Assembly (NCBI RefSeq): GCF_000444995.1
Contig: NC_022049.1
Span: 1 to 64,000, forward strand
DNA length: 64,000 nt
Direction of reading: 5' to 3'
Source: Paracoccus aminophilus JCM 7686
GTDB lineage: Bacteria; Pseudomonadota; Alphaproteobacteria; Rhodobacterales; Rhodobacteraceae
The position numbers and the translations under genes are program-made. The notes below the pieces were generated by a model that did no database searches, was not told the origin of the DNA, and saw only the letters and a program-made list of their open reading frames with translations. Position 1 is the stretch's first letter. The number at the start of each line of letters is the position of its first letter. Shown piece after piece: positions 1-64,000 of the stretch.

Positions 1-1161
1 CTAACTCACCTGCGCATTCTCGGCCCGGATCAAAGCCATCACCATCGGCCCCGGAGAGAACCCTCCGGCCTCCGCCTTATCGGTCAAAGCGCGCAAATAG
101 CCCCCGGGTCGCGAAATCTCGGTGACACGCTGAAGAATGCAGCACAGCACAATCGCCGCAGTTTCCGCCCCCATGATCTGACAGGCGCGCGCCCAGGCAT
201 CGGGACTGACCCCCAGCATCGGTCGCACTACATCGGCCACGGCCACAAGATCTCGCCAGGATCGGATACCATCCGGGGCATAGTCTCGAATGTCAGGCGC
301 CGCCTTAAGCACAATCCCCAGAGGCAAGGAGGTCGAAACCTCGCCGCCGCGCTCTTGCCTTTCTTGGCAAGGTTCAGATTCTAAGATTAGGGAGTTTGAA
401 TTCTGTTTGTGCCGCTCATATTCGCTGTCATTGGCGTGCAATTCTTCTGCAAATACCGGAATTTGGCTGCGAATGTCGTCGAACAGGCTATCAGCTTCCA
501 CGGCCATCCCTTCGATCATGTCCGCATCCAGCTTGCGCCGCAACTGCCGTTGCAAAGCTGCGAGCCGCAGATGGTAGCTCTCGACCGCCAAGGGTTGATG
601 CTCGGCCAGCCAGCCCAGAAGCTTCGCCCCATCGCGCAGACGCAGCACCACCGCCTCGCGCAGACGGCGCAGCGTTTGCGCAAGCGCGCGGGCCTCGGCC
701 GCTGCTGCTGCGATTTCGGGGCTGCGCACCAGCAGCGGGCGCAGGTCGAAGCCAAAGACCAGATCGAAGGCCCCGCCCGTGCGGCGCGTGGCATAGCGCT
801 TGCCGTTCGGGCTATCCCGGCGCAGGATCAGGCCTGCGCGCACCAGAGCGGCCAGATGGCGGCGCAGAGTGCTTTCCGCCATGCCATGGGCGCGATCCGA
901 AAGCGCCGCATTTGACGGAAAAACAATGAGCTTGTCGTCATCGGCGAGAATCTTGCCCGGATGAAAGCTCAACAGCGCCGAAAGCACCGCGAGATCGCGG
1001 TCGCTCACAGCGAACTGCAACCGCGCGGCCGTCAGCTCGCGCAGAAGCGCCCATTTGTCCGGGCTGGTCGAAGGCGCTTCCGCCTCGGCCAGGGCATGGG
1101 TTGCCAACAGGCCAGCCGTCACCGGCTGCCGCCCGAAAGGCGTCATGGAAATATGTCTCAT
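1..1161 (-). CDS. repC: Replication initiator RepC
   Basis: RepC starts replication of repABC plasmids. The 386-residue length and the N-terminal signature TPFGRQPVTAG (about residues 7-17) match the family. The stop codon TAG lies exactly at positions 1-3, so the gene is complete. It is the last gene of repA-repB-repC; the 175-bp gap from repB holds parS and an antisense RNA. In this family the origin lies inside repC, and here the region coding for about residues 240-270 is distinctly AT-richer than its surroundings. Start chosen at ATG 1161, giving MRHISMTPFG, the usual RepC beginning. Expression is probably limited by the antisense RNA made from the plus strand. Confidence 0.95.
   Translation of the reverse strand: MRHISMTPFGRQPVTAGLLATHALAEAEAPSTSPDKWALLRELTAARLQFAVSDRDLAVLSALLSFHPGKILADDDKLIVFPSNAALSDRAHGMAESTLRRHLAALVRAGLILRRDSPNGKRYATRRTGGAFDLVFGFDLRPLLVRSPEIAAAAAEARALAQTLRRLREAVVLRLRDGAKLLGWLAEHQPLAVESYHLRLAALQRQLRRKLDADMIEGMAVEADSLFDDIRSQIPVFAEELHANDSEYERHKQNSNSLILESEPCQERQERGGEVSTSLPLGIVLKAAPDIRDYAPDGIRSWRDLVAVADVVRPMLGVSPDAWARACQIMGAETAAIVLCCILQRVTEISRPGGYLRALTDKAEAGGFSPGPMVMALIRAENAQVS
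354..440. other. Candidate oriV inside repC (AT-rich island with inverted repeat)
   Basis: Within the GC-rich repC frame there is an AT-rich stretch at about 360-440. At its left edge is a perfect inverted repeat, CTTGCC (354-359) and GGCAAG (366-371), separated by a 6-bp T-rich spacer. Origins of repABC replicons are known to lie in an AT-rich part of repC. Assigning this stretch as the origin is an inference from composition and position. Confidence 0.5.
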
Positions 1162-1206
1162 CTGATGTCACGGGGCAAAAACTATCCGCCCGCCTGAACA
1201 GACGCT

Positions 1207-1222
1207 GTTGACAGCTGTCAAC
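1207..1222. promoter_or_regulatory. parS: parS centromere, 16-bp perfect palindrome
   Basis: GTTGACAGCTGTCAAC is a perfect palindrome and fits the repABC parS pattern GTTNNNNGCNNNNAAC. It lies between repB and repC, one of the usual parS positions. RepB (ParB type) should bind here. The left half also contains the TTGACA -35 hexamer of the antisense RNA promoter. Confidence 0.9.
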
Positions 1223-1237
1223 GAAAGCCGGTATCTT
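1208..1237 (+). promoter_or_regulatory. Promoter of the counter-transcribed RNA
   Basis: A consensus -35 TTGACA (1208-1213) is followed after 18 bp by TATCTT (1232-1237). It points against the repABC mRNA and would start RNA near 1244. The -35 lies inside parS, so RepB bound there could block this promoter; that coupling is an inference. Confidence 0.65.
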
Positions 1238-1243
1238 GCGAGT

Positions 1244-1297
1244 GCTAGATCGAAAGACCGGCCCTTCGGGATGTCATGTCCTGGAGGGCTTCTTTAT
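1244..1297 (+). ncRNA. Counter-transcribed RNA (incA-type) controlling repC
   Basis: repABC replicons encode a roughly 50-60 nt antisense RNA between repB and repC that represses repC expression. Here a promoter (1208-1237) and an intrinsic terminator (1261-1299) on the plus strand bracket an RNA of about 50-55 nt, antisense to the repC leader. The 5' end is estimated from promoter spacing. Confidence 0.7.
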
Positions 1298-1299
1298 TT
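1261..1299 (+). terminator. Intrinsic terminator of the antisense RNA
   Basis: An 11-bp stem including two G-U pairs (1261-1271 with 1279-1289) closes a 7-nt loop and is followed by a T-rich tail at 1290-1299. It ends the plus-strand antisense RNA close to the repB stop codon. Confidence 0.8.
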
Positions 1300-1336
1300 G
1301 TGCCGGGTCGTGCCTCCTGCTTGATAAACCTGCGTC

Positions 1337-2260
1337 TCACCCATCGGACTTAGCCTTGTTTTCCAGCCAGTTACGATGAATCTCGGGAAGCTGATCGGCC
1401 AGCCAATCGCCAAAGGCGCGGCCCTCTCCGCTCAGCTCGATAACCATTCTGCGCTTGCTCGCCCGCGCAGCACCGAAGGCCCGGCCACGGCTGTCACGCA
1501 AGGCGCGCGCCCCGGTGCTCGCCGCGCGCGGGGGCGCCAAGGCCGCAAAAGCCTGCTCGAAACGCTCATCCGAGCCGCCTGCGACCGCCGCTTCAATCGC
1601 CGCCGCAAGATCCGCGCCCTCGAGCCGCCGCGCCAGCGCAAGCCAGCGATCGCGGCCCACCGAGGGCGCCGAGCCGATTGCATAGACGAGCTCGGCGGGC
1701 AGGGTTTCGACCACGGTCAACATCCGCGACAGCACGGTTTTGTCGATCGCCAAAGCGTCGCAAATCACCTTGCGCTCATAGCCGGATTTCGCCATTTGCT
1801 GGGCAAACAGCGCCTTTTCGATAAAAGACAGGTCCTTGCGCGCCGAGTTTTCCTGACCCTGCGCAATCACCAGTTCACGGTCATCAAGCTGGCGCACCAT
1901 GGCCTTGACGGGCAGCTTCAGCGCCTTGAGCGCGGCGACCCGGCGGCGGCCATAGACGACCTCATAGCGGCCCTCGATATTCGGATGATGGCGCAAAAGC
2001 ACCGGCACCTGCTGGCCGTATTCGCTGATCGAGGCCTGCAACGCCAAACTGCCCGCCGGATCTTCATCCAGCCGGTCGCGCAGGCCCGCATTGTCGATCA
2101 GATCGGGCGGCACATCGAGAATCGCCCGCCGCTTGAGGTCGTCAATCCCGCGAGAGACCGCTCCGACCGCGCCACGGCCATAGCGCGGCGGTGCCGGATC
2201 GTCGGGCGCGGGCTCGACCGCGGCCTGCATCAGCCCTTTGAGAAGATCCTTGCGTGCCAT
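1337..2260 (-). CDS. repB: Plasmid partitioning protein RepB (ParB family)
   Basis: RepB is the ParB-type centromere-binding protein that works with RepA and binds parS. The 307-residue protein has the ParB box GRRR (about residues 104-107) and the ENSARKDLS segment (about 137-145), followed by a helix-turn-helix region. The start was taken as ATG 2260, which overlaps the repA stop in a TGATG junction; an in-frame GTG at 2263 is less likely. The overlap implies translational coupling with repA. Confidence 0.93.
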   Translation of the reverse strand: MARKDLLKGLMQAAVEPAPDDPAPPRYGRGAVGAVSRGIDDLKRRAILDVPPDLIDNAGLRDRLDEDPAGSLALQASISEYGQQVPVLLRHHPNIEGRYEVVYGRRRVAALKALKLPVKAMVRQLDDRELVIAQGQENSARKDLSFIEKALFAQQMAKSGYERKVICDALAIDKTVLSRMLTVVETLPAELVYAIGSAPSVGRDRWLALARRLEGADLAAAIEAAVAGGSDERFEQAFAALAPPRAASTGARALRDSRGRAFGAARASKRRMVIELSGEGRAFGDWLADQLPEIHRNWLENKAKSDG

Positions 2261-3450
2261 CACTCAGCCCCTTTCCGCCCCCAGGAGGACTGGATCAGCG
2301 CCTCGATCTCGCCATTGACGGCGTTGAGGCTTTCCATCGCGCGCTCGTAAGTCGTGCGGTTGAACGAGGCTTTTTCGACCTCGTAAAGCGTCTGTTTGGT
2401 GATGCCCGCATCCGAAATCGCGGTGGATTTCAGTACGGGATGGTTCAGCACATGATCGCCGAAGAGCGAGCGCATAAAGCTAACCATTTGATTTTGCGGT
2501 CCGTCTCCCGGCTCATAGCGGGTGACGACATAGCGCATCCAGTCGTAATTCATATCCGCTCCCGCATCCGCGACCACGCCCAGAAGATCCGAGGTCATCA
2601 GCAGGAACTGGCACATCGACATCACATCCAGCATCTGCGGATGGACCGTGACCAGGATCGACGTGGCCGCCGACAGCGCCGACATGGTCAGGAAACCAAG
2701 CTGCGGCGGGCAGTCGATCACCACGACGTCGTAATCTGCTTCAACCTCGGCGAGAGCGTCGCCAATCCGGGTAAAGAAAAACTTACCCGAGCGTTCGATG
2801 ATCGCGCGCGGCGTATCATGCTCGAATTCCATCAGCTCAAGGTTGCCGGGAATCAGATCGAGATTGGTGAAATAGGTCTTCTGAATGACCTCGCGGATCG
2901 GCACCGGCTCTTCATAGCGGATCGCGTCGTAAAGCGTGCCGCCGTCTTCGAGGTCGAACTCGGGCTGAACACCGTGCAGCGCCGAGAGGCTCGCCTGCGG
3001 GTCGAGGTCGATCGCGAGCACACGGTAGCCGTCAAGCGCGAGCTTTTGCGCCAGATGCGCCGCCGTCGTGGTCTTGCCCGAACCGCCCTTGAAGTTGATG
3101 ACGGTGATGACCTGAAGATGATCGCCCTCGCGCCGTCCCGGCAGGTAAGTGCCTGGAGTCTTTGCGCCTTTTTCCAGCATGACGCGCAAAGCCTGAATGT
3201 CGTCGGGGCTGTAATAGCGCCGCCCGCCCGCCCGGGTTTCCGGGCTCGGCCCCTTGCCTTCGAGGTCAAGCTTGCGCAGATAGGCATCCTTGACGCCCAG
3301 AAGATCCGCGACCTCGCCACTGGTGAATTTGCGCAGCTGCCGCCGGGCATCCGGCGGGAAAAGCTGCGCGCGATGCGCCTGCAGCCGACCGGACAAAGCC
3401 CGGGCGTGCTCGCCGACGAGCTTGTCGATGCGCGTTTTTGCCTGCATCAT
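2260..3450 (-). CDS. repA: Plasmid partitioning ATPase RepA (ParA family)
   Basis: RepA is the ParA-type ATPase that moves plasmid copies and represses its own operon. The 396-residue protein has an N-terminal winged-helix DNA-binding part (about residues 40-95), the deviant Walker A KGGSGKTTT (about 121-129) and a VIDCPP Walker B near residue 240. It is the first gene of repABC. Two ATG codons are in tandem at 3450 and 3447. The protein is full length with no sign of decay. Confidence 0.95.
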   Translation of the reverse strand: MMQAKTRIDKLVGEHARALSGRLQAHRAQLFPPDARRQLRKFTSGEVADLLGVKDAYLRKLDLEGKGPSPETRAGGRRYYSPDDIQALRVMLEKGAKTPGTYLPGRREGDHLQVITVINFKGGSGKTTTAAHLAQKLALDGYRVLAIDLDPQASLSALHGVQPEFDLEDGGTLYDAIRYEEPVPIREVIQKTYFTNLDLIPGNLELMEFEHDTPRAIIERSGKFFFTRIGDALAEVEADYDVVVIDCPPQLGFLTMSALSAATSILVTVHPQMLDVMSMCQFLLMTSDLLGVVADAGADMNYDWMRYVVTRYEPGDGPQNQMVSFMRSLFGDHVLNHPVLKSTAISDAGITKQTLYEVEKASFNRTTYERAMESLNAVNGEIEALIQSSWGRKGAE

Positions 3451-3847
3451 GCCCTCATGTGACGCGGTCAGTTGTTACGCTTTTGACCGTCTTATTCTGT
3501 TTGTTCCGTAATTAAATGCGCGAGAATTCCGATTCCCACAAGCATTATTTCCACTTACGGGGAATCCTTCAGGAAACGGCACCTGCATCTGCGCGCGAAA
3601 ACCCCGGCGACAGATTCCAAAGGCAGGGGCACGGCACAGCTTTGACGGCAGATTGATCTTCAAGTCACAAATAAATTACGCATAACGCGACTTTCTTGCC
3701 ACAGCTCGCCTGATCGGCGGCCAAATCCGGCGCCCGACTTGTTGACAAAAATACTAAACAAATCTTAACGGGCTGAAATTCCGGGAAACATCCGGGAGCT
3801 AGCCTCTTCGCCAGCAAGTTCCGCAAACCTGTGCGATGAGGACAGAT
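3451..3847. promoter_or_regulatory. Divergent intergenic region between repA and the TonB receptor
   Basis: About 400 bp without a convincing gene, less GC-rich than its neighbours, so promoters for both flanking operons should lie here. An inverted repeat CGGTCA (3465-3470) / TGACCG (3484-3489), 15 bp before repA, is a candidate RepA operator. A TTGACA at 3742-3747 could be the -35 of the receptor operon, but no good -10 follows at standard spacing. I found no clear iron-regulator box. A 62-codon frame at 3475-3663 has no supporting features. Confidence 0.4.
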
Positions 3848-6139
3848 ATGAGACTCCCCCCCCGCGCCGCCCTTTGGGCGACGACGATTCTGGCTTTGCC
3901 GATGAGCGGCATGGCTCTGGCCCAAGAGGCCAGCGCGCCGGCCGCTCCGCAAGAAAGTGCGATCAAGAATTCCGAAGACGGTGTCGTGACGCTCGACAAG
4001 GTCACGATCTACGCCACCCGCCAAAGCACCAATGTCAGCGACGCGCCGGCCTCGATCACAGTTGTCGAAGGTGCGGCGCTTGAGGCGCGCGGGCAGGACA
4101 ACCTGCAACAGATGACCCGCTATATTCCGGGCGTCACCGTCAGCCGTCAGACCTCGGCGACCGATCCTTTCGCGACCTTTGGCGGCGTCAATATCCGCGG
4201 CGTCGGCGGCAACCGGGTGCAGATGCTGATCGACGGCTCGCGCGTGGCCGAGCGCATCACCGATGGCACGCGCGACTATTTCGATTTCAATTTCATCAAA
4301 CAGGTCGATGTCGTCAAAGGCCCGTCCTCGGTGCTTTGGGGCTCGGATGCGCTTGGCGGCGTGGTCGCCTTCACCACGATCGACCCCGAGGATGTGCTGC
4401 AAGGGCAGGACCGCGCCGGGACCGGGCGGCTGTCCTACGATTCCCTCAACGGCGAAAGCGGGGTCTCGGCGGCCTTTGCGCAGCGCTTCAGCCCGGATCT
4501 GACCGCGCTTTTGGGGATCGCGCGCACCGATGCGCATGAGGCCAAGTTCCGCAAGGCGCGCGCCGATGGCGGCGTCGCGGGCTGCGAGCGCAATATCGAC
4601 TATGGCGCGCCGGGCTGTAACGAGCTCAACCCCGCCGATATTGCCGCGAACCGTCTGCTGGCGAAACTGGTCTGGACGCCGTCGAGCGAGCATCGTCTGG
4701 CCTTCACCGCGGACTTCCTGCAGCGCGACACCGATGTGCAATATAACGTGCTCAAGGGCCCGGTTTATTCCTCGATGACCGGCCTGCCGACGGGCGAAGT
4801 GAACTTCAACCACGACCGCAACCTCGAGGTTCGCCGTCAGCATTTCTCGCTGACCCATACCTGGACGCCGGGCTCGGGCTTTGTCGATGAGGTCCGCACC
4901 ACCTTCGCCTATACGCCCTATAGCTATAAGCGGACCGGCACCAAATGGTCGCGCAATGCCGCGGGCCAGAACGTCATCACCCGCGACCGACTGGATTACT
5001 CGGAGGATTTCTTCGAGCTCGACGTTCAGGCGACCTCGCGTTTCTCGACCGGCAGCGCCGAGCACGAGCTGACTTGGGGCTTTGACGGCGACCTGACCCA
5101 TACCGATTATGCGCGCGTCGACCGCGTCCAGAACCTCACCACCGGCACCGATGAGATCAAACGCGCGGGCGGCTTCAACTTCGCCAATTCGAAGACCCGT
5201 CGCGCCGATCTTTATGTGCAGGACAAGATTTCGCTCCTCAACGGCCAGCTTGAACTGACCCCGGGCCTGCGTTTCGCGAGCTACCGCATCGAGCCGAACC
5301 CGGACAAGGATTACATCCCCGTCATCGGCAAAGAGCCCAAAACCCGTTCGGACAGCAAGGTTCTGGGCAATTTCGGCGCGCTTTACCGCATCAACGACAC
5401 CTATAAGGTCTGGGCGAATTACGGTCAGGGCTTCAAGATGCCGACCGCGCAGCAGCTTTACACCTCGGTGCCGGGCGCGAGCTTTGACATGATCCCCGCG
5501 CCCGATCTGCGCCCGGAAGAGGTCAAAAGCTTCGAGCTGGGTCTGCGCCGCGAAACCGCGCAAAGCTATTTCGGCGTGACCGCCTTCCGCGCCGATTACA
5601 CCGACTTCATCCAGAGCTTCTGGAACCCGCCGGGAACCAATGTCTACACCTACCGCAACATCGGCAAGGTCAAGACCTGGGGGCTCGAGCTCGAAGGGCG
5701 CTATGATCTCGCCGACAACCTCAGCCTGACCGGCTCGGCCGCCTGGATGAAGGGGCGCCAGAAGGTCGATGAGAAATCCGAGGAAACCCCGCAGGATCTG
5801 CCGCCGCTGACCGCGACCTTGGGCCTGAGCTGGGAAGCGCGCCCCGATCTGACGCTCGACCTGATGGGCACGGTCGCCAGCCGCATCCGCGAAACCGCGA
5901 CGAAGAACAACTTCAAGGCGCCGGGTTATGGCGTGGTCGATGCCTATGCCAGCTGGAAAGTCACCGACACCGCCGTGCTGAACCTTGGCGTGAAGAACCT
6001 CTTCGACAAGCGCTATTTCTACGACAGCGCCTCGGGTTACTCGGTGACGCCGTCGCGGTCTGTCGGCGCGCAAAACCCGCTCGAGCTTCAGACCGCGCCG
6101 GGCCGCTTCTTCACGGCCTCGCTCGAGATGAAGTTCTAA
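3848..6139 (+). CDS. TonB-dependent outer-membrane receptor, haem/haemoglobin type
   Basis: A 763-residue outer-membrane receptor with a signal peptide (ending near ALAQEAS, about residue 26), a TonB-box-like segment TLDKVTIYA (about 46-54), a plug domain (about 45-170, with NIRGVGGNRVQ and VVKGPSSVLWGSDALGG) and a long beta barrel ending in the outer-membrane signature aromatic residue (MKF). The plug resembles the haemoglobin/transferrin/lactoferrin receptor family. ATG 3848 was chosen over ATG 3836 because GAGGA sits at the right distance upstream. It is first in a four-gene operon whose last two products resemble haem-handling proteins, so haem is the likely ligand. The ligand is inferred. 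Confidence 0.85.
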   Translation: MRLPPRAALWATTILALPMSGMALAQEASAPAAPQESAIKNSEDGVVTLDKVTIYATRQSTNVSDAPASITVVEGAALEARGQDNLQQMTRYIPGVTVSRQTSATDPFATFGGVNIRGVGGNRVQMLIDGSRVAERITDGTRDYFDFNFIKQVDVVKGPSSVLWGSDALGGVVAFTTIDPEDVLQGQDRAGTGRLSYDSLNGESGVSAAFAQRFSPDLTALLGIARTDAHEAKFRKARADGGVAGCERNIDYGAPGCNELNPADIAANRLLAKLVWTPSSEHRLAFTADFLQRDTDVQYNVLKGPVYSSMTGLPTGEVNFNHDRNLEVRRQHFSLTHTWTPGSGFVDEVRTTFAYTPYSYKRTGTKWSRNAAGQNVITRDRLDYSEDFFELDVQATSRFSTGSAEHELTWGFDGDLTHTDYARVDRVQNLTTGTDEIKRAGGFNFANSKTRRADLYVQDKISLLNGQLELTPGLRFASYRIEPNPDKDYIPVIGKEPKTRSDSKVLGNFGALYRINDTYKVWANYGQGFKMPTAQQLYTSVPGASFDMIPAPDLRPEEVKSFELGLRRETAQSYFGVTAFRADYTDFIQSFWNPPGTNVYTYRNIGKVKTWGLELEGRYDLADNLSLTGSAAWMKGRQKVDEKSEETPQDLPPLTATLGLSWEARPDLTLDLMGTVASRIRETATKNNFKAPGYGVVDAYASWKVTDTAVLNLGVKNLFDKRYFYDSASGYSVTPSRSVGAQNPLELQTAPGRFFTASLEMKF

Positions 6140-6143
6140 GCCG

Positions 6144-7964
6144 ATGAGCACCCGCATGGCTGACGCCACCACCGGCGGGGCAGGAGAGGGGGGGCGCGTG
6201 CCAGAGCGCGCCCCTGACCGCCCGAGCCGACCTTCGAGCCAGCGCCCCACTTTGCGCCTGACGCTGAGACGCGCCGCCCGGCTGACCCGGGCGGCCTGCC
6301 TTGGTCCGGGGGCGTGGAAGGCCGGGCTCTTGTTTGCCACGATCCTGTCTTTAAGCTTCGTCGAGATCTGGATCTCGCTGCGCCAGATCGACTGGTATCG
6401 CGATTTCTACAATGCGCTGGAAAAGGTCGATGCGGCGGCGGCAGTCCATCAGATCGGCATTTTCTGCATCCTGACCGCCTCGGGGGTCGTGACCTTCCTG
6501 ATTGGCGATTATCTGCAAAAGGCGTTGCAATTGCGGCTGCGCACGCGGCTGACCGTGCAGGCGATCGACCATTGGCTCGGCAACCGCGCCTATTGGCTGC
6601 TGCGTCCGGGCTTTGGCGCGACCCCGGTCGAGAACCCCGACCAGCGCGTCGCCGAAGATTGCCGCCAATTCGTTGAAAAAATTCTGGAATATTCGCTTGA
6701 ACTGATTTCGAAAGTCGTGGCGCTGGTCTCTTATGTGGCGCTTCTGTGGTCGCTGTCGAGCTTTGTTCTGGCGATCACGGTCTTTGGCTTCGGCATCGAG
6801 ATTCCGCGCTATATGGTCTGGCTCGCGCCAATCTATGTCGGGCTGGCCTCGCTGGTCATCCATCTTGGCGGGCGCGCGCTCAAGCGGGTCTATTTCACCC
6901 GAGAGCGCGCCGAGGCCGATTTCCGCCATGCGCTGATCCAGATCCGCGCCAGCGCCGATCTCGTCGCCCAGACCCAAGGCGAGGCCGCCGAGAAGCGCCG
7001 CCTTGATCAGCGTTTTGGCCAGATCGAGCTGAACTGGCGCAGGCTGATGCGGCGCGAATTCCTGTTCTACCTCTTCCACCGCCCCTATCAGACCACGATC
7101 CTGCGCGTGCCGACCTTCTTCGCGCTGCCCGCTTATCTCGCCGGAGCGGTGACGCTTGGCGGCATGATGCAGCTCGCCAATGCCTTTGGCAGCGTCACCC
7201 AGACGCTAAGCTGGTTCATCTTCCGCTACCGCGCGCTCGCGGAATTCGTCGCGGTTTGCGAGCGTCTGGACGGGCTCATGCAAAACGCCCGCGCGCCCGA
7301 GCCTCTGCCCGGCGCCGCGCAAAAGATCGACCGCGTGGCTTCGGCGGATGGTTGGCTGCGGCTCGAGGGGCTGCGGCTTTCGACCCCCGATGGCCGCTGG
7401 CTTGATCCGACGCCGGATTATGCCTTGCGCCCCGGCGCGCGGCTGTGGATCGCGGGCGGCTCGGGCCAGGGCAAGACGACGCTTCTGTCGGCGGTTTCGG
7501 GTCTCTGGATCTGGGGCGAGGGCCGGATCGAGGCGCCCGCGGGAAAATTCGCCTTCCTGCCCGCAGGCGCGCCGGTGCTGGCCGAAACCATCCGCGCCGC
7601 CGCCTGCCATCCCGAGGACCCCGCCACGCATGACCCCAAGCGCCTGCACCGCGTGCTCTCGCGGCTCGGGCTTGGGCATCGGCTGGACCCGTGCCTGCTT
7701 GAAACCTCGCTCAGCGGGCTCTCGATGGGCGAGCGTCAGCGGCTTGGCCTTGCCCGCGCGGTGATGCTGCGCCCCGATTGGCTGGTGCTCGACGAGGCGA
7801 CCGCCGCGCTCGATCCAATGACCGAGGCCGACCTTCTGGGCTGGCTCGCCGCCGAGCTGCCCGACACCACCATCATCATGGTCGCCCATCGCCGCCCGAC
7901 CGGGCTGCGGCTGGATGACACGCTTCATATCGGACAGACCGATCCTGAAAGGAAAACCGCATGA
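6144..7964 (+). CDS. ABC transporter, fused membrane and ATPase domains (SbmA/BacA-like, ABCD family)
   Basis: A 606-residue single-chain transporter. Residues about 60-350 form an SbmA/BacA-like (ABC_membrane_2) transmembrane region, including the conserved WRxFYNAL-type motif (here WYRDFYNAL). The C-terminal ATPase has Walker A GGSGQGKTT (about 438-446), signature LSMGERQ (about 524-530), Walker B LVLDEATAALD (about 547-557) and the H-loop VAHR. The first 45 residues are a polar Pro/Gly-rich extension. Relatives include YddA and mycobacterial Rv1819c, which take up hydrophilic compounds such as cobalamin. It starts 4 bp after the receptor and overlaps the next gene by ATGA, suggesting it carries the receptor's cargo across the inner membrane in place of a HmuTUV importer. 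Confidence 0.85.
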   Translation: MSTRMADATTGGAGEGGRVPERAPDRPSRPSSQRPTLRLTLRRAARLTRAACLGPGAWKAGLLFATILSLSFVEIWISLRQIDWYRDFYNALEKVDAAAAVHQIGIFCILTASGVVTFLIGDYLQKALQLRLRTRLTVQAIDHWLGNRAYWLLRPGFGATPVENPDQRVAEDCRQFVEKILEYSLELISKVVALVSYVALLWSLSSFVLAITVFGFGIEIPRYMVWLAPIYVGLASLVIHLGGRALKRVYFTRERAEADFRHALIQIRASADLVAQTQGEAAEKRRLDQRFGQIELNWRRLMRREFLFYLFHRPYQTTILRVPTFFALPAYLAGAVTLGGMMQLANAFGSVTQTLSWFIFRYRALAEFVAVCERLDGLMQNARAPEPLPGAAQKIDRVASADGWLRLEGLRLSTPDGRWLDPTPDYALRPGARLWIAGGSGQGKTTLLSAVSGLWIWGEGRIEAPAGKFAFLPAGAPVLAETIRAAACHPEDPATHDPKRLHRVLSRLGLGHRLDPCLLETSLSGLSMGERQRLGLARAVMLRPDWLVLDEATAALDPMTEADLLGWLAAELPDTTIIMVAHRRPTGLRLDDTLHIGQTDPERKTA

Positions 7965-8665
7965 CCACGCAAACCCTTGAGCGCGCAAAGATTTCCGGCG
8001 CAACCCCGGCCGAGGTGCTCGCCCGCCTGCCCGCGATTGGCCGCCTGATGGTCATCGTGCGCACCGAAGGCACCACGCATGAGCGCATCGGCGCGGTCGA
8101 GGCCGTGACCCGCGATGGTGATGCCGTCATCATCTCGGGCGACTGCCACGATTCCCGCATCGACACCGGCGCGCTCGCCTCGGTGCTGATCGACCGCACT
8201 TCCGTCATGCGCGACAAGGTCTATCCGCGCCTCGAATTCCGCGACGCTGCGGGCGAGCTCGTCGTTTCGGTCGTCGGCATGGAAGGGGTCGAGCCCTTTG
8301 ACGCGGCGCTTGCCGATTTCGCCGTGGTCGCCGAAGCACCCGAGCCGAAAGAAGCGGCAAGCAGCGACCCCCGCCCCGAGCTTGACCCCGCCGATCCCGC
8401 GCTCGCGCCTTTCGAGGCTTTGCGCGACAGCGGCGCGGAAGTCGCGATCCGCAATGACCGCGCGGGCGTAGGCCAGGAATGGAAGGGCGTTGTCGCCGAG
8501 ATCAAGCCGGTCATGGGCTTTGTCAATGTGATGACCAAGGACTTCCACCTCCACCTTGAAGGCGGCTCGGTCGCCAGCTGGCAAGAGGCACCGCGCGCGC
8601 GCATCGCGATTGGCCAAAGCGGCCAGCCGACCGGCCTCACCCTCATCTCGGACGCTTTCGCATGA
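7961..8665 (+). CDS. HemS/HmuS-like haem-handling protein, short form
   Basis: A 234-residue cytoplasmic protein without signal or membrane segments. Two stretches resemble the halves of HemS/HmuS proteins: IGRLMVIVRTEGTTHERIGAV (about residues 23-43; HmuS has a similar LGxVMxLTRNExxVHEKxG) and GFVNVMTKDFHLHLEGG (about 186-202; HmuS has FNVLxxDFNLHL). It is about two thirds the length of classical HemS (roughly 345 residues) and has an acidic, Pro-rich linker in the middle. It overlaps both neighbours through ATGA junctions. Function in haem storage, transfer or breakdown is inferred; the similarity is weak and needs a profile search. Confidence 0.55.
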   Translation: MTTQTLERAKISGATPAEVLARLPAIGRLMVIVRTEGTTHERIGAVEAVTRDGDAVIISGDCHDSRIDTGALASVLIDRTSVMRDKVYPRLEFRDAAGELVVSVVGMEGVEPFDAALADFAVVAEAPEPKEAASSDPRPELDPADPALAPFEALRDSGAEVAIRNDRAGVGQEWKGVVAEIKPVMGFVNVMTKDFHLHLEGGSVASWQEAPRARIAIGQSGQPTGLTLISDAFA

Positions 8666-9498
8666 GCGAGCCTTATACCCCCTGGTTCCTGCCCGCCGAG
8701 CAGCAGCCCGCGACCCATCCCCAGCTCATGGGTCGCCTTGCCGGCGCCGAGGTCGTGCTTTTGGGCGAGCGTCACGATCAGGCCGCCCATCACCGCTGGC
8801 AGCTTCACGTCGCGGCGGGGCTCGCCGCCCATCGCCCGATCGTCATGGGCTTCGAGATGTTCCCGGCCCGGCTCGATCAGGTGCTGCACTCCTGGGTTTT
8901 CGGCAAGCTTGACGAGGATATTTTCCTTGAGCGCTGCGAATGGGCCAATGTCTGGGGCTTCCCGGCCGAGCTTTACATGCCGATCTTCCGCTTTTGCCGC
9001 GAGATGAAGATCCCGATGGTCGGGCTGAACTGCCGCCGCGAGCTCGTGCGCGAGGTCGGCGCGGGCGGCTGGCAAAGCGTGCCCGAGGAAAACCGCGAAG
9101 GGCTGACCCCCGCGCGGCCCTCCTCCGAGGCCTATCGCCGCTTCATCTTCGAGCTGACCGGCGGCGGCGCGCCCGGCCGCAAGGTGACTTCGGCCGAGGA
9201 TCCGGGCTTTGACCGTTTCGTGCGCGCGCAAGAGGTCTGGGATCGCGCCTTCGCCACCCGCATCCGCAATGCGGTGTGCCGTCCGGGTAAGCCTCTGGTC
9301 GTCGGCATCATCGGCATGGGCCATCTGCAATGGGGCGGCGGCGTGCCGTGGCAGCTTGAGGATTTCGGCATCCATGACGTGCGCGTGTTGATCCCGCAGG
9401 GCGAAAGCCAACCGATGCTGGCCGCAGGTGCCGCCGATGCGGTTTTCCGTCTGCCCGAAACTGAGACCGAAACCGAGGCCGAACTCTCCGACGCCTGA
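8662..9498 (+). CDS. ChaN-like haem-binding family protein (PF04187)
   Basis: A 278-residue protein of the ChaN/Cofac_haem_bdg family: LLGERHDQAAHHRWQ (about residues 33-47), the FEMFPAR segment (about 66-72) and the late GMGHLQWG segment (about 219-226) fit the family. ChaN of Campylobacter is an iron-regulated lipoprotein that binds haem. This protein has no signal peptide or lipobox, so it appears cytoplasmic. It overlaps the HemS-like gene by ATGA and ends the operon. The C-terminus is a low-complexity acidic tail. Confidence 0.75.
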   Translation: MSEPYTPWFLPAEQQPATHPQLMGRLAGAEVVLLGERHDQAAHHRWQLHVAAGLAAHRPIVMGFEMFPARLDQVLHSWVFGKLDEDIFLERCEWANVWGFPAELYMPIFRFCREMKIPMVGLNCRRELVREVGAGGWQSVPEENREGLTPARPSSEAYRRFIFELTGGGAPGRKVTSAEDPGFDRFVRAQEVWDRAFATRIRNAVCRPGKPLVVGIIGMGHLQWGGGVPWQLEDFGIHDVRVLIPQGESQPMLAAGAADAVFRLPETETETEAELSDA

Positions 9499-9552
9499 CG
9501 CCTGCCTCGCGCGCGGGCGTTGTCCTGCGCGCGAGGGCTAAGCCTGCGCCCG

Positions 9553-10020
9553 TCACCGGGCGGGGCGCAGCTCCATCTCGACATAATCGCCCTCGGACGA
9601 GGTCGCCTCGCGCAGCACCGCGAACCCCTTCGCCACATAAAAATGCCGCGCGCGCTGGTTCTCGACCAGACATTTCAACCGATAGGGCTGGTTCGGCCAA
9701 TCGGGCAGCGCCTGCAGCAGCGCCGCGCCAATGCCGCGCCCGCGCGCCGCTTTGTCGAGATAAAGCATATGGATGAAGTGATCCGCCGCCCAAAGCGAGA
9801 GAAAGCCCAGCACCCCGCGGTTTTTCGCCCCGTTTTCTGGCCCGCCCGCACCGCGCGCCACAAGGACCACCTCACCGGCGCTGTCTTGCGCAAAATCCTC
9901 CAGCGTGAAGCTGTCGGGCGCGGCCTTGGGCATGATCTCGCGCCGCGCCTCCAGATAAATCCGGGCAAGCGCATCCGCATCCTCTGGCCGGGCAGGGGTG
10001 ATGAGAAATGGATCGGGCAT
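9553..10020 (-). CDS. GNAT family N-acetyltransferase
   Basis: A 155-residue GNAT acyltransferase. It has the typical opening ITPARPEDADALARIYLEA and an acetyl-CoA pyrophosphate-binding motif A with LYLDKAARGRGIGAALL (about residues 87-103), followed by the VENQRARHFYVAKGF motif B (about 118-132). Start taken at ATG 10020; an open frame continues to 10116 but its extra residues are unlike the family. Substrate unknown. It stands alone between two plus-strand units. Confidence 0.85.
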   Translation of the reverse strand: MPDPFLITPARPEDADALARIYLEARREIMPKAAPDSFTLEDFAQDSAGEVVLVARGAGGPENGAKNRGVLGFLSLWAADHFIHMLYLDKAARGRGIGAALLQALPDWPNQPYRLKCLVENQRARHFYVAKGFAVLREATSSEGDYVEMELRPAR

Positions 10021-10207
10021 GGGCTTTGGTCCGAAAGGCAAGGGCCCTAGCGATAGACCCAGCCTGCGCGCCGCGCAATGATCAGGGCGCGCTCTGGGCC
10101 CGTGCGCCCTCGCCACAGCCTCGCGCAGGCTTACGACTTTCCGCCGATTGCCGCCGCTTTCCCCCCGGACCTAGCCTTCGGGCAGCTTCACCAATGGAGG
10201 AAAAGCC

Positions 10208-10546
10208 ATGGATTGGAACGAAAACCGGCGTCACCTGATGGAAGGCGTGCGCAAGCTCGCGCAGCTTTCGCCCGATACGCTGAAAGGCTATGGCACCGCC
10301 AGCGCCGCCGGCAAGAAGACCAACCATCTCGACGAAAAGACCCGTCAGCTGATCTCGCTTGCCGTCGCCGTGACGACGCGCTGCGATGGCTGTATCTCGG
10401 ATCACGCCAATGAGGCGGCCAAGGCCGGGGCGACCCGCGAAGAGCTGGCCGAGGCGCTTGGCGTCGCCGTGGCGATGAATGCGGGCGCGGCTTTGGTCTA
10501 TTCGACCCGCGCGCTGGAAGCTTTCGACACCGCCGACAAGGCGTAA
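10208..10546 (+). CDS. AhpD-like carboxymuconolactone decarboxylase family protein
   Basis: A 112-residue alkylhydroperoxidase AhpD-core protein. The redox motif CDGCISDH (about residues 59-66, Cys-X-X-Cys then His) is intact. A good ribosome site (AGGAAA) precedes ATG 10208. Proteins of this size form oligomers with peroxidase or other redox roles; the substrate here is unknown. It is a single-gene unit facing the VWA gene. Confidence 0.85.
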   Translation: MDWNENRRHLMEGVRKLAQLSPDTLKGYGTASAAGKKTNHLDEKTRQLISLAVAVTTRCDGCISDHANEAAKAGATREELAEALGVAVAMNAGAALVYSTRALEAFDTADKA

Positions 10547-10564
10547 GCGGGGCCCAACCCGGAC

Positions 10565-10587
10565 AAGGCGCCCCGCGCGGGCGCCTT
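10565..10587. terminator. Hairpin between convergent AhpD-like and VWA genes
   Basis: A perfect 9-bp stem (10565-10573 with 10579-10587) with a 5-nt loop lies between the two convergent genes and overlaps the VWA stop codon. There is no strong T-run, so termination efficiency is uncertain. Confidence 0.5.
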
Positions 10588-11701
10588 ACTCCGTCGCGAT
10601 CTGCTCTTTCAAGAGCTCCTTGACCGAGCTGTCGAAACTGTCGCTTGCCGCCGTTTTGCTGCTTTCCGAGGCGATGAAGGCATCGCGCTTTTGGACCAGC
10701 CCGTCCATCTCGGCCTCAAGCTTGGCGCGCTCGGCAATGACGCCGTCGAGATAGGCCTTGCGTTCGGGCGCGGGGATCTTTTGCAGCTCGGGCGCGAGAT
10801 CGGCCTCGGGGATCTTGTCGAGCGCGACATCGCCGTTGACCACCGCCGAGACCATGTCATTGCCGCCGGTCACCGCCTCTTTCTTCACCGATTTCTTGGA
10901 ATAAAAGCTTGAATTGTCGGCCTGAACCTCAGCCGAGGCGGTTTTGCGGTCGGCGACCTTGGCGCGAACCTCGGCCTGCTCCACCTGCGAGCCATAGGGC
11001 AGGATCGTCTGGTCGATCTTGTCCTGCACCTTGAGAATCTCGGCATCGAAGGGCGTCGGGATCTGGCGGATCTGGCCGCCGTCCTGCGGGATCGCAATGT
11101 AACGCCCGCCGCCGAGCCGCGCCATTTCCTGCCAATATTGCCGGGTCTCGCCATCGTCCCCGGCCTGAACCGTGTTCAGCGTGATGCCCTTCTTGCGGGC
11201 CTGCGCGATGACCTCGGCATAGCGGGGCGCATTGTCGTAATCCATATGCGGCGGGGCGTCGCCCACGAGGAAGATGATGCGGCGGACCTTCTCGCCCTTG
11301 GTCCAGTCGAGATTGCGCACCGCCTCGTCCAAAGCCTCATTCACCGATTCCGGCGTATCGCCGCCACCATCGGCGCTGAACCGGCGCAGCTTGGCGTAGA
11401 TGTCCTGCACATCGCCGCTCATGTCATGGGTGCGCAGGACGTAATCGTCACCGCGATCGCGATAGGCGACCAGCGCCAGCCGGATATCGGCATCCGGGTT
11501 CACATCCAGCATCGTATTGGTGATCGACCAGATCTTCTGCTTGGCGCCCTCGATCAGATCGACCATCGAGCCGGTGGTATCGAGCACGAAAGCCACCTCG
11601 ATCCGCTCGCCCTTCTGGGTTTGCTGGCCCTCGGCAAAAGCCGCAAGCGGCGTCAGGAAAAGGCCAAGGCCAAGGGCGGTGCGGATCAGATGACGGGACA
11701 T
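10586..11701 (-). CDS. Secreted VWA-domain protein
   Basis: A 371-residue exported protein with a Sec signal peptide (hydrophobic GLGLFLTPLAAFAEG, cleaved near residue 23). A von Willebrand A domain (about residues 28-230) has a MIDAS-like metal site DTTGSM. The C-terminal third is charged and probably helical. Start taken at ATG 11701, preceded by GGAGG; the longer frame to 11770 is not supported. Its role is unknown, and such proteins often mediate protein-protein contacts in the periplasm. Confidence 0.8.
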   Translation of the reverse strand: MSRHLIRTALGLGLFLTPLAAFAEGQQTQKGERIEVAFVLDTTGSMVDLIEGAKQKIWSITNTMLDVNPDADIRLALVAYRDRGDDYVLRTHDMSGDVQDIYAKLRRFSADGGGDTPESVNEALDEAVRNLDWTKGEKVRRIIFLVGDAPPHMDYDNAPRYAEVIAQARKKGITLNTVQAGDDGETRQYWQEMARLGGGRYIAIPQDGGQIRQIPTPFDAEILKVQDKIDQTILPYGSQVEQAEVRAKVADRKTASAEVQADNSSFYSKKSVKKEAVTGGNDMVSAVVNGDVALDKIPEADLAPELQKIPAPERKAYLDGVIAERAKLEAEMDGLVQKRDAFIASESSKTAASDSFDSSVKELLKEQIATE

Positions 11702-11822
11702 GAAAACCTCCGAAGACAGAGGCAGAATGTCAGGAAGCCCGCCCTCTGAATAGGGGGGCGTTCCTGACAAATCTGTGACCGCAAGCCCTTGTCTTGACAG
11801 GAGAAATTCGGGTCACTTGTTC

Positions 11823-11851
11823 TCCCTTGGGTTGAGCTTCAGCCCAAGGGA
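11823..11851. terminator. Strong hairpin after the DUF1684 gene
   Basis: A 9-bp perfect stem (11823-11831 with 11843-11851), extended inward by about four more pairs, sits 8 bp past the DUF1684 stop codon on the minus strand. No T-run follows. It probably ends or stabilises the ABC-operon transcript. Confidence 0.5.
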
Positions 11852-11858
11852 TCGCGCC

Positions 11859-12635
11859 TCAATGGCCCGCGGGTTTCTTCTCGCCGGCACGGACCGCGAA
11901 AGGCAGGATGTTTTCGCGCGGCGGCAGCGGGCAGACCGCGAAATCGGTGAAGGCGCAGGGCGGGCTGAAGGCCTTGTTGAAGTCCAAGACCACCTTGTCG
12001 CCTTGAACCTCACCGATCAGAAAGCGCGCCGCGCCATAGGTCTCCGGCCCCGAGGTCTTGTCGCGGATGACAAACATCGGCTTGCCGAGTTTCCAATGGG
12101 TCGGCAGCAAGGTGACCTCATGCCCGTCATGGCTAAAGCGCGCCTGATGGGTCAGCTCGACCGAAGTCGCGATCCCCGCGACCGTGTCAATGCCAAGCGA
12201 TTTTGGCGCGTCGAGCTTGGACCACTCGGCCTCGATCCGCCAGGCGGGGTCGATGGCATAGCTGTCGATGCCGGGAAATTCGGTGCGGGCGGGGGCAAGC
12301 GTGTCCCTGACGCGCAAGGCATACTGCCCCTCGATCGAGGTCGCCTCAAGCAACAGATCCGCGACCTTCAGCCGCGGCGGATTGTCGGGATAGGGCGCAA
12401 AATCGCGCGGGCCGGTCCCGTCATCAAAGCTTGCCTTGCCATCCGCGGCAAGATCCAGCACGCCGAGATGCGCAGGCCCGGCCGAGATGACCACATCGTT
12501 CTCGGCGCTTGTGCCGACCGTCAGCCGACCGGGCGAGATTTCGACGCGGTCGGTCAGATCGAGCCAGCCATCCTCGGCGGTCAGCGCGGCAAGACGCTCG
12601 GCGCGCCAATCGGTGATGTCACGTTCATAGCTCAT
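11859..12635 (-). CDS. DUF1684 domain-containing protein
   Basis: A 258-residue protein with the DUF1684 hallmarks near the C-terminus: ETYGAARFLIGE, then DFNKAFSPPCAFTDFAVCPLPP, then an AGEKK end. No signal peptide. It overlaps the upstream ATPase gene by 4 bp and closes the SBP-permease-ATPase operon. The family has no agreed function. Its place after a metallophore/peptide-type importer is the only clue, perhaps processing of the imported compound. Confidence 0.85.
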   Translation of the reverse strand: MSYERDITDWRAERLAALTAEDGWLDLTDRVEISPGRLTVGTSAENDVVISAGPAHLGVLDLAADGKASFDDGTGPRDFAPYPDNPPRLKVADLLLEATSIEGQYALRVRDTLAPARTEFPGIDSYAIDPAWRIEAEWSKLDAPKSLGIDTVAGIATSVELTHQARFSHDGHEVTLLPTHWKLGKPMFVIRDKTSGPETYGAARFLIGEVQGDKVVLDFNKAFSPPCAFTDFAVCPLPPRENILPFAVRAGEKKPAGH

Positions 12636-13399
12636 GCGGTTTGTCCTTCATGCGGTTCCGGCAGTTTCAACAGGCTGGCCAGAAGCCTTTGGGTATAGGG
12701 ATGCTGGGGCGCGCGCAGGATCTCGCGCGTCGCGCCCGCCTCGACGATGCGGCCCTTTTGCAAGACGACCATCTGCGGGCACAGTGCGGCGACAATCGCG
12801 ATGTCATGCGAGACGAGCACCAGCGTCAGCTGACGCGCGTGCTCTGCCAGAAGGTCAATCACCCGCACCCGGGTCGAGAGATCGAGCGCCGAGACCGGCT
12901 CGTCGGCAATCAAGACGCGCGGCTGGGCGATCAAGGCGCGGGCAATGGCGATGCGCTGGCGCTGGCCGCCGGAAAAGGCGCGGGGGTAGCGGTCCAAGCT
13001 ATCCGCGGGCAGGCCAACGGCGGCGAGCACGCGGGCGACTTCGGCGGCGCTGTCACCGGGCAGGTTCAGCGCGCCATGCGGCTCTGCGATGATGCGCCCG
13101 ACCTTCATGCGCGGATCAAGCGAGGTATAGGGGTCCTGGAACACCGGCTGCACGAAGCGGCGATGCGCGGCCATCCGGGCGCGCGAGCCCAGATCAAGCG
13201 GGCTGCCATCGGCCAGAAGCCTGCCCGATGTCGGCGCGGCGAGCCCGAGAAGCAGGCGCAGCAGCGTCGATTTGCCCGAGCCGCTTTCGCCCAGAATCCC
13301 GAGGCTTTGGCCCTCTTCCAGCCGCAGCGAAACGTCATGCAACACGGTCGAGCGGCGGTCATAGCCGTAAGAGACATTCTCCAGCGCAAACAGGCTCAT
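12632..13399 (-). CDS. ABC transporter ATP-binding protein (DppF/NikE-like)
   Basis: A 255-residue ATPase of the peptide/nickel/opine class. Walker A GESGSGKSTLLRLLLG (about residues 37-52), signature FSGGQRQRIAIARAL (about 142-156), Walker B VLIADEPVSALD, then a switch VSHDIA. It overlaps the partner ATPase gene by 4 bp. With the other ATPase it should energise the two permeases encoded upstream. Confidence 0.92.
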   Translation of the reverse strand: MSLFALENVSYGYDRRSTVLHDVSLRLEEGQSLGILGESGSGKSTLLRLLLGLAAPTSGRLLADGSPLDLGSRARMAAHRRFVQPVFQDPYTSLDPRMKVGRIIAEPHGALNLPGDSAAEVARVLAAVGLPADSLDRYPRAFSGGQRQRIAIARALIAQPRVLIADEPVSALDLSTRVRVIDLLAEHARQLTLVLVSHDIAIVAALCPQMVVLQKGRIVEAGATREILRAPQHPYTQRLLASLLKLPEPHEGQTA

Positions 13400-14208
13400 G
13401 GCAGTTCATCTCCCGCCAAAGCGGCCTCCAACCGTCGCGCCGCACCGACCAGCGCCTTGGTATATTCATGCGCGGGCCGGGTGAAGACGCGGCGCGCCGG
13501 GCCTTCCTCGACCACATCGCCCTGCCGCATCACGATCACCCGGTCGGTGATCCGCGCCACCACCGGAAGATCGTGACTGATGAAGAGAAGCGCCAGACCC
13601 TCGGCCTTCACGAGCCCGTCAAGGAGGTCGAGCACCTCGGCTTGCGTCGTGACGTCAAGCGCGGTCGTCGGCTCATCGGCGATCAAGAGGCGCGGCCCGC
13701 AGGCGAGCGCCATGGCAATCGCAATGCGCTGACGCTGCCCGCCCGAGACCTCGTGCGGGAAGGCGGCAAGGATACGCTCAGGCTCGGCAATCGCCACGCG
13801 GTCAAGCCATTGCAACTGCTCGGCTTTCAGCGCGCTCGCGGTCAGGGCGCGGCCCTCGCGCGCCGCGCGGCGGCGGATCGGTTCGGCCAGCTGCCGCCCC
13901 AGCCGCATCAGGGGATCCAGCGCCGAGCGCGGGTCTTGGAACACGACCGAAGCCACCGCGCCACGGAGCGGCACAAGGCGGCGGTCGGGCTGGCCCACGA
14001 CCTCTTGCCCGCCAAGCAGCACCGAGCCCGAGGCGCGCAGCCCCGTCGCCAAAAGCCCGACAACCGACATCGCCGTCAGCGATTTGCCAGAGCCGCTTTC
14101 GCCAACCAGCCCCAGCTGCTCACCGGGTTCAAGGGTGAAGCTGACGCCATGGACCAGCTCTTTTGCGGCGCTCGCAACCCGCAAATCGCGCAGGGTCAAA
14201 AGGCTCAT
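13396..14208 (-). CDS. ABC transporter ATP-binding protein (DppD/NikD-like)
   Basis: A 270-residue ATPase: Walker A GESGSGKSLTAMSVVGLL (about residues 36-53), signature VSGGQRQRIAIAMALA (about 153-168), Walker B LLIADEPTTALDV, switch ISHDLP. It overlaps both neighbours by 4 bp. Together with the DppF-like protein it forms the heterodimeric motor of a family-5 solute importer. Confidence 0.92.
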   Translation of the reverse strand: MSLLTLRDLRVASAAKELVHGVSFTLEPGEQLGLVGESGSGKSLTAMSVVGLLATGLRASGSVLLGGQEVVGQPDRRLVPLRGAVASVVFQDPRSALDPLMRLGRQLAEPIRRRAAREGRALTASALKAEQLQWLDRVAIAEPERILAAFPHEVSGGQRQRIAIAMALACGPRLLIADEPTTALDVTTQAEVLDLLDGLVKAEGLALLFISHDLPVVARITDRVIVMRQGDVVEEGPARRVFTRPAHEYTKALVGAARRLEAALAGDELP

Positions 14209-15014
14209 GCCGCGCTCCTTTCCGGGTCAAGCAGATCGCGCAGCCCATCGGCGAGAAAGTTGATGCCAAGGACCAGCAGCACCAGTGCAATGCCGGGCGC
14301 AATCACCCCGATCGGCGCGGCAAAGACCGTCGATTGCGCCTGTTGCAGAAGCTGGCCCCAAGAGGCATTGGGCGGCGGCGCGCCAAGGCCGAGATAGGAG
14401 AGCGACGCCTCGGCAATCACCGCAAGGCCGAATTGCAGCGCAATCGCGACCAGCACGGTCGGCGCGATATTCGGGAGAATATGGCTCAGCACGATCCGCC
14501 CCCAGCCGACGCCCGAACAGCGCGCGGCGGTGATGAAATCCTGCGCCAGCACGCGCTTGGTCAGGATACGCACCAGCCGCGCAATGATCGCCGACATGGC
14601 AAGGCCAATCGCCAGGATCGCGGTGCCAAGGCTCGCGCCATCGCTCGCGGCCACGACCAGCATGGCAAGAAGCAGCGTCGGGAAAGCGATGAGAATATCG
14701 AGCGTCGCGGCCAAAGCATCATCGGCGCCGCGCCGGGCAAAGGCCGCGAGCACGCCAAGCGTCGTGCCGATCACGCCGCCCAAAGCCACCGCACCCACGC
14801 CGACGGTCAGCGCGATCCGCGCCCCGATCATCACTTGGGTGAAATAGTCGCGGCCGAGCCGGTCGGTCCCGGCCCAATGCTCCCATGACGGCGGCTTCAG
14901 CCGTCCGCCCGCCATCGCGGTCGGGTCGTAAGGCAGCCAGACCAGCGTCAGAAGCGCGACGGCGACATTGATCCCGACGAGCAAAATCCCGATCCAGAGG
15001 GTCAGCCGCTTCAT
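14205..15014 (-). CDS. ABC transporter permease (DppC/NikC-like)
   Basis: A 269-residue inner-membrane permease. Hydrophobic first segment, the DPTAMAGGRLKPPSWEHWAGTD-type pre-loop characteristic of DppC proteins (LGTDxLGRD; here AGTDRLGRDYFTQ), then five further membrane segments and the cytoplasmic coupling motif around EASLSYLGLGAPPP. Start set at ATG 15014, which overlaps the DppB-like stop (ATGA); the frame stays open much further upstream but that is not coding. Confidence 0.92.
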   Translation of the reverse strand: MKRLTLWIGILLVGINVAVALLTLVWLPYDPTAMAGGRLKPPSWEHWAGTDRLGRDYFTQVMIGARIALTVGVGAVALGGVIGTTLGVLAAFARRGADDALAATLDILIAFPTLLLAMLVVAASDGASLGTAILAIGLAMSAIIARLVRILTKRVLAQDFITAARCSGVGWGRIVLSHILPNIAPTVLVAIALQFGLAVIAEASLSYLGLGAPPPNASWGQLLQQAQSTVFAAPIGVIAPGIALVLLVLGINFLADGLRDLLDPERSAA

Positions 15015-15970
15015 GCCTCGCCCCCCTTGTCGCGCAGGCGCGGGTCGATCAGGCGCTGGACCACATCGGCGGCAAAACCGATCAGCAGAACCAGCAGGGT
15101 CGAGATCAAAAGCACGCCCTGCACGCTCGGATAATCGCGCTGCTGGATGCCCAAAAGCAGCATCGAGCCCAGACCCGGCAGCGCAAAGACCCGCTCGACC
15201 ACCACCGCGCCCAAAAGCGTCGAGGCAAGCTCGATCCCAAGGATCGAGATCACCGGCACGCTTGCGTTGCGGATGCCGTGGCGGATGAGCGCCTGCGGAT
15301 AGCTCGCCCCCAAGGCGCGGGCATTGCGCAGATAATCCGCGCCCAAGACATCCAGCACCGCCGCGCGGACATAGCGCAAAAGCGAGGCCGACATGACCAA
15401 AGCCACGGTGACGACCGGCAGGATCAGCGCGCGAAACGCCTCGCCAAAGGTCGCCCAGCCCTTGATCGGAAAGCCCGAGGCCGGCAGCAAGCGCCATTTC
15501 ACCGCGACGATCCACACGAGCATGATCCCGATCCAGAAGACCGGCACGGCAATCCCGAATTGCGACACCGCCGAGATCAGCGCGCCATACCAGCGATGCG
15601 ATTTGACCGCCGCAATGATGCCCAAAGGCACGGCAATCAGGATCGCGAGCAGGAAGGCCGCGAAGGTCAAGGGCAGCGTGACCGTCAGCCGCGCGCCAAT
15701 CTCGGGCAGGACCGGGGCGTTCGAGACGAAAGACGTGCCCAGATTGAAGCGGGCGAGATCGGACAGGAAGATGCCCAGTTGGATCAGCAATGGCTGGTCG
15801 CTGCCGACCTCGGCACGCGCCGCCGCGATCTGGGCATCATCGGCCCCGACCGACAGCAGGGCCGCCGCTGGATCCCCCGGCAAGAGCCGCAAGAGCACAA
15901 AGAGAACCAGCCCTGCCGCGACAAGCGACAGGGCCAGCACGAAGGTCCGGCGCAGAAGATAGCGACCCAT
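15011..15970 (-). CDS. ABC transporter permease (DppB/NikB-like)
   Basis: A 319-residue permease with the canonical start MGRYLLRRTFVLALSL and the LLPGDPA motif (about residues 29-35) that marks DppB-type proteins. About six membrane segments, and the coupling-helix region around VVVERVFALPGLGSMLL. It follows the solute-binding protein gene by 16 bp and overlaps the DppC-like gene. Confidence 0.93.
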   Translation of the reverse strand: MGRYLLRRTFVLALSLVAAGLVLFVLLRLLPGDPAAALLSVGADDAQIAAARAEVGSDQPLLIQLGIFLSDLARFNLGTSFVSNAPVLPEIGARLTVTLPLTFAAFLLAILIAVPLGIIAAVKSHRWYGALISAVSQFGIAVPVFWIGIMLVWIVAVKWRLLPASGFPIKGWATFGEAFRALILPVVTVALVMSASLLRYVRAAVLDVLGADYLRNARALGASYPQALIRHGIRNASVPVISILGIELASTLLGAVVVERVFALPGLGSMLLLGIQQRDYPSVQGVLLISTLLVLLIGFAADVVQRLIDPRLRDKGGEA

Positions 15971-15986
15971 TCACCCTCTCAGATGA

Positions 15987-17480
15987 TTATTCCGACTTGG
16001 TAATGCCGCGCAGGAAGAACTGCGCATTCAAACCATTGACCGGATAATGCGCCACCTTGGTCGAAGAGACCACCAGCTGCGGATAAAGATAAAGCCAATT
16101 CGACGCAGCATCCTCGGCGATCAGCTTGTTGGCCTCGCGCAGCTTTGCCGCCTGTTCCTCGTCGGTATCCGAGGTCTCGGCCGCATTGATCAGCTCGGTC
16201 ACTTTCGGATTGTCATAGCCCCAGTAGAAATCGGGGTTGCCGTAGAAGACGATGTCGCGGTGATTGACATGCTCTTGCAACGTCGCCTGGAAATCCTTGG
16301 CCTGATAGACCTTGGTGTACCATTCGTTCGCGGTGATGACGTGGATATTCACCGTGACGCCCACCTTGGCGAGCTCGGCTTTCAGGAACTCGGCCACGAT
16401 CGGATGGGGATCGTAATTCGGGGTCTCAAGCGTGAAGGCAAAGCCTTTCTCGAAGCCCGCCTCTTTCAAAAGCTCCTTGGCGCTTGCCGGATCATAGGCA
16501 TCGACCGAGGTCAGGTCCTCATACCAGGGATCGGTCGGCGGCACGAAGGAACCGAGCACCGTGCCCCGGTCGCCCCAGATCGCCTCGAGCAGCTTCTTCT
16601 TGTCGACGGCGCGGGCCAGGGCCTTGCGCACCTTCACATCATTGAAGGGCGCGACGCGGTCGTTATAGGCCATGATCTCCTTGGTGGTCGATTTCCCCTC
16701 GGCGATGGTGAAGGCCGTGGGATCTTCGAACAAAGCCAAAGCATCGGGGCTCTGGACCGAGGTGATGACATCGACCGCATTGGTCAACAGCGCATTGTTG
16801 AGCGCCGAGGCATCGGTGAAATAGCTGAACGTCGCCCCACCATTCGCCGGTTTCGCGCCCCAGTAAGCGTCAAACGCCTCGAGCGACAAAGCCGAGCCGC
16901 GCTTCCAATCAGCGAGCTTATAAGGCCCGGTGCCATCTTCCTTGCCGGTGATGTCGCCCGCCTTGTCGCTGACGATCCAGACGTAGCTCAGGTTATAGGG
17001 CAGCGAGATCGACTTCGCCTTCAGCTTGATGACCACGGTCAGATCATCAGGCGTCTCGATCGCCTCGATCCCGGCAAGGCTCTTCTTGCGCGAGGATTTC
17101 GACGCCTCCGCCACCACGCGCTCGATCGAATATTTCACATCCGCCGAGGTCAGCGCCGCGCCCGAGTGAAACTTCACATTGGGCTGCAGCTTGAACGTAT
17201 GGGTGAGCCCGTCCGCGGACACGCTGTGCTCGGCGGCCAAAGCGGGCGCGACCGAGCCATCATCATTCAGCCGGTAAAGCGCCTCATAGACGTTGTCGTT
17301 AAAGGCCTCGTTGATGCCCTGACCGGCACCGGCGGTATTGTCGAGGTTCTGGGGCTCGTAAAGCGAGCCGATGCGGATGATCGCCGCCGGATCATCGGCC
17401 GCGAGCACCGGAGCCGCGCCCGCGATCAGCGCGGCAAAGGCCACGCCAAGAGCGCGCGAAAATGTTGATGAAGAAGCCAT
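15987..17480 (-). CDS. ABC transporter substrate-binding protein, family 5
   Basis: A 497-residue periplasmic binding protein with a Sec signal peptide (cleaved after APVLA, about residue 27). The family-5 features are present: the IRIGSLYEPQNLDNT strand, LYEALYRLNDDGSVAPALA, VKFHSGAALTSADVKYSIERV and the late VRKALARAVDKKKL segment. It is the first gene of the importer. The ligand cannot be read from sequence; the upstream siderophore-interacting protein suggests a metallophore, but oligopeptides remain possible. Confidence 0.9.
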   Translation of the reverse strand: MASSSTFSRALGVAFAALIAGAAPVLAADDPAAIIRIGSLYEPQNLDNTAGAGQGINEAFNDNVYEALYRLNDDGSVAPALAAEHSVSADGLTHTFKLQPNVKFHSGAALTSADVKYSIERVVAEASKSSRKKSLAGIEAIETPDDLTVVIKLKAKSISLPYNLSYVWIVSDKAGDITGKEDGTGPYKLADWKRGSALSLEAFDAYWGAKPANGGATFSYFTDASALNNALLTNAVDVITSVQSPDALALFEDPTAFTIAEGKSTTKEIMAYNDRVAPFNDVKVRKALARAVDKKKLLEAIWGDRGTVLGSFVPPTDPWYEDLTSVDAYDPASAKELLKEAGFEKGFAFTLETPNYDPHPIVAEFLKAELAKVGVTVNIHVITANEWYTKVYQAKDFQATLQEHVNHRDIVFYGNPDFYWGYDNPKVTELINAAETSDTDEEQAAKLREANKLIAEDAASNWLYLYPQLVVSSTKVAHYPVNGLNAQFFLRGITKSE

Positions 17481-17820
17481 GGCACACCAAATTCAGGTTC
17501 GTTATCGCCAACATAGCGCAAAGCCGAAGCCGCTGCGAGCGATCTTGCCGGGACGGCGTCGCGAAACCGACATCCGCGCTGGCATGTTATTCCCGGCCCG
17601 CGACGAAAGTCGGAAGTTCCTTCCCAGCAGAAAAATCCGCGACCTCGCGCGAAAGGCGAAACCCCGCCCAAACGAATCTCTCTTCAGTGTCAAAGCCCGC
17701 CCGAAAATCGCCTCCCAAAAACCGGCGCGCGTTTTCTTCATCACCGCAAATACCCTCGGGGGTGAATTGCCCGGCACGGGCAAGAGGGGGCGGAACGCCC
17801 CCTCACACCAAGAAAATATC
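17481..17820. other. Intergenic region between the binding protein and the siderophore-interacting protein
   Basis: About 340 bp without a credible gene. It holds the presumed promoter of the importer operon, though no clear -35/-10 pair was identified, and at its right end two hairpins that follow the upstream gene. Confidence 0.4.
17767..17804 (-). terminator. Tandem hairpins after the siderophore-interacting protein gene
   Basis: A perfect 9-bp stem with a GAA loop (17784-17792 with 17796-17804) is followed on the minus strand by a second 6-bp stem (17767-17772 with 17778-17783). They lie 17 bp past the stop codon of the minus-strand gene. T-runs are weak. Confidence 0.5.
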
Positions 17821-18576
17821 TCAGTCGAATTTCTCGGTCGTATCCGCCGCGCCCCGGACCCAATAGCCCGCCGCCTTGACCCATTCCTTGGGATGGCCGC
17901 GCTCGAAGATCTGCGCGCGCAGGGCGCGGGTGACGCTGGCCTCGGCGGCGATCCAGACGAAGCCGCGGCCCTCGGGCAGCGCGAGCCCCGCGAGCGCATC
18001 GAGAAGCGGGCCGGGCTCATGGGCCTGATCCAGAGGGCGATGGACCCAATGGGGCTCATGGCTGGCGCGGGTCTCGAAGACCTGCTCGTCAGCTGCGGAA
18101 TCCACCGCGGCCAGCGTGAGGACGCGCACGCCCGCCTCAAGCTCTTCGGCGCGCCGCCCGATCGCGGGCAGGGCGGTTTCGTCGCCGATCAGCAGATACC
18201 AGTCGAAAACCGGCGCGACCACGGCAGAGCCGCGCGGCCCGCCGATTTCCAGCCGGTCGCCCGGCGCCGCCGTCATCACCCAGCGCGTCGCCGGACCCTG
18301 ATCGGGGCTGCCCTCGCCATGGACCGCGAAATCGACGGTCAGGCTTTGCGCGGCATTGTCGTAGCGGCGCGGGGTGTAATCGCGCATCTCGGCGCCGTCG
18401 CCCGCGCCTTCGGGAAAGATCTTGATATGGTCATCGGCGCCAAGGCTGATGAAATCGGCGAGATCCTCGCCCGCAAGCTCGACCCGGATCATATTCGGGG
18501 TCAGGCGGAAGATCTCGGTAATGGTCAGGCTGCGCCGCCGGGTCTCGTGGCGGTGACGGGTAATGATTTGCTCCAT
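17821..18576 (-). CDS. Siderophore-interacting protein (FAD-binding ferric-chelate reductase)
   Basis: A 251-residue SIP-family protein. The FAD-binding motif RDYTPRRYD (about residues 65-73) and the later GDETALPAIGRRAEEL segment match ViuB/YqjH-type reductases, which release iron from ferric siderophores in the cytoplasm using NAD(P)H. ATG 18576 was chosen because AGGAGG precedes it; the frame stays open to 18630. It lies upstream of a family-5 importer on the same strand but is separated from it by hairpins, so it may be its own transcript. Confidence 0.9.
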   Translation of the reverse strand: MEQIITRHRHETRRRSLTITEIFRLTPNMIRVELAGEDLADFISLGADDHIKIFPEGAGDGAEMRDYTPRRYDNAAQSLTVDFAVHGEGSPDQGPATRWVMTAAPGDRLEIGGPRGSAVVAPVFDWYLLIGDETALPAIGRRAEELEAGVRVLTLAAVDSAADEQVFETRASHEPHWVHRPLDQAHEPGPLLDALAGLALPEGRGFVWIAAEASVTRALRAQIFERGHPKEWVKAAGYWVRGAADTTEKFD

Positions 18577-19092
18577 GAAGCCTCCTGAGGTCTTGATCTG
18601 CAACGGCTTGCCCGGAACCGGGGCTGGCATGTCAGCGCGTGGTTAACAGGTTCCGCCGCGCTTGGCATGTGCTCCTGACAAAAAAACTTGGGATTTCTGA
18701 TCACGCCCGCGCGACTGCCCCACGACTGCCCCACGACTGCCGAGATCTCGACGGCTTGTGCCAAAGGCAGGGCCGCGCAGGGCCCGTTGCATTGCCCGCT
18801 GCGCTTGACTTCATACATCGGTTTAGTGGATGTTTAAGAAGAACATTCGCCTGAAATTGAGCCAGATTACGCAGCCAGAAGGAATATTTTCCCACATCAT
18901 AGGAAGAGCGCATAGCCTTACCGCGGATCCGGGCGCAAAGAGATCAATTCCCTCTCTGCCCGCGCGCTCCCGCCGAACACACAAGGCGCGCTCCGATTCC
19001 CTGCGCCGCAAATCTCACCGCAACCCGCTCTGCCCCAAAGCCACCAAGCCCGACTTTCCCTTTTCGAGACCTATTTTCCGCCCGAGGACCCC
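18577..19092. other. Divergent intergenic region with an 11-bp tandem repeat
   Basis: About 515 bp between divergent genes, with no credible gene. It contains 2.8 tandem copies of the 11-mer CGACTGCCCCA (18712-18742). A TTGACT at 18805-18810 could be a -35 for the downstream monooxygenase operon, but the -10 is not clear. Confidence 0.4.
18712..18742. repeat. Short direct tandem repeat, 11-bp unit, about 2.8 copies
   Basis: Units CGACTGCCCCA at 18712-18722 and 18723-18733 are identical; a third, partial unit runs 18734-18742. The repeat lies upstream of the DszC-like gene. It may be a regulator-binding array or simple slippage. Confidence 0.7.
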
Positions 19093-20289
19093 ATGACCAC
19101 CGAACTTTCCCAGACGCTGGCCCGCGCCGAAGAGCTTGGCCGGCACTTTGCCGAAACCTCGGCTGATCACGATGCGAGCGGAGAGTTTCCTTTCGCCAAT
19201 TTCACCGCTTTGCATGAGGCCGGGCTTTTGCGCCTGACCATGGCCCCCGAACACGGCGGGCTGGGCGGCGGGCTGCAAGCGGCGCTGGCGGCGGTATCGG
19301 CGGTGGCCAAGGGCGATCCCTCGACCGCGCTCGTCTATGCGATGCATCTGGGCATCCACCACGGCATCCGCACCTCGGGCAAATGGCCCGCCCATCTGGT
19401 CGAAAGGGTCTCGCGCGCCAATCGCGAGGGCGTGGCGCTTCTCAATTCCGCGCAGGTCGAGCCGGTGGTCGGCTCGCCCTCGCATGGCACTTTGCCCCAG
19501 ACGATCGCGCGGCGCGATGGCGCGCAGTGGCGGATCTCGGGGCACAAGACCTATGCCACGGGGATCCCGCTCCTGAAATGGTCGACCGTACTTGCCGTCA
19601 CCGATGAGGCCGAGCCGCGTCTGGGGCTTTTCCTCGTGCCGACCGACGCGCCGGGTCTGCGCATCGAGCGGACCTGGAATGCGACCGGAATGCGCGCGAC
19701 GCGCAGCGATGACATCCTGCTCGACGATGTCGTGATCCCTTACGAGGATACGATCGACCTTGGCCCGGCCGCGCAGGGCCTGCGCCGCGATCCGCGCGAG
19801 GGCGCGTGGTATTTCACGCTGGTGCCCGCGATCTATAGCGCGGCGGCGGAATCCGCGCGTGATTGGCTGGTCGATTTTGCCACCAATCGCGTGCCGGGCA
19901 GCCTTGGCGCGCCTTTGTCCACCGTGCCGCGCATTCAGGACGGCGTCGGCCAGATCGAGGTGCTTTTGGGCATCAACCGTAGGCTTTTGCAGGGCATTGC
20001 CGAGGATTACGACCTTGGCCGCCCCTTTGGCACTGACGCCGGTCTGGTCAAACATGCGGTGATCGAGAATGCGACGCAAGCCTCGATCATCGCGCTCGAT
20101 CTCGGCGGCAATCCCGGGATCAGCCGCGACAATCCGCTGGAGCGCCATCACCGCAATGTGCTGGGCGCCAAGGCCCATGCGCCGCAAAACAACATCATCC
20201 GCGCCGGTTTGGGCAAGGCGGCCTTTGACCGCTACGCCGCCGCCCAGGCCGAAGAGGCGGGCCGCGAGGCCGCCATCGCCGCGCAGTAA
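19093..20289 (+). CDS. Acyl-CoA-dehydrogenase-fold flavin monooxygenase (DszC/SfnC-like)
   Basis: A 398-residue flavoenzyme with the acyl-CoA dehydrogenase fold: helical N-terminal domain (about residues 1-115), central beta domain with ISGHKTYATGIPLLKW (about 150-165) and ATGMRATRSDDI (about 198-209), and helical C-terminal domain. Members of this branch such as DszC (about 417 residues) use reduced flavin to oxygenate organosulfur compounds. The catalytic base of true acyl-CoA dehydrogenases was not seen. A DszB-like gene follows after 22 bp, which favours a desulfurisation role. Substrate unknown; a flavin reductase is not encoded nearby. Confidence 0.75.
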   Translation: MTTELSQTLARAEELGRHFAETSADHDASGEFPFANFTALHEAGLLRLTMAPEHGGLGGGLQAALAAVSAVAKGDPSTALVYAMHLGIHHGIRTSGKWPAHLVERVSRANREGVALLNSAQVEPVVGSPSHGTLPQTIARRDGAQWRISGHKTYATGIPLLKWSTVLAVTDEAEPRLGLFLVPTDAPGLRIERTWNATGMRATRSDDILLDDVVIPYEDTIDLGPAAQGLRRDPREGAWYFTLVPAIYSAAAESARDWLVDFATNRVPGSLGAPLSTVPRIQDGVGQIEVLLGINRRLLQGIAEDYDLGRPFGTDAGLVKHAVIENATQASIIALDLGGNPGISRDNPLERHHRNVLGAKAHAPQNNIIRAGLGKAAFDRYAAAQAEEAGREAAIAAQ

Positions 20290-20311
20290 GCCGCCACAAA
20301 GGAGCCACCCC

Positions 20312-21349
20312 ATGACGATCAAGCCCGAATTCCTGTGGTATACGCAATGCCCCGCACCGACGCCGCTGTCGCTCGCGGCCCAGAAGGGCTGGCTGGCCGA
20401 AAGCTTCGCCGCCCATGATCTGGCGGTGAAATCCATCCGCCAATCCCCCGATCCAGAGGTCCGCGCCAGCCATTTCACCCATAGCCTCGACTGGTCCTTC
20501 CGGCAGGGCGGCAATATTCCTCCGCTCTGGACGCGGGCCAATGGGCGCGAGACCCGCGTGCTTGGCATCACCACCACCGATGAGTTTCAGGCCGTCATCA
20601 CGCTGCCCGGACGCGGGATTACGGATGCCTCGGATCTCAAGGGGCGGCGCATCGGCATTCCCCGAAATGACCGTGCGCTGATTGATTTCCAGCGCGCCAC
20701 GGCGCTCAAAGGCGTGGTCTCGGCGCTGACCTTGGCCGGGCTGACGGCGGCGGATGTCGAGCTCGTCTGGCTGCAAGATGAGGCCTTTGGCGGCGATATC
20801 GGGCAGGGCGGCTATGGCGGGCTGCGCCGCAGCTATCCCTATGGCGCCGAATTCCTCGCGCTCGCGCGGGGCGAGATCGACGCGTTTTTCGTCAAGGGCG
20901 CCGAGGGGCTTTTGCTCGCCGCGCAGTTCCGCGCCGTGCTGGTCGCCGATTTCGGCTTCCATCCCGATGCCCGCATCCGCATCAACAACGGCACGCCCCG
21001 TCCCCTGACGATCGACGCCGCGACCATCGCGCGACGCCCCGATCTCGCCGAAGCGCTCGTCGCCTCGGTCCTGCGCGTGCCCGTCTGGGCCAAAGAGCAC
21101 CCCGAAGATGCGGTCCGCCTGATCGCGCGCGAAATCGGGGTGGGCGAGGATGCGATCTGGGCCGCGAACGGGCCCGAAGTTCATCGCCATCTCGAGCTGA
21201 CAATCGAGGAAGACCAGATCGACGCGCTTCAGCATTTCGTCGGTTTCCTGCGCGAATGGGACTTTATCCCGGCTGAATTCGACGTGCGCGATTGGGTCGA
21301 TCCGGCCCCGCTGGCGGCGGCGCGCGCGAAACTGGCCGTGCCTGCCTAA
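20312..21349 (+). CDS. DszB-like sulfinate desulfinase
   Basis: A 345-residue protein with the periplasmic-binding-protein fold of SsuA relatives but no signal peptide. Against DszB (2-(2'-hydroxyphenyl)benzenesulfinate desulfinase, as I recall its sequence) the catalytic set is kept: Cys13 in YTQCPAP (DszB Cys27), His54 in SHFTH (His60), Arg64 and Gly67 in SFRQGGNIPP (Arg70, Gly73). The His-Arg and Arg-Gly spacings are identical. RVLGIT and DLKGRRIGI also match. An AAGGAG site precedes ATG 20312. With the DszC-like neighbour it probably frees sulfite from an organic sulfinate. The alternative, an ABC solute-binding protein, is disfavoured by the missing export signal. Confidence 0.75.
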   Translation: MTIKPEFLWYTQCPAPTPLSLAAQKGWLAESFAAHDLAVKSIRQSPDPEVRASHFTHSLDWSFRQGGNIPPLWTRANGRETRVLGITTTDEFQAVITLPGRGITDASDLKGRRIGIPRNDRALIDFQRATALKGVVSALTLAGLTAADVELVWLQDEAFGGDIGQGGYGGLRRSYPYGAEFLALARGEIDAFFVKGAEGLLLAAQFRAVLVADFGFHPDARIRINNGTPRPLTIDAATIARRPDLAEALVASVLRVPVWAKEHPEDAVRLIAREIGVGEDAIWAANGPEVHRHLELTIEEDQIDALQHFVGFLREWDFIPAEFDVRDWVDPAPLAAARAKLAVPA

Positions 21350-21417
21350 GCGCCTCACCCCGGCCCGCCCCACCATAGCGCGGGCCGCTCTCCCCCTTTT
21401 CGCGAAAGGCCAAACCC

Positions 21418-22098
21418 GTGGCAAAAATCGTCCTCATCGGCGCCTCTGGCGGCATCGGCAGCCATCTGCGCACCGAGGCTCTGGCGCGCGGCCATCATGT
21501 CACCGCGCTGACCCGCAGCCAGAACCTGCCCGCAGCCGAGCGCCTGACCTCGGTGCAGGCCGATCTTGCCGAGACCGCCGCCGTGACCGAGATCTTTCGC
21601 GGCGCCGATGCGGTTCTCAGCGCCTATAGCCCGGGCCTCAGCCGTTTCAGCGCCGAAGAGGCCGCGCAGCTGATCAAGGCCGCGCATGAGAGCCTCTTCA
21701 CCGCGCTCAACGCGGCGGGGGTGGCGCGGGCGATAATCGTCGGCGGCGTCGGCAGCCTGCGCGCCGAGGCGGATCGCGACGGCGATGTCGTCGATGCCGC
21801 TTTCTATCCCGCCGATCACAAGGCCCATACGCTGCAAAACCGCGAGATCCTGCGCGGACTTCGCGGCGCGCAGGGTGCGGCACCCGCGACAGGTTCCGGG
21901 CTCGATTGGAGCTATGTCTCGCCGCCGCTCGATATTTTCGAGGGGCCGAAGCTTGGCCGCTACCGGCTCGGGCAGGATGTGCTCTTGCGCGATGCGGCGG
22001 GCGATAGCCGGATCTCGCGCGCCGATTTCGCCGCCGCCATTCTCGATGTTTTCGAAAAGGGCAGCCATATCCGCGAGCGGTTCACGGTGGCTTATTGA
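21418..22098 (+). CDS. NAD(P)H-binding atypical SDR protein
   Basis: A 226-residue Rossmann protein beginning with a dinucleotide motif IVLIGASGGIGSHL (about residues 4-17; GxxGxxG). The rest resembles NAD(P)H-binding NmrA/YwnB-type reductases, with YPADHKAH and SGLDWSYVSPP late in the chain. The start is GTG 21418, preceded by GAAAGG. It follows the desulfinase gene by 68 bp and may be in that operon. Its substrate is unknown; it is not a flavin reductase by motif. Confidence 0.8.
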   Translation: MAKIVLIGASGGIGSHLRTEALARGHHVTALTRSQNLPAAERLTSVQADLAETAAVTEIFRGADAVLSAYSPGLSRFSAEEAAQLIKAAHESLFTALNAAGVARAIIVGGVGSLRAEADRDGDVVDAAFYPADHKAHTLQNREILRGLRGAQGAAPATGSGLDWSYVSPPLDIFEGPKLGRYRLGQDVLLRDAAGDSRISRADFAAAILDVFEKGSHIRERFTVAY

Positions 22099-22116
22099 GC
22101 CCCTCAACCAAGCGAT

Positions 22117-22149
22117 AAAAGCGGCGCGGGGGCGAACCCCGCGCCCTTT
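22117..22149. terminator. Bidirectional terminator
   Basis: A perfect 9-bp GC stem (22123-22131 with 22137-22145), loop GCGAA, with AAAA on its left and CTTT on its right. It separates two convergent genes and could stop both transcripts. Confidence 0.75.
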
Positions 22150-22152
22150 GCG

Positions 22153-23028
22153 TTACGCCTCGACCAGCGCCTCGCTCAGATAATCCTCGACGCGGCGCGG
22201 CGCGCGGCCAAGGATCTCTGACACGGTTTGCGTGACGCCCGCCGCGCCCCCCGCGCTAATGACCTTGATGAATTGCGCGATCACCCCTTGCTCGAAGGCG
22301 GGCAGGCTCGGCGCGCCGGGATCAACCGCCGGCGCCTCTGCCGACACCGTGATTTCACGCCCGGCAAGGCCGCTCGCGATCCGCGCGAGCTCGTCGGTGG
22401 ACAAAGCCTCGCCGCCAGTGATGACCAGCGGGCCGGGCGCGGGGGCCTCGGCCAGAAGCTGCGAGACAGCGACATCGGCAATGTCGCGAATGTCGATATA
22501 GGCGACCTCGGCCGCGCCGTGGCGGGCATGGATCGGCCCGCCCGCGCGGATCTGGCGGATGGTCCCGGCCAGCGAGACCTGCGCCCAGGCATTGGGCCGG
22601 ATCGCGACCGATTGCGGCACCGCGCTTGCCAGATGGGTCTCGATCGCCTGATGGGCATCGCCCGAAAACGAGGTGCCGACCGTCCAATCCGAGCCCGAGA
22701 TCTTGACGATCCGCGTGACCCCCGCCGCGCGCGCGGCCTCGATCACCGCGATCTGATCCTCGGCCAGCGTTTCGCTGATCGGCGAGAGCAGGAACAGCCG
22801 CGCGATCCCCGAAACCGCGCGCGCAAGGCTGTCTAGGTCGCGAAAATCACCCGCGACGATGTCAACGCTCGCTCCAAAAATGCGGCGGGCGCTGTCGGGG
22901 TTACGGCTCAGCACCCGAGGCCGGATCCCGCGCGCAATCAGCTCGCGCGTGACGATCCGGCCGAGCTTGCCCGTCGCCCCCGTCACCAGAATGGGGCCCG
23001 TGGCTGCGGCGTGATCTGAATGGCTCAT
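22153..23028 (-). CDS. NmrA-like NAD(P)-binding oxidoreductase
   Basis: A 291-residue protein of the NmrA/quinone-oxidoreductase-like group: ILVTGATGKLGRIVTREL (about residues 13-30) is the nucleotide-binding motif. The middle and end (RLFLLSPISE, IDIRDIADVA, VITGGEALSTDELA) follow the family. Start set at ATG 23028 with a GGAAAAGA site; an open frame to 23232 is not convincing. Monocistronic, convergent with the other NAD(P)-binding gene. Confidence 0.85.
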   Translation of the reverse strand: MSHSDHAAATGPILVTGATGKLGRIVTRELIARGIRPRVLSRNPDSARRIFGASVDIVAGDFRDLDSLARAVSGIARLFLLSPISETLAEDQIAVIEAARAAGVTRIVKISGSDWTVGTSFSGDAHQAIETHLASAVPQSVAIRPNAWAQVSLAGTIRQIRAGGPIHARHGAAEVAYIDIRDIADVAVSQLLAEAPAPGPLVITGGEALSTDELARIASGLAGREITVSAEAPAVDPGAPSLPAFEQGVIAQFIKVISAGGAAGVTQTVSEILGRAPRRVEDYLSEALVEA

Positions 23029-23429
23029 GGGTCTTTTCCGGTCGTTGGAGGGGCGGTTTTCCATGACGAATCTGAGCCAAAGCGGGGCTTCGGTCCATCC
23101 TATAGTCGGGCAGCGGAGAGGCCCGATCTTTCGCCCCGGCCCCTGAAAACAGCGGCATATTCTCTTGCGGCCGCGCGGAGGTCGCCCTGCCAGAGAACGG
23201 GATTTTTCCGCAGCCCCGCCCGACGACAGCAATCTTGCGCAAGCCCTACGCGGCGCGTGGTCTTTGTGCTGAATTCGCGCGGGCAGGACATTGGTTCTCG
23301 CCCGGCGGGATCATAACCGATAATATCCATAGACATTATAGAACACGAACCCAATGCCCCGATGCTTTTGGCCGGGGCGGCGCACCCGAGTCCGGGCCAC
23401 GGCGCACAGATATGCTCAAGGACACTGCC
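23029..23429. other. Divergent intergenic region
   Basis: About 400 bp between a minus-strand NmrA-like gene and a plus-strand binding-protein gene. The right half (about 23310-23345) is AT-richer and contains several -10-like hexamers (GATAAT, TATAGA), so the promoter of the binding protein probably lies there. No confident -35 or operator was found. Confidence 0.35.
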
Positions 23430-25055
23430 ATGACGAGACGCTCGCCTGCTCCTTTCACCCTGTCGCGCCGGCTCTTGCTGGGTTCTGCCGCGGCTGCGGT
23501 TCTGACCCGCGGCTTTGGCGGCGCGGCGCTGGCCGAGACCGCCGATCCCGCGCCGGTTTCGGGCGGGACGGTGACCTTCAATGTGGGCTCGGAACCGCCG
23601 ACGCTGATCTCGGCGACGAATACCGGAGCGGCCATGCATATCACCGCCAAAGTGGTCGAGGGGCTGCTGAGCTATGACACCGATTTCAACCCCCAGCCGC
23701 AGCTTGCCACCGATTGGGAGGTCAGTCCCGACGGGCTGACCTATACGTTCAAGCTGCGCGAGGGGGTGAGCTGGCATGACGGCAAACCCTTCACCGCCGA
23801 GGATGTCGCCTTCTCGATCCTCGCGCTGAAGGAAGAGCATCCGCGCGCGCGCGGCACCTTCGCCAACATCACCGAGGTCGAGATCCTCGACCCCCATCAG
23901 ATCCGCATCCGCCTGTCCCATCCCGCGCCCTATCTGCTGAAGGCGCTGGCGGCGATGGAGGCGCCGATCCTGCCCAAACATATCTTCGGGGGCGAGAAGC
24001 TGGCGAGCAATCCCGCGCTGTCCGCGCCAATCGGAACCGGGCCCTTCCGCTTCAAGGAATGGGTGCGCGGCAGCCATGTTCTCTTGACGCGGAACCCCGA
24101 TTACTGGGAGGCGGGCAAGCCCTATCTCGACCAGATCGTGCTGCGCTTCATCACCGATCAAGGCGCGGCGGCGGCGGCCTTGGAGACCGGCGAGGTGCAG
24201 GTCTCGATGGCGGCGATCTCGGTGCGCGATATCGACCGGCTGCAAACCAATCCCGCGCTTGGCTTTGACAGCCGCGCGACGCGCTATAACAATTCGATCC
24301 TGCGCGCGCTCTTCAACCTCGACCGGCCCGAGCTGAAGGATGTGCGCGTGCGCCATGCGATTGCCCATGCCTTCGACAAGGATTTCATCGTCGATACGGT
24401 CTATCTTGGCCATGCCAAGCGGCTTGACGGGCCGATCAGCCCGGGCGTCACCGCCTTCTATACCCCTGATCTGAAACGCTATGCCTATGATCCGGCGCAG
24501 GCCGAGGCGCTGCTCGACGCGGCCGGTTTCCCGCGTGGCGCCGATGGGGTGCGCTTCACGCTGACCATCGACCCGATGGATGCGACCGGCCCCCATCGCC
24601 AGATCGCCGATTATCTCGCACAGGCGCTGAATGCGGTCGGCATCCGTTCGAGCGTGCGCACGCAGGATTTCGCGGGCTTCGTCAAACGGGTCTATACCGA
24701 CCGTGATTTTGATCTGGCGATCGAGCCGATGAGCAATCTGTTCGATCCCACGGTGGGCGTGCAGCGGCTTTACTGGTCGAAGAACTTCAAGCCGGGCGTG
24801 CCTTTCTCGAATGGCGCGCATTATGCCAATCCCGAGGTGGACCGGCTGCTCGAAGCGGCGGCCTCGGAAAACGATCCGGCCAAGCGCAAGGAGTTGTTCA
24901 CCGCCTTCCAAAACATCGTCGTCGAGGATCTGCCCGCCATCGATCTGGTCGCGCCCGATGCCTATGTTTTCTGGCAAAAGCCGGTGCGGCATCTGACCGA
25001 TGTGACGCTGGACGGGGTGTCGAACAACTGGGCCAATGTCTTTCTGGCGAGCTGA
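23430..25055 (+). CDS. Tat-exported ABC substrate-binding protein, family 5
   Basis: A 541-residue periplasmic binding protein. The N-terminus SRRLLLGSAAAAV is a twin-arginine signal. The mature part begins near VSGGTVTFNVGSEPPTL and shows family-5 motifs: WEVSPDGLTYTFKLREGVSWHDGKPFTAEDVAFS, IGTGPFRFKEW and VRHAIAHAFDKDFI. ATG 23430 was preferred over 23412 because AAGGA is well placed. No permease or ATPase gene is adjacent. It is clearly paralogous to the protein at 26494-28116. Ligand unknown. Confidence 0.88.
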   Translation: MTRRSPAPFTLSRRLLLGSAAAAVLTRGFGGAALAETADPAPVSGGTVTFNVGSEPPTLISATNTGAAMHITAKVVEGLLSYDTDFNPQPQLATDWEVSPDGLTYTFKLREGVSWHDGKPFTAEDVAFSILALKEEHPRARGTFANITEVEILDPHQIRIRLSHPAPYLLKALAAMEAPILPKHIFGGEKLASNPALSAPIGTGPFRFKEWVRGSHVLLTRNPDYWEAGKPYLDQIVLRFITDQGAAAAALETGEVQVSMAAISVRDIDRLQTNPALGFDSRATRYNNSILRALFNLDRPELKDVRVRHAIAHAFDKDFIVDTVYLGHAKRLDGPISPGVTAFYTPDLKRYAYDPAQAEALLDAAGFPRGADGVRFTLTIDPMDATGPHRQIADYLAQALNAVGIRSSVRTQDFAGFVKRVYTDRDFDLAIEPMSNLFDPTVGVQRLYWSKNFKPGVPFSNGAHYANPEVDRLLEAAASENDPAKRKELFTAFQNIVVEDLPAIDLVAPDAYVFWQKPVRHLTDVTLDGVSNNWANVFLAS

Positions 25056-25096
25056 GATCTGCTGGGGGAGGGCGCGCCCTTCCGTTTTGCGAAACA

Positions 25097-25134
25097 GAAA
25101 ACGCCGCCCGGAGACCAGGCCGGGCGGCGCTTTC
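25097..25134. terminator. Bidirectional terminator
   Basis: A perfect 10-bp stem (25102-25111 with 25120-25129) with an 8-nt loop, flanked by AAAA on the left and CTTTCC on the right, between convergent genes. Confidence 0.8.
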
Positions 25135-25173
25135 CCAAAGGCGGCAGTCGCGGCGCTGGCAGACGCGCGCGGC

Positions 25174-26436
25174 TCAGGCCGCCTTCAGCCGGGTCTCGAC
25201 CAGCCGCGCCCAGAAGCTCGCGCCAAGCGGCAGGATCGCATCATCGAGCACATATTGCGGATTGTGCAGCGGCACCGAGCCTCTATGGCCGAGCACGAAG
25301 AAGGCGCCGGGCGCATGTTGCAGCATATCGGCGAAATCCTCGCTGCCGAGCACCAGATCTTGCGAGATCTCGACCCGCGCAGGCCCAAGAAGGTCCTCGC
25401 CGACCTCGACAACATGGGCGACGCCTTCGGGGTGGTTGGTCAGTACCGAAAAGACATCGCGGATCTCGACCTCGGCGCGCAGCTCATGGGCGGCGGCGAT
25501 ATGTTCGGCAAGCGCGGTGATGCGCGCGCGGACCTGCGCGCGCAGCTCGTCGGAAAAGGCGCGCACCGTCCCTGACAGCACCGCCGTTTCGGGGATGATG
25601 TTGTAAGCCGTGCCCGCATGGGCTTGCGTGATCGACAAAACCGCGGGCTCGGTCGCCTTGAGATTGCGGCTGACGATGGTCTGAAGCGCCTGAATGAGCG
25701 CGCCAAGCGCCGGGATCGGATCATGTGCGCCGTGCGGATGGGCCGCATGCGAGCCCTTACCGATCAGCTTGATGTCGAAGAAATCCGCCCCCGCCATCGA
25801 GACGCCTTGCCCGACGCGCAGATGGCCGGGCGCAACGCGGTCTCCGGTCGCATTATGCAGGCCATAGATCTCATCAACCGGAAAATCGCGGAAAAGCCCA
25901 TCCGCGATCATGGCGCGGGCCCCGCCCAGACCCTCTTCGGCGGGCTGGAAGATGAATTGCACCGTGCCCGCGAAATCGCGGGTCTCGGCGAGATAGCGCG
26001 CGGCGCCCAAGAGGATCGCGGTATGGGCATCATGGCCGCAGCCGTGGAATTTCCCAGGAATTTCCGAGGCATAGGGCAGGCCGGTGTCCTCGGTCATCGG
26101 CAGCGCATCCATATCGGCGCGCAGCCCGATCACGCGGTTTGCCCCGGCGCGATCCGTGTACCGCCCGGTCAGCCGCCCGACGAGCCCGGTGCCGCCATAG
26201 CCGCGATGGACCTCGATCCCCCAGCTTTCCAGCTTTTGCGCGACGATGCCCGAGGTGCGATGTTCCTCGAAACCGATCTCGGGATGGCGGTGGAAATCAT
26301 GGCGCCAGGCGGTGATGTCCTCGGCGAAAGCGGCAATCCGGGGGTGGATCGCCGGATCACGCGCGCCCGCCTCCGGGACCGCATCTGGGACCGGCTGATG
26401 GGGCGAGAGCTTGCTGGGAGAAAGAACTTCGGTCAT
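25174..26436 (-). CDS. M20-family amidohydrolase (hippurate hydrolase/IAA-amino-acid hydrolase type)
   Basis: A 420-residue metallohydrolase with all landmarks of the M20D group: RHDFHRHPEIGFEEHRT near residue 40, LRADMDALPM, the HGCGHDAHTA metal motif and FQPAEEGLGGAR with the catalytic Glu pair. Proteins of this group split N-acyl amino acids. An AGGAT site precedes ATG 26436. It lies 57 bp downstream of a minus-strand binding protein gene, so the two probably form an operon that imports and hydrolyses one substrate. Confidence 0.9.
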   Translation of the reverse strand: MTEVLSPSKLSPHQPVPDAVPEAGARDPAIHPRIAAFAEDITAWRHDFHRHPEIGFEEHRTSGIVAQKLESWGIEVHRGYGGTGLVGRLTGRYTDRAGANRVIGLRADMDALPMTEDTGLPYASEIPGKFHGCGHDAHTAILLGAARYLAETRDFAGTVQFIFQPAEEGLGGARAMIADGLFRDFPVDEIYGLHNATGDRVAPGHLRVGQGVSMAGADFFDIKLIGKGSHAAHPHGAHDPIPALGALIQALQTIVSRNLKATEPAVLSITQAHAGTAYNIIPETAVLSGTVRAFSDELRAQVRARITALAEHIAAAHELRAEVEIRDVFSVLTNHPEGVAHVVEVGEDLLGPARVEISQDLVLGSEDFADMLQHAPGAFFVLGHRGSVPLHNPQYVLDDAILPLGASFWARLVETRLKAA

Positions 26437-26493
26437 CGAAATATCCTGTCAGATCAAAGGGAAATGCCTGTGCCGGGGGCGGGTACCCGCGTC

Positions 26494-28116
26494 TCAGGCG
26501 GGCGCGAGCCAGACGAAGGCGCCATTCGAGCCGAACCCGTCCACGGTCAGCGTGTGGTCATGGACGCGGCGGTTGAAGACGGTATGGGCGACCGGCGCGA
26601 CCAGATAGAAGGCTGGCAGATCGGCGATCACCTGCTTTTGGAAATCGGTGTAAAGCGCCACGCGTTTGGCGGGGTCAATCTCGACCGCCGCCGCCTCCAG
26701 CAGCCGGTCGGCCTCGGCGCTGCGGTAATGGGCGGCATTGACGAAGGGCACGCCCGGCTCGATGCTTTTCGACCAGAAGAGCCCTTGGATCCCCGCAACC
26801 GGGTCATAGAGATTGCTGAGCGTTTCCAAGGCGATGTCGAAATCGCGCTCGGTATAGATGCGCCGGACATAGGTCGCGAAATCCTGCCCGCGAATGGTCA
26901 GCTTGATGCCGACACGGTCCAGCGCCTGCGCGAGATAATCGGCGGTCTGGCGCACCGGGCCGGTCGGCTGGACCGGGTCGAGGAAGACCTCGAAACGCAC
27001 GCCATTCGCCCCGCGCGGGGCGCCTGCCTCGTCCAGAAGCACCTCAGCCTTGGCGGGGTCGAACGCGTAGCGCGGCAGATCCTCGGTATAAAAGGCCGCA
27101 AGGCCGGGGCTCACCGGGCCATAGATCGGCACCGCATTGCCAAGATAGGCGAGGTTGACGATCGCATTCACATCAATGCTATGCGCAATCGCCTGCCGCA
27201 CCTTGAGCTTTGAGAGCTGCGGATGGTCGAGGTTGTATTCAAGCCGCATGACCGTATTGCCATAGTCAAAGCCCTTGGTCTCGACGCCCAGCTGCGGATT
27301 GGAGCGCAGCCGCTCGAGCTCGGTCAGCGGCACGCCGGTCGGCGTCAGCTGGACCTCGCCGGTTTCAAGCGCCGCGATCTGGGTCAGCGGATCGCCGATG
27401 AAGCGAAAGACGATGCCGTCGAGATAGGGCCGCGGCTGGTCCCAATAATCGGGGTTGCGGTCCAGGATGATATGGCTGCCGCGCACCCATTCCTTGAAGC
27501 GGAACGGCCCGGTGCCGATCGGCGCGGCATTGGCCGGATTGGTCAGGATATCGGTGCCGTCATAGATATGGGCGGGCGCAATCGGCACGCCCGAGCCGGC
27601 AAAGGCCACCAGCAGATAGGGCGCGGGCTCGGAGAGCAGGATCTCGACCTCATGGGGGCCAAGCGCATTGACCGCCGTCACATTGCGAAAGACCCGACGC
27701 CCGCGCGGATGGACATCGCGTTGCAGCTTGATCGAAAAGACCACATCCTCGGCGTCGAAGGGCTCGCCGTCATGCCAGCTCACGCCCTCGCGCAGGCGGA
27801 ACCAATAGCGCAGACCGTCCTCGCTCACCGCCCATTCGGTCGCAAGTTCCGGCTTCGGCGACAGGTCGAGATCATAGCGCAGCAGCCCCTCGAGGATCTT
27901 CGAGCTGATGAAATAGGCGAAAGGCGTGGTGGTCGTCGTCGCGGCAATCGAGGCGGATTCGGTCGCGAGCGAGACGGTCAGGATGCCGCCGCGCACCGGC
28001 TCGTCTGCGGCAAAGGCGGGGAGGGGAAGGGCCGCAGCAAGGCCAAAGGCAGCGGCGCTGCCAAGGAGGCTGCGGCGGGTCAGGAAAAAGCGGGAAGAAA
28101 TCATTTTGCCGTCCAT
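26494..28116 (-). CDS. Tat-exported ABC substrate-binding protein, family 5
   Basis: A 540-residue binding protein. The signal LTRRSLLGSAAAFGLAAALPLPAFA is of the Tat type, given that it carries a twin arginine before the hydrophobic stretch. Family-5 motifs include WAVSEDGLRYWFRLREGVSWHDGEPF, IGTGPFRFKEWVRGSHIIL and VRQAIAHSIDVNAIV. It shares long stretches with the protein at 23430-25055, so the pair arose by duplication. ATG 28116 is used; ATG 28104 is possible. No partner permease is in the window. Confidence 0.88.
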   Translation of the reverse strand: MDGKMISSRFFLTRRSLLGSAAAFGLAAALPLPAFAADEPVRGGILTVSLATESASIAATTTTTPFAYFISSKILEGLLRYDLDLSPKPELATEWAVSEDGLRYWFRLREGVSWHDGEPFDAEDVVFSIKLQRDVHPRGRRVFRNVTAVNALGPHEVEILLSEPAPYLLVAFAGSGVPIAPAHIYDGTDILTNPANAAPIGTGPFRFKEWVRGSHIILDRNPDYWDQPRPYLDGIVFRFIGDPLTQIAALETGEVQLTPTGVPLTELERLRSNPQLGVETKGFDYGNTVMRLEYNLDHPQLSKLKVRQAIAHSIDVNAIVNLAYLGNAVPIYGPVSPGLAAFYTEDLPRYAFDPAKAEVLLDEAGAPRGANGVRFEVFLDPVQPTGPVRQTADYLAQALDRVGIKLTIRGQDFATYVRRIYTERDFDIALETLSNLYDPVAGIQGLFWSKSIEPGVPFVNAAHYRSAEADRLLEAAAVEIDPAKRVALYTDFQKQVIADLPAFYLVAPVAHTVFNRRVHDHTLTVDGFGSNGAFVWLAPA

Positions 28117-28296
28117 CTCGGGGGGATGGCAGAATGGTGTAAATTCCTATGGGCTTTATCAAGATAATTGAGCCCGGCCGCGCATCTTTGCAAATTCCGC
28201 GCTGCCAAGACCTAGATCGGCCAAAGCCCCGCCGCGCGCCTGCCGGGATCGAGAGGAGATCTTTCCACGCCACCCGCGCAAGCGGGGGCGGGGAAT

Positions 28297-28344
28297 CACG
28301 GGGCGCGCGCGCGCACGGTTGTCTTTGCGGGCGCGCGCCCCGTG
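28297..28344 (-). terminator. Long hairpin after the efflux operon
   Basis: Perfect 14-bp arms (28297-28310 and 28331-28344) enclose a 20-nt loop, starting 8 bp beyond the stop codon of the outer-membrane factor. It probably ends the efflux operon; no T-run follows. Confidence 0.6.
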
Positions 28345-28351
28345 ACGGTGC

Positions 28352-29731
28352 TCAGCGGATCGGGGCGGCGGCGGCGATGCTGAGCGCGACATAGCCCGCC
28401 GCATGATCGCGCTGCGCGGCGGCAAGCGCGCTGCGGGCGGTCAGGACATTGCGCTCGGCATCCAGCACGGTGAAGAAATCCGACTGCCCGCCGGTCCAAG
28501 CCTCGCGCGAGAGCGAGACGGTTTCCTGCGCCGTATTGACCAGTTTGCGCTGCGCCGCGACGTTGCTCGAACCGCGATTATAGGCGGAGAGCCCGTTCTC
28601 GACCTCTTCGATCCCCTTGAGAACCGTAGCTTTCCAGCGCGTCTGCGCCTGCACCGCGCGGCTTTCGGCGGCGCTGAGGCGGGCCTTGTTCGCGCCGCCC
28701 TCAAAGATCGGCAGGTTGATCTGCGGCCCCAGAGCCCAAGAGGTTAGGCTGCCACCGCGCCGGATATTCGTCGGCGTGATCGAACCTGAAAGCGAGACCG
28801 AGGGCCAGAACGCCGCCTCGGCCACGCCAACCCGCGCGACGGCGGCGGCATATTGGCGCTCGGCAATCGCGACATCGGGACGGGCGCGGATGACCTCGGC
28901 GGGCAGGCCGACCGAGGGCTTGAACTGCGCATTGGGCTGATTGGTCGACTTTTGCAGCGCCGGACGCAGCACGGCCGTGCGCGAGGCGGTCAGCGTCGCC
29001 AGCTTGTTCAGCGCCTGATCGGCCCCCATTTCAAGGCGCGGCAGGTCGGCTTCGGCCTGCGCCACCGCCTGCTCGGCTTGCAGAACGTCAAGCCGCGTCG
29101 CCTGACCAAGCTCGTCCATCGCGCGCGTCATCTTCAAGGTCTCGCGGCGGCTGGTGATGCTTTGGCGGGTCAGCGCCAGGCTTTGCTGGTAATAGCGCAG
29201 GTCGATATAGGCCAAGGCAATCGAGGCGGTCACGGCCTGTTCGGCGGCCTCTTTCGAGAGCTTCGCCGCCTCAAGCTCGGCAATCGCCGCCGCGCGATTG
29301 GCGCGGTTGCCGCCGAAAATGTCGATCATCCACGAGGTCGAAAGCGTGCCCGAGCTGGTCTCGCGGATGCCGGTGCCCTGCTGATCGCCGCGCGAGGCCG
29401 AGGCCCCGGCCTGCACCTGCGGCAGATCGGCGGCGCGCGCCAGTCCGACGCCCGCCTGCGCCTCGTCAATGACCGCGACGGCTTCCTCGATCGAGAGGTT
29501 GCGGGCAAGGCCCTGCGCGATCAGCCCATCAAGCGAGCGGTCGCGGAAGCTTTGCCACCACGGCCCGGTCGCCTTGCGCGCCGGGGCGGCTCCGTCGAAT
29601 TTCGGGGCGAGATCGGCCTTGGGCGGGGTGAATTCCGTGGTCGCACAGGCCGCGAGCACAAGAAGCATCGGCAGCGAGGTCAAAAGGCGCGCGCGACGCC
29701 CGCGCCACGCGCAAGGAAGGGAAAAGGTCAT
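28352..29731 (-). CDS. RND efflux outer-membrane lipoprotein (NodT/OprM family)
   Basis: A 459-residue outer-membrane factor. The signal peptide ends in a lipobox LVLAACA (Cys about residue 29), so the mature protein is lipidated. The two repeated TolC-like halves are visible: LDGLIAQGLARNLSIEEAVAVIDEA early, and PDVAIAERQYAAAVARVGVAEAAFWPSVSLSG near the middle. It is last in the minus-strand order adaptor, pump, outer-membrane factor. Confidence 0.92.
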   Translation of the reverse strand: MTFSLPCAWRGRRARLLTSLPMLLVLAACATTEFTPPKADLAPKFDGAAPARKATGPWWQSFRDRSLDGLIAQGLARNLSIEEAVAVIDEAQAGVGLARAADLPQVQAGASASRGDQQGTGIRETSSGTLSTSWMIDIFGGNRANRAAAIAELEAAKLSKEAAEQAVTASIALAYIDLRYYQQSLALTRQSITSRRETLKMTRAMDELGQATRLDVLQAEQAVAQAEADLPRLEMGADQALNKLATLTASRTAVLRPALQKSTNQPNAQFKPSVGLPAEVIRARPDVAIAERQYAAAVARVGVAEAAFWPSVSLSGSITPTNIRRGGSLTSWALGPQINLPIFEGGANKARLSAAESRAVQAQTRWKATVLKGIEEVENGLSAYNRGSSNVAAQRKLVNTAQETVSLSREAWTGGQSDFFTVLDAERNVLTARSALAAAQRDHAAGYVALSIAAAAPIR

Positions 29732-29815
29732 GGGTTCGTCTTTTTTTGGGGGGGAGGGGTCGGTTGTGACAGGGCGTAACGGGGACGCGGAACTGGCCCG
29801 CGTCCCCGCCCCCCG

Positions 29816-32800
29816 TCATTCCGCCGGCTGGACTTCCGGAGCTGAGCCAGTGGCGGAATTCTTGCGTCCGAGTTTTTTGTAGCTGCCGGTCAGCTTCATC
29901 ACGAAGACGAAGAAGACCGGTGCGAAGAGCACGCCCAGCACGGTGGCCGAGATCATGCCGCCGACGACGTTAATGCCGATGGCGTTTTGGCTGGCGGCCG
30001 AGGGGCCGGTGGCAATCGCCATCGGCACCACGCCCATGGTGAAGGCCAGCGAGGTCATCAGGATCGGGCGGAAGCGCAGACGGCAGGCCTCGATCGTGGC
30101 CTCCATCAGCCCCATGCCCTCGGCGATCAGATCCTTGGCGACCTCGACGATCAGAATGGCGTTCTTGGCCGACAGACCGACGATGGTGATGAGACCGACG
30201 GTGAAGAAGACGTCATTCGACATCCCCGTCACCGTCACCGCCGCCACCGTCCCGATCGCGCCCATCGGCACGATCAGCATGACCGAAAGCGGGATCGCCC
30301 AGCTGCCATAAAGCCCGGCCAAGCACAGGAAGACGAAGAGGATCGACAGCCCGATCAGGAACGGCGCCTGGTTGCCGCTTTGGATCTCTTGCAACGATTG
30401 GCCGGTCCATTGGAAGGCGAAACCGGGGGGCAGATCGCTTGCGAGACGCTCCATTTCCGCAATCGCATCGCCCGAGGAATAGCCTTTCGCCGCCTCGCCA
30501 TTGATCCGCATCGAGGGATAGCCGTTGTAACCCACGATCTGCGAGGGACCATGCGTCCATTCCGCGCTGGCGAAAGACGAGAGCGGCACCATGCCACCCT
30601 GCACGTTGCGGACGTTGAGCTTCATGACATCTTCGATGTTCATGCGCGCATCGGCCTCGGCCTGCACCATGACGCGCTGCATTTTGCCGTCATTGGGGAA
30701 GTCATTGACATAGCCCGAACCAAGCGCGACCGAGATCGTGCGATTGATCTCGCCAAAGGTCACGCCAAAGGCATTGGCCTTTTCGCGGTCGATCTTCAGA
30801 CGCAGCTGCGGACCGGGCGGCAAGCCTTCGGTATAGAGGTTCGCGAGAACCGGGCTGGCCGCGGCGCCCGCCATGAGCTTGTCGCTCGCCTCTTGCAAGG
30901 CGGCGCTGCCGTTGTTGGCGCGGTCTTGCAGGCGGAAAGCAAAGCCCGAGCTGTTGCCAAGCCCTTGAATCGGCGGCGGCGACAACGCGAAGGCAATCGA
31001 GTCGCGGATGGCGAAGAGCCCACCCGACAATTGCCCCGCCAAAGCGCCCGCGCTGAGTTCAGGCGTCTCGCGCTTGCTCCAGTCGTTCAGTGTCACGAAA
31101 GCCAGACCCGAGTTCGGCCCCTGACCCGAGAAGGAAAAGCCCTGGATCGTCACGATGTCACGCACGCCGTCCATCGACATCGCCAGCGTTTCGGCCTGTT
31201 TCGTGACCTCGCGCAGACGGAAAGAGGTTCCGCCCGGCGGGCCTTGCAGGTTCGCCAGAAGATAGCCCTGATCCTCTTGCGGCAGGAACGCCGAGGGGAT
31301 CTGGATATAGAACCAGCCCAGCCCCACGACCAGCGCCAGATAGATCACCATCATCCGACCGGCGCGACGGATCAGCCCGCCGACGGTACGGGTATAGCCG
31401 CCGGTGGCGCGGTCGAAATTGCGGTTGAACCAGCCAAAGACGCCGCGTTTCGCATGGCCATGCCCTTTCGGGATCGGCTTGAGGAAAGTCGCGCAGAGCG
31501 CAGGCGTCAGCGAAAGCGCAAGGAAGGCCGAGAAGAAGATCGACACGACCATCGTCAGCGAGAATTGCTGATAGATGATCCCGACCGAGCCCGGGAAGAA
31601 GGCCAGCGGAATGAAGACCGCCATCAGCGCCAGCGTAATCCCGACGATGGCGCCAGAGATCTGGCCCATCGCCTTCTTGGCGGCTTCCTTGGGCGAAAGG
31701 CCCTCCTCGGACATGATGCGCTCGACGTTTTCGACGACGACGATCGCGTCATCGACAAGGATGCCGATGGCGAGGATCATCGCGAACATCGTCAGCACGT
31801 TGACCGAGAAGCCCGCCGCCAGCATCACCGCCAGCGTCCCCGCCAAAGCAATCGGCACGACCAGCGTCGGAATGACCGTATAGCGGAAGTTTTGCAGGAA
31901 GATGAACATCACGACGAAGACCAGCCCCACCGCTTCGGCAAGCGTATGCAGCACTTTCTCGATCGAGGCCGAGACGAAAGGCGTCGTGTCATAGGGGATC
32001 GAATAGGTGACGCCCTGCGGGAAAAGCGGCGCGAGCTGATCCATCGCGGCGCGCACGCCCTCGGCGGTGTCCAAAGCGTTGCCGGTGGGCGACAGCTGGA
32101 CGCCGATGGCCGCGGTTTCCTGACCGTTGAGGAAGGATTTGAAGGCGTAGAGCTCGGCATCGACCTCGATGCGCGCGACATCCGAGAGCCGCACAAGCGC
32201 CCCGTCATCGCGGGCGCGCAGCACGATCTTGCCGAATTCCTCGGGCGTGGTCAGCTGGCCCGTGACCAGCAGCGAGGCTTGGACCTGCGCCCCATCGGGC
32301 GCGGGATCGGCCCCGACCGAGCCAGCCGCAACCTGCGCATTCTGCTCGGCAATCGCCGAGGTGACATCGGTCACCGACATGTCCAGACCGACGAGCTTGG
32401 CCGGGTCGATCCACACCCGCAACGCGCGCTGGGTCGCGAAAAGCTGGGCGCGGCCAACACCTGGCACGCGGCGGATCTCGTTGATGACGTTGCGCGTGAT
32501 GTAATCGCCAAGCGCCACCGCATCGAGCCCGGTTTCGGGCTTGGCGGTCAGCGCGACCAGCATCAGGAAGTTCGACCCGGCCTCTTCGACCAGAACACCC
32601 TGCTGCTGGACCTGCTGGGGCAGCGCCGATTCTACGCGGCGCAGGCGGTTTTGCGTATCCACCACCGCTTGCGAGATCGAGGTGCCCGACGAGAAGGTCA
32701 CGTTGATCGTGACCGCGCCCGTCGCCTCGGAGGTCGATTCAAAATAGAGCAGGCCCGGAATGCCGTTCAGCTCTTCCTCGATCGGCTGGGTAACCTGCCG

Positions 32801-32974
32801 ATAGAGATCTTCCGGCGAGGCCCCGGCAAAGCGGGTCGAGATCGTGACCTGCGGCGGCGCGACATCGGGATATTGCGCGACGGGAAGCTGGGGCAGCGAC
32901 AGCGCCCCGGCCAAAGTGATGAAGATCGCGATCACCCAGGCAAGCACTGGGTTGTCGATAAAGAATTTTGCCAT
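29816..32974 (-). CDS. RND multidrug efflux pump, inner-membrane subunit (AcrB/MexB family, HAE1)
   Basis: A 1052-residue proton-driven pump. The start MAKFFIDNPVLAWVIAIFITLAG is typical of the HAE1 class. The proton-relay pair Asp-Asp is in GILVDDAIVVVENVER (about residues 403-418), and the partner Lys is in VGLSAKNAILIVEVAKDL (about 930-947). Two large periplasmic loops are full length. It starts 10 bp after the adaptor gene. Substrates cannot be told from sequence. Confidence 0.95.
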   Translation of the reverse strand: MAKFFIDNPVLAWVIAIFITLAGALSLPQLPVAQYPDVAPPQVTISTRFAGASPEDLYRQVTQPIEEELNGIPGLLYFESTSEATGAVTINVTFSSGTSISQAVVDTQNRLRRVESALPQQVQQQGVLVEEAGSNFLMLVALTAKPETGLDAVALGDYITRNVINEIRRVPGVGRAQLFATQRALRVWIDPAKLVGLDMSVTDVTSAIAEQNAQVAAGSVGADPAPDGAQVQASLLVTGQLTTPEEFGKIVLRARDDGALVRLSDVARIEVDAELYAFKSFLNGQETAAIGVQLSPTGNALDTAEGVRAAMDQLAPLFPQGVTYSIPYDTTPFVSASIEKVLHTLAEAVGLVFVVMFIFLQNFRYTVIPTLVVPIALAGTLAVMLAAGFSVNVLTMFAMILAIGILVDDAIVVVENVERIMSEEGLSPKEAAKKAMGQISGAIVGITLALMAVFIPLAFFPGSVGIIYQQFSLTMVVSIFFSAFLALSLTPALCATFLKPIPKGHGHAKRGVFGWFNRNFDRATGGYTRTVGGLIRRAGRMMVIYLALVVGLGWFYIQIPSAFLPQEDQGYLLANLQGPPGGTSFRLREVTKQAETLAMSMDGVRDIVTIQGFSFSGQGPNSGLAFVTLNDWSKRETPELSAGALAGQLSGGLFAIRDSIAFALSPPPIQGLGNSSGFAFRLQDRANNGSAALQEASDKLMAGAAASPVLANLYTEGLPPGPQLRLKIDREKANAFGVTFGEINRTISVALGSGYVNDFPNDGKMQRVMVQAEADARMNIEDVMKLNVRNVQGGMVPLSSFASAEWTHGPSQIVGYNGYPSMRINGEAAKGYSSGDAIAEMERLASDLPPGFAFQWTGQSLQEIQSGNQAPFLIGLSILFVFLCLAGLYGSWAIPLSVMLIVPMGAIGTVAAVTVTGMSNDVFFTVGLITIVGLSAKNAILIVEVAKDLIAEGMGLMEATIEACRLRFRPILMTSLAFTMGVVPMAIATGPSAASQNAIGINVVGGMISATVLGVLFAPVFFVFVMKLTGSYKKLGRKNSATGSAPEVQPAE

Positions 32975-32984
32975 GGACCCTGCC

Positions 32985-34208
32985 TCAGTTCGTCGCGGAC
33001 GCGGGTGCAGCAGCAGGGGCGGCGGCGAGCTTGGTCTTGCACGGCTCGGCGTTTTTCTCGCCCTCAGAGCCCTCGACCGGATCGCTCCAGCACACCGGCG
33101 AGACCGGCGCGCCGGGGCCGATTTTCTGGAACCCGTCGACGACGACCATATCGCCCGCCTTCAGCCCCTCTTGCACGATGACGCGGTTGCCAAGCGCGCG
33201 ACCAAGCGTCACCGGACGCAGCTCGACCGCCGATTTCGCATCGACGACATAGACCTGCGCGGCGCCGCGCCCATCGCGTTGCACCGCCTGTGCGGGCACG
33301 GCGATCGCATCCGAGGCCGTGGCCTGCTCGACCGAGACACGCACATACATGCCCGGCAGCAACTTACCCGACGGATTGGGGAATTCCGCGCGCAACGTAA
33401 CCTGACCGCTCGAGCGCTCGACCGTCGCCTCGGAAAACAGCAGCTTGCCCGGCACGTCATATTCGGTGCCGTCATCGAGCAAAAGCACGACCTGCGCGAC
33501 GCCCGGCTCGACCTGCGTCAGCTCGCCCGTATCCAGCGCATTGCGCAGGCGCAGCAGTTCGGACACCGGCTGCTGAATATCGGCATAGACCGGGTCGAGC
33601 TGCTGGATCGTGGTCAGAACCTCGCCCTGCGCGCCAACCAGCGCGCCCTCGGTCACCTGAGCGCGCCCGATCCGGCCCGAGATCGGCGCCTTCACATCGG
33701 TAAAGCCAAGGTTCAGCTCGGCTGCGCGCAATTGGGCGCGGGCTTCAGCCAAAGCCGCCTCGGCTTGCAGCTTGCCCGCGACGGCAGTCTCGAAATCCGC
33801 GCGGCTGGTGATATTGCGTTCATTGAGCGAGGCATAGCGCCGCTCGTTCTGCTCGGCCTCGACGAGCCCCGCATTGGCGCGGGCCACCGCCGCTTTGGCG
33901 GATTCGACCGCGACCTCATAGGTCACGCGGTCAAGGCGAAAGAGCACATCGCCCTCTTTGACCAGCCCGCCCTGCTCGAAGACGCGGTTTTCAATAATGC
34001 CGCCGACACGCGGGCGGACATCGGCGATGCGGGTGGCGCTGACGCGCCCGGGAAGTTCAGCGGTGACGGCAAGGTTTTCGGGTTGGATCACGATCACGCC
34101 GACGGAAGAGGGCGGCATGTCCTGAGCCATGGCGCCCGAGGCCTGAACGGCCAGCAGCACGAACAAGGCGACGCCGCCTGCGAGGCTGCGGGAAAGGGGG
34201 AAGGGCAT
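32985..34208 (-). CDS. RND efflux periplasmic adaptor (AcrA/MexA family)
   Basis: A 407-residue membrane-fusion protein with a Sec signal ending near AMAQD (about residue 29). No lipobox, unlike AcrA. The lipoyl halves (RPRVGGIIENRVFEQGGLVKEGDVLFRLD and TDVKAPISGRIGR) flank a helical hairpin. The C-terminal extension holds two Cys and an Ala/Pro-rich tail. First gene of the pump operon, transcribed away from a TetR gene. Confidence 0.93.
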   Translation of the reverse strand: MPFPLSRSLAGGVALFVLLAVQASGAMAQDMPPSSVGVIVIQPENLAVTAELPGRVSATRIADVRPRVGGIIENRVFEQGGLVKEGDVLFRLDRVTYEVAVESAKAAVARANAGLVEAEQNERRYASLNERNITSRADFETAVAGKLQAEAALAEARAQLRAAELNLGFTDVKAPISGRIGRAQVTEGALVGAQGEVLTTIQQLDPVYADIQQPVSELLRLRNALDTGELTQVEPGVAQVVLLLDDGTEYDVPGKLLFSEATVERSSGQVTLRAEFPNPSGKLLPGMYVRVSVEQATASDAIAVPAQAVQRDGRGAAQVYVVDAKSAVELRPVTLGRALGNRVIVQEGLKAGDMVVVDGFQKIGPGAPVSPVCWSDPVEGSEGEKNAEPCKTKLAAAPAAAPASATN

Positions 34209-34249
34209 GGGAAATCCGTTGAGAGGGAATCAATTAATTCTGGTCCTAT

Positions 34250-34279
34250 GTCCAACTTGGACGAATGTCCAGTTTGAAT
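34250..34279. promoter_or_regulatory. Candidate TetR operator in the efflux/tetR intergenic region
   Basis: A perfect inverted repeat GTCCAACTTGGAC (34250-34262) is followed 17 bp later by a degenerate copy GTCCAGTTTGAAT (34267-34279; 9 of 13 match). Repressor binding here would cover promoter elements of both divergent units. Assignment to the adjacent regulator is inferred. Confidence 0.6.
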
Positions 34280-34290
34280 TTGTCTGGCGC

Positions 34291-34299
34291 TGTGATAAT
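34291..34299 (+). promoter_or_regulatory. Extended -10 promoter of the tetR gene
   Basis: TGT-GATAAT gives an extended -10 (TGn plus a 5-of-6 match to TATAAT) placed about 45 bp before the proposed TTG start. The -35 region overlaps the operator repeat, consistent with autoregulation. Confidence 0.5.
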
Positions 34300-34344
34300 G
34301 TCGGGCCGAAGCGGCCGATTTCGGACGTGAATGGAGGGTCGGAT

Positions 34345-34944
34345 TTGGCATATCTGTGTCGCGCAGATCGGCGGGAAGCCATTATGAACACGGTGATCGA
34401 CATCGTGTCGCGCGAAGGGCTTGCCGCCGCGACGGTGCGCCGGATCGCGCAGGAACTCGGCTGTTCTCCGGGTCAGATCCACCACCATTTCACCTCTGCC
34501 GAGATGCTGCGCGCCGAGGCCGTGCGCGAGGTCTGGGCGCGGCTGGAACCGGCTTTGCTCGAAGCGATGATGCGCCGCCAGCCGCGTGAACGGCTGCTGA
34601 GCGTGCTCTCGGGCTGCGAGAATGTGATCGGCAAAGAGCTCGGTCCGATCATGGATGTCGCCGAGCGGCTGTGGCACGAGGCGCGCGGCATCCGACACGA
34701 AAGCGCCGTGCGCGACGCGATTGCCCATGGCATCAACCGCATGTCGGATTTCGTGATCGCGACCTTGCAAGAGGGCGTCGAGGCCGGGATTTTCCCGCCC
34801 GATCTTGAGGTTCGGCAGGTTGCGATCCGGCTGATTTCCGCCGCGCAAGGCTATGATCTTCTTGAGGAAACCGGCTCGACCGTCTATCTGGGCGCGGATC
34901 GCGCGACGTTTTTCGACGAGCTGCTGCGCCGCGAGAAGCTTTAG
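34345..34944 (+). CDS. TetR-family transcriptional regulator of the efflux pump
   Basis: A regulator of about 199 residues. The N-terminal helix-turn-helix is typical: EGLAAATVRRIAQELGCSPGQIHHHF. The rest is a helical ligand-binding domain. The start is set at TTG 34345, since GGAGGG lies 6 bp upstream; ATG 34384 would cut helix 1, and the frame is open further left to 34207 without a ribosome site. It is divergent from the RND operon, with a palindromic operator between. Confidence 0.85.
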   Translation: MAYLCRADRREAIMNTVIDIVSREGLAAATVRRIAQELGCSPGQIHHHFTSAEMLRAEAVREVWARLEPALLEAMMRRQPRERLLSVLSGCENVIGKELGPIMDVAERLWHEARGIRHESAVRDAIAHGINRMSDFVIATLQEGVEAGIFPPDLEVRQVAIRLISAAQGYDLLEETGSTVYLGADRATFFDELLRREKL

Positions 34945-35043
34945 CGCCGCCGATGGGATAGCCAGCCGCACTGCCGGGACCTGCGAGCCGGGGCGCGCGC
35001 AAGACCCGCGCCCCCTACTTATGTCGCCCCTGTCACAAAAACG

Positions 35044-35071
35044 TTTACAGATCGCGCCATCCTCGTCTAAC
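35044..35071 (+). promoter_or_regulatory. Promoter of the amide operon leader
   Basis: TTTACA (35044-35049) and TCTAAC (35066-35071) are spaced by 16 bp. Transcription would start near 35078, so the leader RNA would contain the ANTAR-type hairpin and the terminator. Confidence 0.5.
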
Positions 35072-35082
35072 CTTAGTCGGAA

Positions 35083-35100
35083 CGGGGCAATGGCGCCCTG
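35083..35100 (+). promoter_or_regulatory. ANTAR-type antitermination hairpin in the leader RNA
   Basis: A 6-bp stem (35083-35088 with 35095-35100, one G-U pair) closes the hexaloop AATGGC, with A at loop position 1 and G at position 4. This is the signature recognised by ANTAR-domain antiterminators. A second hexaloop AACGAA (35131-35136, A1/G4) lies at the left arm of the terminator, but its stem is only two clear pairs, so P2 is weak. Confidence 0.65.
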
Positions 35101-35134
35101 AGACCAGACCACCAAGCTGACCATATTCGCAACG

Positions 35135-35178
35135 AAGCCCCTGCATGTCCCGACATGCACTGGGGCTTTTTTATTTTT
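35135..35178 (+). terminator. Intrinsic terminator in the amide operon leader (attenuator)
   Basis: A stem of about 14 bp (35135-35148 with 35153-35168, 2-nt bulge at 35160-35161) with a CCCG loop is followed by a T-rich run. It lies upstream of, not after, the operon, with amiC starting 8 bp further on. It fits an AmiR-controlled antitermination switch. Confidence 0.85.
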
Positions 35179-35185
35179 GGGCCCG

Positions 35186-36343
35186 ATGATCTCGATCCTT
35201 CCCCTCGCGCTTCTTTTCTCGCACAGCGGCCCCTATGAGGCGGTCAGCCGCTCGTCGCTGAATGGCGCGCGTCTGGCCTGTGCCGAGATCAATGCGGATG
35301 CGGATTTCGGCCTGCGGATCGAACCCATCGAATTCGACCCGGCGGGCCGTCCCGAGGCCTATCCCGAGCTCGCCCGCGCGGCGCTGGCGCGTGGCATCAC
35401 CAATATCTGCGGCTGCTACACCTCGTCGAGCCGCAAGGAAGTGCTGCCCGAAGTCGAGCGGCAGGATGCGCTTTTGTGGTTCCCGGTCCATTACGAGGGC
35501 TTCGAGAATTCGCCCAATGTGATCTATTCGGGCTCTGGTCCGAACCAGCATATGACGCCGCTCATCGACTATCTGACCGCCGAGATCGGCAATTCGGTCT
35601 GCTGCATCGGCTCGAATTACGTCTGGGGCTGGGAAAGCAACCGCATCATGTGCGACAGCATCCGCGCGCGCGGGGGCAAGGTGTTGAGCGAGACCTATCT
35701 CGATGTCGGCGTGACCGATGTGGCCCAGGCGGTCGAGACGATCCTGCGCCTGCGCCCGGATTTCGTCTTCAACGCGCTGATCGGGGAAAGCTCTTATGCC
35801 TTCATCCGCGCGCTGCGGCAGGTCTGCGTCGCGCGCGGCATCGACCAGCCGCGCCTGCTGCCGGTCGCGTCCTGCAACCTCTCCGAGCCCGAGTTGGTGC
35901 TGATCGGCCCCGAAGCGGCGGATGGCCATCTCAGCGCAAGCGTCTATTTCGCCGCGATCCCGGGCGCGAAAAACCGCGCCTTTGTCGAGGCTTACCGCGC
36001 CGCCTATCCCGACGGGCCTTGCGTCTCGGTCGAGGCCGAGGGGGCCTATAACGCGGTCCATCTGATCGCGCGGGCGGCGCGGGCGGCGGGGGCGAGTGAT
36101 GCGGCGGCGATCCGCAAGGTTCTGGGCGAGGTCAGTTTCGACGCGCCGCAGGGCCGCATCGCGCTCGATCCCCTGACCCAGCACGCCTGGCTGACGCCGC
36201 GCATCGGTCGCTCGCGCGCCGATGCCAGTTTCGAGATCCTTTTCGAAAGCCCGACCCCGGTCGCGCCCGATCCTTACCTGACCCGCGCCGGAAACCGCGA
36301 GCTTCCGGCGACCTCCTCCTTTGAATTGGGGCCCGTGCGATGA
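35186..36343 (+). CDS. amiC: Amide-sensing negative regulator AmiC
   Basis: A 385-residue cytoplasmic periplasmic-binding-fold protein without signal peptide. It is very like Pseudomonas AmiC: GCYTSSSRKEVLPEVERQDAL (about residues 74-94), then YEGFENSPNVIY, GPNQHMTPL, and DAPQGRIALD near the end. In that system AmiC binds acetamide and releases the antiterminator AmiR. Here amiR follows by an ATGA overlap, as expected for a complex. No clear ribosome site precedes ATG 35186, which lies directly after the terminator T-run. Confidence 0.9.
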   Translation: MISILPLALLFSHSGPYEAVSRSSLNGARLACAEINADADFGLRIEPIEFDPAGRPEAYPELARAALARGITNICGCYTSSSRKEVLPEVERQDALLWFPVHYEGFENSPNVIYSGSGPNQHMTPLIDYLTAEIGNSVCCIGSNYVWGWESNRIMCDSIRARGGKVLSETYLDVGVTDVAQAVETILRLRPDFVFNALIGESSYAFIRALRQVCVARGIDQPRLLPVASCNLSEPELVLIGPEAADGHLSASVYFAAIPGAKNRAFVEAYRAAYPDGPCVSVEAEGAYNAVHLIARAARAAGASDAAAIRKVLGEVSFDAPQGRIALDPLTQHAWLTPRIGRSRADASFEILFESPTPVAPDPYLTRAGNRELPATSSFELGPVR

Positions 36344-36984
36344 AAAACACCCGCGTCATTCAGAACTTCACCGGCCGTCAGGCGCTTCTGGCGCTCGGGC
36401 AATCGCGCAGCCGCGACACCTTGGTCGCGACCTTGGCGCGGCTTGGCATCGAGGCGGTCGATATCGCGATCGAGGAGTGGATCGGCGGCGAGATCGGCAT
36501 TCCGGTCACGCCCGAGGGTCATCTCGCCTTCATCGACCTCGATCTGGCCTTTCCCTCGCCGCAGTCGGACGGCGCGGCGGTGGGACTGTGCCCGACCATT
36601 GCGCTGATCGGCAGCGAGGTTCCCAGCCGCCTGCGCCTGATGGTCGAACTGGGCGCGACCGCCTCGCTCACCAAGCCCGTCTATGGCGGCAGCGTCTATA
36701 GCGCGCTCTTTCTGGCGGTGAATGAATTCAACCTGCGCGCCGGATTGCACCAGCGCTTGCGCGACTATGAAGAGCGCCGGCGCAAGCGGCCCGCGCTGAT
36801 TTCCGCGATCATCCGGCTGATGGCCGAAGGCCAATGCGACGAGGCCGCGGCCTTCCTGCAACTGCGCCGCGACAGCATGCGTCACCGCATGAGCATCGAG
36901 GATTATGCCGAAAGCTTTCTTGACCGACCCCGACCCGACCAGACCCTCCCCGTAGCGCCCGGTTTGAAGGCTGCGCGGGGCTGA
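36340..36984 (+). CDS. amiR: ANTAR-domain transcription antiterminator AmiR
   Basis: A 214-residue protein with a pseudo-receiver N-terminal domain (about residues 10-120), a helical linker and a C-terminal ANTAR domain (about 145-190) beginning RRRKRPALISAIIRLMAEGQCDEAAAFLQLRRDSM. ANTAR proteins bind paired RNA hairpins with A1/G4 hexaloops and prevent terminator formation. One such hairpin and a terminator are in the leader of this operon. It overlaps amiC by 4 bp. Confidence 0.9.
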   Translation: MKNTRVIQNFTGRQALLALGQSRSRDTLVATLARLGIEAVDIAIEEWIGGEIGIPVTPEGHLAFIDLDLAFPSPQSDGAAVGLCPTIALIGSEVPSRLRLMVELGATASLTKPVYGGSVYSALFLAVNEFNLRAGLHQRLRDYEERRRKRPALISAIIRLMAEGQCDEAAAFLQLRRDSMRHRMSIEDYAESFLDRPRPDQTLPVAPGLKAARG

Positions 36985-37015
36985 TCCCAAAACCCGGAAA
37001 CCAACAGGAAACCCC

Positions 37016-38254
37016 ATGTTCATCCAGAAAAGTTTCGCCCCAGCCTGTGCGCTGGCGGCGCTGATCGCGGCTGTCTCGCCCCTTCATGCCAATGAGGGGC
37101 CGATCAAGCTGGGCGTGCTCGAAGATCAATCGGGCGATTTCGCGGTGGCGACCATCGGCAAGGTCCATGCGATCGAGCTGGCCGCCGAAGAGATCAACGC
37201 GGCAGGCGGCATTGCCGGGCGCCCGCTTGAGCTCGTGGTCTATGACACCCAATCCGACAACACGCGCTATCAGGAATTCATGCGCCGCGTCTTGCAGCGC
37301 GACAAGGTCGATGCGGTCTTCGCGGGCTTTTCCTCGGCCGCGCGCGAGGCCTACCGCCCGATCGTCAACCAGTTCGACGGTCTGGCCTTCTACAACAACC
37401 AATATGAAGGCGGGGTCTGTGACGCGAATATGATCGTCACGGGCGCGGTGCCGGAACAGCAGTTCTCGACGCTTCTTCCTTACATGATGGAGACCTATGG
37501 CAAGCGCGTCTATACGATCGCGGCCGACTACAACTTCGGCCAGCTCTCCGCCGAATGGGTGCGCCAGATCGTGGCCGAGAATGGCGGCGAGATGGTGGGC
37601 GAGGAATTCATTCCTCTGAGCGTTTCGCAATTCTCGCAAACGATCAAGAACATCCAGACCGCCAAGCCCGATTTCGTGGTGACGCTGCTGGTTGGGACCT
37701 CGCAGGCCTCTTACTACGAGCAAGCCTCTGCTGCCAATCTTGGCCTGCCGATGGCATCCTCGGTCAATGTCGGACAGGGCTATGAGCACAAGCGCTTCAA
37801 GGCGCCGAGCCTCAAGGACATGTATGTCACGGTCAACTATATCGAGGAAATCGACACGCCCGAGAGCAAGGCCTTTGTCGAGAAATTCCGCGCCCGCTTC
37901 CCCGATGAGCCCTATATCAACCAAGAGGCCTCGAACTCTTATGCGGCGGTCTATCTCTACAAGCAGATGATCGAGCGCGCGAATGGCTCGACCGCCAAGG
38001 ACGATCTGCGCAAGGTCATCGCGGAAGGCGATGTCTGCGTCGAGGCGCCCTCGGGCAAGATGTGCATTGATCCGAAAAGCCAGCACAGCTCGCATACGAT
38101 CTACCTTGCGCATGTGCTGGGCGATCACACCGTCGAATTCCCGAAAGTCTGGAAAGACGTTCAGCCCTATTGGCTGGGGCAGGCGGGTTGCGATCTGACC
38201 AAACATGATCCGAGCGAGCAATACACGCCCTCGAACCCGCCCAAGGCGCAATAA
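37016..38254 (+). CDS. Urea/short-chain amide ABC transporter binding protein (UrtA/FmdD type)
   Basis: A 412-residue periplasmic binding protein with a Sec signal (cleaved after PLHAN, about residue 24). The sequence follows the urea/amide branch of Leu/Ile/Val-type binding proteins: GVLEDQSGDFA, FAGFSSAAREAYRPI, the FYNNQYEGG segment and SYAAVYLYKQ. An AGGAAA site precedes ATG 37016. It follows amiR by 31 bp. The downstream formamidase favours formamide, acetamide or urea as ligand. Confidence 0.88.
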   Translation: MFIQKSFAPACALAALIAAVSPLHANEGPIKLGVLEDQSGDFAVATIGKVHAIELAAEEINAAGGIAGRPLELVVYDTQSDNTRYQEFMRRVLQRDKVDAVFAGFSSAAREAYRPIVNQFDGLAFYNNQYEGGVCDANMIVTGAVPEQQFSTLLPYMMETYGKRVYTIAADYNFGQLSAEWVRQIVAENGGEMVGEEFIPLSVSQFSQTIKNIQTAKPDFVVTLLVGTSQASYYEQASAANLGLPMASSVNVGQGYEHKRFKAPSLKDMYVTVNYIEEIDTPESKAFVEKFRARFPDEPYINQEASNSYAAVYLYKQMIERANGSTAKDDLRKVIAEGDVCVEAPSGKMCIDPKSQHSSHTIYLAHVLGDHTVEFPKVWKDVQPYWLGQAGCDLTKHDPSEQYTPSNPPKAQ

Positions 38255-38268
38255 GACCGAAACCCGGC

Positions 38269-38296
38269 CCGGGCGCGCGCTTTGTGCGCCGCCCGG
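38269..38296 (+). terminator. Intercistronic hairpin after the amide-binding protein gene
   Basis: Stem 38269-38275 with 38290-38296, extended inside by a GCGC pair. It is placed between the binding protein and permease genes, and could stabilise the upstream message or attenuate transcription so that more binding protein than permease is made. Confidence 0.5.
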
Positions 38297-38355
38297 AGCC
38301 CGTTCGGCCCCTTTCCCCTGCGGCGCTTTCGCGCGGCACAGCCACAGGCATGGCC

Positions 38356-39228
38356 ATGGACTTTCTCCCCGCAATCTTCAATTTCCTGTTCCAGACAGGT
38401 GACAGTTTCGCCTTTCTTGTCCTGTCGGCCTGCGGGCTGGCGATCATCTTCGGGATGATGGGCGTCATCAATCTGGCGCATGGTGAGTTCATCATGTGCG
38501 GCGCCTATGTCTCGTCAAGCTGCGCGCGCATGGGCCTGCCTTTGCCGCTGGCGATCCTCATCGGCGCTTTGGCTGCGGGCCTTGCCGGGATCGTGCTTGA
38601 GCGCATCGTGATCCGCCCGCTCTACAACCGCCCGCTCGATACGATCGTCGCGACCTGGGGCATTTCGATCATGACCCAGCAAACCGTGCTGGTCCTTCTG
38701 GGCACGACCCTGCCCGGCACCGGCACGCCTTTTGGCAGCTTCACCGTCGGCGAGACCTCCTATTCGGTCTATCGCCTCGTCCTGATCCTCAGCGCCTTCG
38801 CGGTGCTGGCCGGGCTGTGGCTGGTGCTGGTCAAGACCCGCGCGGGCGTTCTGGCGCGCGCCACGATCCAGGTGCCGCAGATGGCGGCGAGCCTCGGGAT
38901 CAATACCGGGCTCGTCTATTCGCTGACCTTTGGCGCGGGCGCGGCTTTGGCCGGGCTCGCGGGCGGGCTTTACGCGCCGACCATGACCATCGTGCCGACC
39001 ATGGGCAGCTCGTTCATGGTCGAGGCCTTCGTCACCGTCGTCACCGGCGGCGCCGATATCTTCCTTGGCACCGCGCCAGCCGCCGCGATCCTCGCGGTGA
39101 TCAAGGTCATGCTCACCTCGTGGTGGGGCCAGCTTGCCGGGCAGATCGGGCTTCTGGTCGCGGTCATTTTGGTCATTCGCATCCTGCCGCGCGGTCTGAG
39201 CGGCTGGATCCTGAAGGAGAGACGCTGA
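38356..39228 (+). CDS. Urea/amide ABC transporter permease (UrtB/LivH type)
   Basis: A 290-residue membrane protein with about eight hydrophobic segments. ACGLAIIFGMMGVINLAHGEFIMCGAY early in the chain is the LivH/UrtB hallmark, and GGLYAPTMTIVPTMGSSFMVEAFVTVVTGG is the later conserved segment. Two ATGs are close (38350 and 38356); the second has AGG at a better distance. The next permease gene overlaps it by TGATG. Confidence 0.88.
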   Translation: MDFLPAIFNFLFQTGDSFAFLVLSACGLAIIFGMMGVINLAHGEFIMCGAYVSSSCARMGLPLPLAILIGALAAGLAGIVLERIVIRPLYNRPLDTIVATWGISIMTQQTVLVLLGTTLPGTGTPFGSFTVGETSYSVYRLVLILSAFAVLAGLWLVLVKTRAGVLARATIQVPQMAASLGINTGLVYSLTFGAGAALAGLAGGLYAPTMTIVPTMGSSFMVEAFVTVVTGGADIFLGTAPAAAILAVIKVMLTSWWGQLAGQIGLLVAVILVIRILPRGLSGWILKERR

Positions 39229-40295
39229 TGTCGCTGAAATCCACTCTGCGTCTTCTCGAAGGGCCGCAGACCCTTGGCCGGGGCCGGGGCTTCTGGTCGG
39301 GCTTTGGCCTGATCCTTGCCGCAGCCCTTGCCTATCCGCTCTTCGCTGACGGCTTTGATGTCGGCAACAATATCTATTTCTTCAACTATCTGTTCATGGC
39401 GCTGGGGCTTTGCCTGATCTGGGGCTATGGCGGCGCGCTGAGTTTCGGCCAGACCGCCTTTTTCGGGATCGCGGCCTATGCTTATGGCGTGCTCTCGATC
39501 AACCTCGGCAGCGCCTATGGGCTGACGCTGTTCTCGCTGGTCGCGGCGGTCGCGATTTCGGCACTGGCCGCGGCGGCGCTTGGCTATTTCCTCTTTTACG
39601 GCGGGATCAACGGCGTCTTTCTGGGCATTGTCACGCTGTCGGTGACGCTGGTTCTAGAACGCTTCATGTCCCAGACTGCGGGGCCGGAATGGACGGTCGG
39701 CACCGCGCGGCTGAACGGGTTCAACGGCATGGGCGGCATGCCCGCGCTGACCGTGCCGTGGTTTGGCGGGCCGGTCACGCTTTATCCCGATGTCACGCTT
39801 TACTATGTCACGCTGGCGCTGCTGGTGATCTGCTATCTCGCGCTGCGCATGCTGGTGAATTCGCGCTTTGGCAATGTCGTCGTGGCCCTGCGCGAGAACC
39901 CGCTGCGCGCCGAGATGTGCGGCTATGACATCCGCAAATACCAGCTGGCGATCTTCGTGATCGGCTCGGCGCTCGCGGGGCTTTCGGGCGTGCTTTACAC
40001 GTCGTGGGGGACCTATATCACGCCCTCGTCGATGGGCATGACCGCCGCCGCCTTGCCGATCATCTGGGTCGCGGTTGGCGGGCGCGCCGATCTGACCACG
40101 GCGCTGATCGGCACATTTTTCACGCTGATCGTCTTCCAGCTTCTGACCGTTCACGCCAGCCAATATGCGCTGATCGTCATGGGCGCGCTTCTGGTCGCGA
40201 CCGTGCTGATCGCGCCGCGCGGGCTGGTAGCGGGGCTGGCCGCTGTGATCGGTCGCCTTGTCTCGCGCCGCCCGGCAAAGGAGCCGCAGCCATGA
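39228..40295 (+). CDS. Urea/amide ABC transporter permease (UrtC/LivM type)
   Basis: A 355-residue membrane protein. The LivM/UrtC signature region GYGGALSFGQTAFFGIAAYAYG lies near residues 65-86, and ALRENPLRAEMCGYDIRKYQLAIF near 218-241. Start at ATG 39228, coupled to the UrtB-like stop; AAGGAG is just upstream. It overlaps the first ATPase gene by ATGA. Confidence 0.88.
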   Translation: MSLKSTLRLLEGPQTLGRGRGFWSGFGLILAAALAYPLFADGFDVGNNIYFFNYLFMALGLCLIWGYGGALSFGQTAFFGIAAYAYGVLSINLGSAYGLTLFSLVAAVAISALAAAALGYFLFYGGINGVFLGIVTLSVTLVLERFMSQTAGPEWTVGTARLNGFNGMGGMPALTVPWFGGPVTLYPDVTLYYVTLALLVICYLALRMLVNSRFGNVVVALRENPLRAEMCGYDIRKYQLAIFVIGSALAGLSGVLYTSWGTYITPSSMGMTAAALPIIWVAVGGRADLTTALIGTFFTLIVFQLLTVHASQYALIVMGALLVATVLIAPRGLVAGLAAVIGRLVSRRPAKEPQP

Positions 40296-41014
40296 GCCCG
40301 ATCCTCGAAACCCGCCATCTGAACAAGCGCTTCGGGGGGCTTCATGTCACCAATGACGTGAACTTCACCCTCGGCACCGGCGAGATCCATTGCCTGATCG
40401 GGCCGAATGGCGCGGGCAAAAGCACCTTCTTCCGCCTGCTTTTGGGAGAATATACCCCCGACAGCGGCGCGATCCTTTACCAAGGCGCGGACATCACCCG
40501 GATGCGATCCTATCAGCGCATCCGCGAAGGGATCAGCGTCAAGTTTCAGGTGCCGGGCATCTTCAAGGAGCTTAGCGTCGAGCAAAACCTCGTCATCGCG
40601 CTGCAACGGTTCTATCCGCCGGCCGAGATGCGCCACGAGATCGAGCATCTGCTCGACTTCCTGCGCCTCGGCGCGGTCAGGCGGATGCGGGCGGGCAGTC
40701 TCAGCCACGGCCAGCAGCAATGGCTGGAAATCGCCATGGCGATCGGCCCGCGCCCGAAGCTTTTGCTGCTCGATGAGCCGACCGCCGGCATGACCCCGGA
40801 CGAGACCCAGTTCACCGGCGAGATCCTTCTGGAGCTGAACCGTGCGGGCATGAGCATCCTCGCGGTCGAGCATGACATGGCCTTCGTGCGCCAGATCGCC
40901 GACCGGGTCACGGTGCTGCATTTCGGGCGCATCTTCGCCCAAGGCAGCATCGACGAGATCACCGCCAATGACGAGGTCGCCAAGATCTATCTGGGAGAAA
41001 CCGATGCCGCCTGA
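40292..41014 (+). CDS. Urea/amide ABC transporter ATP-binding protein (UrtD/LivG type)
   Basis: A 240-residue ATPase: Walker A GPNGAGKSTF (about residues 38-47), signature LSHGQQQWLEIAMA (about 138-151), which is the LSHGQ form typical of UrtD, and Walker B LLLLDEPTAGM. Overlaps the permease gene by 4 bp and the second ATPase gene by 11 bp. Confidence 0.9.
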   Translation: MSPILETRHLNKRFGGLHVTNDVNFTLGTGEIHCLIGPNGAGKSTFFRLLLGEYTPDSGAILYQGADITRMRSYQRIREGISVKFQVPGIFKELSVEQNLVIALQRFYPPAEMRHEIEHLLDFLRLGAVRRMRAGSLSHGQQQWLEIAMAIGPRPKLLLLDEPTAGMTPDETQFTGEILLELNRAGMSILAVEHDMAFVRQIADRVTVLHFGRIFAQGSIDEITANDEVAKIYLGETDAA

Positions 41015-41720
41015 TGCTTTGCTGGATATCCGCGATCTCCGCTCCGGCTATGGCGGCAAGCCGGTGCTCGCCGGGCTGAACATCCGCGTCCGCCCCGGCG
41101 AGATCGTCGCCATCATCGGGCGCAATGGCGTGGGCAAGACCACGCTGATGAAGACGCTGATGGGGCTTTTGCCGACCACCGGCGGCGAAATCGCCTTCAA
41201 GGGCCAAAGCCTCAACCCGCTGCCGCCCCATGCCCGCGCGCGTTTGGGCCTTGGCTATGTGCCACAGGGCCGCGAGGTCTTTGGCCGTATGAGCGTGACC
41301 GAGAATCTCGAAACCGGGCTCTCGATCTGCGGCGGCCGCGCGCCTGCGGGTCGGATGGACGAGATCCACGGCTATTTCCCGATCCTGCAAGAGCGCGCGC
41401 GCCAGCGCGCGGGCACGCTTTCGGGTGGCCAGCAGCAGCAATTGGCGATTGGCCGCGTGCTGATGGGCGCGCCTGCCATGGTGTTTCTCGATGAGCCCTC
41501 CGAAGGCATCCAGCCCAATATCGTGCAGGATATTGCCCGGCTGATGGTGCGGCTCAACGCTGAAAAGGGGCTGAGCGTGCTCTTTGTCGAGCAAAACATC
41601 GACATGATCCGGGCCATGGCGCAGCGCTGCTATGTCATGGACAAGGGCCGCATCACCGCCGAGCTCGGCCCCGACGACATCCGCGACCGCGCCGAAATGC
41701 GCCGTCACCTCGCGGTTTGA
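41004..41720 (+). CDS. Urea/amide ABC transporter ATP-binding protein (UrtE/LivF type)
   Basis: A 238-residue ATPase: Walker A GRNGVGKTTLMKTLMGLLP (about residues 38-56), the VPQGREVFGRMSVTENL Q-loop region, signature LSGGQQQQLAIGRVL and Walker B MVFLDEPSEGIQPNIV, the last being characteristic of UrtE. Start ATG 41004, with GGGAGA upstream and overlapping the end of the UrtD-like gene. Confidence 0.9.
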   Translation: MPPDALLDIRDLRSGYGGKPVLAGLNIRVRPGEIVAIIGRNGVGKTTLMKTLMGLLPTTGGEIAFKGQSLNPLPPHARARLGLGYVPQGREVFGRMSVTENLETGLSICGGRAPAGRMDEIHGYFPILQERARQRAGTLSGGQQQQLAIGRVLMGAPAMVFLDEPSEGIQPNIVQDIARLMVRLNAEKGLSVLFVEQNIDMIRAMAQRCYVMDKGRITAELGPDDIRDRAEMRRHLAV

Positions 41721-41748
41721 ACGACTGATTCTGACATCGGAGACGAAT

Positions 41749-42747
41749 ATGAGCTGGTTTGACACATCCATCATGGCGACGCGCGGCGTGGCAAAGGGCG
41801 AGGCGCGCAGCCATCACAGGCTCGGCGAGGCCGAACAGGGCGATTACCCCTATATCTACACCGCCCAGATCGAGCCGCGCCTGCGCGTCGATCCCGGCGC
41901 GGTCATCACCGCCGAGACCCATGACGCTTTCGAGGGCAAGATCAAAAGCGAAAGCGACCGGCCCTCGGAGATCCTGAATTTCCCCTATCTCAACCCGCAA
42001 AACGGCCCGATCTGGGTCAATGGCGCGCAGAAGGGCGATGTGATCGCGGTCTATATCGAAAGCATCGTCCCGCGCGGGGATCAGCCGCGCGGCACCACCG
42101 TCATCATGCCCGAATTCGGCGGTCTGGTGCCGACCAAGGACACTGCGCTGATCTCGCCCGGCCTGCCCGAGCGGGTGCGCAAGCTTCATGTCGATGAAAC
42201 TACCGGCGTGAGATGGAACGACAAGATCACGCTGCCCTATGAGCCCTTCATCGGCACGCTTGGCGTGGCCCCGGCGGCCGAGGCGATTTCCTCGCTCGTG
42301 CCGGATTACTATGGCGGCAATATGGACATGCCCGATGTCGCGCCGGGCGCGGTCGTCTATTTCCCGGTCCAGGCCGAGGGCGGCTATCTCTATCTTGGCG
42401 ATTGCCATGCCGCGCAGGGCGATGGCGAGCTTTGCGGCGTCGCGGTCGAGCATCCGACCGTGACCACGATCCGCGTCGATCTGATCAAGAACTGGGCGAT
42501 CTCGATCCCGAGGCTGGAAAACGAGACGCTGCTCATGGCGATCGGCGCCTCGCGCCCGATGGAGGATGCCGCGCGCGGCGCCTACCGCGAGCTGATCCGC
42601 TGGATGGCCGCCGATTACGGTTTCGACGAAATCGATGCCTATATGCTCTTGACCCAATGCGGTCGCGTGCGGCTGGGCAATATGGTCGACCCGAAATATA
42701 CGGTCGGCGCTTCGGTTTTGAAAAGCATCGCGCGCGCCAATCTTTGA
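41749..42747 (+). CDS. Formamidase/acetamidase family amidohydrolase (FmdA-like)
   Basis: A 332-residue cytoplasmic enzyme of the FmdA/AmdA family that splits formamide or acetamide to ammonia and the acid. Family features include the early HHRLGEAEQGDYPYIYT, a central FGGLVPTKDTAL, and GDCHAAQGDGELCGVAVEHP (about residues 217-236) with likely metal ligands. Start at ATG 41749 with CGGAGA upstream. It is the last gene after the amide transporter and probably the main catabolic output of the AmiC/AmiR-controlled operon. Confidence 0.85.
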   Translation: MSWFDTSIMATRGVAKGEARSHHRLGEAEQGDYPYIYTAQIEPRLRVDPGAVITAETHDAFEGKIKSESDRPSEILNFPYLNPQNGPIWVNGAQKGDVIAVYIESIVPRGDQPRGTTVIMPEFGGLVPTKDTALISPGLPERVRKLHVDETTGVRWNDKITLPYEPFIGTLGVAPAAEAISSLVPDYYGGNMDMPDVAPGAVVYFPVQAEGGYLYLGDCHAAQGDGELCGVAVEHPTVTTIRVDLIKNWAISIPRLENETLLMAIGASRPMEDAARGAYRELIRWMAADYGFDEIDAYMLLTQCGRVRLGNMVDPKYTVGASVLKSIARANL

Positions 42748-42760
42748 CGCCCGCCTTGCC

Positions 42761-42786
42761 GGGACGCCGCGCTTGGCTGGCGTCCC
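42761..42786. terminator. Bidirectional hairpin between the amidase and lsrG
   Basis: A perfect 8-bp stem (42761-42768 with 42779-42786) with a 10-nt loop, followed by GCTTTGG, between convergent genes. Confidence 0.65.
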
Positions 42787-42808
42787 GCTTTGGCCGCAGA
42801 TTGGCGGC

Positions 42809-43114
42809 TTAGTCGCGCGCGGTTTCCACCAGCACCGGCAGGAAGAAATCCTTGCGCCGCCCGCCGACGGTGATCGGGTCGATCATCTCGACGCAGGTGC
42901 GATAATGCGGGGTCTTGCGATGCTCATCGAGCGCGGCCTCGTCGCGAAAGATCTCATAGACCGAGAATTTGTTCTCATCCTCGGGATCGCACAGAAGATC
43001 GAAGCGCAGATTGCCCGGCTCCTTGCGCGTGCCCTCGCAATTGATGGTGAAGGCCTCGAGGAACGTGTCCCGGTGGCCGGGTTTGACTTCGATGCGAACC
43101 AGTTGAATCAGCAT
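42809..43114 (-). CDS. lsrG: AI-2 degrading isomerase LsrG
   Basis: A 101-residue ABM-fold protein. The core EPGNLRFDLLCDPEDENKF and the ALDEHRKTPHYRTCV segment are nearly the same as in enterobacterial LsrG (EEGNLRFDVLQDPE, HKTTPHYKTCV), as recalled. LsrG isomerises phospho-AI-2 (P-DPD) in the cytoplasm. It is the last gene of the leftward lsrR-lsrK-lsrG unit, 40 bp after lsrK. Confidence 0.88.
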   Translation of the reverse strand: MLIQLVRIEVKPGHRDTFLEAFTINCEGTRKEPGNLRFDLLCDPEDENKFSVYEIFRDEAALDEHRKTPHYRTCVEMIDPITVGGRRKDFFLPVLVETARD

Positions 43115-43154
43115 GTGGTTTTCCTTTTCACTGTAATCTCTCAGCTGTCGTCTC

Positions 43155-44684
43155 TCAGCTGCCGGGCGCGCGCCACATCGAGGCGGTGACGCCTGCCTCG
43201 ACCAGCGTCATCTGCGCGGCATAGGCCGCCGACCAGCGCGCGCTTTGTTCGTCGTAAAGCGCGCGCAGGCCGGGGTTCGGGTCCTGCGGCGCTTCGAGAT
43301 CGCTCCAGGCGCGACCGGCTTCGGCGAGGCTCGCGAAGGCCCCGGTCCCGGTCGCGGCTGCCGCCGCCGCACCAAGCGCGGTCGCCTCGCTGATCTTCGA
43401 GCGCACGACGGGCAGGCCGGTGACATCGGCGAGGATCTGGGTCCAATGGGTCGAGCGCGCCGCGCCGCCCGCGAAAACGATGCGGTCGGGCGTATGGCCC
43501 GAAAGCGCGAAAACCTGCCGCAGATTGGCCGCCGCAACCACCGCCGCATTCTCCTGAAGCGCGCGGAAGATCGCCGCCGGGCCCGATTTTTCGGGGTCGA
43601 GCGAGAGGTTCAGCAGCGAGGGCGCGGCATGGATCCAGCGGCCATAACGCATAACATCCGAGAAAATCGGGATGATGCCATGCGCCCCCGGCGGGATATG
43701 GCGCGAGGCCTCTTCCAGCGCGGTATAGCTTTGGCCCTGACCGAAACTGTCGCGAAACCAGCGCATGACCGCGCCGGTGAAGAAGGAAATCGCCTCGGCC
43801 TGCGCGAGCCCGGGCAGGACATGGGGGTTGAGGCGCAGCGTCATGCCGGGATCGGTCAGATCGGCGCGGACATTGACCACCTGCTGCCAGAAGGTGCCGC
43901 CCAAGACCGCGCAATCGCCCTCGGCCACGATGCCAAGGCCGATCGTGCCGATCTGGCAATCACCGCCACCCGCCACCACGGGCGTGCCGGGGCGCAGCCC
44001 GGTCGCGGCGGCGGCCTCGGCAGAGACCGCGCCGACCACGGTGCCGCTGGCGACCATCGGCGGGATCAGGCTTTCGGGCAGGCCGATTTGCGCAAAAGCC
44101 GCTGCGACCGGCTTGTGATCGGTCAGCGCAATCAGCCCGGTCGTGCCCATATTCGAGGGCTCGGCGACCAGAGCCCCCGAGAGTCGCCACAGCACCCATT
44201 CCGAGAGCATCGTCAGATGCGCCGCGCGGTCGAGCACCTCGGGCATATGGCGCTTGAGCCACAAAAGCCGGGGCAGGGCCGCTAAGGCATGGGTCTGGCC
44301 CGAGGCGGTGTAAAGCGCGTGCTCCAGCGCCGGATCGGCGGCGCGCAGGTCGCGGACCTCGGCATCGGCGCGGGCATCGACATTGGCGCAGGCCCAAAGC
44401 TCGGCGCCAGTTTTGTCATGCAAAACAAAGGCCTCGCGCATCGAGGTCGCAGACACGCCCGCAATCTCAGCGGGGTCGATCCCGGCTTTCGCAATCGCCT
44501 CCCGCGCGCAGCGGGCAAGATGGCCCCAGTTCGCATCGCAGTCGAAATCCATCGAGCCGGGATAGCGCGGGTCGCTGGCGTGCCACCATTCCTGCCCGAC
44601 TGCGGCGATCTCGCGCCCATCCGCGTCGAAGATCACCGCCCGGCCAGAGCCGGTGCCTGCGTCGAAAGCGAGGTAATAGGACAT
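43155..44684 (-). CDS. lsrK: Autoinducer-2 kinase LsrK
   Basis: A 509-residue FGGY-family kinase that phosphorylates imported AI-2. YYLAFDAGTGSGRAVIFD begins the chain. The sequence then follows LsrK closely: SMREAFVLHDKTGAELWACANVDARA, TGQTHALAALPRLLWL, GGDCQIGTIGLGI and VLGGTFWQQVVN. The length (E. coli: 530) is normal. It begins 1 bp from the lsrR stop, so both are co-transcribed. Confidence 0.92.
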   Translation of the reverse strand: MSYYLAFDAGTGSGRAVIFDADGREIAAVGQEWWHASDPRYPGSMDFDCDANWGHLARCAREAIAKAGIDPAEIAGVSATSMREAFVLHDKTGAELWACANVDARADAEVRDLRAADPALEHALYTASGQTHALAALPRLLWLKRHMPEVLDRAAHLTMLSEWVLWRLSGALVAEPSNMGTTGLIALTDHKPVAAAFAQIGLPESLIPPMVASGTVVGAVSAEAAAATGLRPGTPVVAGGGDCQIGTIGLGIVAEGDCAVLGGTFWQQVVNVRADLTDPGMTLRLNPHVLPGLAQAEAISFFTGAVMRWFRDSFGQGQSYTALEEASRHIPPGAHGIIPIFSDVMRYGRWIHAAPSLLNLSLDPEKSGPAAIFRALQENAAVVAAANLRQVFALSGHTPDRIVFAGGAARSTHWTQILADVTGLPVVRSKISEATALGAAAAAATGTGAFASLAEAGRAWSDLEAPQDPNPGLRALYDEQSARWSAAYAAQMTLVEAGVTASMWRAPGS

Positions 44685-44685
44685 G

Positions 44686-45621
44686 TCAGTCGGTCTCCGT
44701 CATAAGCAATTGGCTGGCGGTGGCTTCATCGGTGATGAGGATGTCGAGGAGCGCGCCCTTCAGCGCGGCGCGGATCGGCTCGACCTTCTCGGCCCCGCCC
44801 GCGACCCCGATCACCCGCGCGCTGTCTTTGAGTTTATCGAGCCCGACGCCAATCACGCGCTCATGGATCGGCAGGTCCAGCTGGCGGCCGTCACGGTCGT
44901 AAAAGCGGCACAGAATATCGCCGACGGCGCCCAAACGGCGCAAAGGCTCGACCTCGGCGGGCGAGATGAAGCCCTGCGTGACCACGGTCGATTGATCGGC
45001 GATGCCGCCGATGCCGACGAGCTTGTAATCCGCGCCAAGCGCCATGCTCAGAAGCGTCGCGACCGAGCGTTCGGCGGCCAGGGATGCGCTGAGCGCCGGC
45101 GTGCTGACGAGAAGCGGCGCGGGGACGACAAAGACGTTATGGCCCCAATTCGCGGTGCGCATCCCGTCGACATAGGTCTGCACCCCCCCGGTCAGCGTCA
45201 CCAGCCCGATGCCGCGCTCTTCCGCGACATGGCCAAGCTTGCGGATCGTGCGCGAGACGGTATCGCCCCAGCCGACCGCCAAAAGGCTGCCGGGTTCGAG
45301 CTTTTGCATCAGATATTGCGCCGCAGCCTCACCCAGCCGCGCATTGACCGGCGCGCCCGCGCCCTCGGGAATGACGCGACAATCCGAGAGGCCGAAGCGC
45401 TGGCGCAGCCGCTCTTCCTGCTCGAAACAGCCGTGATGGAGCGAGTTCACCCGGATCTGGATCAGCCCCGAATCGCGGCCCTGTTCGAGCATGCGCGAGA
45501 CCTTGATGCGCGAGAGCGCAAGCATCTCGCCGATCTCGCTCTGGGTCAGGCCGCTGTTGTAATAGAGCCAGGCCACGCGGGCGATCAGCGCATCGTCGAG
45601 TTCCGTATTCGCCGTTTCCAT
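44686..45621 (-). CDS. lsrR: Transcriptional repressor LsrR (SorC family)
   Basis: A 311-residue regulator, near the 317 of E. coli LsrR. N-terminal DNA-binding segment LYYNSGLTQSEIGEMLALSRIKVSRMLEQG (about residues 18-47). The sugar-binding domain contains RVIPEGAG, VTLTGGVQTYVDGM and GAVGDILCRFYD, all found in LsrR. LsrR leaves DNA when it binds phospho-AI-2. Start chosen at ATG 45621, preceded by a G-rich ribosome site; the longer open frame reaches into the operator region. Divergent from lsrA. Confidence 0.92.
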   Translation of the reverse strand: METANTELDDALIARVAWLYYNSGLTQSEIGEMLALSRIKVSRMLEQGRDSGLIQIRVNSLHHGCFEQEERLRQRFGLSDCRVIPEGAGAPVNARLGEAAAQYLMQKLEPGSLLAVGWGDTVSRTIRKLGHVAEERGIGLVTLTGGVQTYVDGMRTANWGHNVFVVPAPLLVSTPALSASLAAERSVATLLSMALGADYKLVGIGGIADQSTVVTQGFISPAEVEPLRRLGAVGDILCRFYDRDGRQLDLPIHERVIGVGLDKLKDSARVIGVAGGAEKVEPIRAALKGALLDILITDEATASQLLMTETD

Positions 45622-45633
45622 GCGCCCCCCGCA

Positions 45634-45652
45634 GTTCATACAAATGTTCAAC
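45634..45652. promoter_or_regulatory. Candidate LsrR site near lsrR
   Basis: GTTCATACAAATGTTCAAC (reverse strand begins GTTGAACATTTG) contains the TGAACA/TGTTCA half-sites typical of LsrR operators. It lies 13 bp upstream of lsrR, where binding would repress lsrR itself. Confidence 0.5.
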
Positions 45653-45731
45653 CAGAAAACAAATGCGCAAGTCAAGCGTGAAGGCGCGATCCAATTTTTC
45701 AGGATAATCGAAAAATGTGACAGGAATCTGA

Positions 45732-45778
45732 TTGACGGAATGTCAAAGCCGTTGTTCATATGTTGTGGCGATGAACAA
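45732..45778 (+). promoter_or_regulatory. lsrA promoter with overlapping inverted-repeat operator
   Basis: TTGACG (45732-45737) is a good -35; TCATAT at 18-bp spacing is the best -10. An 8-bp perfect inverted repeat, TTGTTCAT (45752-45759) and ATGAACAA (45771-45778), covers the -10. A second small palindrome TTGAC-GGAAT-GTCAA (45732-45746) covers the -35. The geometry suits LsrR repression. Confidence 0.6.
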
Positions 45779-45798
45779 ATGATCTCGGGGAGGGGATC

Positions 45799-47277
45799 TT
45801 GCAGCAGGTTGTGACAGCACGCGGGATCACCAAACGATATGGCGGCACGCCGGTCCTCAAGGGCGTCGATTTCGATCTGCGTCCGGGCGAGGTCCATGCG
45901 CTTTTAGGTGGCAATGGCGCGGGGAAATCCACGCTGATGAAGATCCTCTCGGGGCTGGTGGCGCCCGATGAGGGCGAGGTCACGATCTGCGGGCAGGCGC
46001 TGAGCAGTGCCTCGCCTGCCGAGGCGCAGCGCCTTGGGCTTTATCTCGTGCCGCAAGAGGCGCAGCTTTTCCCCAATCAGAATGTGCTCGACAATATCTG
46101 TCTGGGCCTGCCGCAGCCCGCGCGATTTTACCGCGACAAGGTCGCCGCGATGATCAAGGGGCTCGGGCTGTCGCTGCCTCTGGACAAGCGCGCCTCGACC
46201 TTGGAAATCGCCGACCGCCAGATCGTCGAGATCCTGCGCGGCATGATCCGCGAGGCGCGCGTGCTGATCCTTGACGAGCCGACCTCGGCGCTGACGCCCT
46301 TCGAGGTCGCCGCGCTGTTCGGGCGGATGCGGGCCTTGCGGGCGCAGGGCGTGGGCCTCGTCTTCATCTCGCATAAACTCCATGAATTGCGCGAAATCTC
46401 GGACCGGATCACGGTCTTGCGCGACGGTCAGGTCGTGCTCTCGGATGAGATGGCGCAGACCAGCGACGAGCGGATTTTGCAGGCGATGACGCCGGGGCTC
46501 AGCGCCGAAAACAAGCGCCCCGAGGTGCCCGAGGGCCGCGGTCCGCTGCGTCTTGCGGTCAAGGCTTTGTCGGGCGAGGGCTTCCACGGCATCTCGCTTG
46601 ATCTCCATGACGGCGAGATTCTGGGCCTTGCGGGCGTCGTCGGCGCGGGCCGGACCGAGCTTGCGGAAACCCTTGCCGGGCTGCGTCCCGCCGATAGCGG
46701 CGCGGCGCGGCTGAGCGGGCAGGACATCCCCTTCGCCCATTGGTCGATGCGGCAGGCGGTCGATCGCGGCATGGTGCTTTTGGCCGAGGATCGCGGCTCG
46801 AACGGGCTGTTCCTCGATGCGCCCTTGCATTGGAATATGCTCTCTTTCCTCGTCCACAAACTGCCCTTTGTGCTCAAGCCCGGCCGCGACCGCGCGGCAT
46901 TCGAGACCTATCGCCAGCAGATGTCGATCCGCTGCGAAGGCCCCGAGCAGCCGGTTCGCCGCCTGTCGGGCGGCAATCAACAGAAGGTGCTGCTCGCGAA
47001 ATGCCTGGCGGCGCGGCCCGCGGTCCTGATCCTTGACGAGCCGACACGCGGTGTCGATGCGGGGGCGCGCGCCGATATCTATACGCTCATTCGCCAGATC
47101 GCCGCCGAGGGCACCGCCGTCTTGATGATTTCCTCGGACTTCGACGAGGTCACGCGGCTCTCGCACCGTATTCTTGTCATGGCCGCGGGCGAGATCGCCG
47201 GAGAGCTGCCCGCGGGTGCGGATGCCGAGCAGATCGGCGCGCTTGCCTTTGAAAGCCGGGAGCTCGCCCATGCTTAA
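45799..47277 (+). CDS. lsrA: AI-2 ABC transporter ATP-binding protein LsrA
   Basis: A 492-residue double ATPase of the sugar-importer type. First domain: Walker A GGNGAGKSTLMKILSGL (about residues 37-53), Walker B VLILDEPTSALTP. The second domain has the usual degenerate Walker A GVVGAGRTELAETLAGL (about 278-294), with signature LSGGNQQKVLLAKCLA and LILDEPTRGVD. The start is TTG 45799 (GGAGG 5 bp upstream). It is first of lsrACDB and overlaps lsrC by 8 bp. Confidence 0.92.
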   Translation: MQQVVTARGITKRYGGTPVLKGVDFDLRPGEVHALLGGNGAGKSTLMKILSGLVAPDEGEVTICGQALSSASPAEAQRLGLYLVPQEAQLFPNQNVLDNICLGLPQPARFYRDKVAAMIKGLGLSLPLDKRASTLEIADRQIVEILRGMIREARVLILDEPTSALTPFEVAALFGRMRALRAQGVGLVFISHKLHELREISDRITVLRDGQVVLSDEMAQTSDERILQAMTPGLSAENKRPEVPEGRGPLRLAVKALSGEGFHGISLDLHDGEILGLAGVVGAGRTELAETLAGLRPADSGAARLSGQDIPFAHWSMRQAVDRGMVLLAEDRGSNGLFLDAPLHWNMLSFLVHKLPFVLKPGRDRAAFETYRQQMSIRCEGPEQPVRRLSGGNQQKVLLAKCLAARPAVLILDEPTRGVDAGARADIYTLIRQIAAEGTAVLMISSDFDEVTRLSHRILVMAAGEIAGELPAGADAEQIGALAFESRELAHA

Positions 47278-48265
47278 CCGTATCTTGCAAGACCGCGTGG
47301 CGACGCTCTTGATCGTCACCCTTGCCGTCATCCTGACGATTGGCGCGATCGCGCCCGGGTTTCTTTCGGTCCAGACCGCGAGCTCGATCTGGTCAAGCGC
47401 GATGGTGCTGCTTTGCGTGGCGATCGGGCTTTTGCCGGTGCTGTTGATGCGCCAGATCGACGTCTCGGGCGGCTCGGTTCTCGGGCTTTCGGCGGTGGTG
47501 ATCGGGCTGTCGCTTCAAGCTGGATTTGCCCTGCCATTGGCGATTGCGCTGGCGCTTTTGTCGGGGATCGGCGCGGGGCTCTTGAACGGGCTGCTCGTCA
47601 CCGGGCTTGGCGTTCCGGCCATCGTCGCGACGCTTGGCACGCTTGGCCTTTTCCGGGGCGTCATGCTGATCGCCACCGGCGGCAAATGGATCGAGAATCT
47701 GCCCTCGGATCTGAAATCCCTCGCCGCGAGCGGCACCCTTGGCCTCTCGCCCCTTGGCTTTGCCGTAATCGCGCTGATCGTGCTCGGCTGGTTTGCGCTG
47801 CAAAGCCGGCGCGGCCAGTGGCTCAAAGCCATCGGCGACAACCGCGAGGCCGCGCGCCATCTTGGCCTGCCGGTCAAGCGGCTGGAACTTGGCGGTTTCG
47901 TCTTCGCGGGCTTCTGCTCGGCCCTGGCGGGGATCATCTTTGCCGCCCAGATCGGCTTTATCCCGAACCAAGCGGGCAATGGCATCGAGCTGCGCGCGAT
48001 TGCCGCCCTTGTTCTCGGCGGCGTCAGCCTGCTTGGCGGGGTCGGGCGGATCTCGGGCGCGGTGATTGGCGTCCTGTTCCTGACCTCGATTGATACCGCG
48101 CTGATCTTCCTCAAGATTCCGGCCTTCTGGAACGACCTTGTCGGCGGCGCCTTGCTGCTTGGCGTTCTTCTGATCGACGGTCGTTTGCGCCTCTTGATCG
48201 AGCGGCGCGACCGCGCCGCCCGCCACCGCCACACCCAAAGCGCCAAGACCGAAGGGACTGCCTGA
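47270..48265 (+). CDS. lsrC: AI-2 ABC transporter permease LsrC
   Basis: A 331-residue permease with about nine hydrophobic segments. PVLLMRQIDVSGGSVLGLSAVVIG and AIGDNREAARHLGLPVKR are the typical LsrC/RbsC blocks. Start ATG 47270, inside the end of lsrA. It overlaps lsrD by 1 bp (TGATG). Confidence 0.9.
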   Translation: MLNRILQDRVATLLIVTLAVILTIGAIAPGFLSVQTASSIWSSAMVLLCVAIGLLPVLLMRQIDVSGGSVLGLSAVVIGLSLQAGFALPLAIALALLSGIGAGLLNGLLVTGLGVPAIVATLGTLGLFRGVMLIATGGKWIENLPSDLKSLAASGTLGLSPLGFAVIALIVLGWFALQSRRGQWLKAIGDNREAARHLGLPVKRLELGGFVFAGFCSALAGIIFAAQIGFIPNQAGNGIELRAIAALVLGGVSLLGGVGRISGAVIGVLFLTSIDTALIFLKIPAFWNDLVGGALLLGVLLIDGRLRLLIERRDRAARHRHTQSAKTEGTA

Positions 48266-49281
48266 TGAGACGCCTTTTCCTGCGCTGGGAGATCGTTCTG
48301 GCCCTGCTTCTGGTCCTTGAGATCGCGGTTTTCGGCCTCATCAACCCGCGCTTTCTCAATGTTTCGAGCCTTCTGTTCGGGACCGCCGATTTCGTCCAGA
48401 TCGGCATGGTCGCGGTGCCCTTGACGCTGGTCATCATCGCGGGCGGGATCGACGTGAGCTTCGGCTCGACCATCGGCCTCACCGCGATCATCTTTGGCCT
48501 TGCGCTGCATTTCGGCGCGCCTCTGGGGCTGGCCGTTCTGGCCTCGCTCGCGGTCGGCGGCTTCACCGGACTTTTCAATGCGACGATCATCCGGGTGACG
48601 CGGCTGCAGCCTTTGGTCGTCACGCTTGGCGCGCTTTACCTCTATTCGGGCGCGGCGACCGTGCTCTCGGGCCTTGCGGGCGCGAGCGGATACGAAGGGA
48701 TCGGCAATTTCCCGGCGAGCTTCACCGCGCTTGGTTATCAGCAGGTGCTGGGACTGCCGCTTTCGCTGGTGATCTTCCTTGGCCTTGCCGCCGTGATGAT
48801 CTTCCTTCTGCACGCCACCCGCTTTGGCCGCGCGCTCTTCCTGATTGGTCTGAGCGAAAACGCCGCGCGCCATTCCGGCCTGCCGGTCGGGCGGATGCAG
48901 GCGCTGACCTATGTGCTTTTGGGCCTTTTTGCCGCCATGGCCGGGCTGATGCTCTCTGCCTATTTCGGCTCGGCCCGGGTCGATCTCGGCACGACCACGC
49001 TTTTGCCCGCGATCACCGCGACCGTGCTGGGCGGGGCCTCGATCTATGGCGGCAAGGGCTCGGTTCTTGGCACCGTGCTTGCGACCTTCCTGATCGGCTA
49101 TCTTCAGCAGGGGCTGCAAATGTCGGGCGTGCCCAGCCAGATTTCCAGCGCACTTTCGGGCGCGCTGCTCGTCATCGTCGTCGCAGCCCGGTTCGGGAGC
49201 GAAAAGCTGCGCGGCGAATTGCTGTGGCAACGTCTGTTTGGCCGCGCGCCAGCAGCCCTTGCCCCGGCACATAAGAACTGA
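48265..49281 (+). CDS. lsrD: AI-2 ABC transporter permease LsrD
   Basis: A 338-residue permease, partner of LsrC. TLVIIAGGIDVSFGSTIGLTAIIFG and GLSENAARHSGLPVGRMQALTYVLLG are the hallmark segments, and a short basic C-terminal tail follows the last membrane helix. The gene is coupled to lsrC and lies 21 bp before lsrB. Confidence 0.9.
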   Translation: MRRLFLRWEIVLALLLVLEIAVFGLINPRFLNVSSLLFGTADFVQIGMVAVPLTLVIIAGGIDVSFGSTIGLTAIIFGLALHFGAPLGLAVLASLAVGGFTGLFNATIIRVTRLQPLVVTLGALYLYSGAATVLSGLAGASGYEGIGNFPASFTALGYQQVLGLPLSLVIFLGLAAVMIFLLHATRFGRALFLIGLSENAARHSGLPVGRMQALTYVLLGLFAAMAGLMLSAYFGSARVDLGTTTLLPAITATVLGGASIYGGKGSVLGTVLATFLIGYLQQGLQMSGVPSQISSALSGALLVIVVAARFGSEKLRGELLWQRLFGRAPAALAPAHKN

Positions 49282-49302
49282 ACAACAGTGGAGGAGACTG
49301 CA

Positions 49303-50316
49303 ATGAAATCCCTTTTGAAAGCGGGCGTCGCCGCCCTTGGCCTGATGGCCGCAACCACGGCTTACGCCGATGGCATCGCCTTTATCCCCAAGCTCGTGGG
49401 CGTGGGCTTCTTCACCTCGGGCGGCAAAGGCGCCACCGATGAGGGCAAGAAGCTGGGCGTCGATGTCACCTATGACGGCCCGACCGAGCCTTCGGTTTCC
49501 GCGCAGGTCCAGTTCATCAACAACTTCGTCAACCAAGGCTATAAGGCGCTGATCGTGTCCTCGGTCTCGCCGGATGGGCTGTGCCCCGCGCTGAAGCAAG
49601 CCGCGGCGCGCGGTGTGCTGGTCATGACCTGGGACAGCGATGTGAACCCGGAATGCCGCAGCTATTACATCAACCAAGGCACGCCCGAGCAGCTCGGCGG
49701 GCTGTTGGTCGATATGGCCAATGACGGGCTGAAGGCCAAGGAAAAGGCCAAGGTCGCCTTCTTCTATTCCTCGCCGACCGTGACCGACCAGAACGCCTGG
49801 GCCGAGGCCGCCAAAGCCAAGATCGCCAAGGAGCATCCGGGCTGGGAAGTGGTCGCGACCGAATTCGGCTATAACGACGCCCAGAAATCGCTGCAAACCG
49901 CCGAGGGCCTCTTGAACGCCCATGCCGATCTCGATGCGATCATCGCGCCCGACGCGAATGCGCTGCCTGCCGCTGCGCAGGCCGCCGAGAACCTCAAGAA
50001 AGCGGGCAAGGTCACGATCGTCGGCTTCTCGACCCCGAATGTCATGCGTCCTTACGTCGAGCGTGGCACGGTCGAGCGCTTTGGCCTCTGGGACGTGACC
50101 CAGCAGGGCGCGATCTCGGTCGCGGTGGCCGCGCATGTCCTCAAAGACGGCCCGATGAAGGTCGGCGACAAGCTCGACATCGAGGGCATCGGCACGGTCG
50201 AGGTCTCGCCGAACTCGGTTCAGGGCTATAGCTATGAGGCCGAGAACAACGGCATCATCCTTCTGCCCGAGCGCACCGTCTTTACCAAAGACAATATCAA
50301 CAATTTCGATTTCTGA
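49303..50316 (+). CDS. lsrB: AI-2 periplasmic binding protein LsrB
   Basis: A 337-residue binding protein with a Sec signal (cleaved after TTAYA, about residue 22). It is strikingly close to enterobacterial LsrB along its whole length. The residues known to hold AI-2 are in place: Lys in [10 protein letters not shown], Asp in TWDSD, Asp-Gln in TVTDQN, and Pro/Ala in [11 protein letters not shown] 49303 follows GGAGGA; the in-frame GTG at 49288 would be too early. This is the best single proof that the locus handles AI-2. Confidence 0.95.
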
Positions 50317-50337
50317 TCGAAACCTGAAACCACCATC

Positions 50338-50357
50338 GGGGGCGGTGCGCCGCCCCC
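50338..50357 (+). terminator. Intercistronic hairpin after lsrB
   Basis: An 8-bp GC stem (50338-50345 with 50350-50357) with loop TGCG, between lsrB and the aldolase gene. It may protect the lsrB message or reduce downstream expression. No T-run. Confidence 0.5.
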
Positions 50358-50381
50358 CATTCCACCGAAAAGGAATTCGCC

Positions 50382-51623
50382 ATGCAGTCGCGCTGGTCTG
50401 ATGAAGACGCCCGCAGATATTCCGAAGAGGCTTTGGCCGCGGGCCAACCGGCCGAGCTTGGCCTGCGCGTCTATAGCTCGCGCATCATCGGGCAGGACCC
50501 CGATCTGGTTTTGCATGGCGGCGGCAATACTTCGGTCAAGATCAACTCCGATCAGGGCGCGGTCATCCATGTGAAGGGTTCGGGCTGGGATCTGGGCGAT
50601 ATTCAGGCGCCGGGCCTGCCTGCGATGTGGCTGGCGCCTTTGCTGAAAGCGCGTCAGATCAAGGTGATGTCGGACCCCGATATGGTGGCCTTCCTGCGCG
50701 AAAACCTGCTCGATCCCGCGGCCCCCACGCCTTCGGTCGAGGCGCTTTTGCACGCCTTCCTGCCCTTCTCCTTCGTCGATCACACCCATGCGACGGCGAT
50801 CCTCGCGCTCGCCGATCAGGACGATATGGAAGAAACCGTCGCGCGGCTTTACGGGGGCCGCGTGGGCTATGTCCCCTATGTCATGCCGGGCTTTGATCTC
50901 AGCCATGCCTGCGACGCGGCCTTTGCCGCCGACCGCAATGTCGAGGGGCTTTGGCTCGCGAAACACGGGCTTTTCACCTTCGGCGCGACCGCCGAGGAAA
51001 GCTATGCCCGCATGATCGAGTTTGTGACCATGGCCGAGGCCGAGCTTGCCGCGCGCGGCGCGCTACCGGGCGGGCCCGAGGCGAACACGGGCGAAAGTGA
51101 TCCGGCCTTCGAGGCCGCGCTGGTGGCTGAACTTGCCGCGCGTCAGGGCTTGGGCGATCAGCCCGCGCTGAATTTCCGCGCCTCGCCCTCGATCCTCAAG
51201 CTGCTGGACCGTCCCGATCTCGCCGAGATCGTCCATCGCGGCACGGCGACGCCCGATCACGTCATCCGCTTGAAGCCCTTCCCGCTGATCGTCGCCAAAG
51301 GCGCGGACCGCGCGGCGATTGGCGCGGCGCTCGATGCCTTTGCCGCGAATTATCGCGCCTATTTCGAGCGCAATGCCCCCCATGCGAGCGAGCCGAAAAC
51401 CGTGCTCGACAGCTTGCCGCGCGCGGTGCTGGTGCCGGGGCTCGGGCTTTTCGGTCTGGGCGCGAATGCGAAAGCCGCCGCGATTGCCGGGGATCTTTGG
51501 GAGCAATCGGCGCGGGTGATCCTCAGCGCCGAGGCCGCGGGCCGCTATGCCCCGATTTCCGAGCGCGAGCTTTTCGACATGGAATATTGGTCGCTCGAAC
51601 AGGCCAAGCTGCAAAAGAAATAA
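50382..51623 (+). CDS. Class II aldolase/adducin family protein (RhaD-like aldolase domain)
   Basis: A 413-residue protein resembling the aldolase half of bifunctional rhamnulose-phosphate aldolase/dehydrogenases. Class II aldolase metal ligands are visible: His-X-His in FVDHTHATAI (about residues 128-137) and a third His in WLAKHGLFTFG (about 190-200). LHGGGNTSVKI near residue 45 is the phosphate-binding part. The C-terminal dehydrogenase domain of the roughly 700-residue bifunctional enzymes is absent. An AAGGAA site precedes ATG 50382. Being the fifth gene after lsrACDB, it occupies the slot where enterobacteria have lsrF, so it may cleave a phosphorylated AI-2 product. That role is inferred. 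Confidence 0.8.
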   Translation: MQSRWSDEDARRYSEEALAAGQPAELGLRVYSSRIIGQDPDLVLHGGGNTSVKINSDQGAVIHVKGSGWDLGDIQAPGLPAMWLAPLLKARQIKVMSDPDMVAFLRENLLDPAAPTPSVEALLHAFLPFSFVDHTHATAILALADQDDMEETVARLYGGRVGYVPYVMPGFDLSHACDAAFAADRNVEGLWLAKHGLFTFGATAEESYARMIEFVTMAEAELAARGALPGGPEANTGESDPAFEAALVAELAARQGLGDQPALNFRASPSILKLLDRPDLAEIVHRGTATPDHVIRLKPFPLIVAKGADRAAIGAALDAFAANYRAYFERNAPHASEPKTVLDSLPRAVLVPGLGLFGLGANAKAAAIAGDLWEQSARVILSAEAAGRYAPISERELFDMEYWSLEQAKLQKK

Positions 51624-51629
51624 GAGCCC

Positions 51630-51661
51630 GCCCGGCCCCGCCAAAGCGTGCGGGGCCGGGC
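51630..51661. terminator. Strong bidirectional hairpin terminator
   Basis: A perfect 12-bp GC stem (51630-51641 with 51650-51661) with an 8-nt loop lies between convergent genes. Ends the rightward lsr unit. Confidence 0.8.
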
Positions 51662-51681
51662 GCTCGCGTCACGCGTTTGGA

Positions 51682-53247
51682 TCAAGCCGCGACGCGGTGA
51701 TAGATATTCTTGCGCGCAAGCCAGTTGCTGATCACCAGACCCGCGACCTTGCCCGCCGCGTCCCGCGTGATTTCAACCGTCCATTCGCCGGGCGGCGAGG
51801 CATCCATCGAGCGGCGCGACGGCATCGACCAGAGATCGGGCGCAATCGCATAGGCGCGCTCCATCGGGCCGGTCCCGAGCATCCCCGAACAGCCGATATA
51901 GGTGCCGCCGTCGCGGCTCGCGATCTCAAGCGTGGCGCCGCTTTCCGAGGCCAGGTAGCGCCCGGCGATCTCGGTCCCATCGGCGAAATCGAGGCGCGGA
52001 ACCGGGCGGCCCGTGACCGAGAGATTCTCATCCTCGCGCCGCATGGTGAGCCCTTCCGGGCCGCGTTCCAGCGTGATGCCGTGGAACTCGGCGCGGCTGT
52101 CGCTGGTCGGGGTCAGCATCTGCGCGGTGTGCTGGTAATTGAGCTTCACGCCCGCAGGGGTCGAAGTCGTGCGGATGAACAGCCCCTGTTCGTCATCCAT
52201 CCAGAGCCCGTCCCAGCCCAGGGCCGCCTGCGGCTCGGGGTCGATCTTGCAGCCCAAAGCGGCCTCGACCAAACGCCAGGCCGCGCGGCTCGCGCCGGAT
52301 TCATGGTTGAAATTGACATAGACCGACAGCCGCTCGCGCGCGATATGCAGCCGGAACGAGGAAAAGCCGCGCAAGGCGCCGCCGTGGCCCGTCGCCTCCA
52401 GCCCGCTGAAACGGTCGCGGCGCAGCCCGTAGCCATAGACGGCGGGCGTGCCATCGGCAAAGCTGACCGGGGCGGAGAGGCGGTTGTAGAGGCTTTCGGG
52501 ATCCTCGCGCGTCGCGTCGATCCAGCGCTCCCAAGCCAGCATATCGTCAAGCGCGGCCCAATTGCCGGCATCGCCGAACCAGTAAAGCCCATGCGGCGCG
52601 GGCAGGAAGCCCAGCTCGTCATTGCCCTCATAGCCCGTGACGCCATCGAGCGGCTGGGCGGTGTCGGGATTGACCTTGGCACTCATCATGCCTGCCGGGT
52701 GGAAGATCCGCTCCTCCATCAGCTCGGCAAAGTCGCGGCCCGAGGCGCGCGCGATCAGCTCGGCGATCAGGCGGAAATTGCCGTTGGAATAGGAGTAATG
52801 CTGGCCCGGGGTGAAATGGGTGCTCTGGTTCTTGGCGAGAAGCGCCAGCCCGTCCTCACGCGTGAAAACGCCCTCGGGACGCGCGCCTTCGAGCACGGTC
52901 TGCGCCCAGTAATCGCGCAGGCCCGACTGGTTGTGGCACAGCTGCGCGACGCTTGGCATCTGGCCCTTGAGATGGGGCAAAAGCGCGGGAAGGTCTGCCT
53001 CGAGCGCCTCTGGCGCGCCAAAGAGATCGAGCAGCAAGGCGCAGGTCATCTGTTTCGAGATCGAGCAGATCGGCAGGCGCGTCGCTGCGGTCATCTCGCG
53101 CCGGGCATTGAGATCGGCATAGCCCCAAGCGCGGCGCGCGACGATCTCGCCATCCTTGACCACGCCCGCGACGCCGCCGGGGCCGCGAAACTGCTGGGGC
53201 AAGAGGTCAAGCGCATGCTGGAGCGCGGCGAGATCGAAATTCGACAT
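51682..53247 (-). CDS. dap: D-stereospecific aminopeptidase (DAP, serine beta-lactamase fold)
   Basis: A 521-residue penicillin-recognising serine hydrolase very like Ochrobactrum anthropi DAP (520 residues). The catalytic SxxK is SISK in LPICSISKQMTCALL (about residues 58-72), the YxN motif is YSN in HYSYSNGNFR, and HGGALRG gives the third motif (about 287-293). The two C-terminal barrel domains B and C are present to the end. Such enzymes remove N-terminal D-residues from peptides and amides. Single gene. Confidence 0.9.
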   Translation of the reverse strand: MSNFDLAALQHALDLLPQQFRGPGGVAGVVKDGEIVARRAWGYADLNARREMTAATRLPICSISKQMTCALLLDLFGAPEALEADLPALLPHLKGQMPSVAQLCHNQSGLRDYWAQTVLEGARPEGVFTREDGLALLAKNQSTHFTPGQHYSYSNGNFRLIAELIARASGRDFAELMEERIFHPAGMMSAKVNPDTAQPLDGVTGYEGNDELGFLPAPHGLYWFGDAGNWAALDDMLAWERWIDATREDPESLYNRLSAPVSFADGTPAVYGYGLRRDRFSGLEATGHGGALRGFSSFRLHIARERLSVYVNFNHESGASRAAWRLVEAALGCKIDPEPQAALGWDGLWMDDEQGLFIRTTSTPAGVKLNYQHTAQMLTPTSDSRAEFHGITLERGPEGLTMRREDENLSVTGRPVPRLDFADGTEIAGRYLASESGATLEIASRDGGTYIGCSGMLGTGPMERAYAIAPDLWSMPSRRSMDASPPGEWTVEITRDAAGKVAGLVISNWLARKNIYHRVAA

Positions 53248-53580
53248 GGGTGATCCTTTCTTCCGCCCCTTCGGGCCGGTCGCGGCTCTTTAGCGCTGAA
53301 TGGGGCGGGGTGAAAGGCCGGGTCGAGGCAGGTGCGAGACGGGCGCGAGACGGGCGGGGCGTCACCGGCGGCAAGAGGGGTATTGGGGTGATGAAGAAAG
53401 CGGTTTCGCCGAGCTGGCTGGCTGCGGTTTAGGTGGCTCTGGTGATGGCGGGCATGAAGCGGGCGGGGGGCTTCGGGCATGCCTGCGCGCCGGGGGCTAG
53501 CCCGGTTGCGGCGCATTTGTTAGCCTGCCTGAAATCGGCCAAGGCCCAGCCTTTGCCCGCAACCTGAGGATCTGACCCCA
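53248..53580. other. Divergent intergenic region dap/kynU
   Basis: About 330 bp with no credible gene. It carries a short direct repeat (GCGAGACGGGC twice, near 53333-53356). Promoters for both flanking genes should be here, but none stands out. Confidence 0.35.
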
Positions 53581-54828
53581 ATGTCTGACGCGCTTTCCCT
53601 TGACCATCTCCGCGGGCTGGATGCAGGCGACCCGCTCAAGGGATTTCGCGCGGATTTCGTGCTGCCCGAGGGGGTGATCTATCTTGACGGCAATTCGCTT
53701 GGGCCTGCCCCGAAAGCCGCGTTGAACGCGCTTCAGCATGCCGGGAGTGCGGAATGGGCGCAGGATCTGATCCGGAGCTGGAATGCGGCGGGCTGGTTTC
53801 AGCTGCCGCTGGAGCTTGGCGACCGGGTCGGGCGGTTGATTGGCGCGGCACCCGGGCAGGTTGCGGTTTGCGACAGCACATCCATCAATATCTTCAAGGC
53901 CTTGAGCGCCGCCGCCGGGCTGCGCCCCGATCGCAAGACCGTGCTGGCCGAGGCGGGCAGTTTCCCGACCGATGTCTATATCGCCGAGGGCTTTGTCGCG
54001 AGCCAGCCCGGCTATCGCCTGCGCCTTGAGGGCCAGGACGGCGCGAGCATTCTTGACATGCTCGGTCCCGATGTCGGGGTGGTGCTGCTCAATCACGTCA
54101 ATTACCGCTCGGGGCGGCTGGCGGATCTGGTCGCGGTGACCCGCGCCATTCACGAAGCGGGCGCGCTCGTCATCTGGGATCTGTGCCATAGCGCGGGCGC
54201 GCTGCCGATCGGGCTTGATGCGGCCGAGGTCGATTTCGCGGTCGGGTGCAGCTACAAATATCTCAATGGCGGGCCCGGGGCGCCCGCCTTCATCTATGTC
54301 GCCGAACGCCATCAGGCGGCGGCGCGCCAGCCGCTTTCGGGCTGGTGGGGACATGCCCGGCCCTTCGCCTTCGAGACCCATTACGAGGGCGCGCCTGCGA
54401 TTGCACGTTTTCTCTGCGGCACCCAGCCGATCCTGTCCCTGCGTGCGCTGAAAGGCGCGCTCGAGGTCTGGGACCGCGTCGATCTGGATGCTTTGCGCGC
54501 GAAAAGCCTGCAATTGACCGATCTCTTCATCGCGCTGGTCGAGACGCGTTGCGCGGACCATGGGCTTGCGCTTGAAACCCCGCGCGATCCGGCTGTGCGC
54601 GGCTCTCAGGTCAGCTTTTCCCATCCCCACGCCTATGAGATCGTCCAAGCCCTGATCGAGCGTCAGGTCATCGGCGATTTCCGCGCCCCCGATGTGCTGC
54701 GCTTTGGCTTCACGCCGCTCTATCTCAGCCATGAGGATGTCTGGATCGCGGTCGAAACGCTGCGTGACATTCTGGAGACCGGGCTTTGGCGCGAGCCGCG
54801 CTTTGCCGCGCGCCATGCGGTGACCTGA
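53581..54828 (+). CDS. kynU: Kynureninase
   Basis: A 415-residue PLP enzyme that cuts kynurenine to anthranilate and alanine in tryptophan breakdown. The start FVLPEGVIYLDGNSLGP, the core FPTDVYIAEG, NHVNYRSGRLAD and WDLCHSAGALP are standard. The PLP lysine is in GCSYKYLNGGPGAPAF (about residues 222-237). A GAGGA site precedes ATG 53581. The other pathway genes (tryptophan dioxygenase, formamidase) are not in the window. Confidence 0.95.
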   Translation: MSDALSLDHLRGLDAGDPLKGFRADFVLPEGVIYLDGNSLGPAPKAALNALQHAGSAEWAQDLIRSWNAAGWFQLPLELGDRVGRLIGAAPGQVAVCDSTSINIFKALSAAAGLRPDRKTVLAEAGSFPTDVYIAEGFVASQPGYRLRLEGQDGASILDMLGPDVGVVLLNHVNYRSGRLADLVAVTRAIHEAGALVIWDLCHSAGALPIGLDAAEVDFAVGCSYKYLNGGPGAPAFIYVAERHQAAARQPLSGWWGHARPFAFETHYEGAPAIARFLCGTQPILSLRALKGALEVWDRVDLDALRAKSLQLTDLFIALVETRCADHGLALETPRDPAVRGSQVSFSHPHAYEIVQALIERQVIGDFRAPDVLRFGFTPLYLSHEDVWIAVETLRDILETGLWREPRFAARHAVT

Positions 54829-54936
54829 GCGGCAAGATCGGCGGGGTTTTTTGTCGTTTTGTCGGCATCTCGCCCTCGCTTTGCCGGGCGTGAGGCCTTA
54901 GGCTTTCGCCCAGATTTTCGCTGTCCCGGAGTGATG

Positions 54937-56217
54937 ATGCGTTCCCTCGTCCTGACATCTGTACTGAGCTCTGCTCTGTGCCTCGCCGCTTTGCCCGCCC
55001 TGTCGCAAGAGGCGGCCAAGCCCTTGATCTCGCTGCCGGTGACGGCGGTCGAGGCTTCTCCGATCTCGCATGAGATTGCCGAGAAGGGCATCGGGCCGGT
55101 GCTGGCGCGGCTGCATGGGCTGGCCAATCCGACCCCGGACGAGAAATTCGCCACCGCCGGGCTCGAGCTTTTGGCCGCCGTTCAGTCGACCTATCAATGG
55201 CGGGTGAAATATCAGGTCGGCACGGAATGGGGCGTGATCTTGGGGATGCAGGGCCAACTGCCCGATGAGGCCGCGCCTCGCGAGCCCTTCCCGCCCGCCG
55301 CCTTGGCCGATCAGACCGAGGTCGTGCTTGCGGCGATGGCGCGGCTGCAAGAGGCGCTCAAGGGCGTGGCCGAGGGGCCGGATTTCGGGGTGACGCTGGA
55401 TCTGTCCGATCTCTGGTTCGATCTTGACGGCGATGGCAAGCGCGCCGATTGGGAAAACGCGGGGACGATCCTGAACGGCGTCTTGTTCACCAACAACAAT
55501 TGGGACGAGAATGGCAATCTGGTGCCGCTGGATGCGCTGCCGGTGATCCGCTTTGACAATGCCGATGCGGCTTGGCTCTCGGCCTATGGCCATCTGATCG
55601 CGGGCAGCGGCGAGATGCTTCTGGCCTTCCATCCGACCGAAAGCCTGAGCAAGATCCTCGAGACGCGCAAGCAGATCGACGCGGCGCGCCAAGAGCATCC
55701 CGATGCGCGTGAGGACGCCGGCCTCGATATGCTGGACCCGATGCTCGAGCCTCTGGCCACCGCCTTCGACATGCTGCACCGCCAGCCCGACCCAGAGCGC
55801 ACGCGCCGCGCCAAGGCGCATTGGCTCGACACCATCGCGCAGAACCGGCTGTTCTGGAAGCTGGTCGATGCCGAGACCGACAATGCCGGCGAATGGATCC
55901 CGAACGACCGGCAGGTCTCGGCCACGGGCTTTGTCTTCCCGCAGGGCACCGGCGCGGCCTGGCTGTCCGTCCTCGACGATGGCGAAGCGCTGCTCAACGG
56001 CAAGAAATCCGTGCCCTTCTGGCGCGCGCCGATCGGGCTTGATCTTGGCAAATGGCTCGATCATCCGAAGCCCCTGCCGATTGACGGCGTGGTGCAGGGC
56101 TGGGCGATTGCCGATTATTTCACCAAGGCGCCGCAGGTCTCGCAAGAGGCGATGGGCCGCTTTTCCGAGCTTTTCATGGACAGCGATCCGTTCCTTGCCA
56201 TGGTGATGATCAACTGA
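54937..56217 (+). CDS. Conserved secreted protein with an EF-hand-like calcium site
   Basis: A 426-residue protein that I cannot assign to a named family. It has a clear Sec signal peptide (cleaved near ALSQ, about residue 23). One canonical 12-residue EF-hand loop DLDGDGKRADWE lies near residues 165-176, just before a second acidic Asn/Asp-rich segment NNNWDENGN. No membrane segment follows the signal. ATG 54937 has GGAG 5 bp upstream; ATG 54934 is also possible. It may be periplasmic or surface-associated and bind calcium. Confidence 0.7.
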   Translation: MRSLVLTSVLSSALCLAALPALSQEAAKPLISLPVTAVEASPISHEIAEKGIGPVLARLHGLANPTPDEKFATAGLELLAAVQSTYQWRVKYQVGTEWGVILGMQGQLPDEAAPREPFPPAALADQTEVVLAAMARLQEALKGVAEGPDFGVTLDLSDLWFDLDGDGKRADWENAGTILNGVLFTNNNWDENGNLVPLDALPVIRFDNADAAWLSAYGHLIAGSGEMLLAFHPTESLSKILETRKQIDAARQEHPDAREDAGLDMLDPMLEPLATAFDMLHRQPDPERTRRAKAHWLDTIAQNRLFWKLVDAETDNAGEWIPNDRQVSATGFVFPQGTGAAWLSVLDDGEALLNGKKSVPFWRAPIGLDLGKWLDHPKPLPIDGVVQGWAIADYFTKAPQVSQEAMGRFSELFMDSDPFLAMVMIN

Positions 56218-56241
56218 CCGCCCCCGCGCAAAGGCCGGGCC

Positions 56242-57963
56242 TCAGTGCCAATGCTGGCATTTCGAGGTCTGGCCGATGCCGGGGTTGAGGCTATTGGTCG
56301 GGTCGATGTCGCGATAAAACGCGGCCAAAGCAGGCTTGGCCTTGTAGAGGTGGCCGACATTATGCTCGGCGGGATATTCGGCGCCGCGCTGATCCAAGAG
56401 CGCCCACATCTCATGTTCCAGCGCCAGACAATCCGTGCCCTTTTTCGCCACATAATCCTGATGGAAGACATGGCAGAAGAAATGGCCGTAATAGAGCTTT
56501 TTCTCGATCCGTGCCTCCATCTCGGCGGGCAGGACCTCGACCCAATCGCGGTCATTGCGGCGCAGCGCGATGTCGAGCGCGACGATATCCTCGACCCGGG
56601 ATTTATGGATGGCGCGATATCGCCCCGCCGCGCCCGCCACCGCGAACCGATGCAGGAAGGCGGCCTTGCCCTCATCGGCGCTGCATTCAAAGACATCGCC
56701 GCTGGCTGAGGGGAAAAGCCCCGCGAAATAGGCGCGCGTCTCGGCAATGCCTGCGCCGCCCATGCGGATCAGCAGGTGATGCTCATAGCGGTCGCGCCAG
56801 GTGTTCATGCGCGCGGGCAGGTGCTGCGGGAAAAACCGCGAGATCCCTTGGGCGATGCGGTCCGAGATCGTATTGCCGAGCCCCAAACGCTCGGTCAAAG
56901 CATCGACGCGGGATTTCAGCGCGAAAAGACCCGGCATCCGGTCGGTCCCGGCCTTCTGGATGAAAAGGAAGGTGTCCTTGCCGTATTTCGCAGCAACATC
57001 ATAGGCTTCGCGGTGGATATATTCGCCCGCGATCGGCAAATGGGTGAAATCGGCCAGCATGTCGCGGCGAATGCGGGTCAGCTCGGCCGGGTCGTTCGTG
57101 CCAACATAGAAAACCGCCGTGTCCTTTTCGGCCTCGAATGTATCGAGCCGCACGGCAAAGACCGCAAGCTTGCCCGCACAGCCCGCCGATTCATGCAGGC
57201 GGCGCGGATCGGCGTTGAAGCGCGCCGGGGTTTCGGCATCGACCTGACGCACGTGGCTGGCATATTCATGGTCCGAGGCCCAGGCCTCGCTTGGCGCAGG
57301 CGCGGGCAGATCGCCCGCCTCGATCCGGGCGAGCACCTTTTCGGGATCATCGCCCAAGGGCAGGCCCAGATGGTTGACAAGGCCGACCGAGCCATCGGCG
57401 CGGATCTCGGCGAAAAGCGTCATCTCGGTATAGGCCGGGCCGCGCTGGATCAGCGCGCCGCCCGAATTGTTGCAAACCCCGCCGAGAACCGAGGCGCCGA
57501 TGCAGCTTGAGCCGATGACCGAACGCGGCTCTCGGCCCAAGGGACGCAGGCGCTTTTCCAATGTGTCCAAGGTCGCGCCGGGCAGGCAGAGCACCTGTTT
57601 GCCGCCCTCGATCAGATGCACGCCCTTGAGGCGCATGGTGCTGATCAGGACGATTTCGCGGTCGTAATCCTCGCCCCAGGGGGTCGAGCCGCCGGTCAGG
57701 CCGGTGTTGGCCGCCTGCATGATGACGATGCGGCCCGAGGCCACGGCAAGGTTCAAGACGCGCCACATCTCGACAAGCGACCCCGGACGGGCGACCGCGG
57801 CGACCGGGCCTTGGCCAAAGCGGATGCCGCGGGTGAAACGGCGGGTGTCGCGGGCGCGGGTCAGGACATGTTTCGCGCCCACCACCTCGGCCAGCGCGGC
57901 GAGAAGACGCGGTCGCGACATCTCGGCCATTTGCGGATCGGGGCGGGAGGTGGCGGTCGTCAT
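56242..57963 (-). CDS. dld: Quinone-dependent D-lactate dehydrogenase
   Basis: A 573-residue FAD enzyme of the Dld type (E. coli: 571). The FAD-binding PCMH domain has MQAANTGLTGGSTPWGEDYDRE (about residues 82-103), and GSSCIGASVLGGVCNNSGGALIQRGPAYTEM is typical. The C-terminal half carries the membrane-binding Dld domain (YEHHLLIRMGG, YYGHFFCHVFHQDY). It oxidises D-lactate at the inner membrane and passes electrons to quinone. Start ATG 57963 (AGG upstream); an open frame to 58014 is probably not used. Confidence 0.93.
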   Translation of the reverse strand: MTTATSRPDPQMAEMSRPRLLAALAEVVGAKHVLTRARDTRRFTRGIRFGQGPVAAVARPGSLVEMWRVLNLAVASGRIVIMQAANTGLTGGSTPWGEDYDREIVLISTMRLKGVHLIEGGKQVLCLPGATLDTLEKRLRPLGREPRSVIGSSCIGASVLGGVCNNSGGALIQRGPAYTEMTLFAEIRADGSVGLVNHLGLPLGDDPEKVLARIEAGDLPAPAPSEAWASDHEYASHVRQVDAETPARFNADPRRLHESAGCAGKLAVFAVRLDTFEAEKDTAVFYVGTNDPAELTRIRRDMLADFTHLPIAGEYIHREAYDVAAKYGKDTFLFIQKAGTDRMPGLFALKSRVDALTERLGLGNTISDRIAQGISRFFPQHLPARMNTWRDRYEHHLLIRMGGAGIAETRAYFAGLFPSASGDVFECSADEGKAAFLHRFAVAGAAGRYRAIHKSRVEDIVALDIALRRNDRDWVEVLPAEMEARIEKKLYYGHFFCHVFHQDYVAKKGTDCLALEHEMWALLDQRGAEYPAEHNVGHLYKAKPALAAFYRDIDPTNSLNPGIGQTSKCQHWH

Positions 57964-58001
57964 GTCATGGCCTTTCAGAAAGGAAGCCGTCGCAAATGCA
58001 G

Positions 58002-58024
58002 TCGGGCGGGACAAGCCCGCCCGA
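58002..58024. terminator. Hairpin between the GMC gene and dld
   Basis: A perfect 9-bp stem (58002-58010 with 58016-58024) with a 5-nt loop, downstream of the GMC dehydrogenase gene on the minus strand. No T-run; it may separate two transcription units. Confidence 0.5.
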
Positions 58025-58060
58025 AGAGAGGCCCGGCCCCGAGGGGCCAGAGCTTGGGGT

Positions 58061-59641
58061 TCAGATCGTGCCCTTTTCCATTTCGGCCGCGATATATTCC
58101 GCCTGACGGATCGCCAGCGAGACGATGGTCAGCGTCGGGTTTTCGGCCGCCGAGGTGGTGAAGACCGAACCATCCGAGACAAAAAGGTTGGAGATATCAT
58201 GCGACTGGCCCCATTTGTTCACGACGCCATCCCGCGGGTTTTCCGACATGCGGTTGGTCCCGAGGTTATGGGTCGAGGGATAGGGCGGGGTCGGCAGCAC
58301 GCGGGTGGCACCCGCCGCGCGATAGATCTTTTCGCCGACCTCATAGGCATGGTTGCGCATCGCGATGTCGTTCGGGTGGTCGGTGTAATGGACATTCGCC
58401 ACCGGCAGACCGAACTGATCCTTGCTCGAATGATCAAGCGTGATGCGGTTGGTTTCCTGCGGCAGATCCTCGCCGACGATCCAGATCCCGGCCATATTGT
58501 CATAGCCGTCGATGGCCGAGGTGAACTCGCGCCCCCAAGCACCCGGATCAAGGAAAGCCGCGATAAAGGGCAGGCCGAGCGAGATGGTTTCCATCTCATA
58601 ACCGCCCGAGAAGCCGCGTTTCGGATCGTGCTCGACCTCGTCCTGAACGATCCCGGCCATGGTCGTGCCGCGCCACATTTTCACGGGCTTTTCAAAGATC
58701 GCATAGACCGAGCCGGTGGTGTGGCGCATGTAGTTCCGTCCGACCTGACCCGAGCTATTGGCCAGACCATCGGGGAATTTCTCGGATGCCGAAGCCAGCA
58801 GCAGACGCGGGCTTTCGATCGAGTTCCCGGCGACCGAGACGATGCGCGCCTTCTGGAACTGCTCTTTGCCGTCCTTGTCGATATAGCGCACGCCGGTGAC
58901 CTTGCCGGTCTCGTCATGCTCGATCTTGGTGGCGTGCGAATGGTCGCGCACTTCGAGATTGCCGGTCGCCTCGCCCTTCGGAATATCGGTATAGGCCGCC
59001 GACCATTTCGCGCCCCATTTGCAGCCTTGGAAGCAGAAGCCGGTCTGCTGGCAGGCGGGACGGTCGTCGTTTTCGACCGAGTTGATCGCCATATGGCCGG
59101 TCGAGACCTTGGAATAGCCGATCGCCTTCGCGCCTTTTTCCAAGACGAGGAAGTTGTTGTTGCCCGGCAGGCCCGGCCAGTCATTGGTGCGGGTCACGCC
59201 AAGCTTTTTCTCGGCGCGCTCGTAATAGGGTTCGAGCTCTTCGAGCGTGATCGGCCAATCGAGCAGGTTCGCGCCCTCGATATGACCATAGGTCGAGCGC
59301 GCCTTGAACTCATGGGGCTGAAAGCGCAGCGAGGCGCCCGCCCAATGGATCGAGGTGCCGCCGACCGCTTTCACGATCCAGGCGGGCAGGTTCGCGAAAT
59401 CGCGCGCCACCCGCCAATCGCCCGAGGTCGTGCGCATGTCGGTCCAGGCGAGCTGGGCGAAGCTGTCCCATTCGTCGTTGATGTAATCTTCGGGCAGATA
59501 GCGCCCGCCCGCTTCCAGAGAAACGACTTTGATGCCCTTTTGCGCCAGCTCGTTGGCGAGCACGCCGCCGCCCGAGCCGGTGCCGATGATAACCACGACA
59601 GAGGCGTCGTCATGGGCGAATTTTGCAACTTTATCAGCCAT
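58061..59641 (-). CDS. GMC-family dehydrogenase, large flavoprotein subunit
   Basis: A 526-residue GMC oxidoreductase. The FAD motif VVVIIGTGSGGGVLANELAQKG lies near residues 15-36. The C-terminus has STHNLGTNRM and VSDGSVFTTSAAENPTLTIVSLAIR, as in gluconate 2-dehydrogenase and related membrane dehydrogenases. A partner small subunit gene lies 12 bp upstream. Its substrate is a sugar, sugar acid or alcohol; it cannot be narrowed from the sequence. Confidence 0.9.
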   Translation of the reverse strand: MADKVAKFAHDDASVVVIIGTGSGGGVLANELAQKGIKVVSLEAGGRYLPEDYINDEWDSFAQLAWTDMRTTSGDWRVARDFANLPAWIVKAVGGTSIHWAGASLRFQPHEFKARSTYGHIEGANLLDWPITLEELEPYYERAEKKLGVTRTNDWPGLPGNNNFLVLEKGAKAIGYSKVSTGHMAINSVENDDRPACQQTGFCFQGCKWGAKWSAAYTDIPKGEATGNLEVRDHSHATKIEHDETGKVTGVRYIDKDGKEQFQKARIVSVAGNSIESPRLLLASASEKFPDGLANSSGQVGRNYMRHTTGSVYAIFEKPVKMWRGTTMAGIVQDEVEHDPKRGFSGGYEMETISLGLPFIAAFLDPGAWGREFTSAIDGYDNMAGIWIVGEDLPQETNRITLDHSSKDQFGLPVANVHYTDHPNDIAMRNHAYEVGEKIYRAAGATRVLPTPPYPSTHNLGTNRMSENPRDGVVNKWGQSHDISNLFVSDGSVFTTSAAENPTLTIVSLAIRQAEYIAAEMEKGTI

Positions 59642-59653
59642 ATCCGTCCCTCC

Positions 59654-60196
59654 TCAGAGCCAGTCGATGTCGTTGAAACCGCGGTCGATATAGCCGCCAT
59701 GCGAATAGCTTTCGCCCTCATAGCCAAAGAGCGGCCAGATCTCTTTCTGGTTATAAAGCCCGGTCACGAGGCCCGCGCGGATGGTCTGGAAGAAGGGCGA
59801 ATGCTCGACCGTGCGCAGAATTTCCACGCGGTCCTTTTCCCAACCGGCGGCGAGATAGCTGTCGAAACCCTTGGATTTCGCCACGATATTCAAGGCCGTC
59901 ACGCCCTCTTCGATCAGCGCGGCCTGCTCGGCATTGTCATAGCCCTTGACCGCGATCGCATAGAAGCGGTCGGCAATGCGGTCATGGGGATAGATGTCGC
60001 GCGCCATCTGGATCAGCGTCGCCATGGTCTCGGGCTTGAGCGTGGTCGTCTCGACCGCCCAGGCCGCATCGGTCGAGGCGACAAAGCCCGCGCCGACGAC
60101 AAAGACGGCACCGGCCGCCATGGCGCGGGCCAGAAGGCCGCGCCGGGTCAACCCTCTGACCGGCAGGTCAGAAGGGGAAGTTTCGGTGACAGACAT
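59654..60196 (-). CDS. GMC dehydrogenase small subunit (gluconate 2-dehydrogenase subunit 3 family), Tat-exported
   Basis: A 180-residue protein with a twin-arginine signal LTRRGLLARAMAAGAVFVVGAGF. The body (TLIQMARDIYPHDRIADRFY, YLAAGWEKDRVEILRTVE) matches the family. It probably helps fold and co-exports the signal-less large subunit through Tat. The usual third, cytochrome c subunit gene is not adjacent, so the electron acceptor is unclear. Confidence 0.85.
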   Translation of the reverse strand: MSVTETSPSDLPVRGLTRRGLLARAMAAGAVFVVGAGFVASTDAAWAVETTTLKPETMATLIQMARDIYPHDRIADRFYAIAVKGYDNAEQAALIEEGVTALNIVAKSKGFDSYLAAGWEKDRVEILRTVEHSPFFQTIRAGLVTGLYNQKEIWPLFGYEGESYSHGGYIDRGFNDIDWL

Positions 60197-60221
60197 GTCA
60201 GTCCTCCCTGAGTTGGTTATT

Positions 60222-60238
60222 CCCGTCCTCCTGACGGG
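60222..60238 (-). terminator. Small hairpin after gloA
   Basis: A 6-bp stem CCCGTC/GACGGG (60222-60227 with 60233-60238), 8 bp beyond the gloA stop codon on the minus strand. Weak, without a T-run, so read-through into the GMC genes is likely. Confidence 0.35.
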
Positions 60239-60246
60239 TTGCCTGC

Positions 60247-60639
60247 TTAGAGGTAGCGACCTGCGCGTTGCAGGACCTCGATCTCGTATCCGTCCGGATC
60301 CTTGATGAAGAAGAATTTCGCGATCACTTCGCCCGCCGGGGCGAAATCGACCAGCTTGCGCGGGGCGAGACCCAGCTCGGTCAGCCGCGCATGTTCGGCC
60401 ACGACATCCTCGACCGAAACCGCGAGATGGCCGTAACCATTGCCGAGATCATAGGATTCCGTGCCCTTGTTGACGGTCAGTTCAAGTTCAAAGCTGCTTT
60501 CGGCATTGGCCAGATAGATCAGCGAGAAGGTCTCGAAATCGAGCCGCTCGGCCACGTCCAGACCGAAAGCGGTCTTGTAGAAGGCCAGCGAACGCGCCTC
60601 ATTGCCTACGCGGATCATCGAATGAATCATCTTGGCCAT
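60247..60639 (-). CDS. gloA: Lactoylglutathione lyase (glyoxalase I)
   Basis: A 130-residue glyoxalase I that turns the methylglyoxal-glutathione adduct into S-lactoylglutathione. Metal ligands can be placed: His5 in MAKMIHSMIRV, Glu in FELELTVN, His in YGHLAVSVED and Glu in DPDGYEIEVL. Start ATG 60639 with AAGGGG upstream; the longer frame to 60669 is not needed. It lies upstream of GMC dehydrogenase and D-lactate dehydrogenase genes, which links it loosely to lactate handling. A palindromic operator candidate precedes it. Confidence 0.92.
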   Translation of the reverse strand: MAKMIHSMIRVGNEARSLAFYKTAFGLDVAERLDFETFSLIYLANAESSFELELTVNKGTESYDLGNGYGHLAVSVEDVVAEHARLTELGLAPRKLVDFAPAGEVIAKFFFIKDPDGYEIEVLQRAGRYL

Positions 60640-60693
60640 AGAAAGCCCCTTTCCGGTCGTTTCGACCACTTTCGGGGCAAATCTGCCTGCCGG

Positions 60694-60710
60694 GGTAGCA
60701 TCATGCTACC
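60694..60710. promoter_or_regulatory. 17-bp perfect palindrome upstream of gloA
   Basis: GGTAGCAT-C-ATGCTACC is a perfect inverted repeat 55 bp before the gloA start and 66 bp after the end of a ribbon-helix-helix gene. Its size suits a dimeric repressor. No T-run is adjacent, which argues against a terminator. Confidence 0.6.
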
Positions 60711-60775
60711 ACGCGCCACTTTTCCGGGCAGATTCTTTCTTGGATCGGGCTTTTGGCGGGACTTGCGCTGCGCCC

Positions 60776-61090
60776 TCAGGCCGCTTGGGCAACCTGACGC
60801 GCGGCATCGCGGAAATCCTGGCCACCGCGCCCGCGCAATTCGAGCTGCACAAGGCAGGCGCAGCGCAGGAGCGAGGTGAAGTTCACCGGCTCGCCCTCAA
60901 GTTCGAGCACCTCGGATTGGAGCGTCGAGAGAAAGCCGGGCGTGGTCTGGCCCTCGCTGATCGCGATTTCGTCGAGAATGTCCCAGAACGCCTGTTCGAG
61001 ACGGATCGAAGTGCTTTGCCCGTTCAGCCGCAGCTTGCGGGTGACAGGCTCATAGCGGCGGGGGTCCTGACGGACGAAAACCTCACACAT
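60776..61090 (-). CDS. Ribbon-helix-helix domain protein
   Basis: A 104-residue protein with an N-terminal RHH domain of the RHH_4 kind common in alphaproteobacteria: RKLRLNGQSTSIRLEQAFWDILDEIAISEG (about residues 18-47), followed by a short helical tail. It may bind DNA, possibly the nearby palindrome at 60694-60710. No toxin partner is next to it. Confidence 0.8.
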   Translation of the reverse strand: MCEVFVRQDPRRYEPVTRKLRLNGQSTSIRLEQAFWDILDEIAISEGQTTPGFLSTLQSEVLELEGEPVNFTSLLRCACLVQLELRGRGGQDFRDAARQVAQAA

Positions 61091-61196
61091 GAGATGGCTC
61101 CAACACTCTTTGAAGCGATCCTATCACAGAAATCGCGAAAGACCTCAACTCATCGGGGGGAGGAGGGACCGGCGCGGGCGGGCCCGGCGGCACCGC

Positions 61197-61217
61197 CCGG
61201 GGGCTGTCTGCCCCCGG
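61197..61217. terminator. Hairpin terminator between the NRPS and RHH genes
   Basis: An 8-bp stem CCGGGGGC/GCCCCCGG (61197-61204 with 61210-61217), loop TGTCT. It lies about 70 bp beyond the NRPS stop codon on the minus strand. A short T-run occurs further right on the plus strand (after 61227). Confidence 0.55.
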
Positions 61218-61285
61218 ACCCCCGAGGATATTTTCGCATGAAAGACGGGGTTTGGCCGCTTTCCTTGATCCGCCGGGCGGCGGGG

Positions 61286-64000
61286 TCAGATTTCGGTGAG
61301 GCGCTGTGCGAGCCTGTCGTGGAAACTGCGTTCGCCGATGATATGGAGGTGGTTGGTGCCTGCAACGACCTCTGAGGCGGAAGCGCGGGGCGAGAGCCTG
61401 CGCCAGTCGATCAGATTGAGGCCGCGGCTGAGGCTGTCGCCGGCGCTGAAGGAGGCGACCGGGACATCGAGCGGGGCGAGCTGGTAGCGGCGGAAGACCA
61501 GCGCATTGTCGATCAGCACCCAGAAGGTGTGTTCGCGGCTCGAGACCTCGGGGCCGTCGGTGGGCAGCGGATCGGCCTCATTGCCGATGAAGCGCAGGAA
61601 TTGCGCGAAGGTTTCTGCGTCCATCAGCGCGATCAGCCGGTCCCAATCGGCACGCATTCTGGTTTGTGCGAGCCAGCTGTCGAGTTCGGCTTCGAGGCGC
61701 GCGCGCTCGCCCGGGACAAAGCGGGGCGTGGCGCCCGGGGCGAAATCGACGCCGAGGTCGCAGACATCGACCTGGGTGATCAGCCTGAGGTCGATGTCGT
61801 TTTGGAGTTGCCGCGCGGCCTCCCAAGCGAGAAGGCCGCCCCAGGACCAGCCGAGGAAGGTGCAGGGCGCGCCTTGCGAGGTGGCGCGGATATGGGCGAC
61901 ATAGTCGGCGACGACATCGGCCACGCTGACATTCATCTCTTTGGATTCGTTCAGAGAATGGCAAAGAAAGCCGGTCACCGGCTGGTCGGGGCCGAGATGG
62001 TCGGTCAGGCGCAGATATTCGCGCGTCGAGACCAGGAGGCCCGGGAAGCAATAGAGGCGCGGCCGGGTGCCGGTGGCGCGCAGCAGGATCGCACTGCGCC
62101 CGGTCGCGTCTCCGGCCGTGATCCGGGCGGCGAGGCCGCGCACGGTGGGTGCATCAAAGAGATCAGCCACGGTCAGCTGCACCTTGGGCCAGATCTGCCG
62201 CATCCGCGCCAGCACCTTGAGCGCGATCAGCGAGCGTGCGCCCATCTGGAAGACGTCATCGGTGGTGCCGAGGCTCTCATAGCCGGTTTCCTCGCGCCAG
62301 AGCCTCAGGATCTGCGTCTCGGCCTCGGTTTCGGGCGCAATGCCTGCGCCCTTGCGCTGGACCTTGCCGGGCAGGGGCAAAGCGGCGCGGTCGAGTTTCG
62401 CATTCGGGTTCGTCGGCATCCGGTCGAGCACCACCACGGCGGCCGGGATCATATGTTTCGGCAGCAGGGTTTCGAGCCGGTGGAGCAGCGTCTCGCCGGT
62501 CACATCGGGCGGGGCCACGACATAGCCGATCAGGCGTTTCTCGCCCTCCTCCTCGCGCAGAAGGACCAGCGCCTCGCTGACGCCGGGTTGGGCGAGGAGC
62601 GCCGCCTCGATCTCGCCGGGCTCGATGCGGTAGCCGTTGAGTTTGACCTGCAGATCGACCCGGCCGAGGAATTCGATCGTGCCATCCTCGCGCCAGCGCC
62701 CGAGATCGCCCGAGCGGTAGAGCCGCGCGCCGTCCGGCCCGCCGAGACTTGGCCCGAAGGGATCGGGAATGAAGCGGTCGGCGGTGGTGCCCGGGCGCCC
62801 GACATAGCCGCGCGCGACGCCCGAGCCGCCGAGATGGATCTCGCCGACCACGCCGATCGGGCAGGGCATGAGATCGGGGTCGAGCACATAGGCGCGCCGG
62901 TCGCCAACCGCGCGGCCCAAGGGGGCATAGGCGCCGTCAAAGCGGGTGCCGGCCTCGACCCGCCAGACCATCGGCGTCATAATGGTTTCGGTCGGGCCAT
63001 AGCCGTTGATCAGGGTCTTCGCGTTCAGCGCGCGCGACAAAAGATCGAAGGTCGTCTGCGCAAGCCCCTCGCCGCCGAAGGAATAGAGCCGCATCGGCGG
63101 GGCCTCGCCGGTGGCCTCGGCCCATTCGGCGAGCTGTTGCAGGTAAGTCGTTGGAATCGAGGCATTGTTGCAGCCATGATGGCGCATTGCGGCGAGGGTC
63201 TGTTCCGGCGTCCAGAGCGGGCCATCCGGGATCACGACCGAGCCGCCCGCCATCAAGGGCACCATCCAGCGCTCGTGCCCGCCATCTGACGAGAAGGGCA
63301 GGAAGGGCAGCTCGCGGCTTTCCGAGGACATGCCATAGACGCGCGAGGTCGTCTGATTGTGCAGGCTGAGCGGGCCGTGTTCGACCGCGACGCCCTTCGG
63401 CTTGCCGGTCGAGCCCGAGGTATACATGACATAGGCGAGCTGGTCGGGATGGATCGCGACCTCAGGATCGGTATCCGCAAACTCGCCCGGCGGCAGGTCG
63501 TCAATGCAGAGCACATGGGCGGCGAGGCCCGCGGGCAGGCGGTCGAGAAAGCGGGTCCGGGTCAGCACCACGCGCACCCCGGCATCGGTCAGGATATGGT
63601 GGTTGCGGCTTTCGGGGTGATCGGGCTCGACCGGGATATAGGCGCCCCCGGCCTTCAGCGCGGCGAGGATCGCGATGATCGCCTCGCCGCCGCGCTCGAT
63701 CAGGATGGCGACCGGGGTTTCGGCGCCGACGCCAAGCGCGATCAGGCGATGGGCGAGGCGGTTGGCCGCGGCGTTCATCTCGCCGTGGCACCATTGGCGC
63801 GCGCCGCAGATGATCGCGGTCTTCTCGGGCGTCTCGCGGGCGCGGGCGGCGATGATGTCATGGGTCGCACGCGGGTCGTTTTCCTCGGCATCGGGATAGG
63901 GGGCGGAGAGCGCGTCAAGCTCGGCCTCGCTGACCAGCGGGATCATCGCGAGCGGGCGAGCGGGCGCGGCAAGCCCCGCCGCGAGCAGGCGGTCGAGCTG
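61286..64000 (-). CDS. Nonribosomal peptide synthetase, C-terminal part (A-T-TE), 5' end beyond the window
   Basis: The reading frame is still open at position 64000, with sequence before the first ATG (63946) that looks like an inter-domain linker (QLDRLLAAGLAAPARPLA). The gene is therefore cut by the window edge. Counting from that ATG: adenylation domain about residues 25-550 with core motifs YVMYTSGSTGKPKG (A3), NGYGPTE (A5), YRSGDLGRW (A7), LNGYRIEPGEIE (A8) and PNAKLDR (A10); thiolation domain near 560-640 with the phosphopantetheine Ser in MGARSL, where LGGHSL is usual; then a thioesterase with GWSWGG. The chain ends in TE, so this module releases the product. Siderophore or other peptide cannot be decided from this part. 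Confidence 0.9.
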   Translation of the reverse strand, partial: QLDRLLAAGLAAPARPLAMIPLVSEAELDALSAPYPDAEENDPRATHDIIAARARETPEKTAIICGARQWCHGEMNAAANRLAHRLIALGVGAETPVAILIERGGEAIIAILAALKAGGAYIPVEPDHPESRNHHILTDAGVRVVLTRTRFLDRLPAGLAAHVLCIDDLPPGEFADTDPEVAIHPDQLAYVMYTSGSTGKPKGVAVEHGPLSLHNQTTSRVYGMSSESRELPFLPFSSDGGHERWMVPLMAGGSVVIPDGPLWTPEQTLAAMRHHGCNNASIPTTYLQQLAEWAEATGEAPPMRLYSFGGEGLAQTTFDLLSRALNAKTLINGYGPTETIMTPMVWRVEAGTRFDGAYAPLGRAVGDRRAYVLDPDLMPCPIGVVGEIHLGGSGVARGYVGRPGTTADRFIPDPFGPSLGGPDGARLYRSGDLGRWREDGTIEFLGRVDLQVKLNGYRIEPGEIEAALLAQPGVSEALVLLREEEGEKRLIGYVVAPPDVTGETLLHRLETLLPKHMIPAAVVVLDRMPTNPNAKLDRAALPLPGKVQRKGAGIAPETEAETQILRLWREETGYESLGTTDDVFQMGARSLIALKVLARMRQIWPKVQLTVADLFDAPTVRGLAARITAGDATGRSAILLRATGTRPRLYCFPGLLVSTREYLRLTDHLGPDQPVTGFLCHSLNESKEMNVSVADVVADYVAHIRATSQGAPCTFLGWSWGGLLAWEAARQLQNDIDLRLITQVDVCDLGVDFAPGATPRFVPGERARLEAELDSWLAQTRMRADWDRLIALMDAETFAQFLRFIGNEADPLPTDGPEVSSREHTFWVLIDNALVFRRYQLAPLDVPVASFSAGDSLSRGLNLIDWRRLSPRASASEVVAGTNHLHIIGERSFHDRLAQRLTEI

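Follow-up and report, generated by a model that had tools for sequence, protein, structure and literature searches.

A four-gene operon of Paracoccus aminophilus combining a haem-class TonB receptor with an SbmA/ABCD-type ABC protein, and its possible role in tetrapyrrole uptake

Layout of the operon and families of its products

The window studied here is the whole 64,000-nucleotide stretch of Paracoccus aminophilus JCM 7686 DNA that was analysed (NC_022049.1, positions 1 to 64,000). Its forward strand carries, at 3836-9498, an operon of four tightly packed ORFs, all confirmed in the window, on a plasmid-like piece of DNA:

3741..3759, + strand: iron-box-like promoter element GTTGACAAAAATACTAAAC, a degenerate TTGAC-N9-GTCAA, 76 bp 5' of the receptor ORF start
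3836..6139, + strand: TonB-dependent receptor of the haem/haemoglobin class, 767 aa (TIGR01785, TIGR01786, match to PhuR 8the)
6144..7964, + strand: fused SbmA/BacA (ABCD-type) membrane domain and ABC ATPase, 606 aa (PF06472, PF05992, PF00005)
7961..8665, + strand: compact HemS-like protein, 234 aa (PF05171, profile match to HemS, AlphaFold, Foldseek)
8662..9498, + strand: ChaN-like protein, 278 aa (PF04187, profile and Foldseek match to 2g5g)

An earlier note on this DNA had described these genes as a single unit with a 4-bp gap and two ATGA overlaps, and the coordinates bear this out: the TAA of the receptor gene ends at 6139 and the ATG of the ABC gene starts at 6144, and the ABC/HemS-like and HemS-like/ChaN-like junctions are both 4-base ATGA overlaps. 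The receptor start that it gave, 3848, is an in-frame ATG but the second one, the ORF opening at 3836. The start of the ABC gene is uncertain, most of 23 aligned relatives beginning about 30 codons later in the alignment. No promoter-like site was found 5' of the operon by a sigma-70 consensus scan; the TTGAC half of the upstream element also resembles a -35 box. The Pfam search proposed in the note recovered the matches of all four proteins (TonB, PF06472/PF05992, PF05171 and PF04187).

The receptor has the Pfam domains PF07715/PF00593 and, judged by eye, a signal-like N-terminus. With NCBIfam models, it scored 386.5 bits for TIGR01785 (cut-off 316.85) and 369.1 bits for TIGR01786 (cut-off 323.75), and its closest solved relative is PhuR (8the, 226 bits; next 88). 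The scan covered the window receptor and six of the 36 other receptors of the recurrent module described below, and all seven passed both haem-class cut-offs; four control receptors of other kinds remained below 316.85 for TIGR01785, at 91-160 bits: a siderophore-like receptor had 91, an unassigned one 146, and two with the B12 model as their best match had 145 and 160. The scanned module receptors therefore group with the haem class, as the note had supposed. The HmuR of the same genome and the receptor of locus L046 exceed the TIGR01785 cut-off only. A cobalamin receptor was rejected, the window receptor scoring 117 bits against a B12 cut-off of 599.7 and all seven scanned receptors falling far under it. 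Other haem receptors have a His between the FKMPT and NPNL-type boxes; an alignment of 36 module receptors (L046 excluded; L054 absent, having no phmmer match) contains no conserved His there. PhuR is described as binding haem via a His-Tyr motif (PMC12670364).

For the ABC protein, Pfam gave PF06472 at 125 bits, PF05992 at 97 and PF00005 at 64, and its profile (A1) found as top solved match 6tqe, which we take to be Rv1819c (357 bits), followed by entries named "ABC transporter D family member 1" (250 bits) and ABCD4 (167), the latter annotated by its structure name as a cobalamin transporter. The claim of a fused SbmA-like ABC protein thus stands, on both Pfam and solved-structure matches. 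The ATPase motif residues, presumably those of Walker A and B, signature and H-loop, are invariant in 24 aligned rows, and the protein probably works as a homodimer. It belongs to the same superfamily as Rv1819c, ABCD4 and the peptide-transporting SbmA and BacA but differs from them in its gene partners, a haem-class receptor of the outer membrane and cytosolic proteins of haem type.

The HemS-like protein matches PF05171 (54 bits, cut-off 24) and PF06228 (37 bits, cut-off 25), and its AlphaFold model (pLDDT 94) retrieves ChuS, HemS and PhuS with Foldseek at TMq 0.72-0.75, so that the proposed HemS similarity survives both profile and fold. The protein is not, as its shortness might suggest, one half of HemS: its profile (A3) aligns to HemS in two collinear stretches, which correspond to two shortened halves with the two-repeat fold of HemS/ChuS/PhuS, in 234 rather than about 345 aa. 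Between these stretches HemS residues ~187-227 are skipped, the gap against the HmuS of the same genome spans the TDTHQF region, and in the alignment the linker segment bearing the HemS axial His is absent. The axial haem ligand of HemS is reported to be His196, in helix 7 (PMC6018153). His40 of the HemS-like protein is invariant in 19/19 A3 rows, at a position where HemS also has a His. Single-sequence searches with this protein were too weak (97 pattern-matching stretches in genome contigs, none confirmed); among 149 genomes of the family it matched four strongly, the P. aminophilus genome itself being one of them, and three weakly.

The ChaN-like protein scored 198.6 bits for PF04187, above the gathering score. 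As a single sequence it matched no solved structure and a profile was needed, which found 2g5g at 45.5 bits; the AlphaFold model (pLDDT 90) also has 2g5g as its best Foldseek match (TMq 0.73, 18% identity in the structural match), with EreC and further members of the fold ranking behind it. E36, H38, E65 and H221 are kept in 16/16 rows, and the GE-x-HD, E and H residues are common to the haem-binding ChaN of Campylobacter jejuni (2g5g), so that these catalytic-looking residues need not mean hydrolysis. C. jejuni ChaN is an outer-membrane lipoprotein, and the 2g5g record is named "putative lipoprotein"; by contrast, inspection of 16 N-termini of the module proteins revealed no apparent lipobox or signal peptide. 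Fifteen of the 16 lack a Cys within their first 35 residues and L060 has one at 32, in a non-lipobox context; a hydropathy score of these N-termini overlapped with that of the receptors, without clean separation. In P0039 (Sulfitobacter) the ChaN domain is fused behind the ATPase domain of the ABC protein, which places that ChaN part in the cytosol. From these sequence features the ChaN-like protein is probably cytosolic, and the fusion offers a handle on ChaN protein function.

Recurrence of the module and its upstream motif

The ABC proteins of the window and of 37 named loci, 38 rows in all, fall together on a single branch of the tree (SH-aLRT 100). A TonB receptor gene lies upstream on the same strand in 37/38 (phmmer detects it in 36; in L054, which lies at the edge of a contig, Pfam does), all four genes are together in 24/38, and 34/38 have the HemS-like and/or the ChaN-like gene, each of which is absent in nine rows. 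The gene-neighbourhood survey suggested in the note therefore finds that the four-gene team recurs, and does so in many genera. In 43 sister loci, 24 of which have flanks of 4 kb or more on either side, neither the HemS-like nor the ChaN-like gene was found, and a receptor match was present at L076 only, on the opposite strand. A chance neighbourhood is rejected by this comparison: the association is beyond chance. It also survives rearrangement, since gene order varies (receptor-HemS-ABC, receptor-HemS-ChaN-ABC, receptor-ChaN-ABC, or HemS divergent). In two Gilliamella loci (L070 and L071) receptor and ABC genes are followed by a HutZ-like gene in place of the HemS-like and ChaN-like genes (TIGR04110, 7e-42 and 1e-43, below the curated cut-off). 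A survey of the family gave 13/394 genomes, a lower bound as three candidates were scored per genome at E <= 1e-90. One carrier contig (L052) is titled Nocardioides; its ABC protein groups with Roseobacteraceae in the tree.

Upstream of the module, TGA-N9-TCA occurs in 26/36 loci (24 within 200 bp), against a mean of 2.4 and a maximum of 8 in 300 first-order shuffles. A spacer test gave 0-6 upstream regions for spacers of 5-8 and 10-13, against 26 for N9. The motif had been found de novo over 36 upstream regions (L046 and L054 left out), in a search that forced the palindrome and treated the real set more thoroughly (5 starts of 70 rounds) than the shuffled ones (2 starts of 50); the spacer test is independent of this. 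TGA-N9-TCA is described as the RirA motif (PMC8822346). The window site at 3741-3759 reads TGA-N9-TAA, not TCA, and is thus degenerate; it has the top score in the 64-kb window (17.2, next 13.9), the window being itself one of the 36 training rows. A similar-looking site lies in the hmuR-hmuS gap of the same genome (L004:9924). These motifs suggest that the operon may be under iron control.

Comparison with HmuRSTUV and Fus systems

By Pfam, no periplasmic binding protein occurs among the four products of the operon, nor was one found in the module operons of other loci, in agreement with the note; HmuT and the HmuUV-type permease/ATPase are likewise absent from the four window genes. The further idea of an SbmA-type transporter used instead of HmuTUV holds within the operon but not for the genome, which carries hmuRSTUV on contig C1 (HmuS, HmuU and HmuR called by search; HmuT and HmuV by eye in translations). 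One of the refuting conditions named in the note, a strain with its own hmuRSTUV, thus applies in part. HmuT and PF05171 searches covered 28 of the 37 named module loci: 25 of these carriers have an HmuT match elsewhere, and three have none at 1e-15 (Roseovarius halotolerans, L045; the contig titled Nocardioides; a Devosia MAG). We conclude that the module, as a rule, supplements the canonical route rather than replacing it, and that its ABC protein need not carry haem. HmuT/HmuU profile matches in module loci stand apart from the operon; L037 and L051 have separate binding-protein transporters of siderophore or B12 kind downstream (1.2 kb, same strand; 1.8 kb, with a B12-like receptor). An iterated HmuT profile match at L045:562-1515 adjoins a B12-like receptor and was excluded from the HmuT count.

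Inner-membrane haem import is described as the work of a type II (BtuCD-type) ABC importer served by a haem-binding protein in the periplasm, such as BhuUV-BhuT (PMC5136619), and the roseobacter haem system of PMC5225302 is of the HmuRSTUV kind (hmuR, hmuS, hmuTUV). The module resembles HmuRSTUV/PhuRSTUV in its haem-class TonB receptor, whose nearest solved relative is PhuR, and its HemS-type protein, but has no HmuT or BtuCD-type HmuUV; it has instead an SbmA/ABCD-type ABC protein, a shortened HemS and an added ChaN-like protein. With Fus (FusA-FusB-FusC-FusD) and PqqL-YddB-YddA it shares the pairing of a TonB receptor with a fused YddA-like ABC protein, and may best be read as an architectural sibling of the Fus (FusA/FusD) systems. 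It differs from them in its haem-class receptor and in its HemS-like and ChaN-like partners, and by Pfam its four window products include neither a FusC-type M16 protease nor a FusB/TonB-like protein. Among the titles and abstract openings listed from the open-licence PMC literature we found no description of the four-gene module, and nothing on it was found in the excerpt of PMC8007024.

A candidate uptake route and its alternatives

Taken together, these observations make it probable, with some reserve, that the operon serves a self-contained, iron-regulated and binding-protein-independent uptake of haem or a haem-like iron tetrapyrrole. Passage of the ligand through the outer membrane would fall to the TonB receptor. 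The SbmA/ABCD-type protein would act as importer and move it straight from the periplasm over the inner membrane, with no binding protein of its own; in the cytosol the compact HemS-like protein would accept it, and the cytosolic ChaN-like protein would bind or process it so that iron is freed. The ligand may be haem, a haem peptide or another tetrapyrrole, since the HemS-like protein lacks the axial-His segment and the ChaN-like protein a lipobox. More tentatively, a single-polypeptide ABCD-type importer could take haem or haem peptides from the TonB receptor and pass them to a cytosolic ChaN-type receiver docked on its ATPase domain (fused to it in Sulfitobacter), a version about which we are nearly evenly divided.

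If true, Gram-negative bacteria would have a further solution for haem at the inner membrane, with no periplasmic binding protein, and the poorly understood YddA/FusD-type transporters would be connected with a likely cofactor ligand. Some haem users lie outside the HmuTUV picture, the HmuTUV homologues of Stenotrophomonas maltophilia being reported as not involved in hemin acquisition (PMC9241770), and a conserved one-operon module makes an alternative route testable in the laboratory.

The same architecture could instead serve another ligand that needs ChaN-like processing, such as a haem peptide (haem c fragments), another metal tetrapyrrole or a corrinoid. A module kept beside HmuT in 25/28 carriers searched should add something, and the peptide transport of SbmA/BacA, the cobalamin name of ABCD4 and the broad SbmA/ABCD cavity suit such cargo, as do the missing HemS haem-ligand segment, the receptors' want of a conserved His between the boxes, and the four invariant ChaN-like residues with their EreC-fold matches (a relative of EreC/Tiki-fold hydrolases). 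We nevertheless hold this to be unlikely: the scanned receptors score as haem class and far below the B12 cut-off, the HutZ-like partner in Gilliamella indicates plain haem, the catalytic-looking residues also occur in a ChaN that binds haem, and replacement ligands such as His40 are possible, although His40 has a counterpart in HemS.

Distinctly less probable is an arrangement in which the receptor feeds haem to HmuTUV, the ABC protein exports excess or toxic porphyrin, and the HemS-like and ChaN-like proteins are cytosolic haem buffers. The HmuT matches of most carriers would fit it, but the nearest solved relatives, 6tqe and ABCD4, are regarded as importers, a motif of iron-starvation type suits uptake more than detoxification, and at least one isolate carrier (R. 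halotolerans) has no HmuT match at 1e-15. Escherichia coli YddA, about 31% identical to the ABC protein, is reported to act on uroporphyrin efflux, not influx: a yddA deletion left less uroporphyrin outside the cells and more inside, which speaks for export, but in a tolC deletion background it gave no further intracellular rise (PMC11943725).

Very improbable, finally, compared with uptake of haem or a haem-like tetrapyrrole, is a Fus-like protein import in which a small haem protein enters through the receptor and its cofactor, once released, is carried by the ABC protein: Fus operons do pair a TonB receptor with FusD, a fused ABC transporter homologous to YddA, no binding protein being named in the excerpt of that source (PMC5095587), and FusC is reported missing from some related clusters (PMC6793856), but no protease or TonB-like gene is conspicuous among the recurrent module neighbours, some of which were identified, and the receptor matches haem models and PhuR, scoring 82 bits for the PqqU model against a cut-off of 1200.

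A four-gene operon beside a replication module

The arrangement proposed by the earlier note, with a TonB receptor, a fused ABC protein, a HemS-like protein and a ChaN-like protein in one unit, is borne out by the ORF coordinates, Pfam and NCBIfam. The four ORFs, whose junctions are one 4-bp gap and two ATGA overlaps, and the genes preceding them are:

1-3450, minus strand: repC (PF03428/PF11800), repB (PF07506) and a parA-type ATPase gene with a MerR-like N-terminus
3836-6139, plus strand: TonB receptor of the haem/haemoglobin class (Pfam and NCBIfam)
6144-7964, plus strand: fused SbmA/BacA-ABC protein (Pfam/NCBIfam)
7961-8665, plus strand: HemS-like protein (PF05171; Pfam/NCBIfam)
8662-9498, plus strand: ChaN-like protein (PF04187; Pfam/NCBIfam)

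The upstream genes form a plasmid replication module of the repABC type, with which contig C5 begins, and the operon thus lies directly beside it. Two plasmids, one from Pannonibacter phragmitetus and one from a Rhizobium, also carry an equivalent set, whose genes are labelled receptor, 'SbmA/BacA-like family transporter', 'ChaN family lipoprotein' and 'hypothetical protein', the last of these twice in the Rhizobium. An apparent oligopeptide-type ABC transporter neighbours the operon on the minus strand (12632-17480), with an SBP_bac_5 binding protein (Pfam; 15987-17480) and, by eye only, two permease-looking and two ATPase-looking ORFs.

Distribution and a shared upstream motif

Scanning the genome collection with the ABC alignment and taking the best 80 of 553 relatives gave, with the window, 81 ABC proteins, the tree of which has a branch (SH-aLRT 100) splitting 38 rows (the window and 37 loci) from 43 others; as the 38 were picked by score and neighbourhood ahead of the tree, it confirms this grouping and does not discover it. 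Of the 38, 37 have a co-directional TonB receptor gene upstream (36 by phmmer and, by Pfam, L054, whose locus borders a contig end); in L046 the receptor, which scores above the TIGR01785 cut-off, is encoded on the opposite strand. HemS-like and ChaN-like genes each occur in 29 rows, at least one of them in 34 and the complete set in 24, and the genes missing from some rows may reflect contig ends, as in L038 with 667 bases left. No HemS-like or ChaN-like gene was found in the fetched stretches of the 43 sister rows (24 with at least 4 kb on both sides), which gave one weak receptor match, in L076, on the other strand.

The set stays together across loci while gene order varies. In P0039 (Sulfitobacter sp. 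CW3, 852 aa), ChaN is fused behind the ATPase domain, the only such ABC relative among the 120 listed of 401. The two Gilliamella loci (L070 and L071, Gammaproteobacteria) carry receptor and ABC genes followed by a HutZ-like gene (TIGR04110, 143 and 149 bits, below the curated cut-off of 225), without HemS-like and ChaN-like genes, and represent a variant whose cytosolic partner differs. A PNPOx-type gene is close to the operon of L051 and one weakly similar to HugZ/HutZ close to that of L054. Downstream genes of L037, L039, L041 and L048 group in one BLAST cluster, of which the L037 and L041 members are siderophore-interacting-protein genes by Pfam and the L039 member has no Pfam match.

In the window's family the ABC protein occurs in at least 13 of 394 sampled genomes; the short stretches fetched hold all four genes in 11 of these 13 (own genome counted) and lack part of the set in L031 and L035. 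The spread is therefore sporadic, with carriers in Paracoccaceae, Roseobacteraceae, Neomegalonema, several Hyphomicrobiales families, Sneathiella, an Azoarcus MAG and Gilliamella. One assembly, L052 (JAHVJD010000002.1), is titled Nocardioides marinus yet has a Roseobacter-type module aboard and is probably contaminated or mislabelled.

A palindrome-constrained Gibbs search of 36 upstream regions returned the motif gtTGActaTaAtagTCAac, with a total score of 502 against 337-342 for three pair-shuffled sets that had been given a less thorough search. Independently of this model, TGA-N9-TCA is present in 26 of the 36 regions (24 within 200 bp); 300 first-order shuffles gave 2.4 on average and 8 at most, and spacers of 5-8 and 10-13 gave 0-6 regions. 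The window's copy (3741-3759) has a degenerate right half. The published RirA motif is TGA-(N9)-TCA (PMC8822346), and the Iron-Rhodo-box of Rhodobacteraceae, an IscR target in R. sphaeroides, is a 19-bp palindrome resembling it (PMC4618611).

The four proteins

The closest solved relative of the receptor is PhuR (8the; 226 bits, next 88); among 36 aligned receptors C250 and C261 are invariant, and the stretch between the FKMPT and NPNL-type boxes holds no conserved His. The ABC profile matches 6tqe (357 bits) ahead of ABC transporter D family member 1 (250) and ABCD4 (167). The HemS-like profile matches stretches 41-186 and 228-295 of HemS, and the unmatched 187-227 includes the position of His196, the axial ligand on helix 7 (PMC6018153). 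The predicted HemS-like model (pLDDT 94) compares with ChuS, HemS and PhuS at TMq 0.72-0.75 and rmsd 8-10, so its halves may be differently set relative to each other. Its relatives (120 listed of 436) have 223-258 aa and are mostly named 'hypothetical protein'. For the ChaN-like protein, C. jejuni ChaN is the first fold match (TMq 0.73), followed by EreC and others of that fold; G35, E36, H38, D39, E65 and H221 do not vary across 16 rows, the residues of GE-x-HD and the further E and H align to those of C. jejuni ChaN, and inspection of the 16 N-termini revealed no apparent lipobox.

A putative import route and known systems

Import, with haem as the ligand, is inferred from the class of the receptor, the upstream iron motif, the partners in the cytosol and the exchange for HutZ. 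Most likely, the TonB receptor would act first, the ABC protein would then take the ligand directly from the periplasm, and the HemS-like and ChaN-like proteins would follow in the cytosol. In line with the earlier suggestion of a route that may need no binding protein, none recurs among the surveyed neighbours of the module. HmuT-like profile matches do occur, apart from the operon, in L037, L038, L045, L049 and L051; in L037 a set with such a match begins on the operon's strand, 1.2 kb downstream, and in L051 one accompanied by a B12-like receptor lies 1.8 kb downstream. An hmuRSTUV set, which according to the earlier note would count against the proposal if it fully accounted for haem use, is present in the own genome, on contig C1:

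L004, 6105-12101: canonical hmuR and hmuSTUV; the gap separating hmuR from hmuS holds an iron-box-like site (L004:9924, PWM 10.6, rank three in the 18-kb stretch L004) that looks similar to the module motif

HmuT was matched in 25 of 28 searched carriers. The cleanest carrier without it is Roseovarius halotolerans (L045), where the genome search gave neither an HmuT nor a PF05171 match, the latter informative on canonical HemS only, since PF05171 misses this locus's own HemS-like protein. With the ligand segment of HemS lost and hmuTUV usually present alongside the module, the ligand may also be a related one such as haem peptides. Deletion of yddA in E. coli lowered extracellular and raised intracellular uroporphyrin (PMC11943725), an observation in another direction: it supports porphyrin handling, yet suggests efflux.

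Having neither HmuT nor HmuUV, the module is not HmuRSTUV. Title and abstract listings of the open-licence literature gave no published account of it, and the retrieved portion of a roseobacter haem transporter study covers hmuTUV without the term 'SbmA' (PMC5225302). In the Fus clusters, too, a TonB receptor is combined with a fused ABC protein of the YddA/FusD type (PMC5095587, PMC6793856), whereas the module has a haem-type receptor and partners and is without protease.
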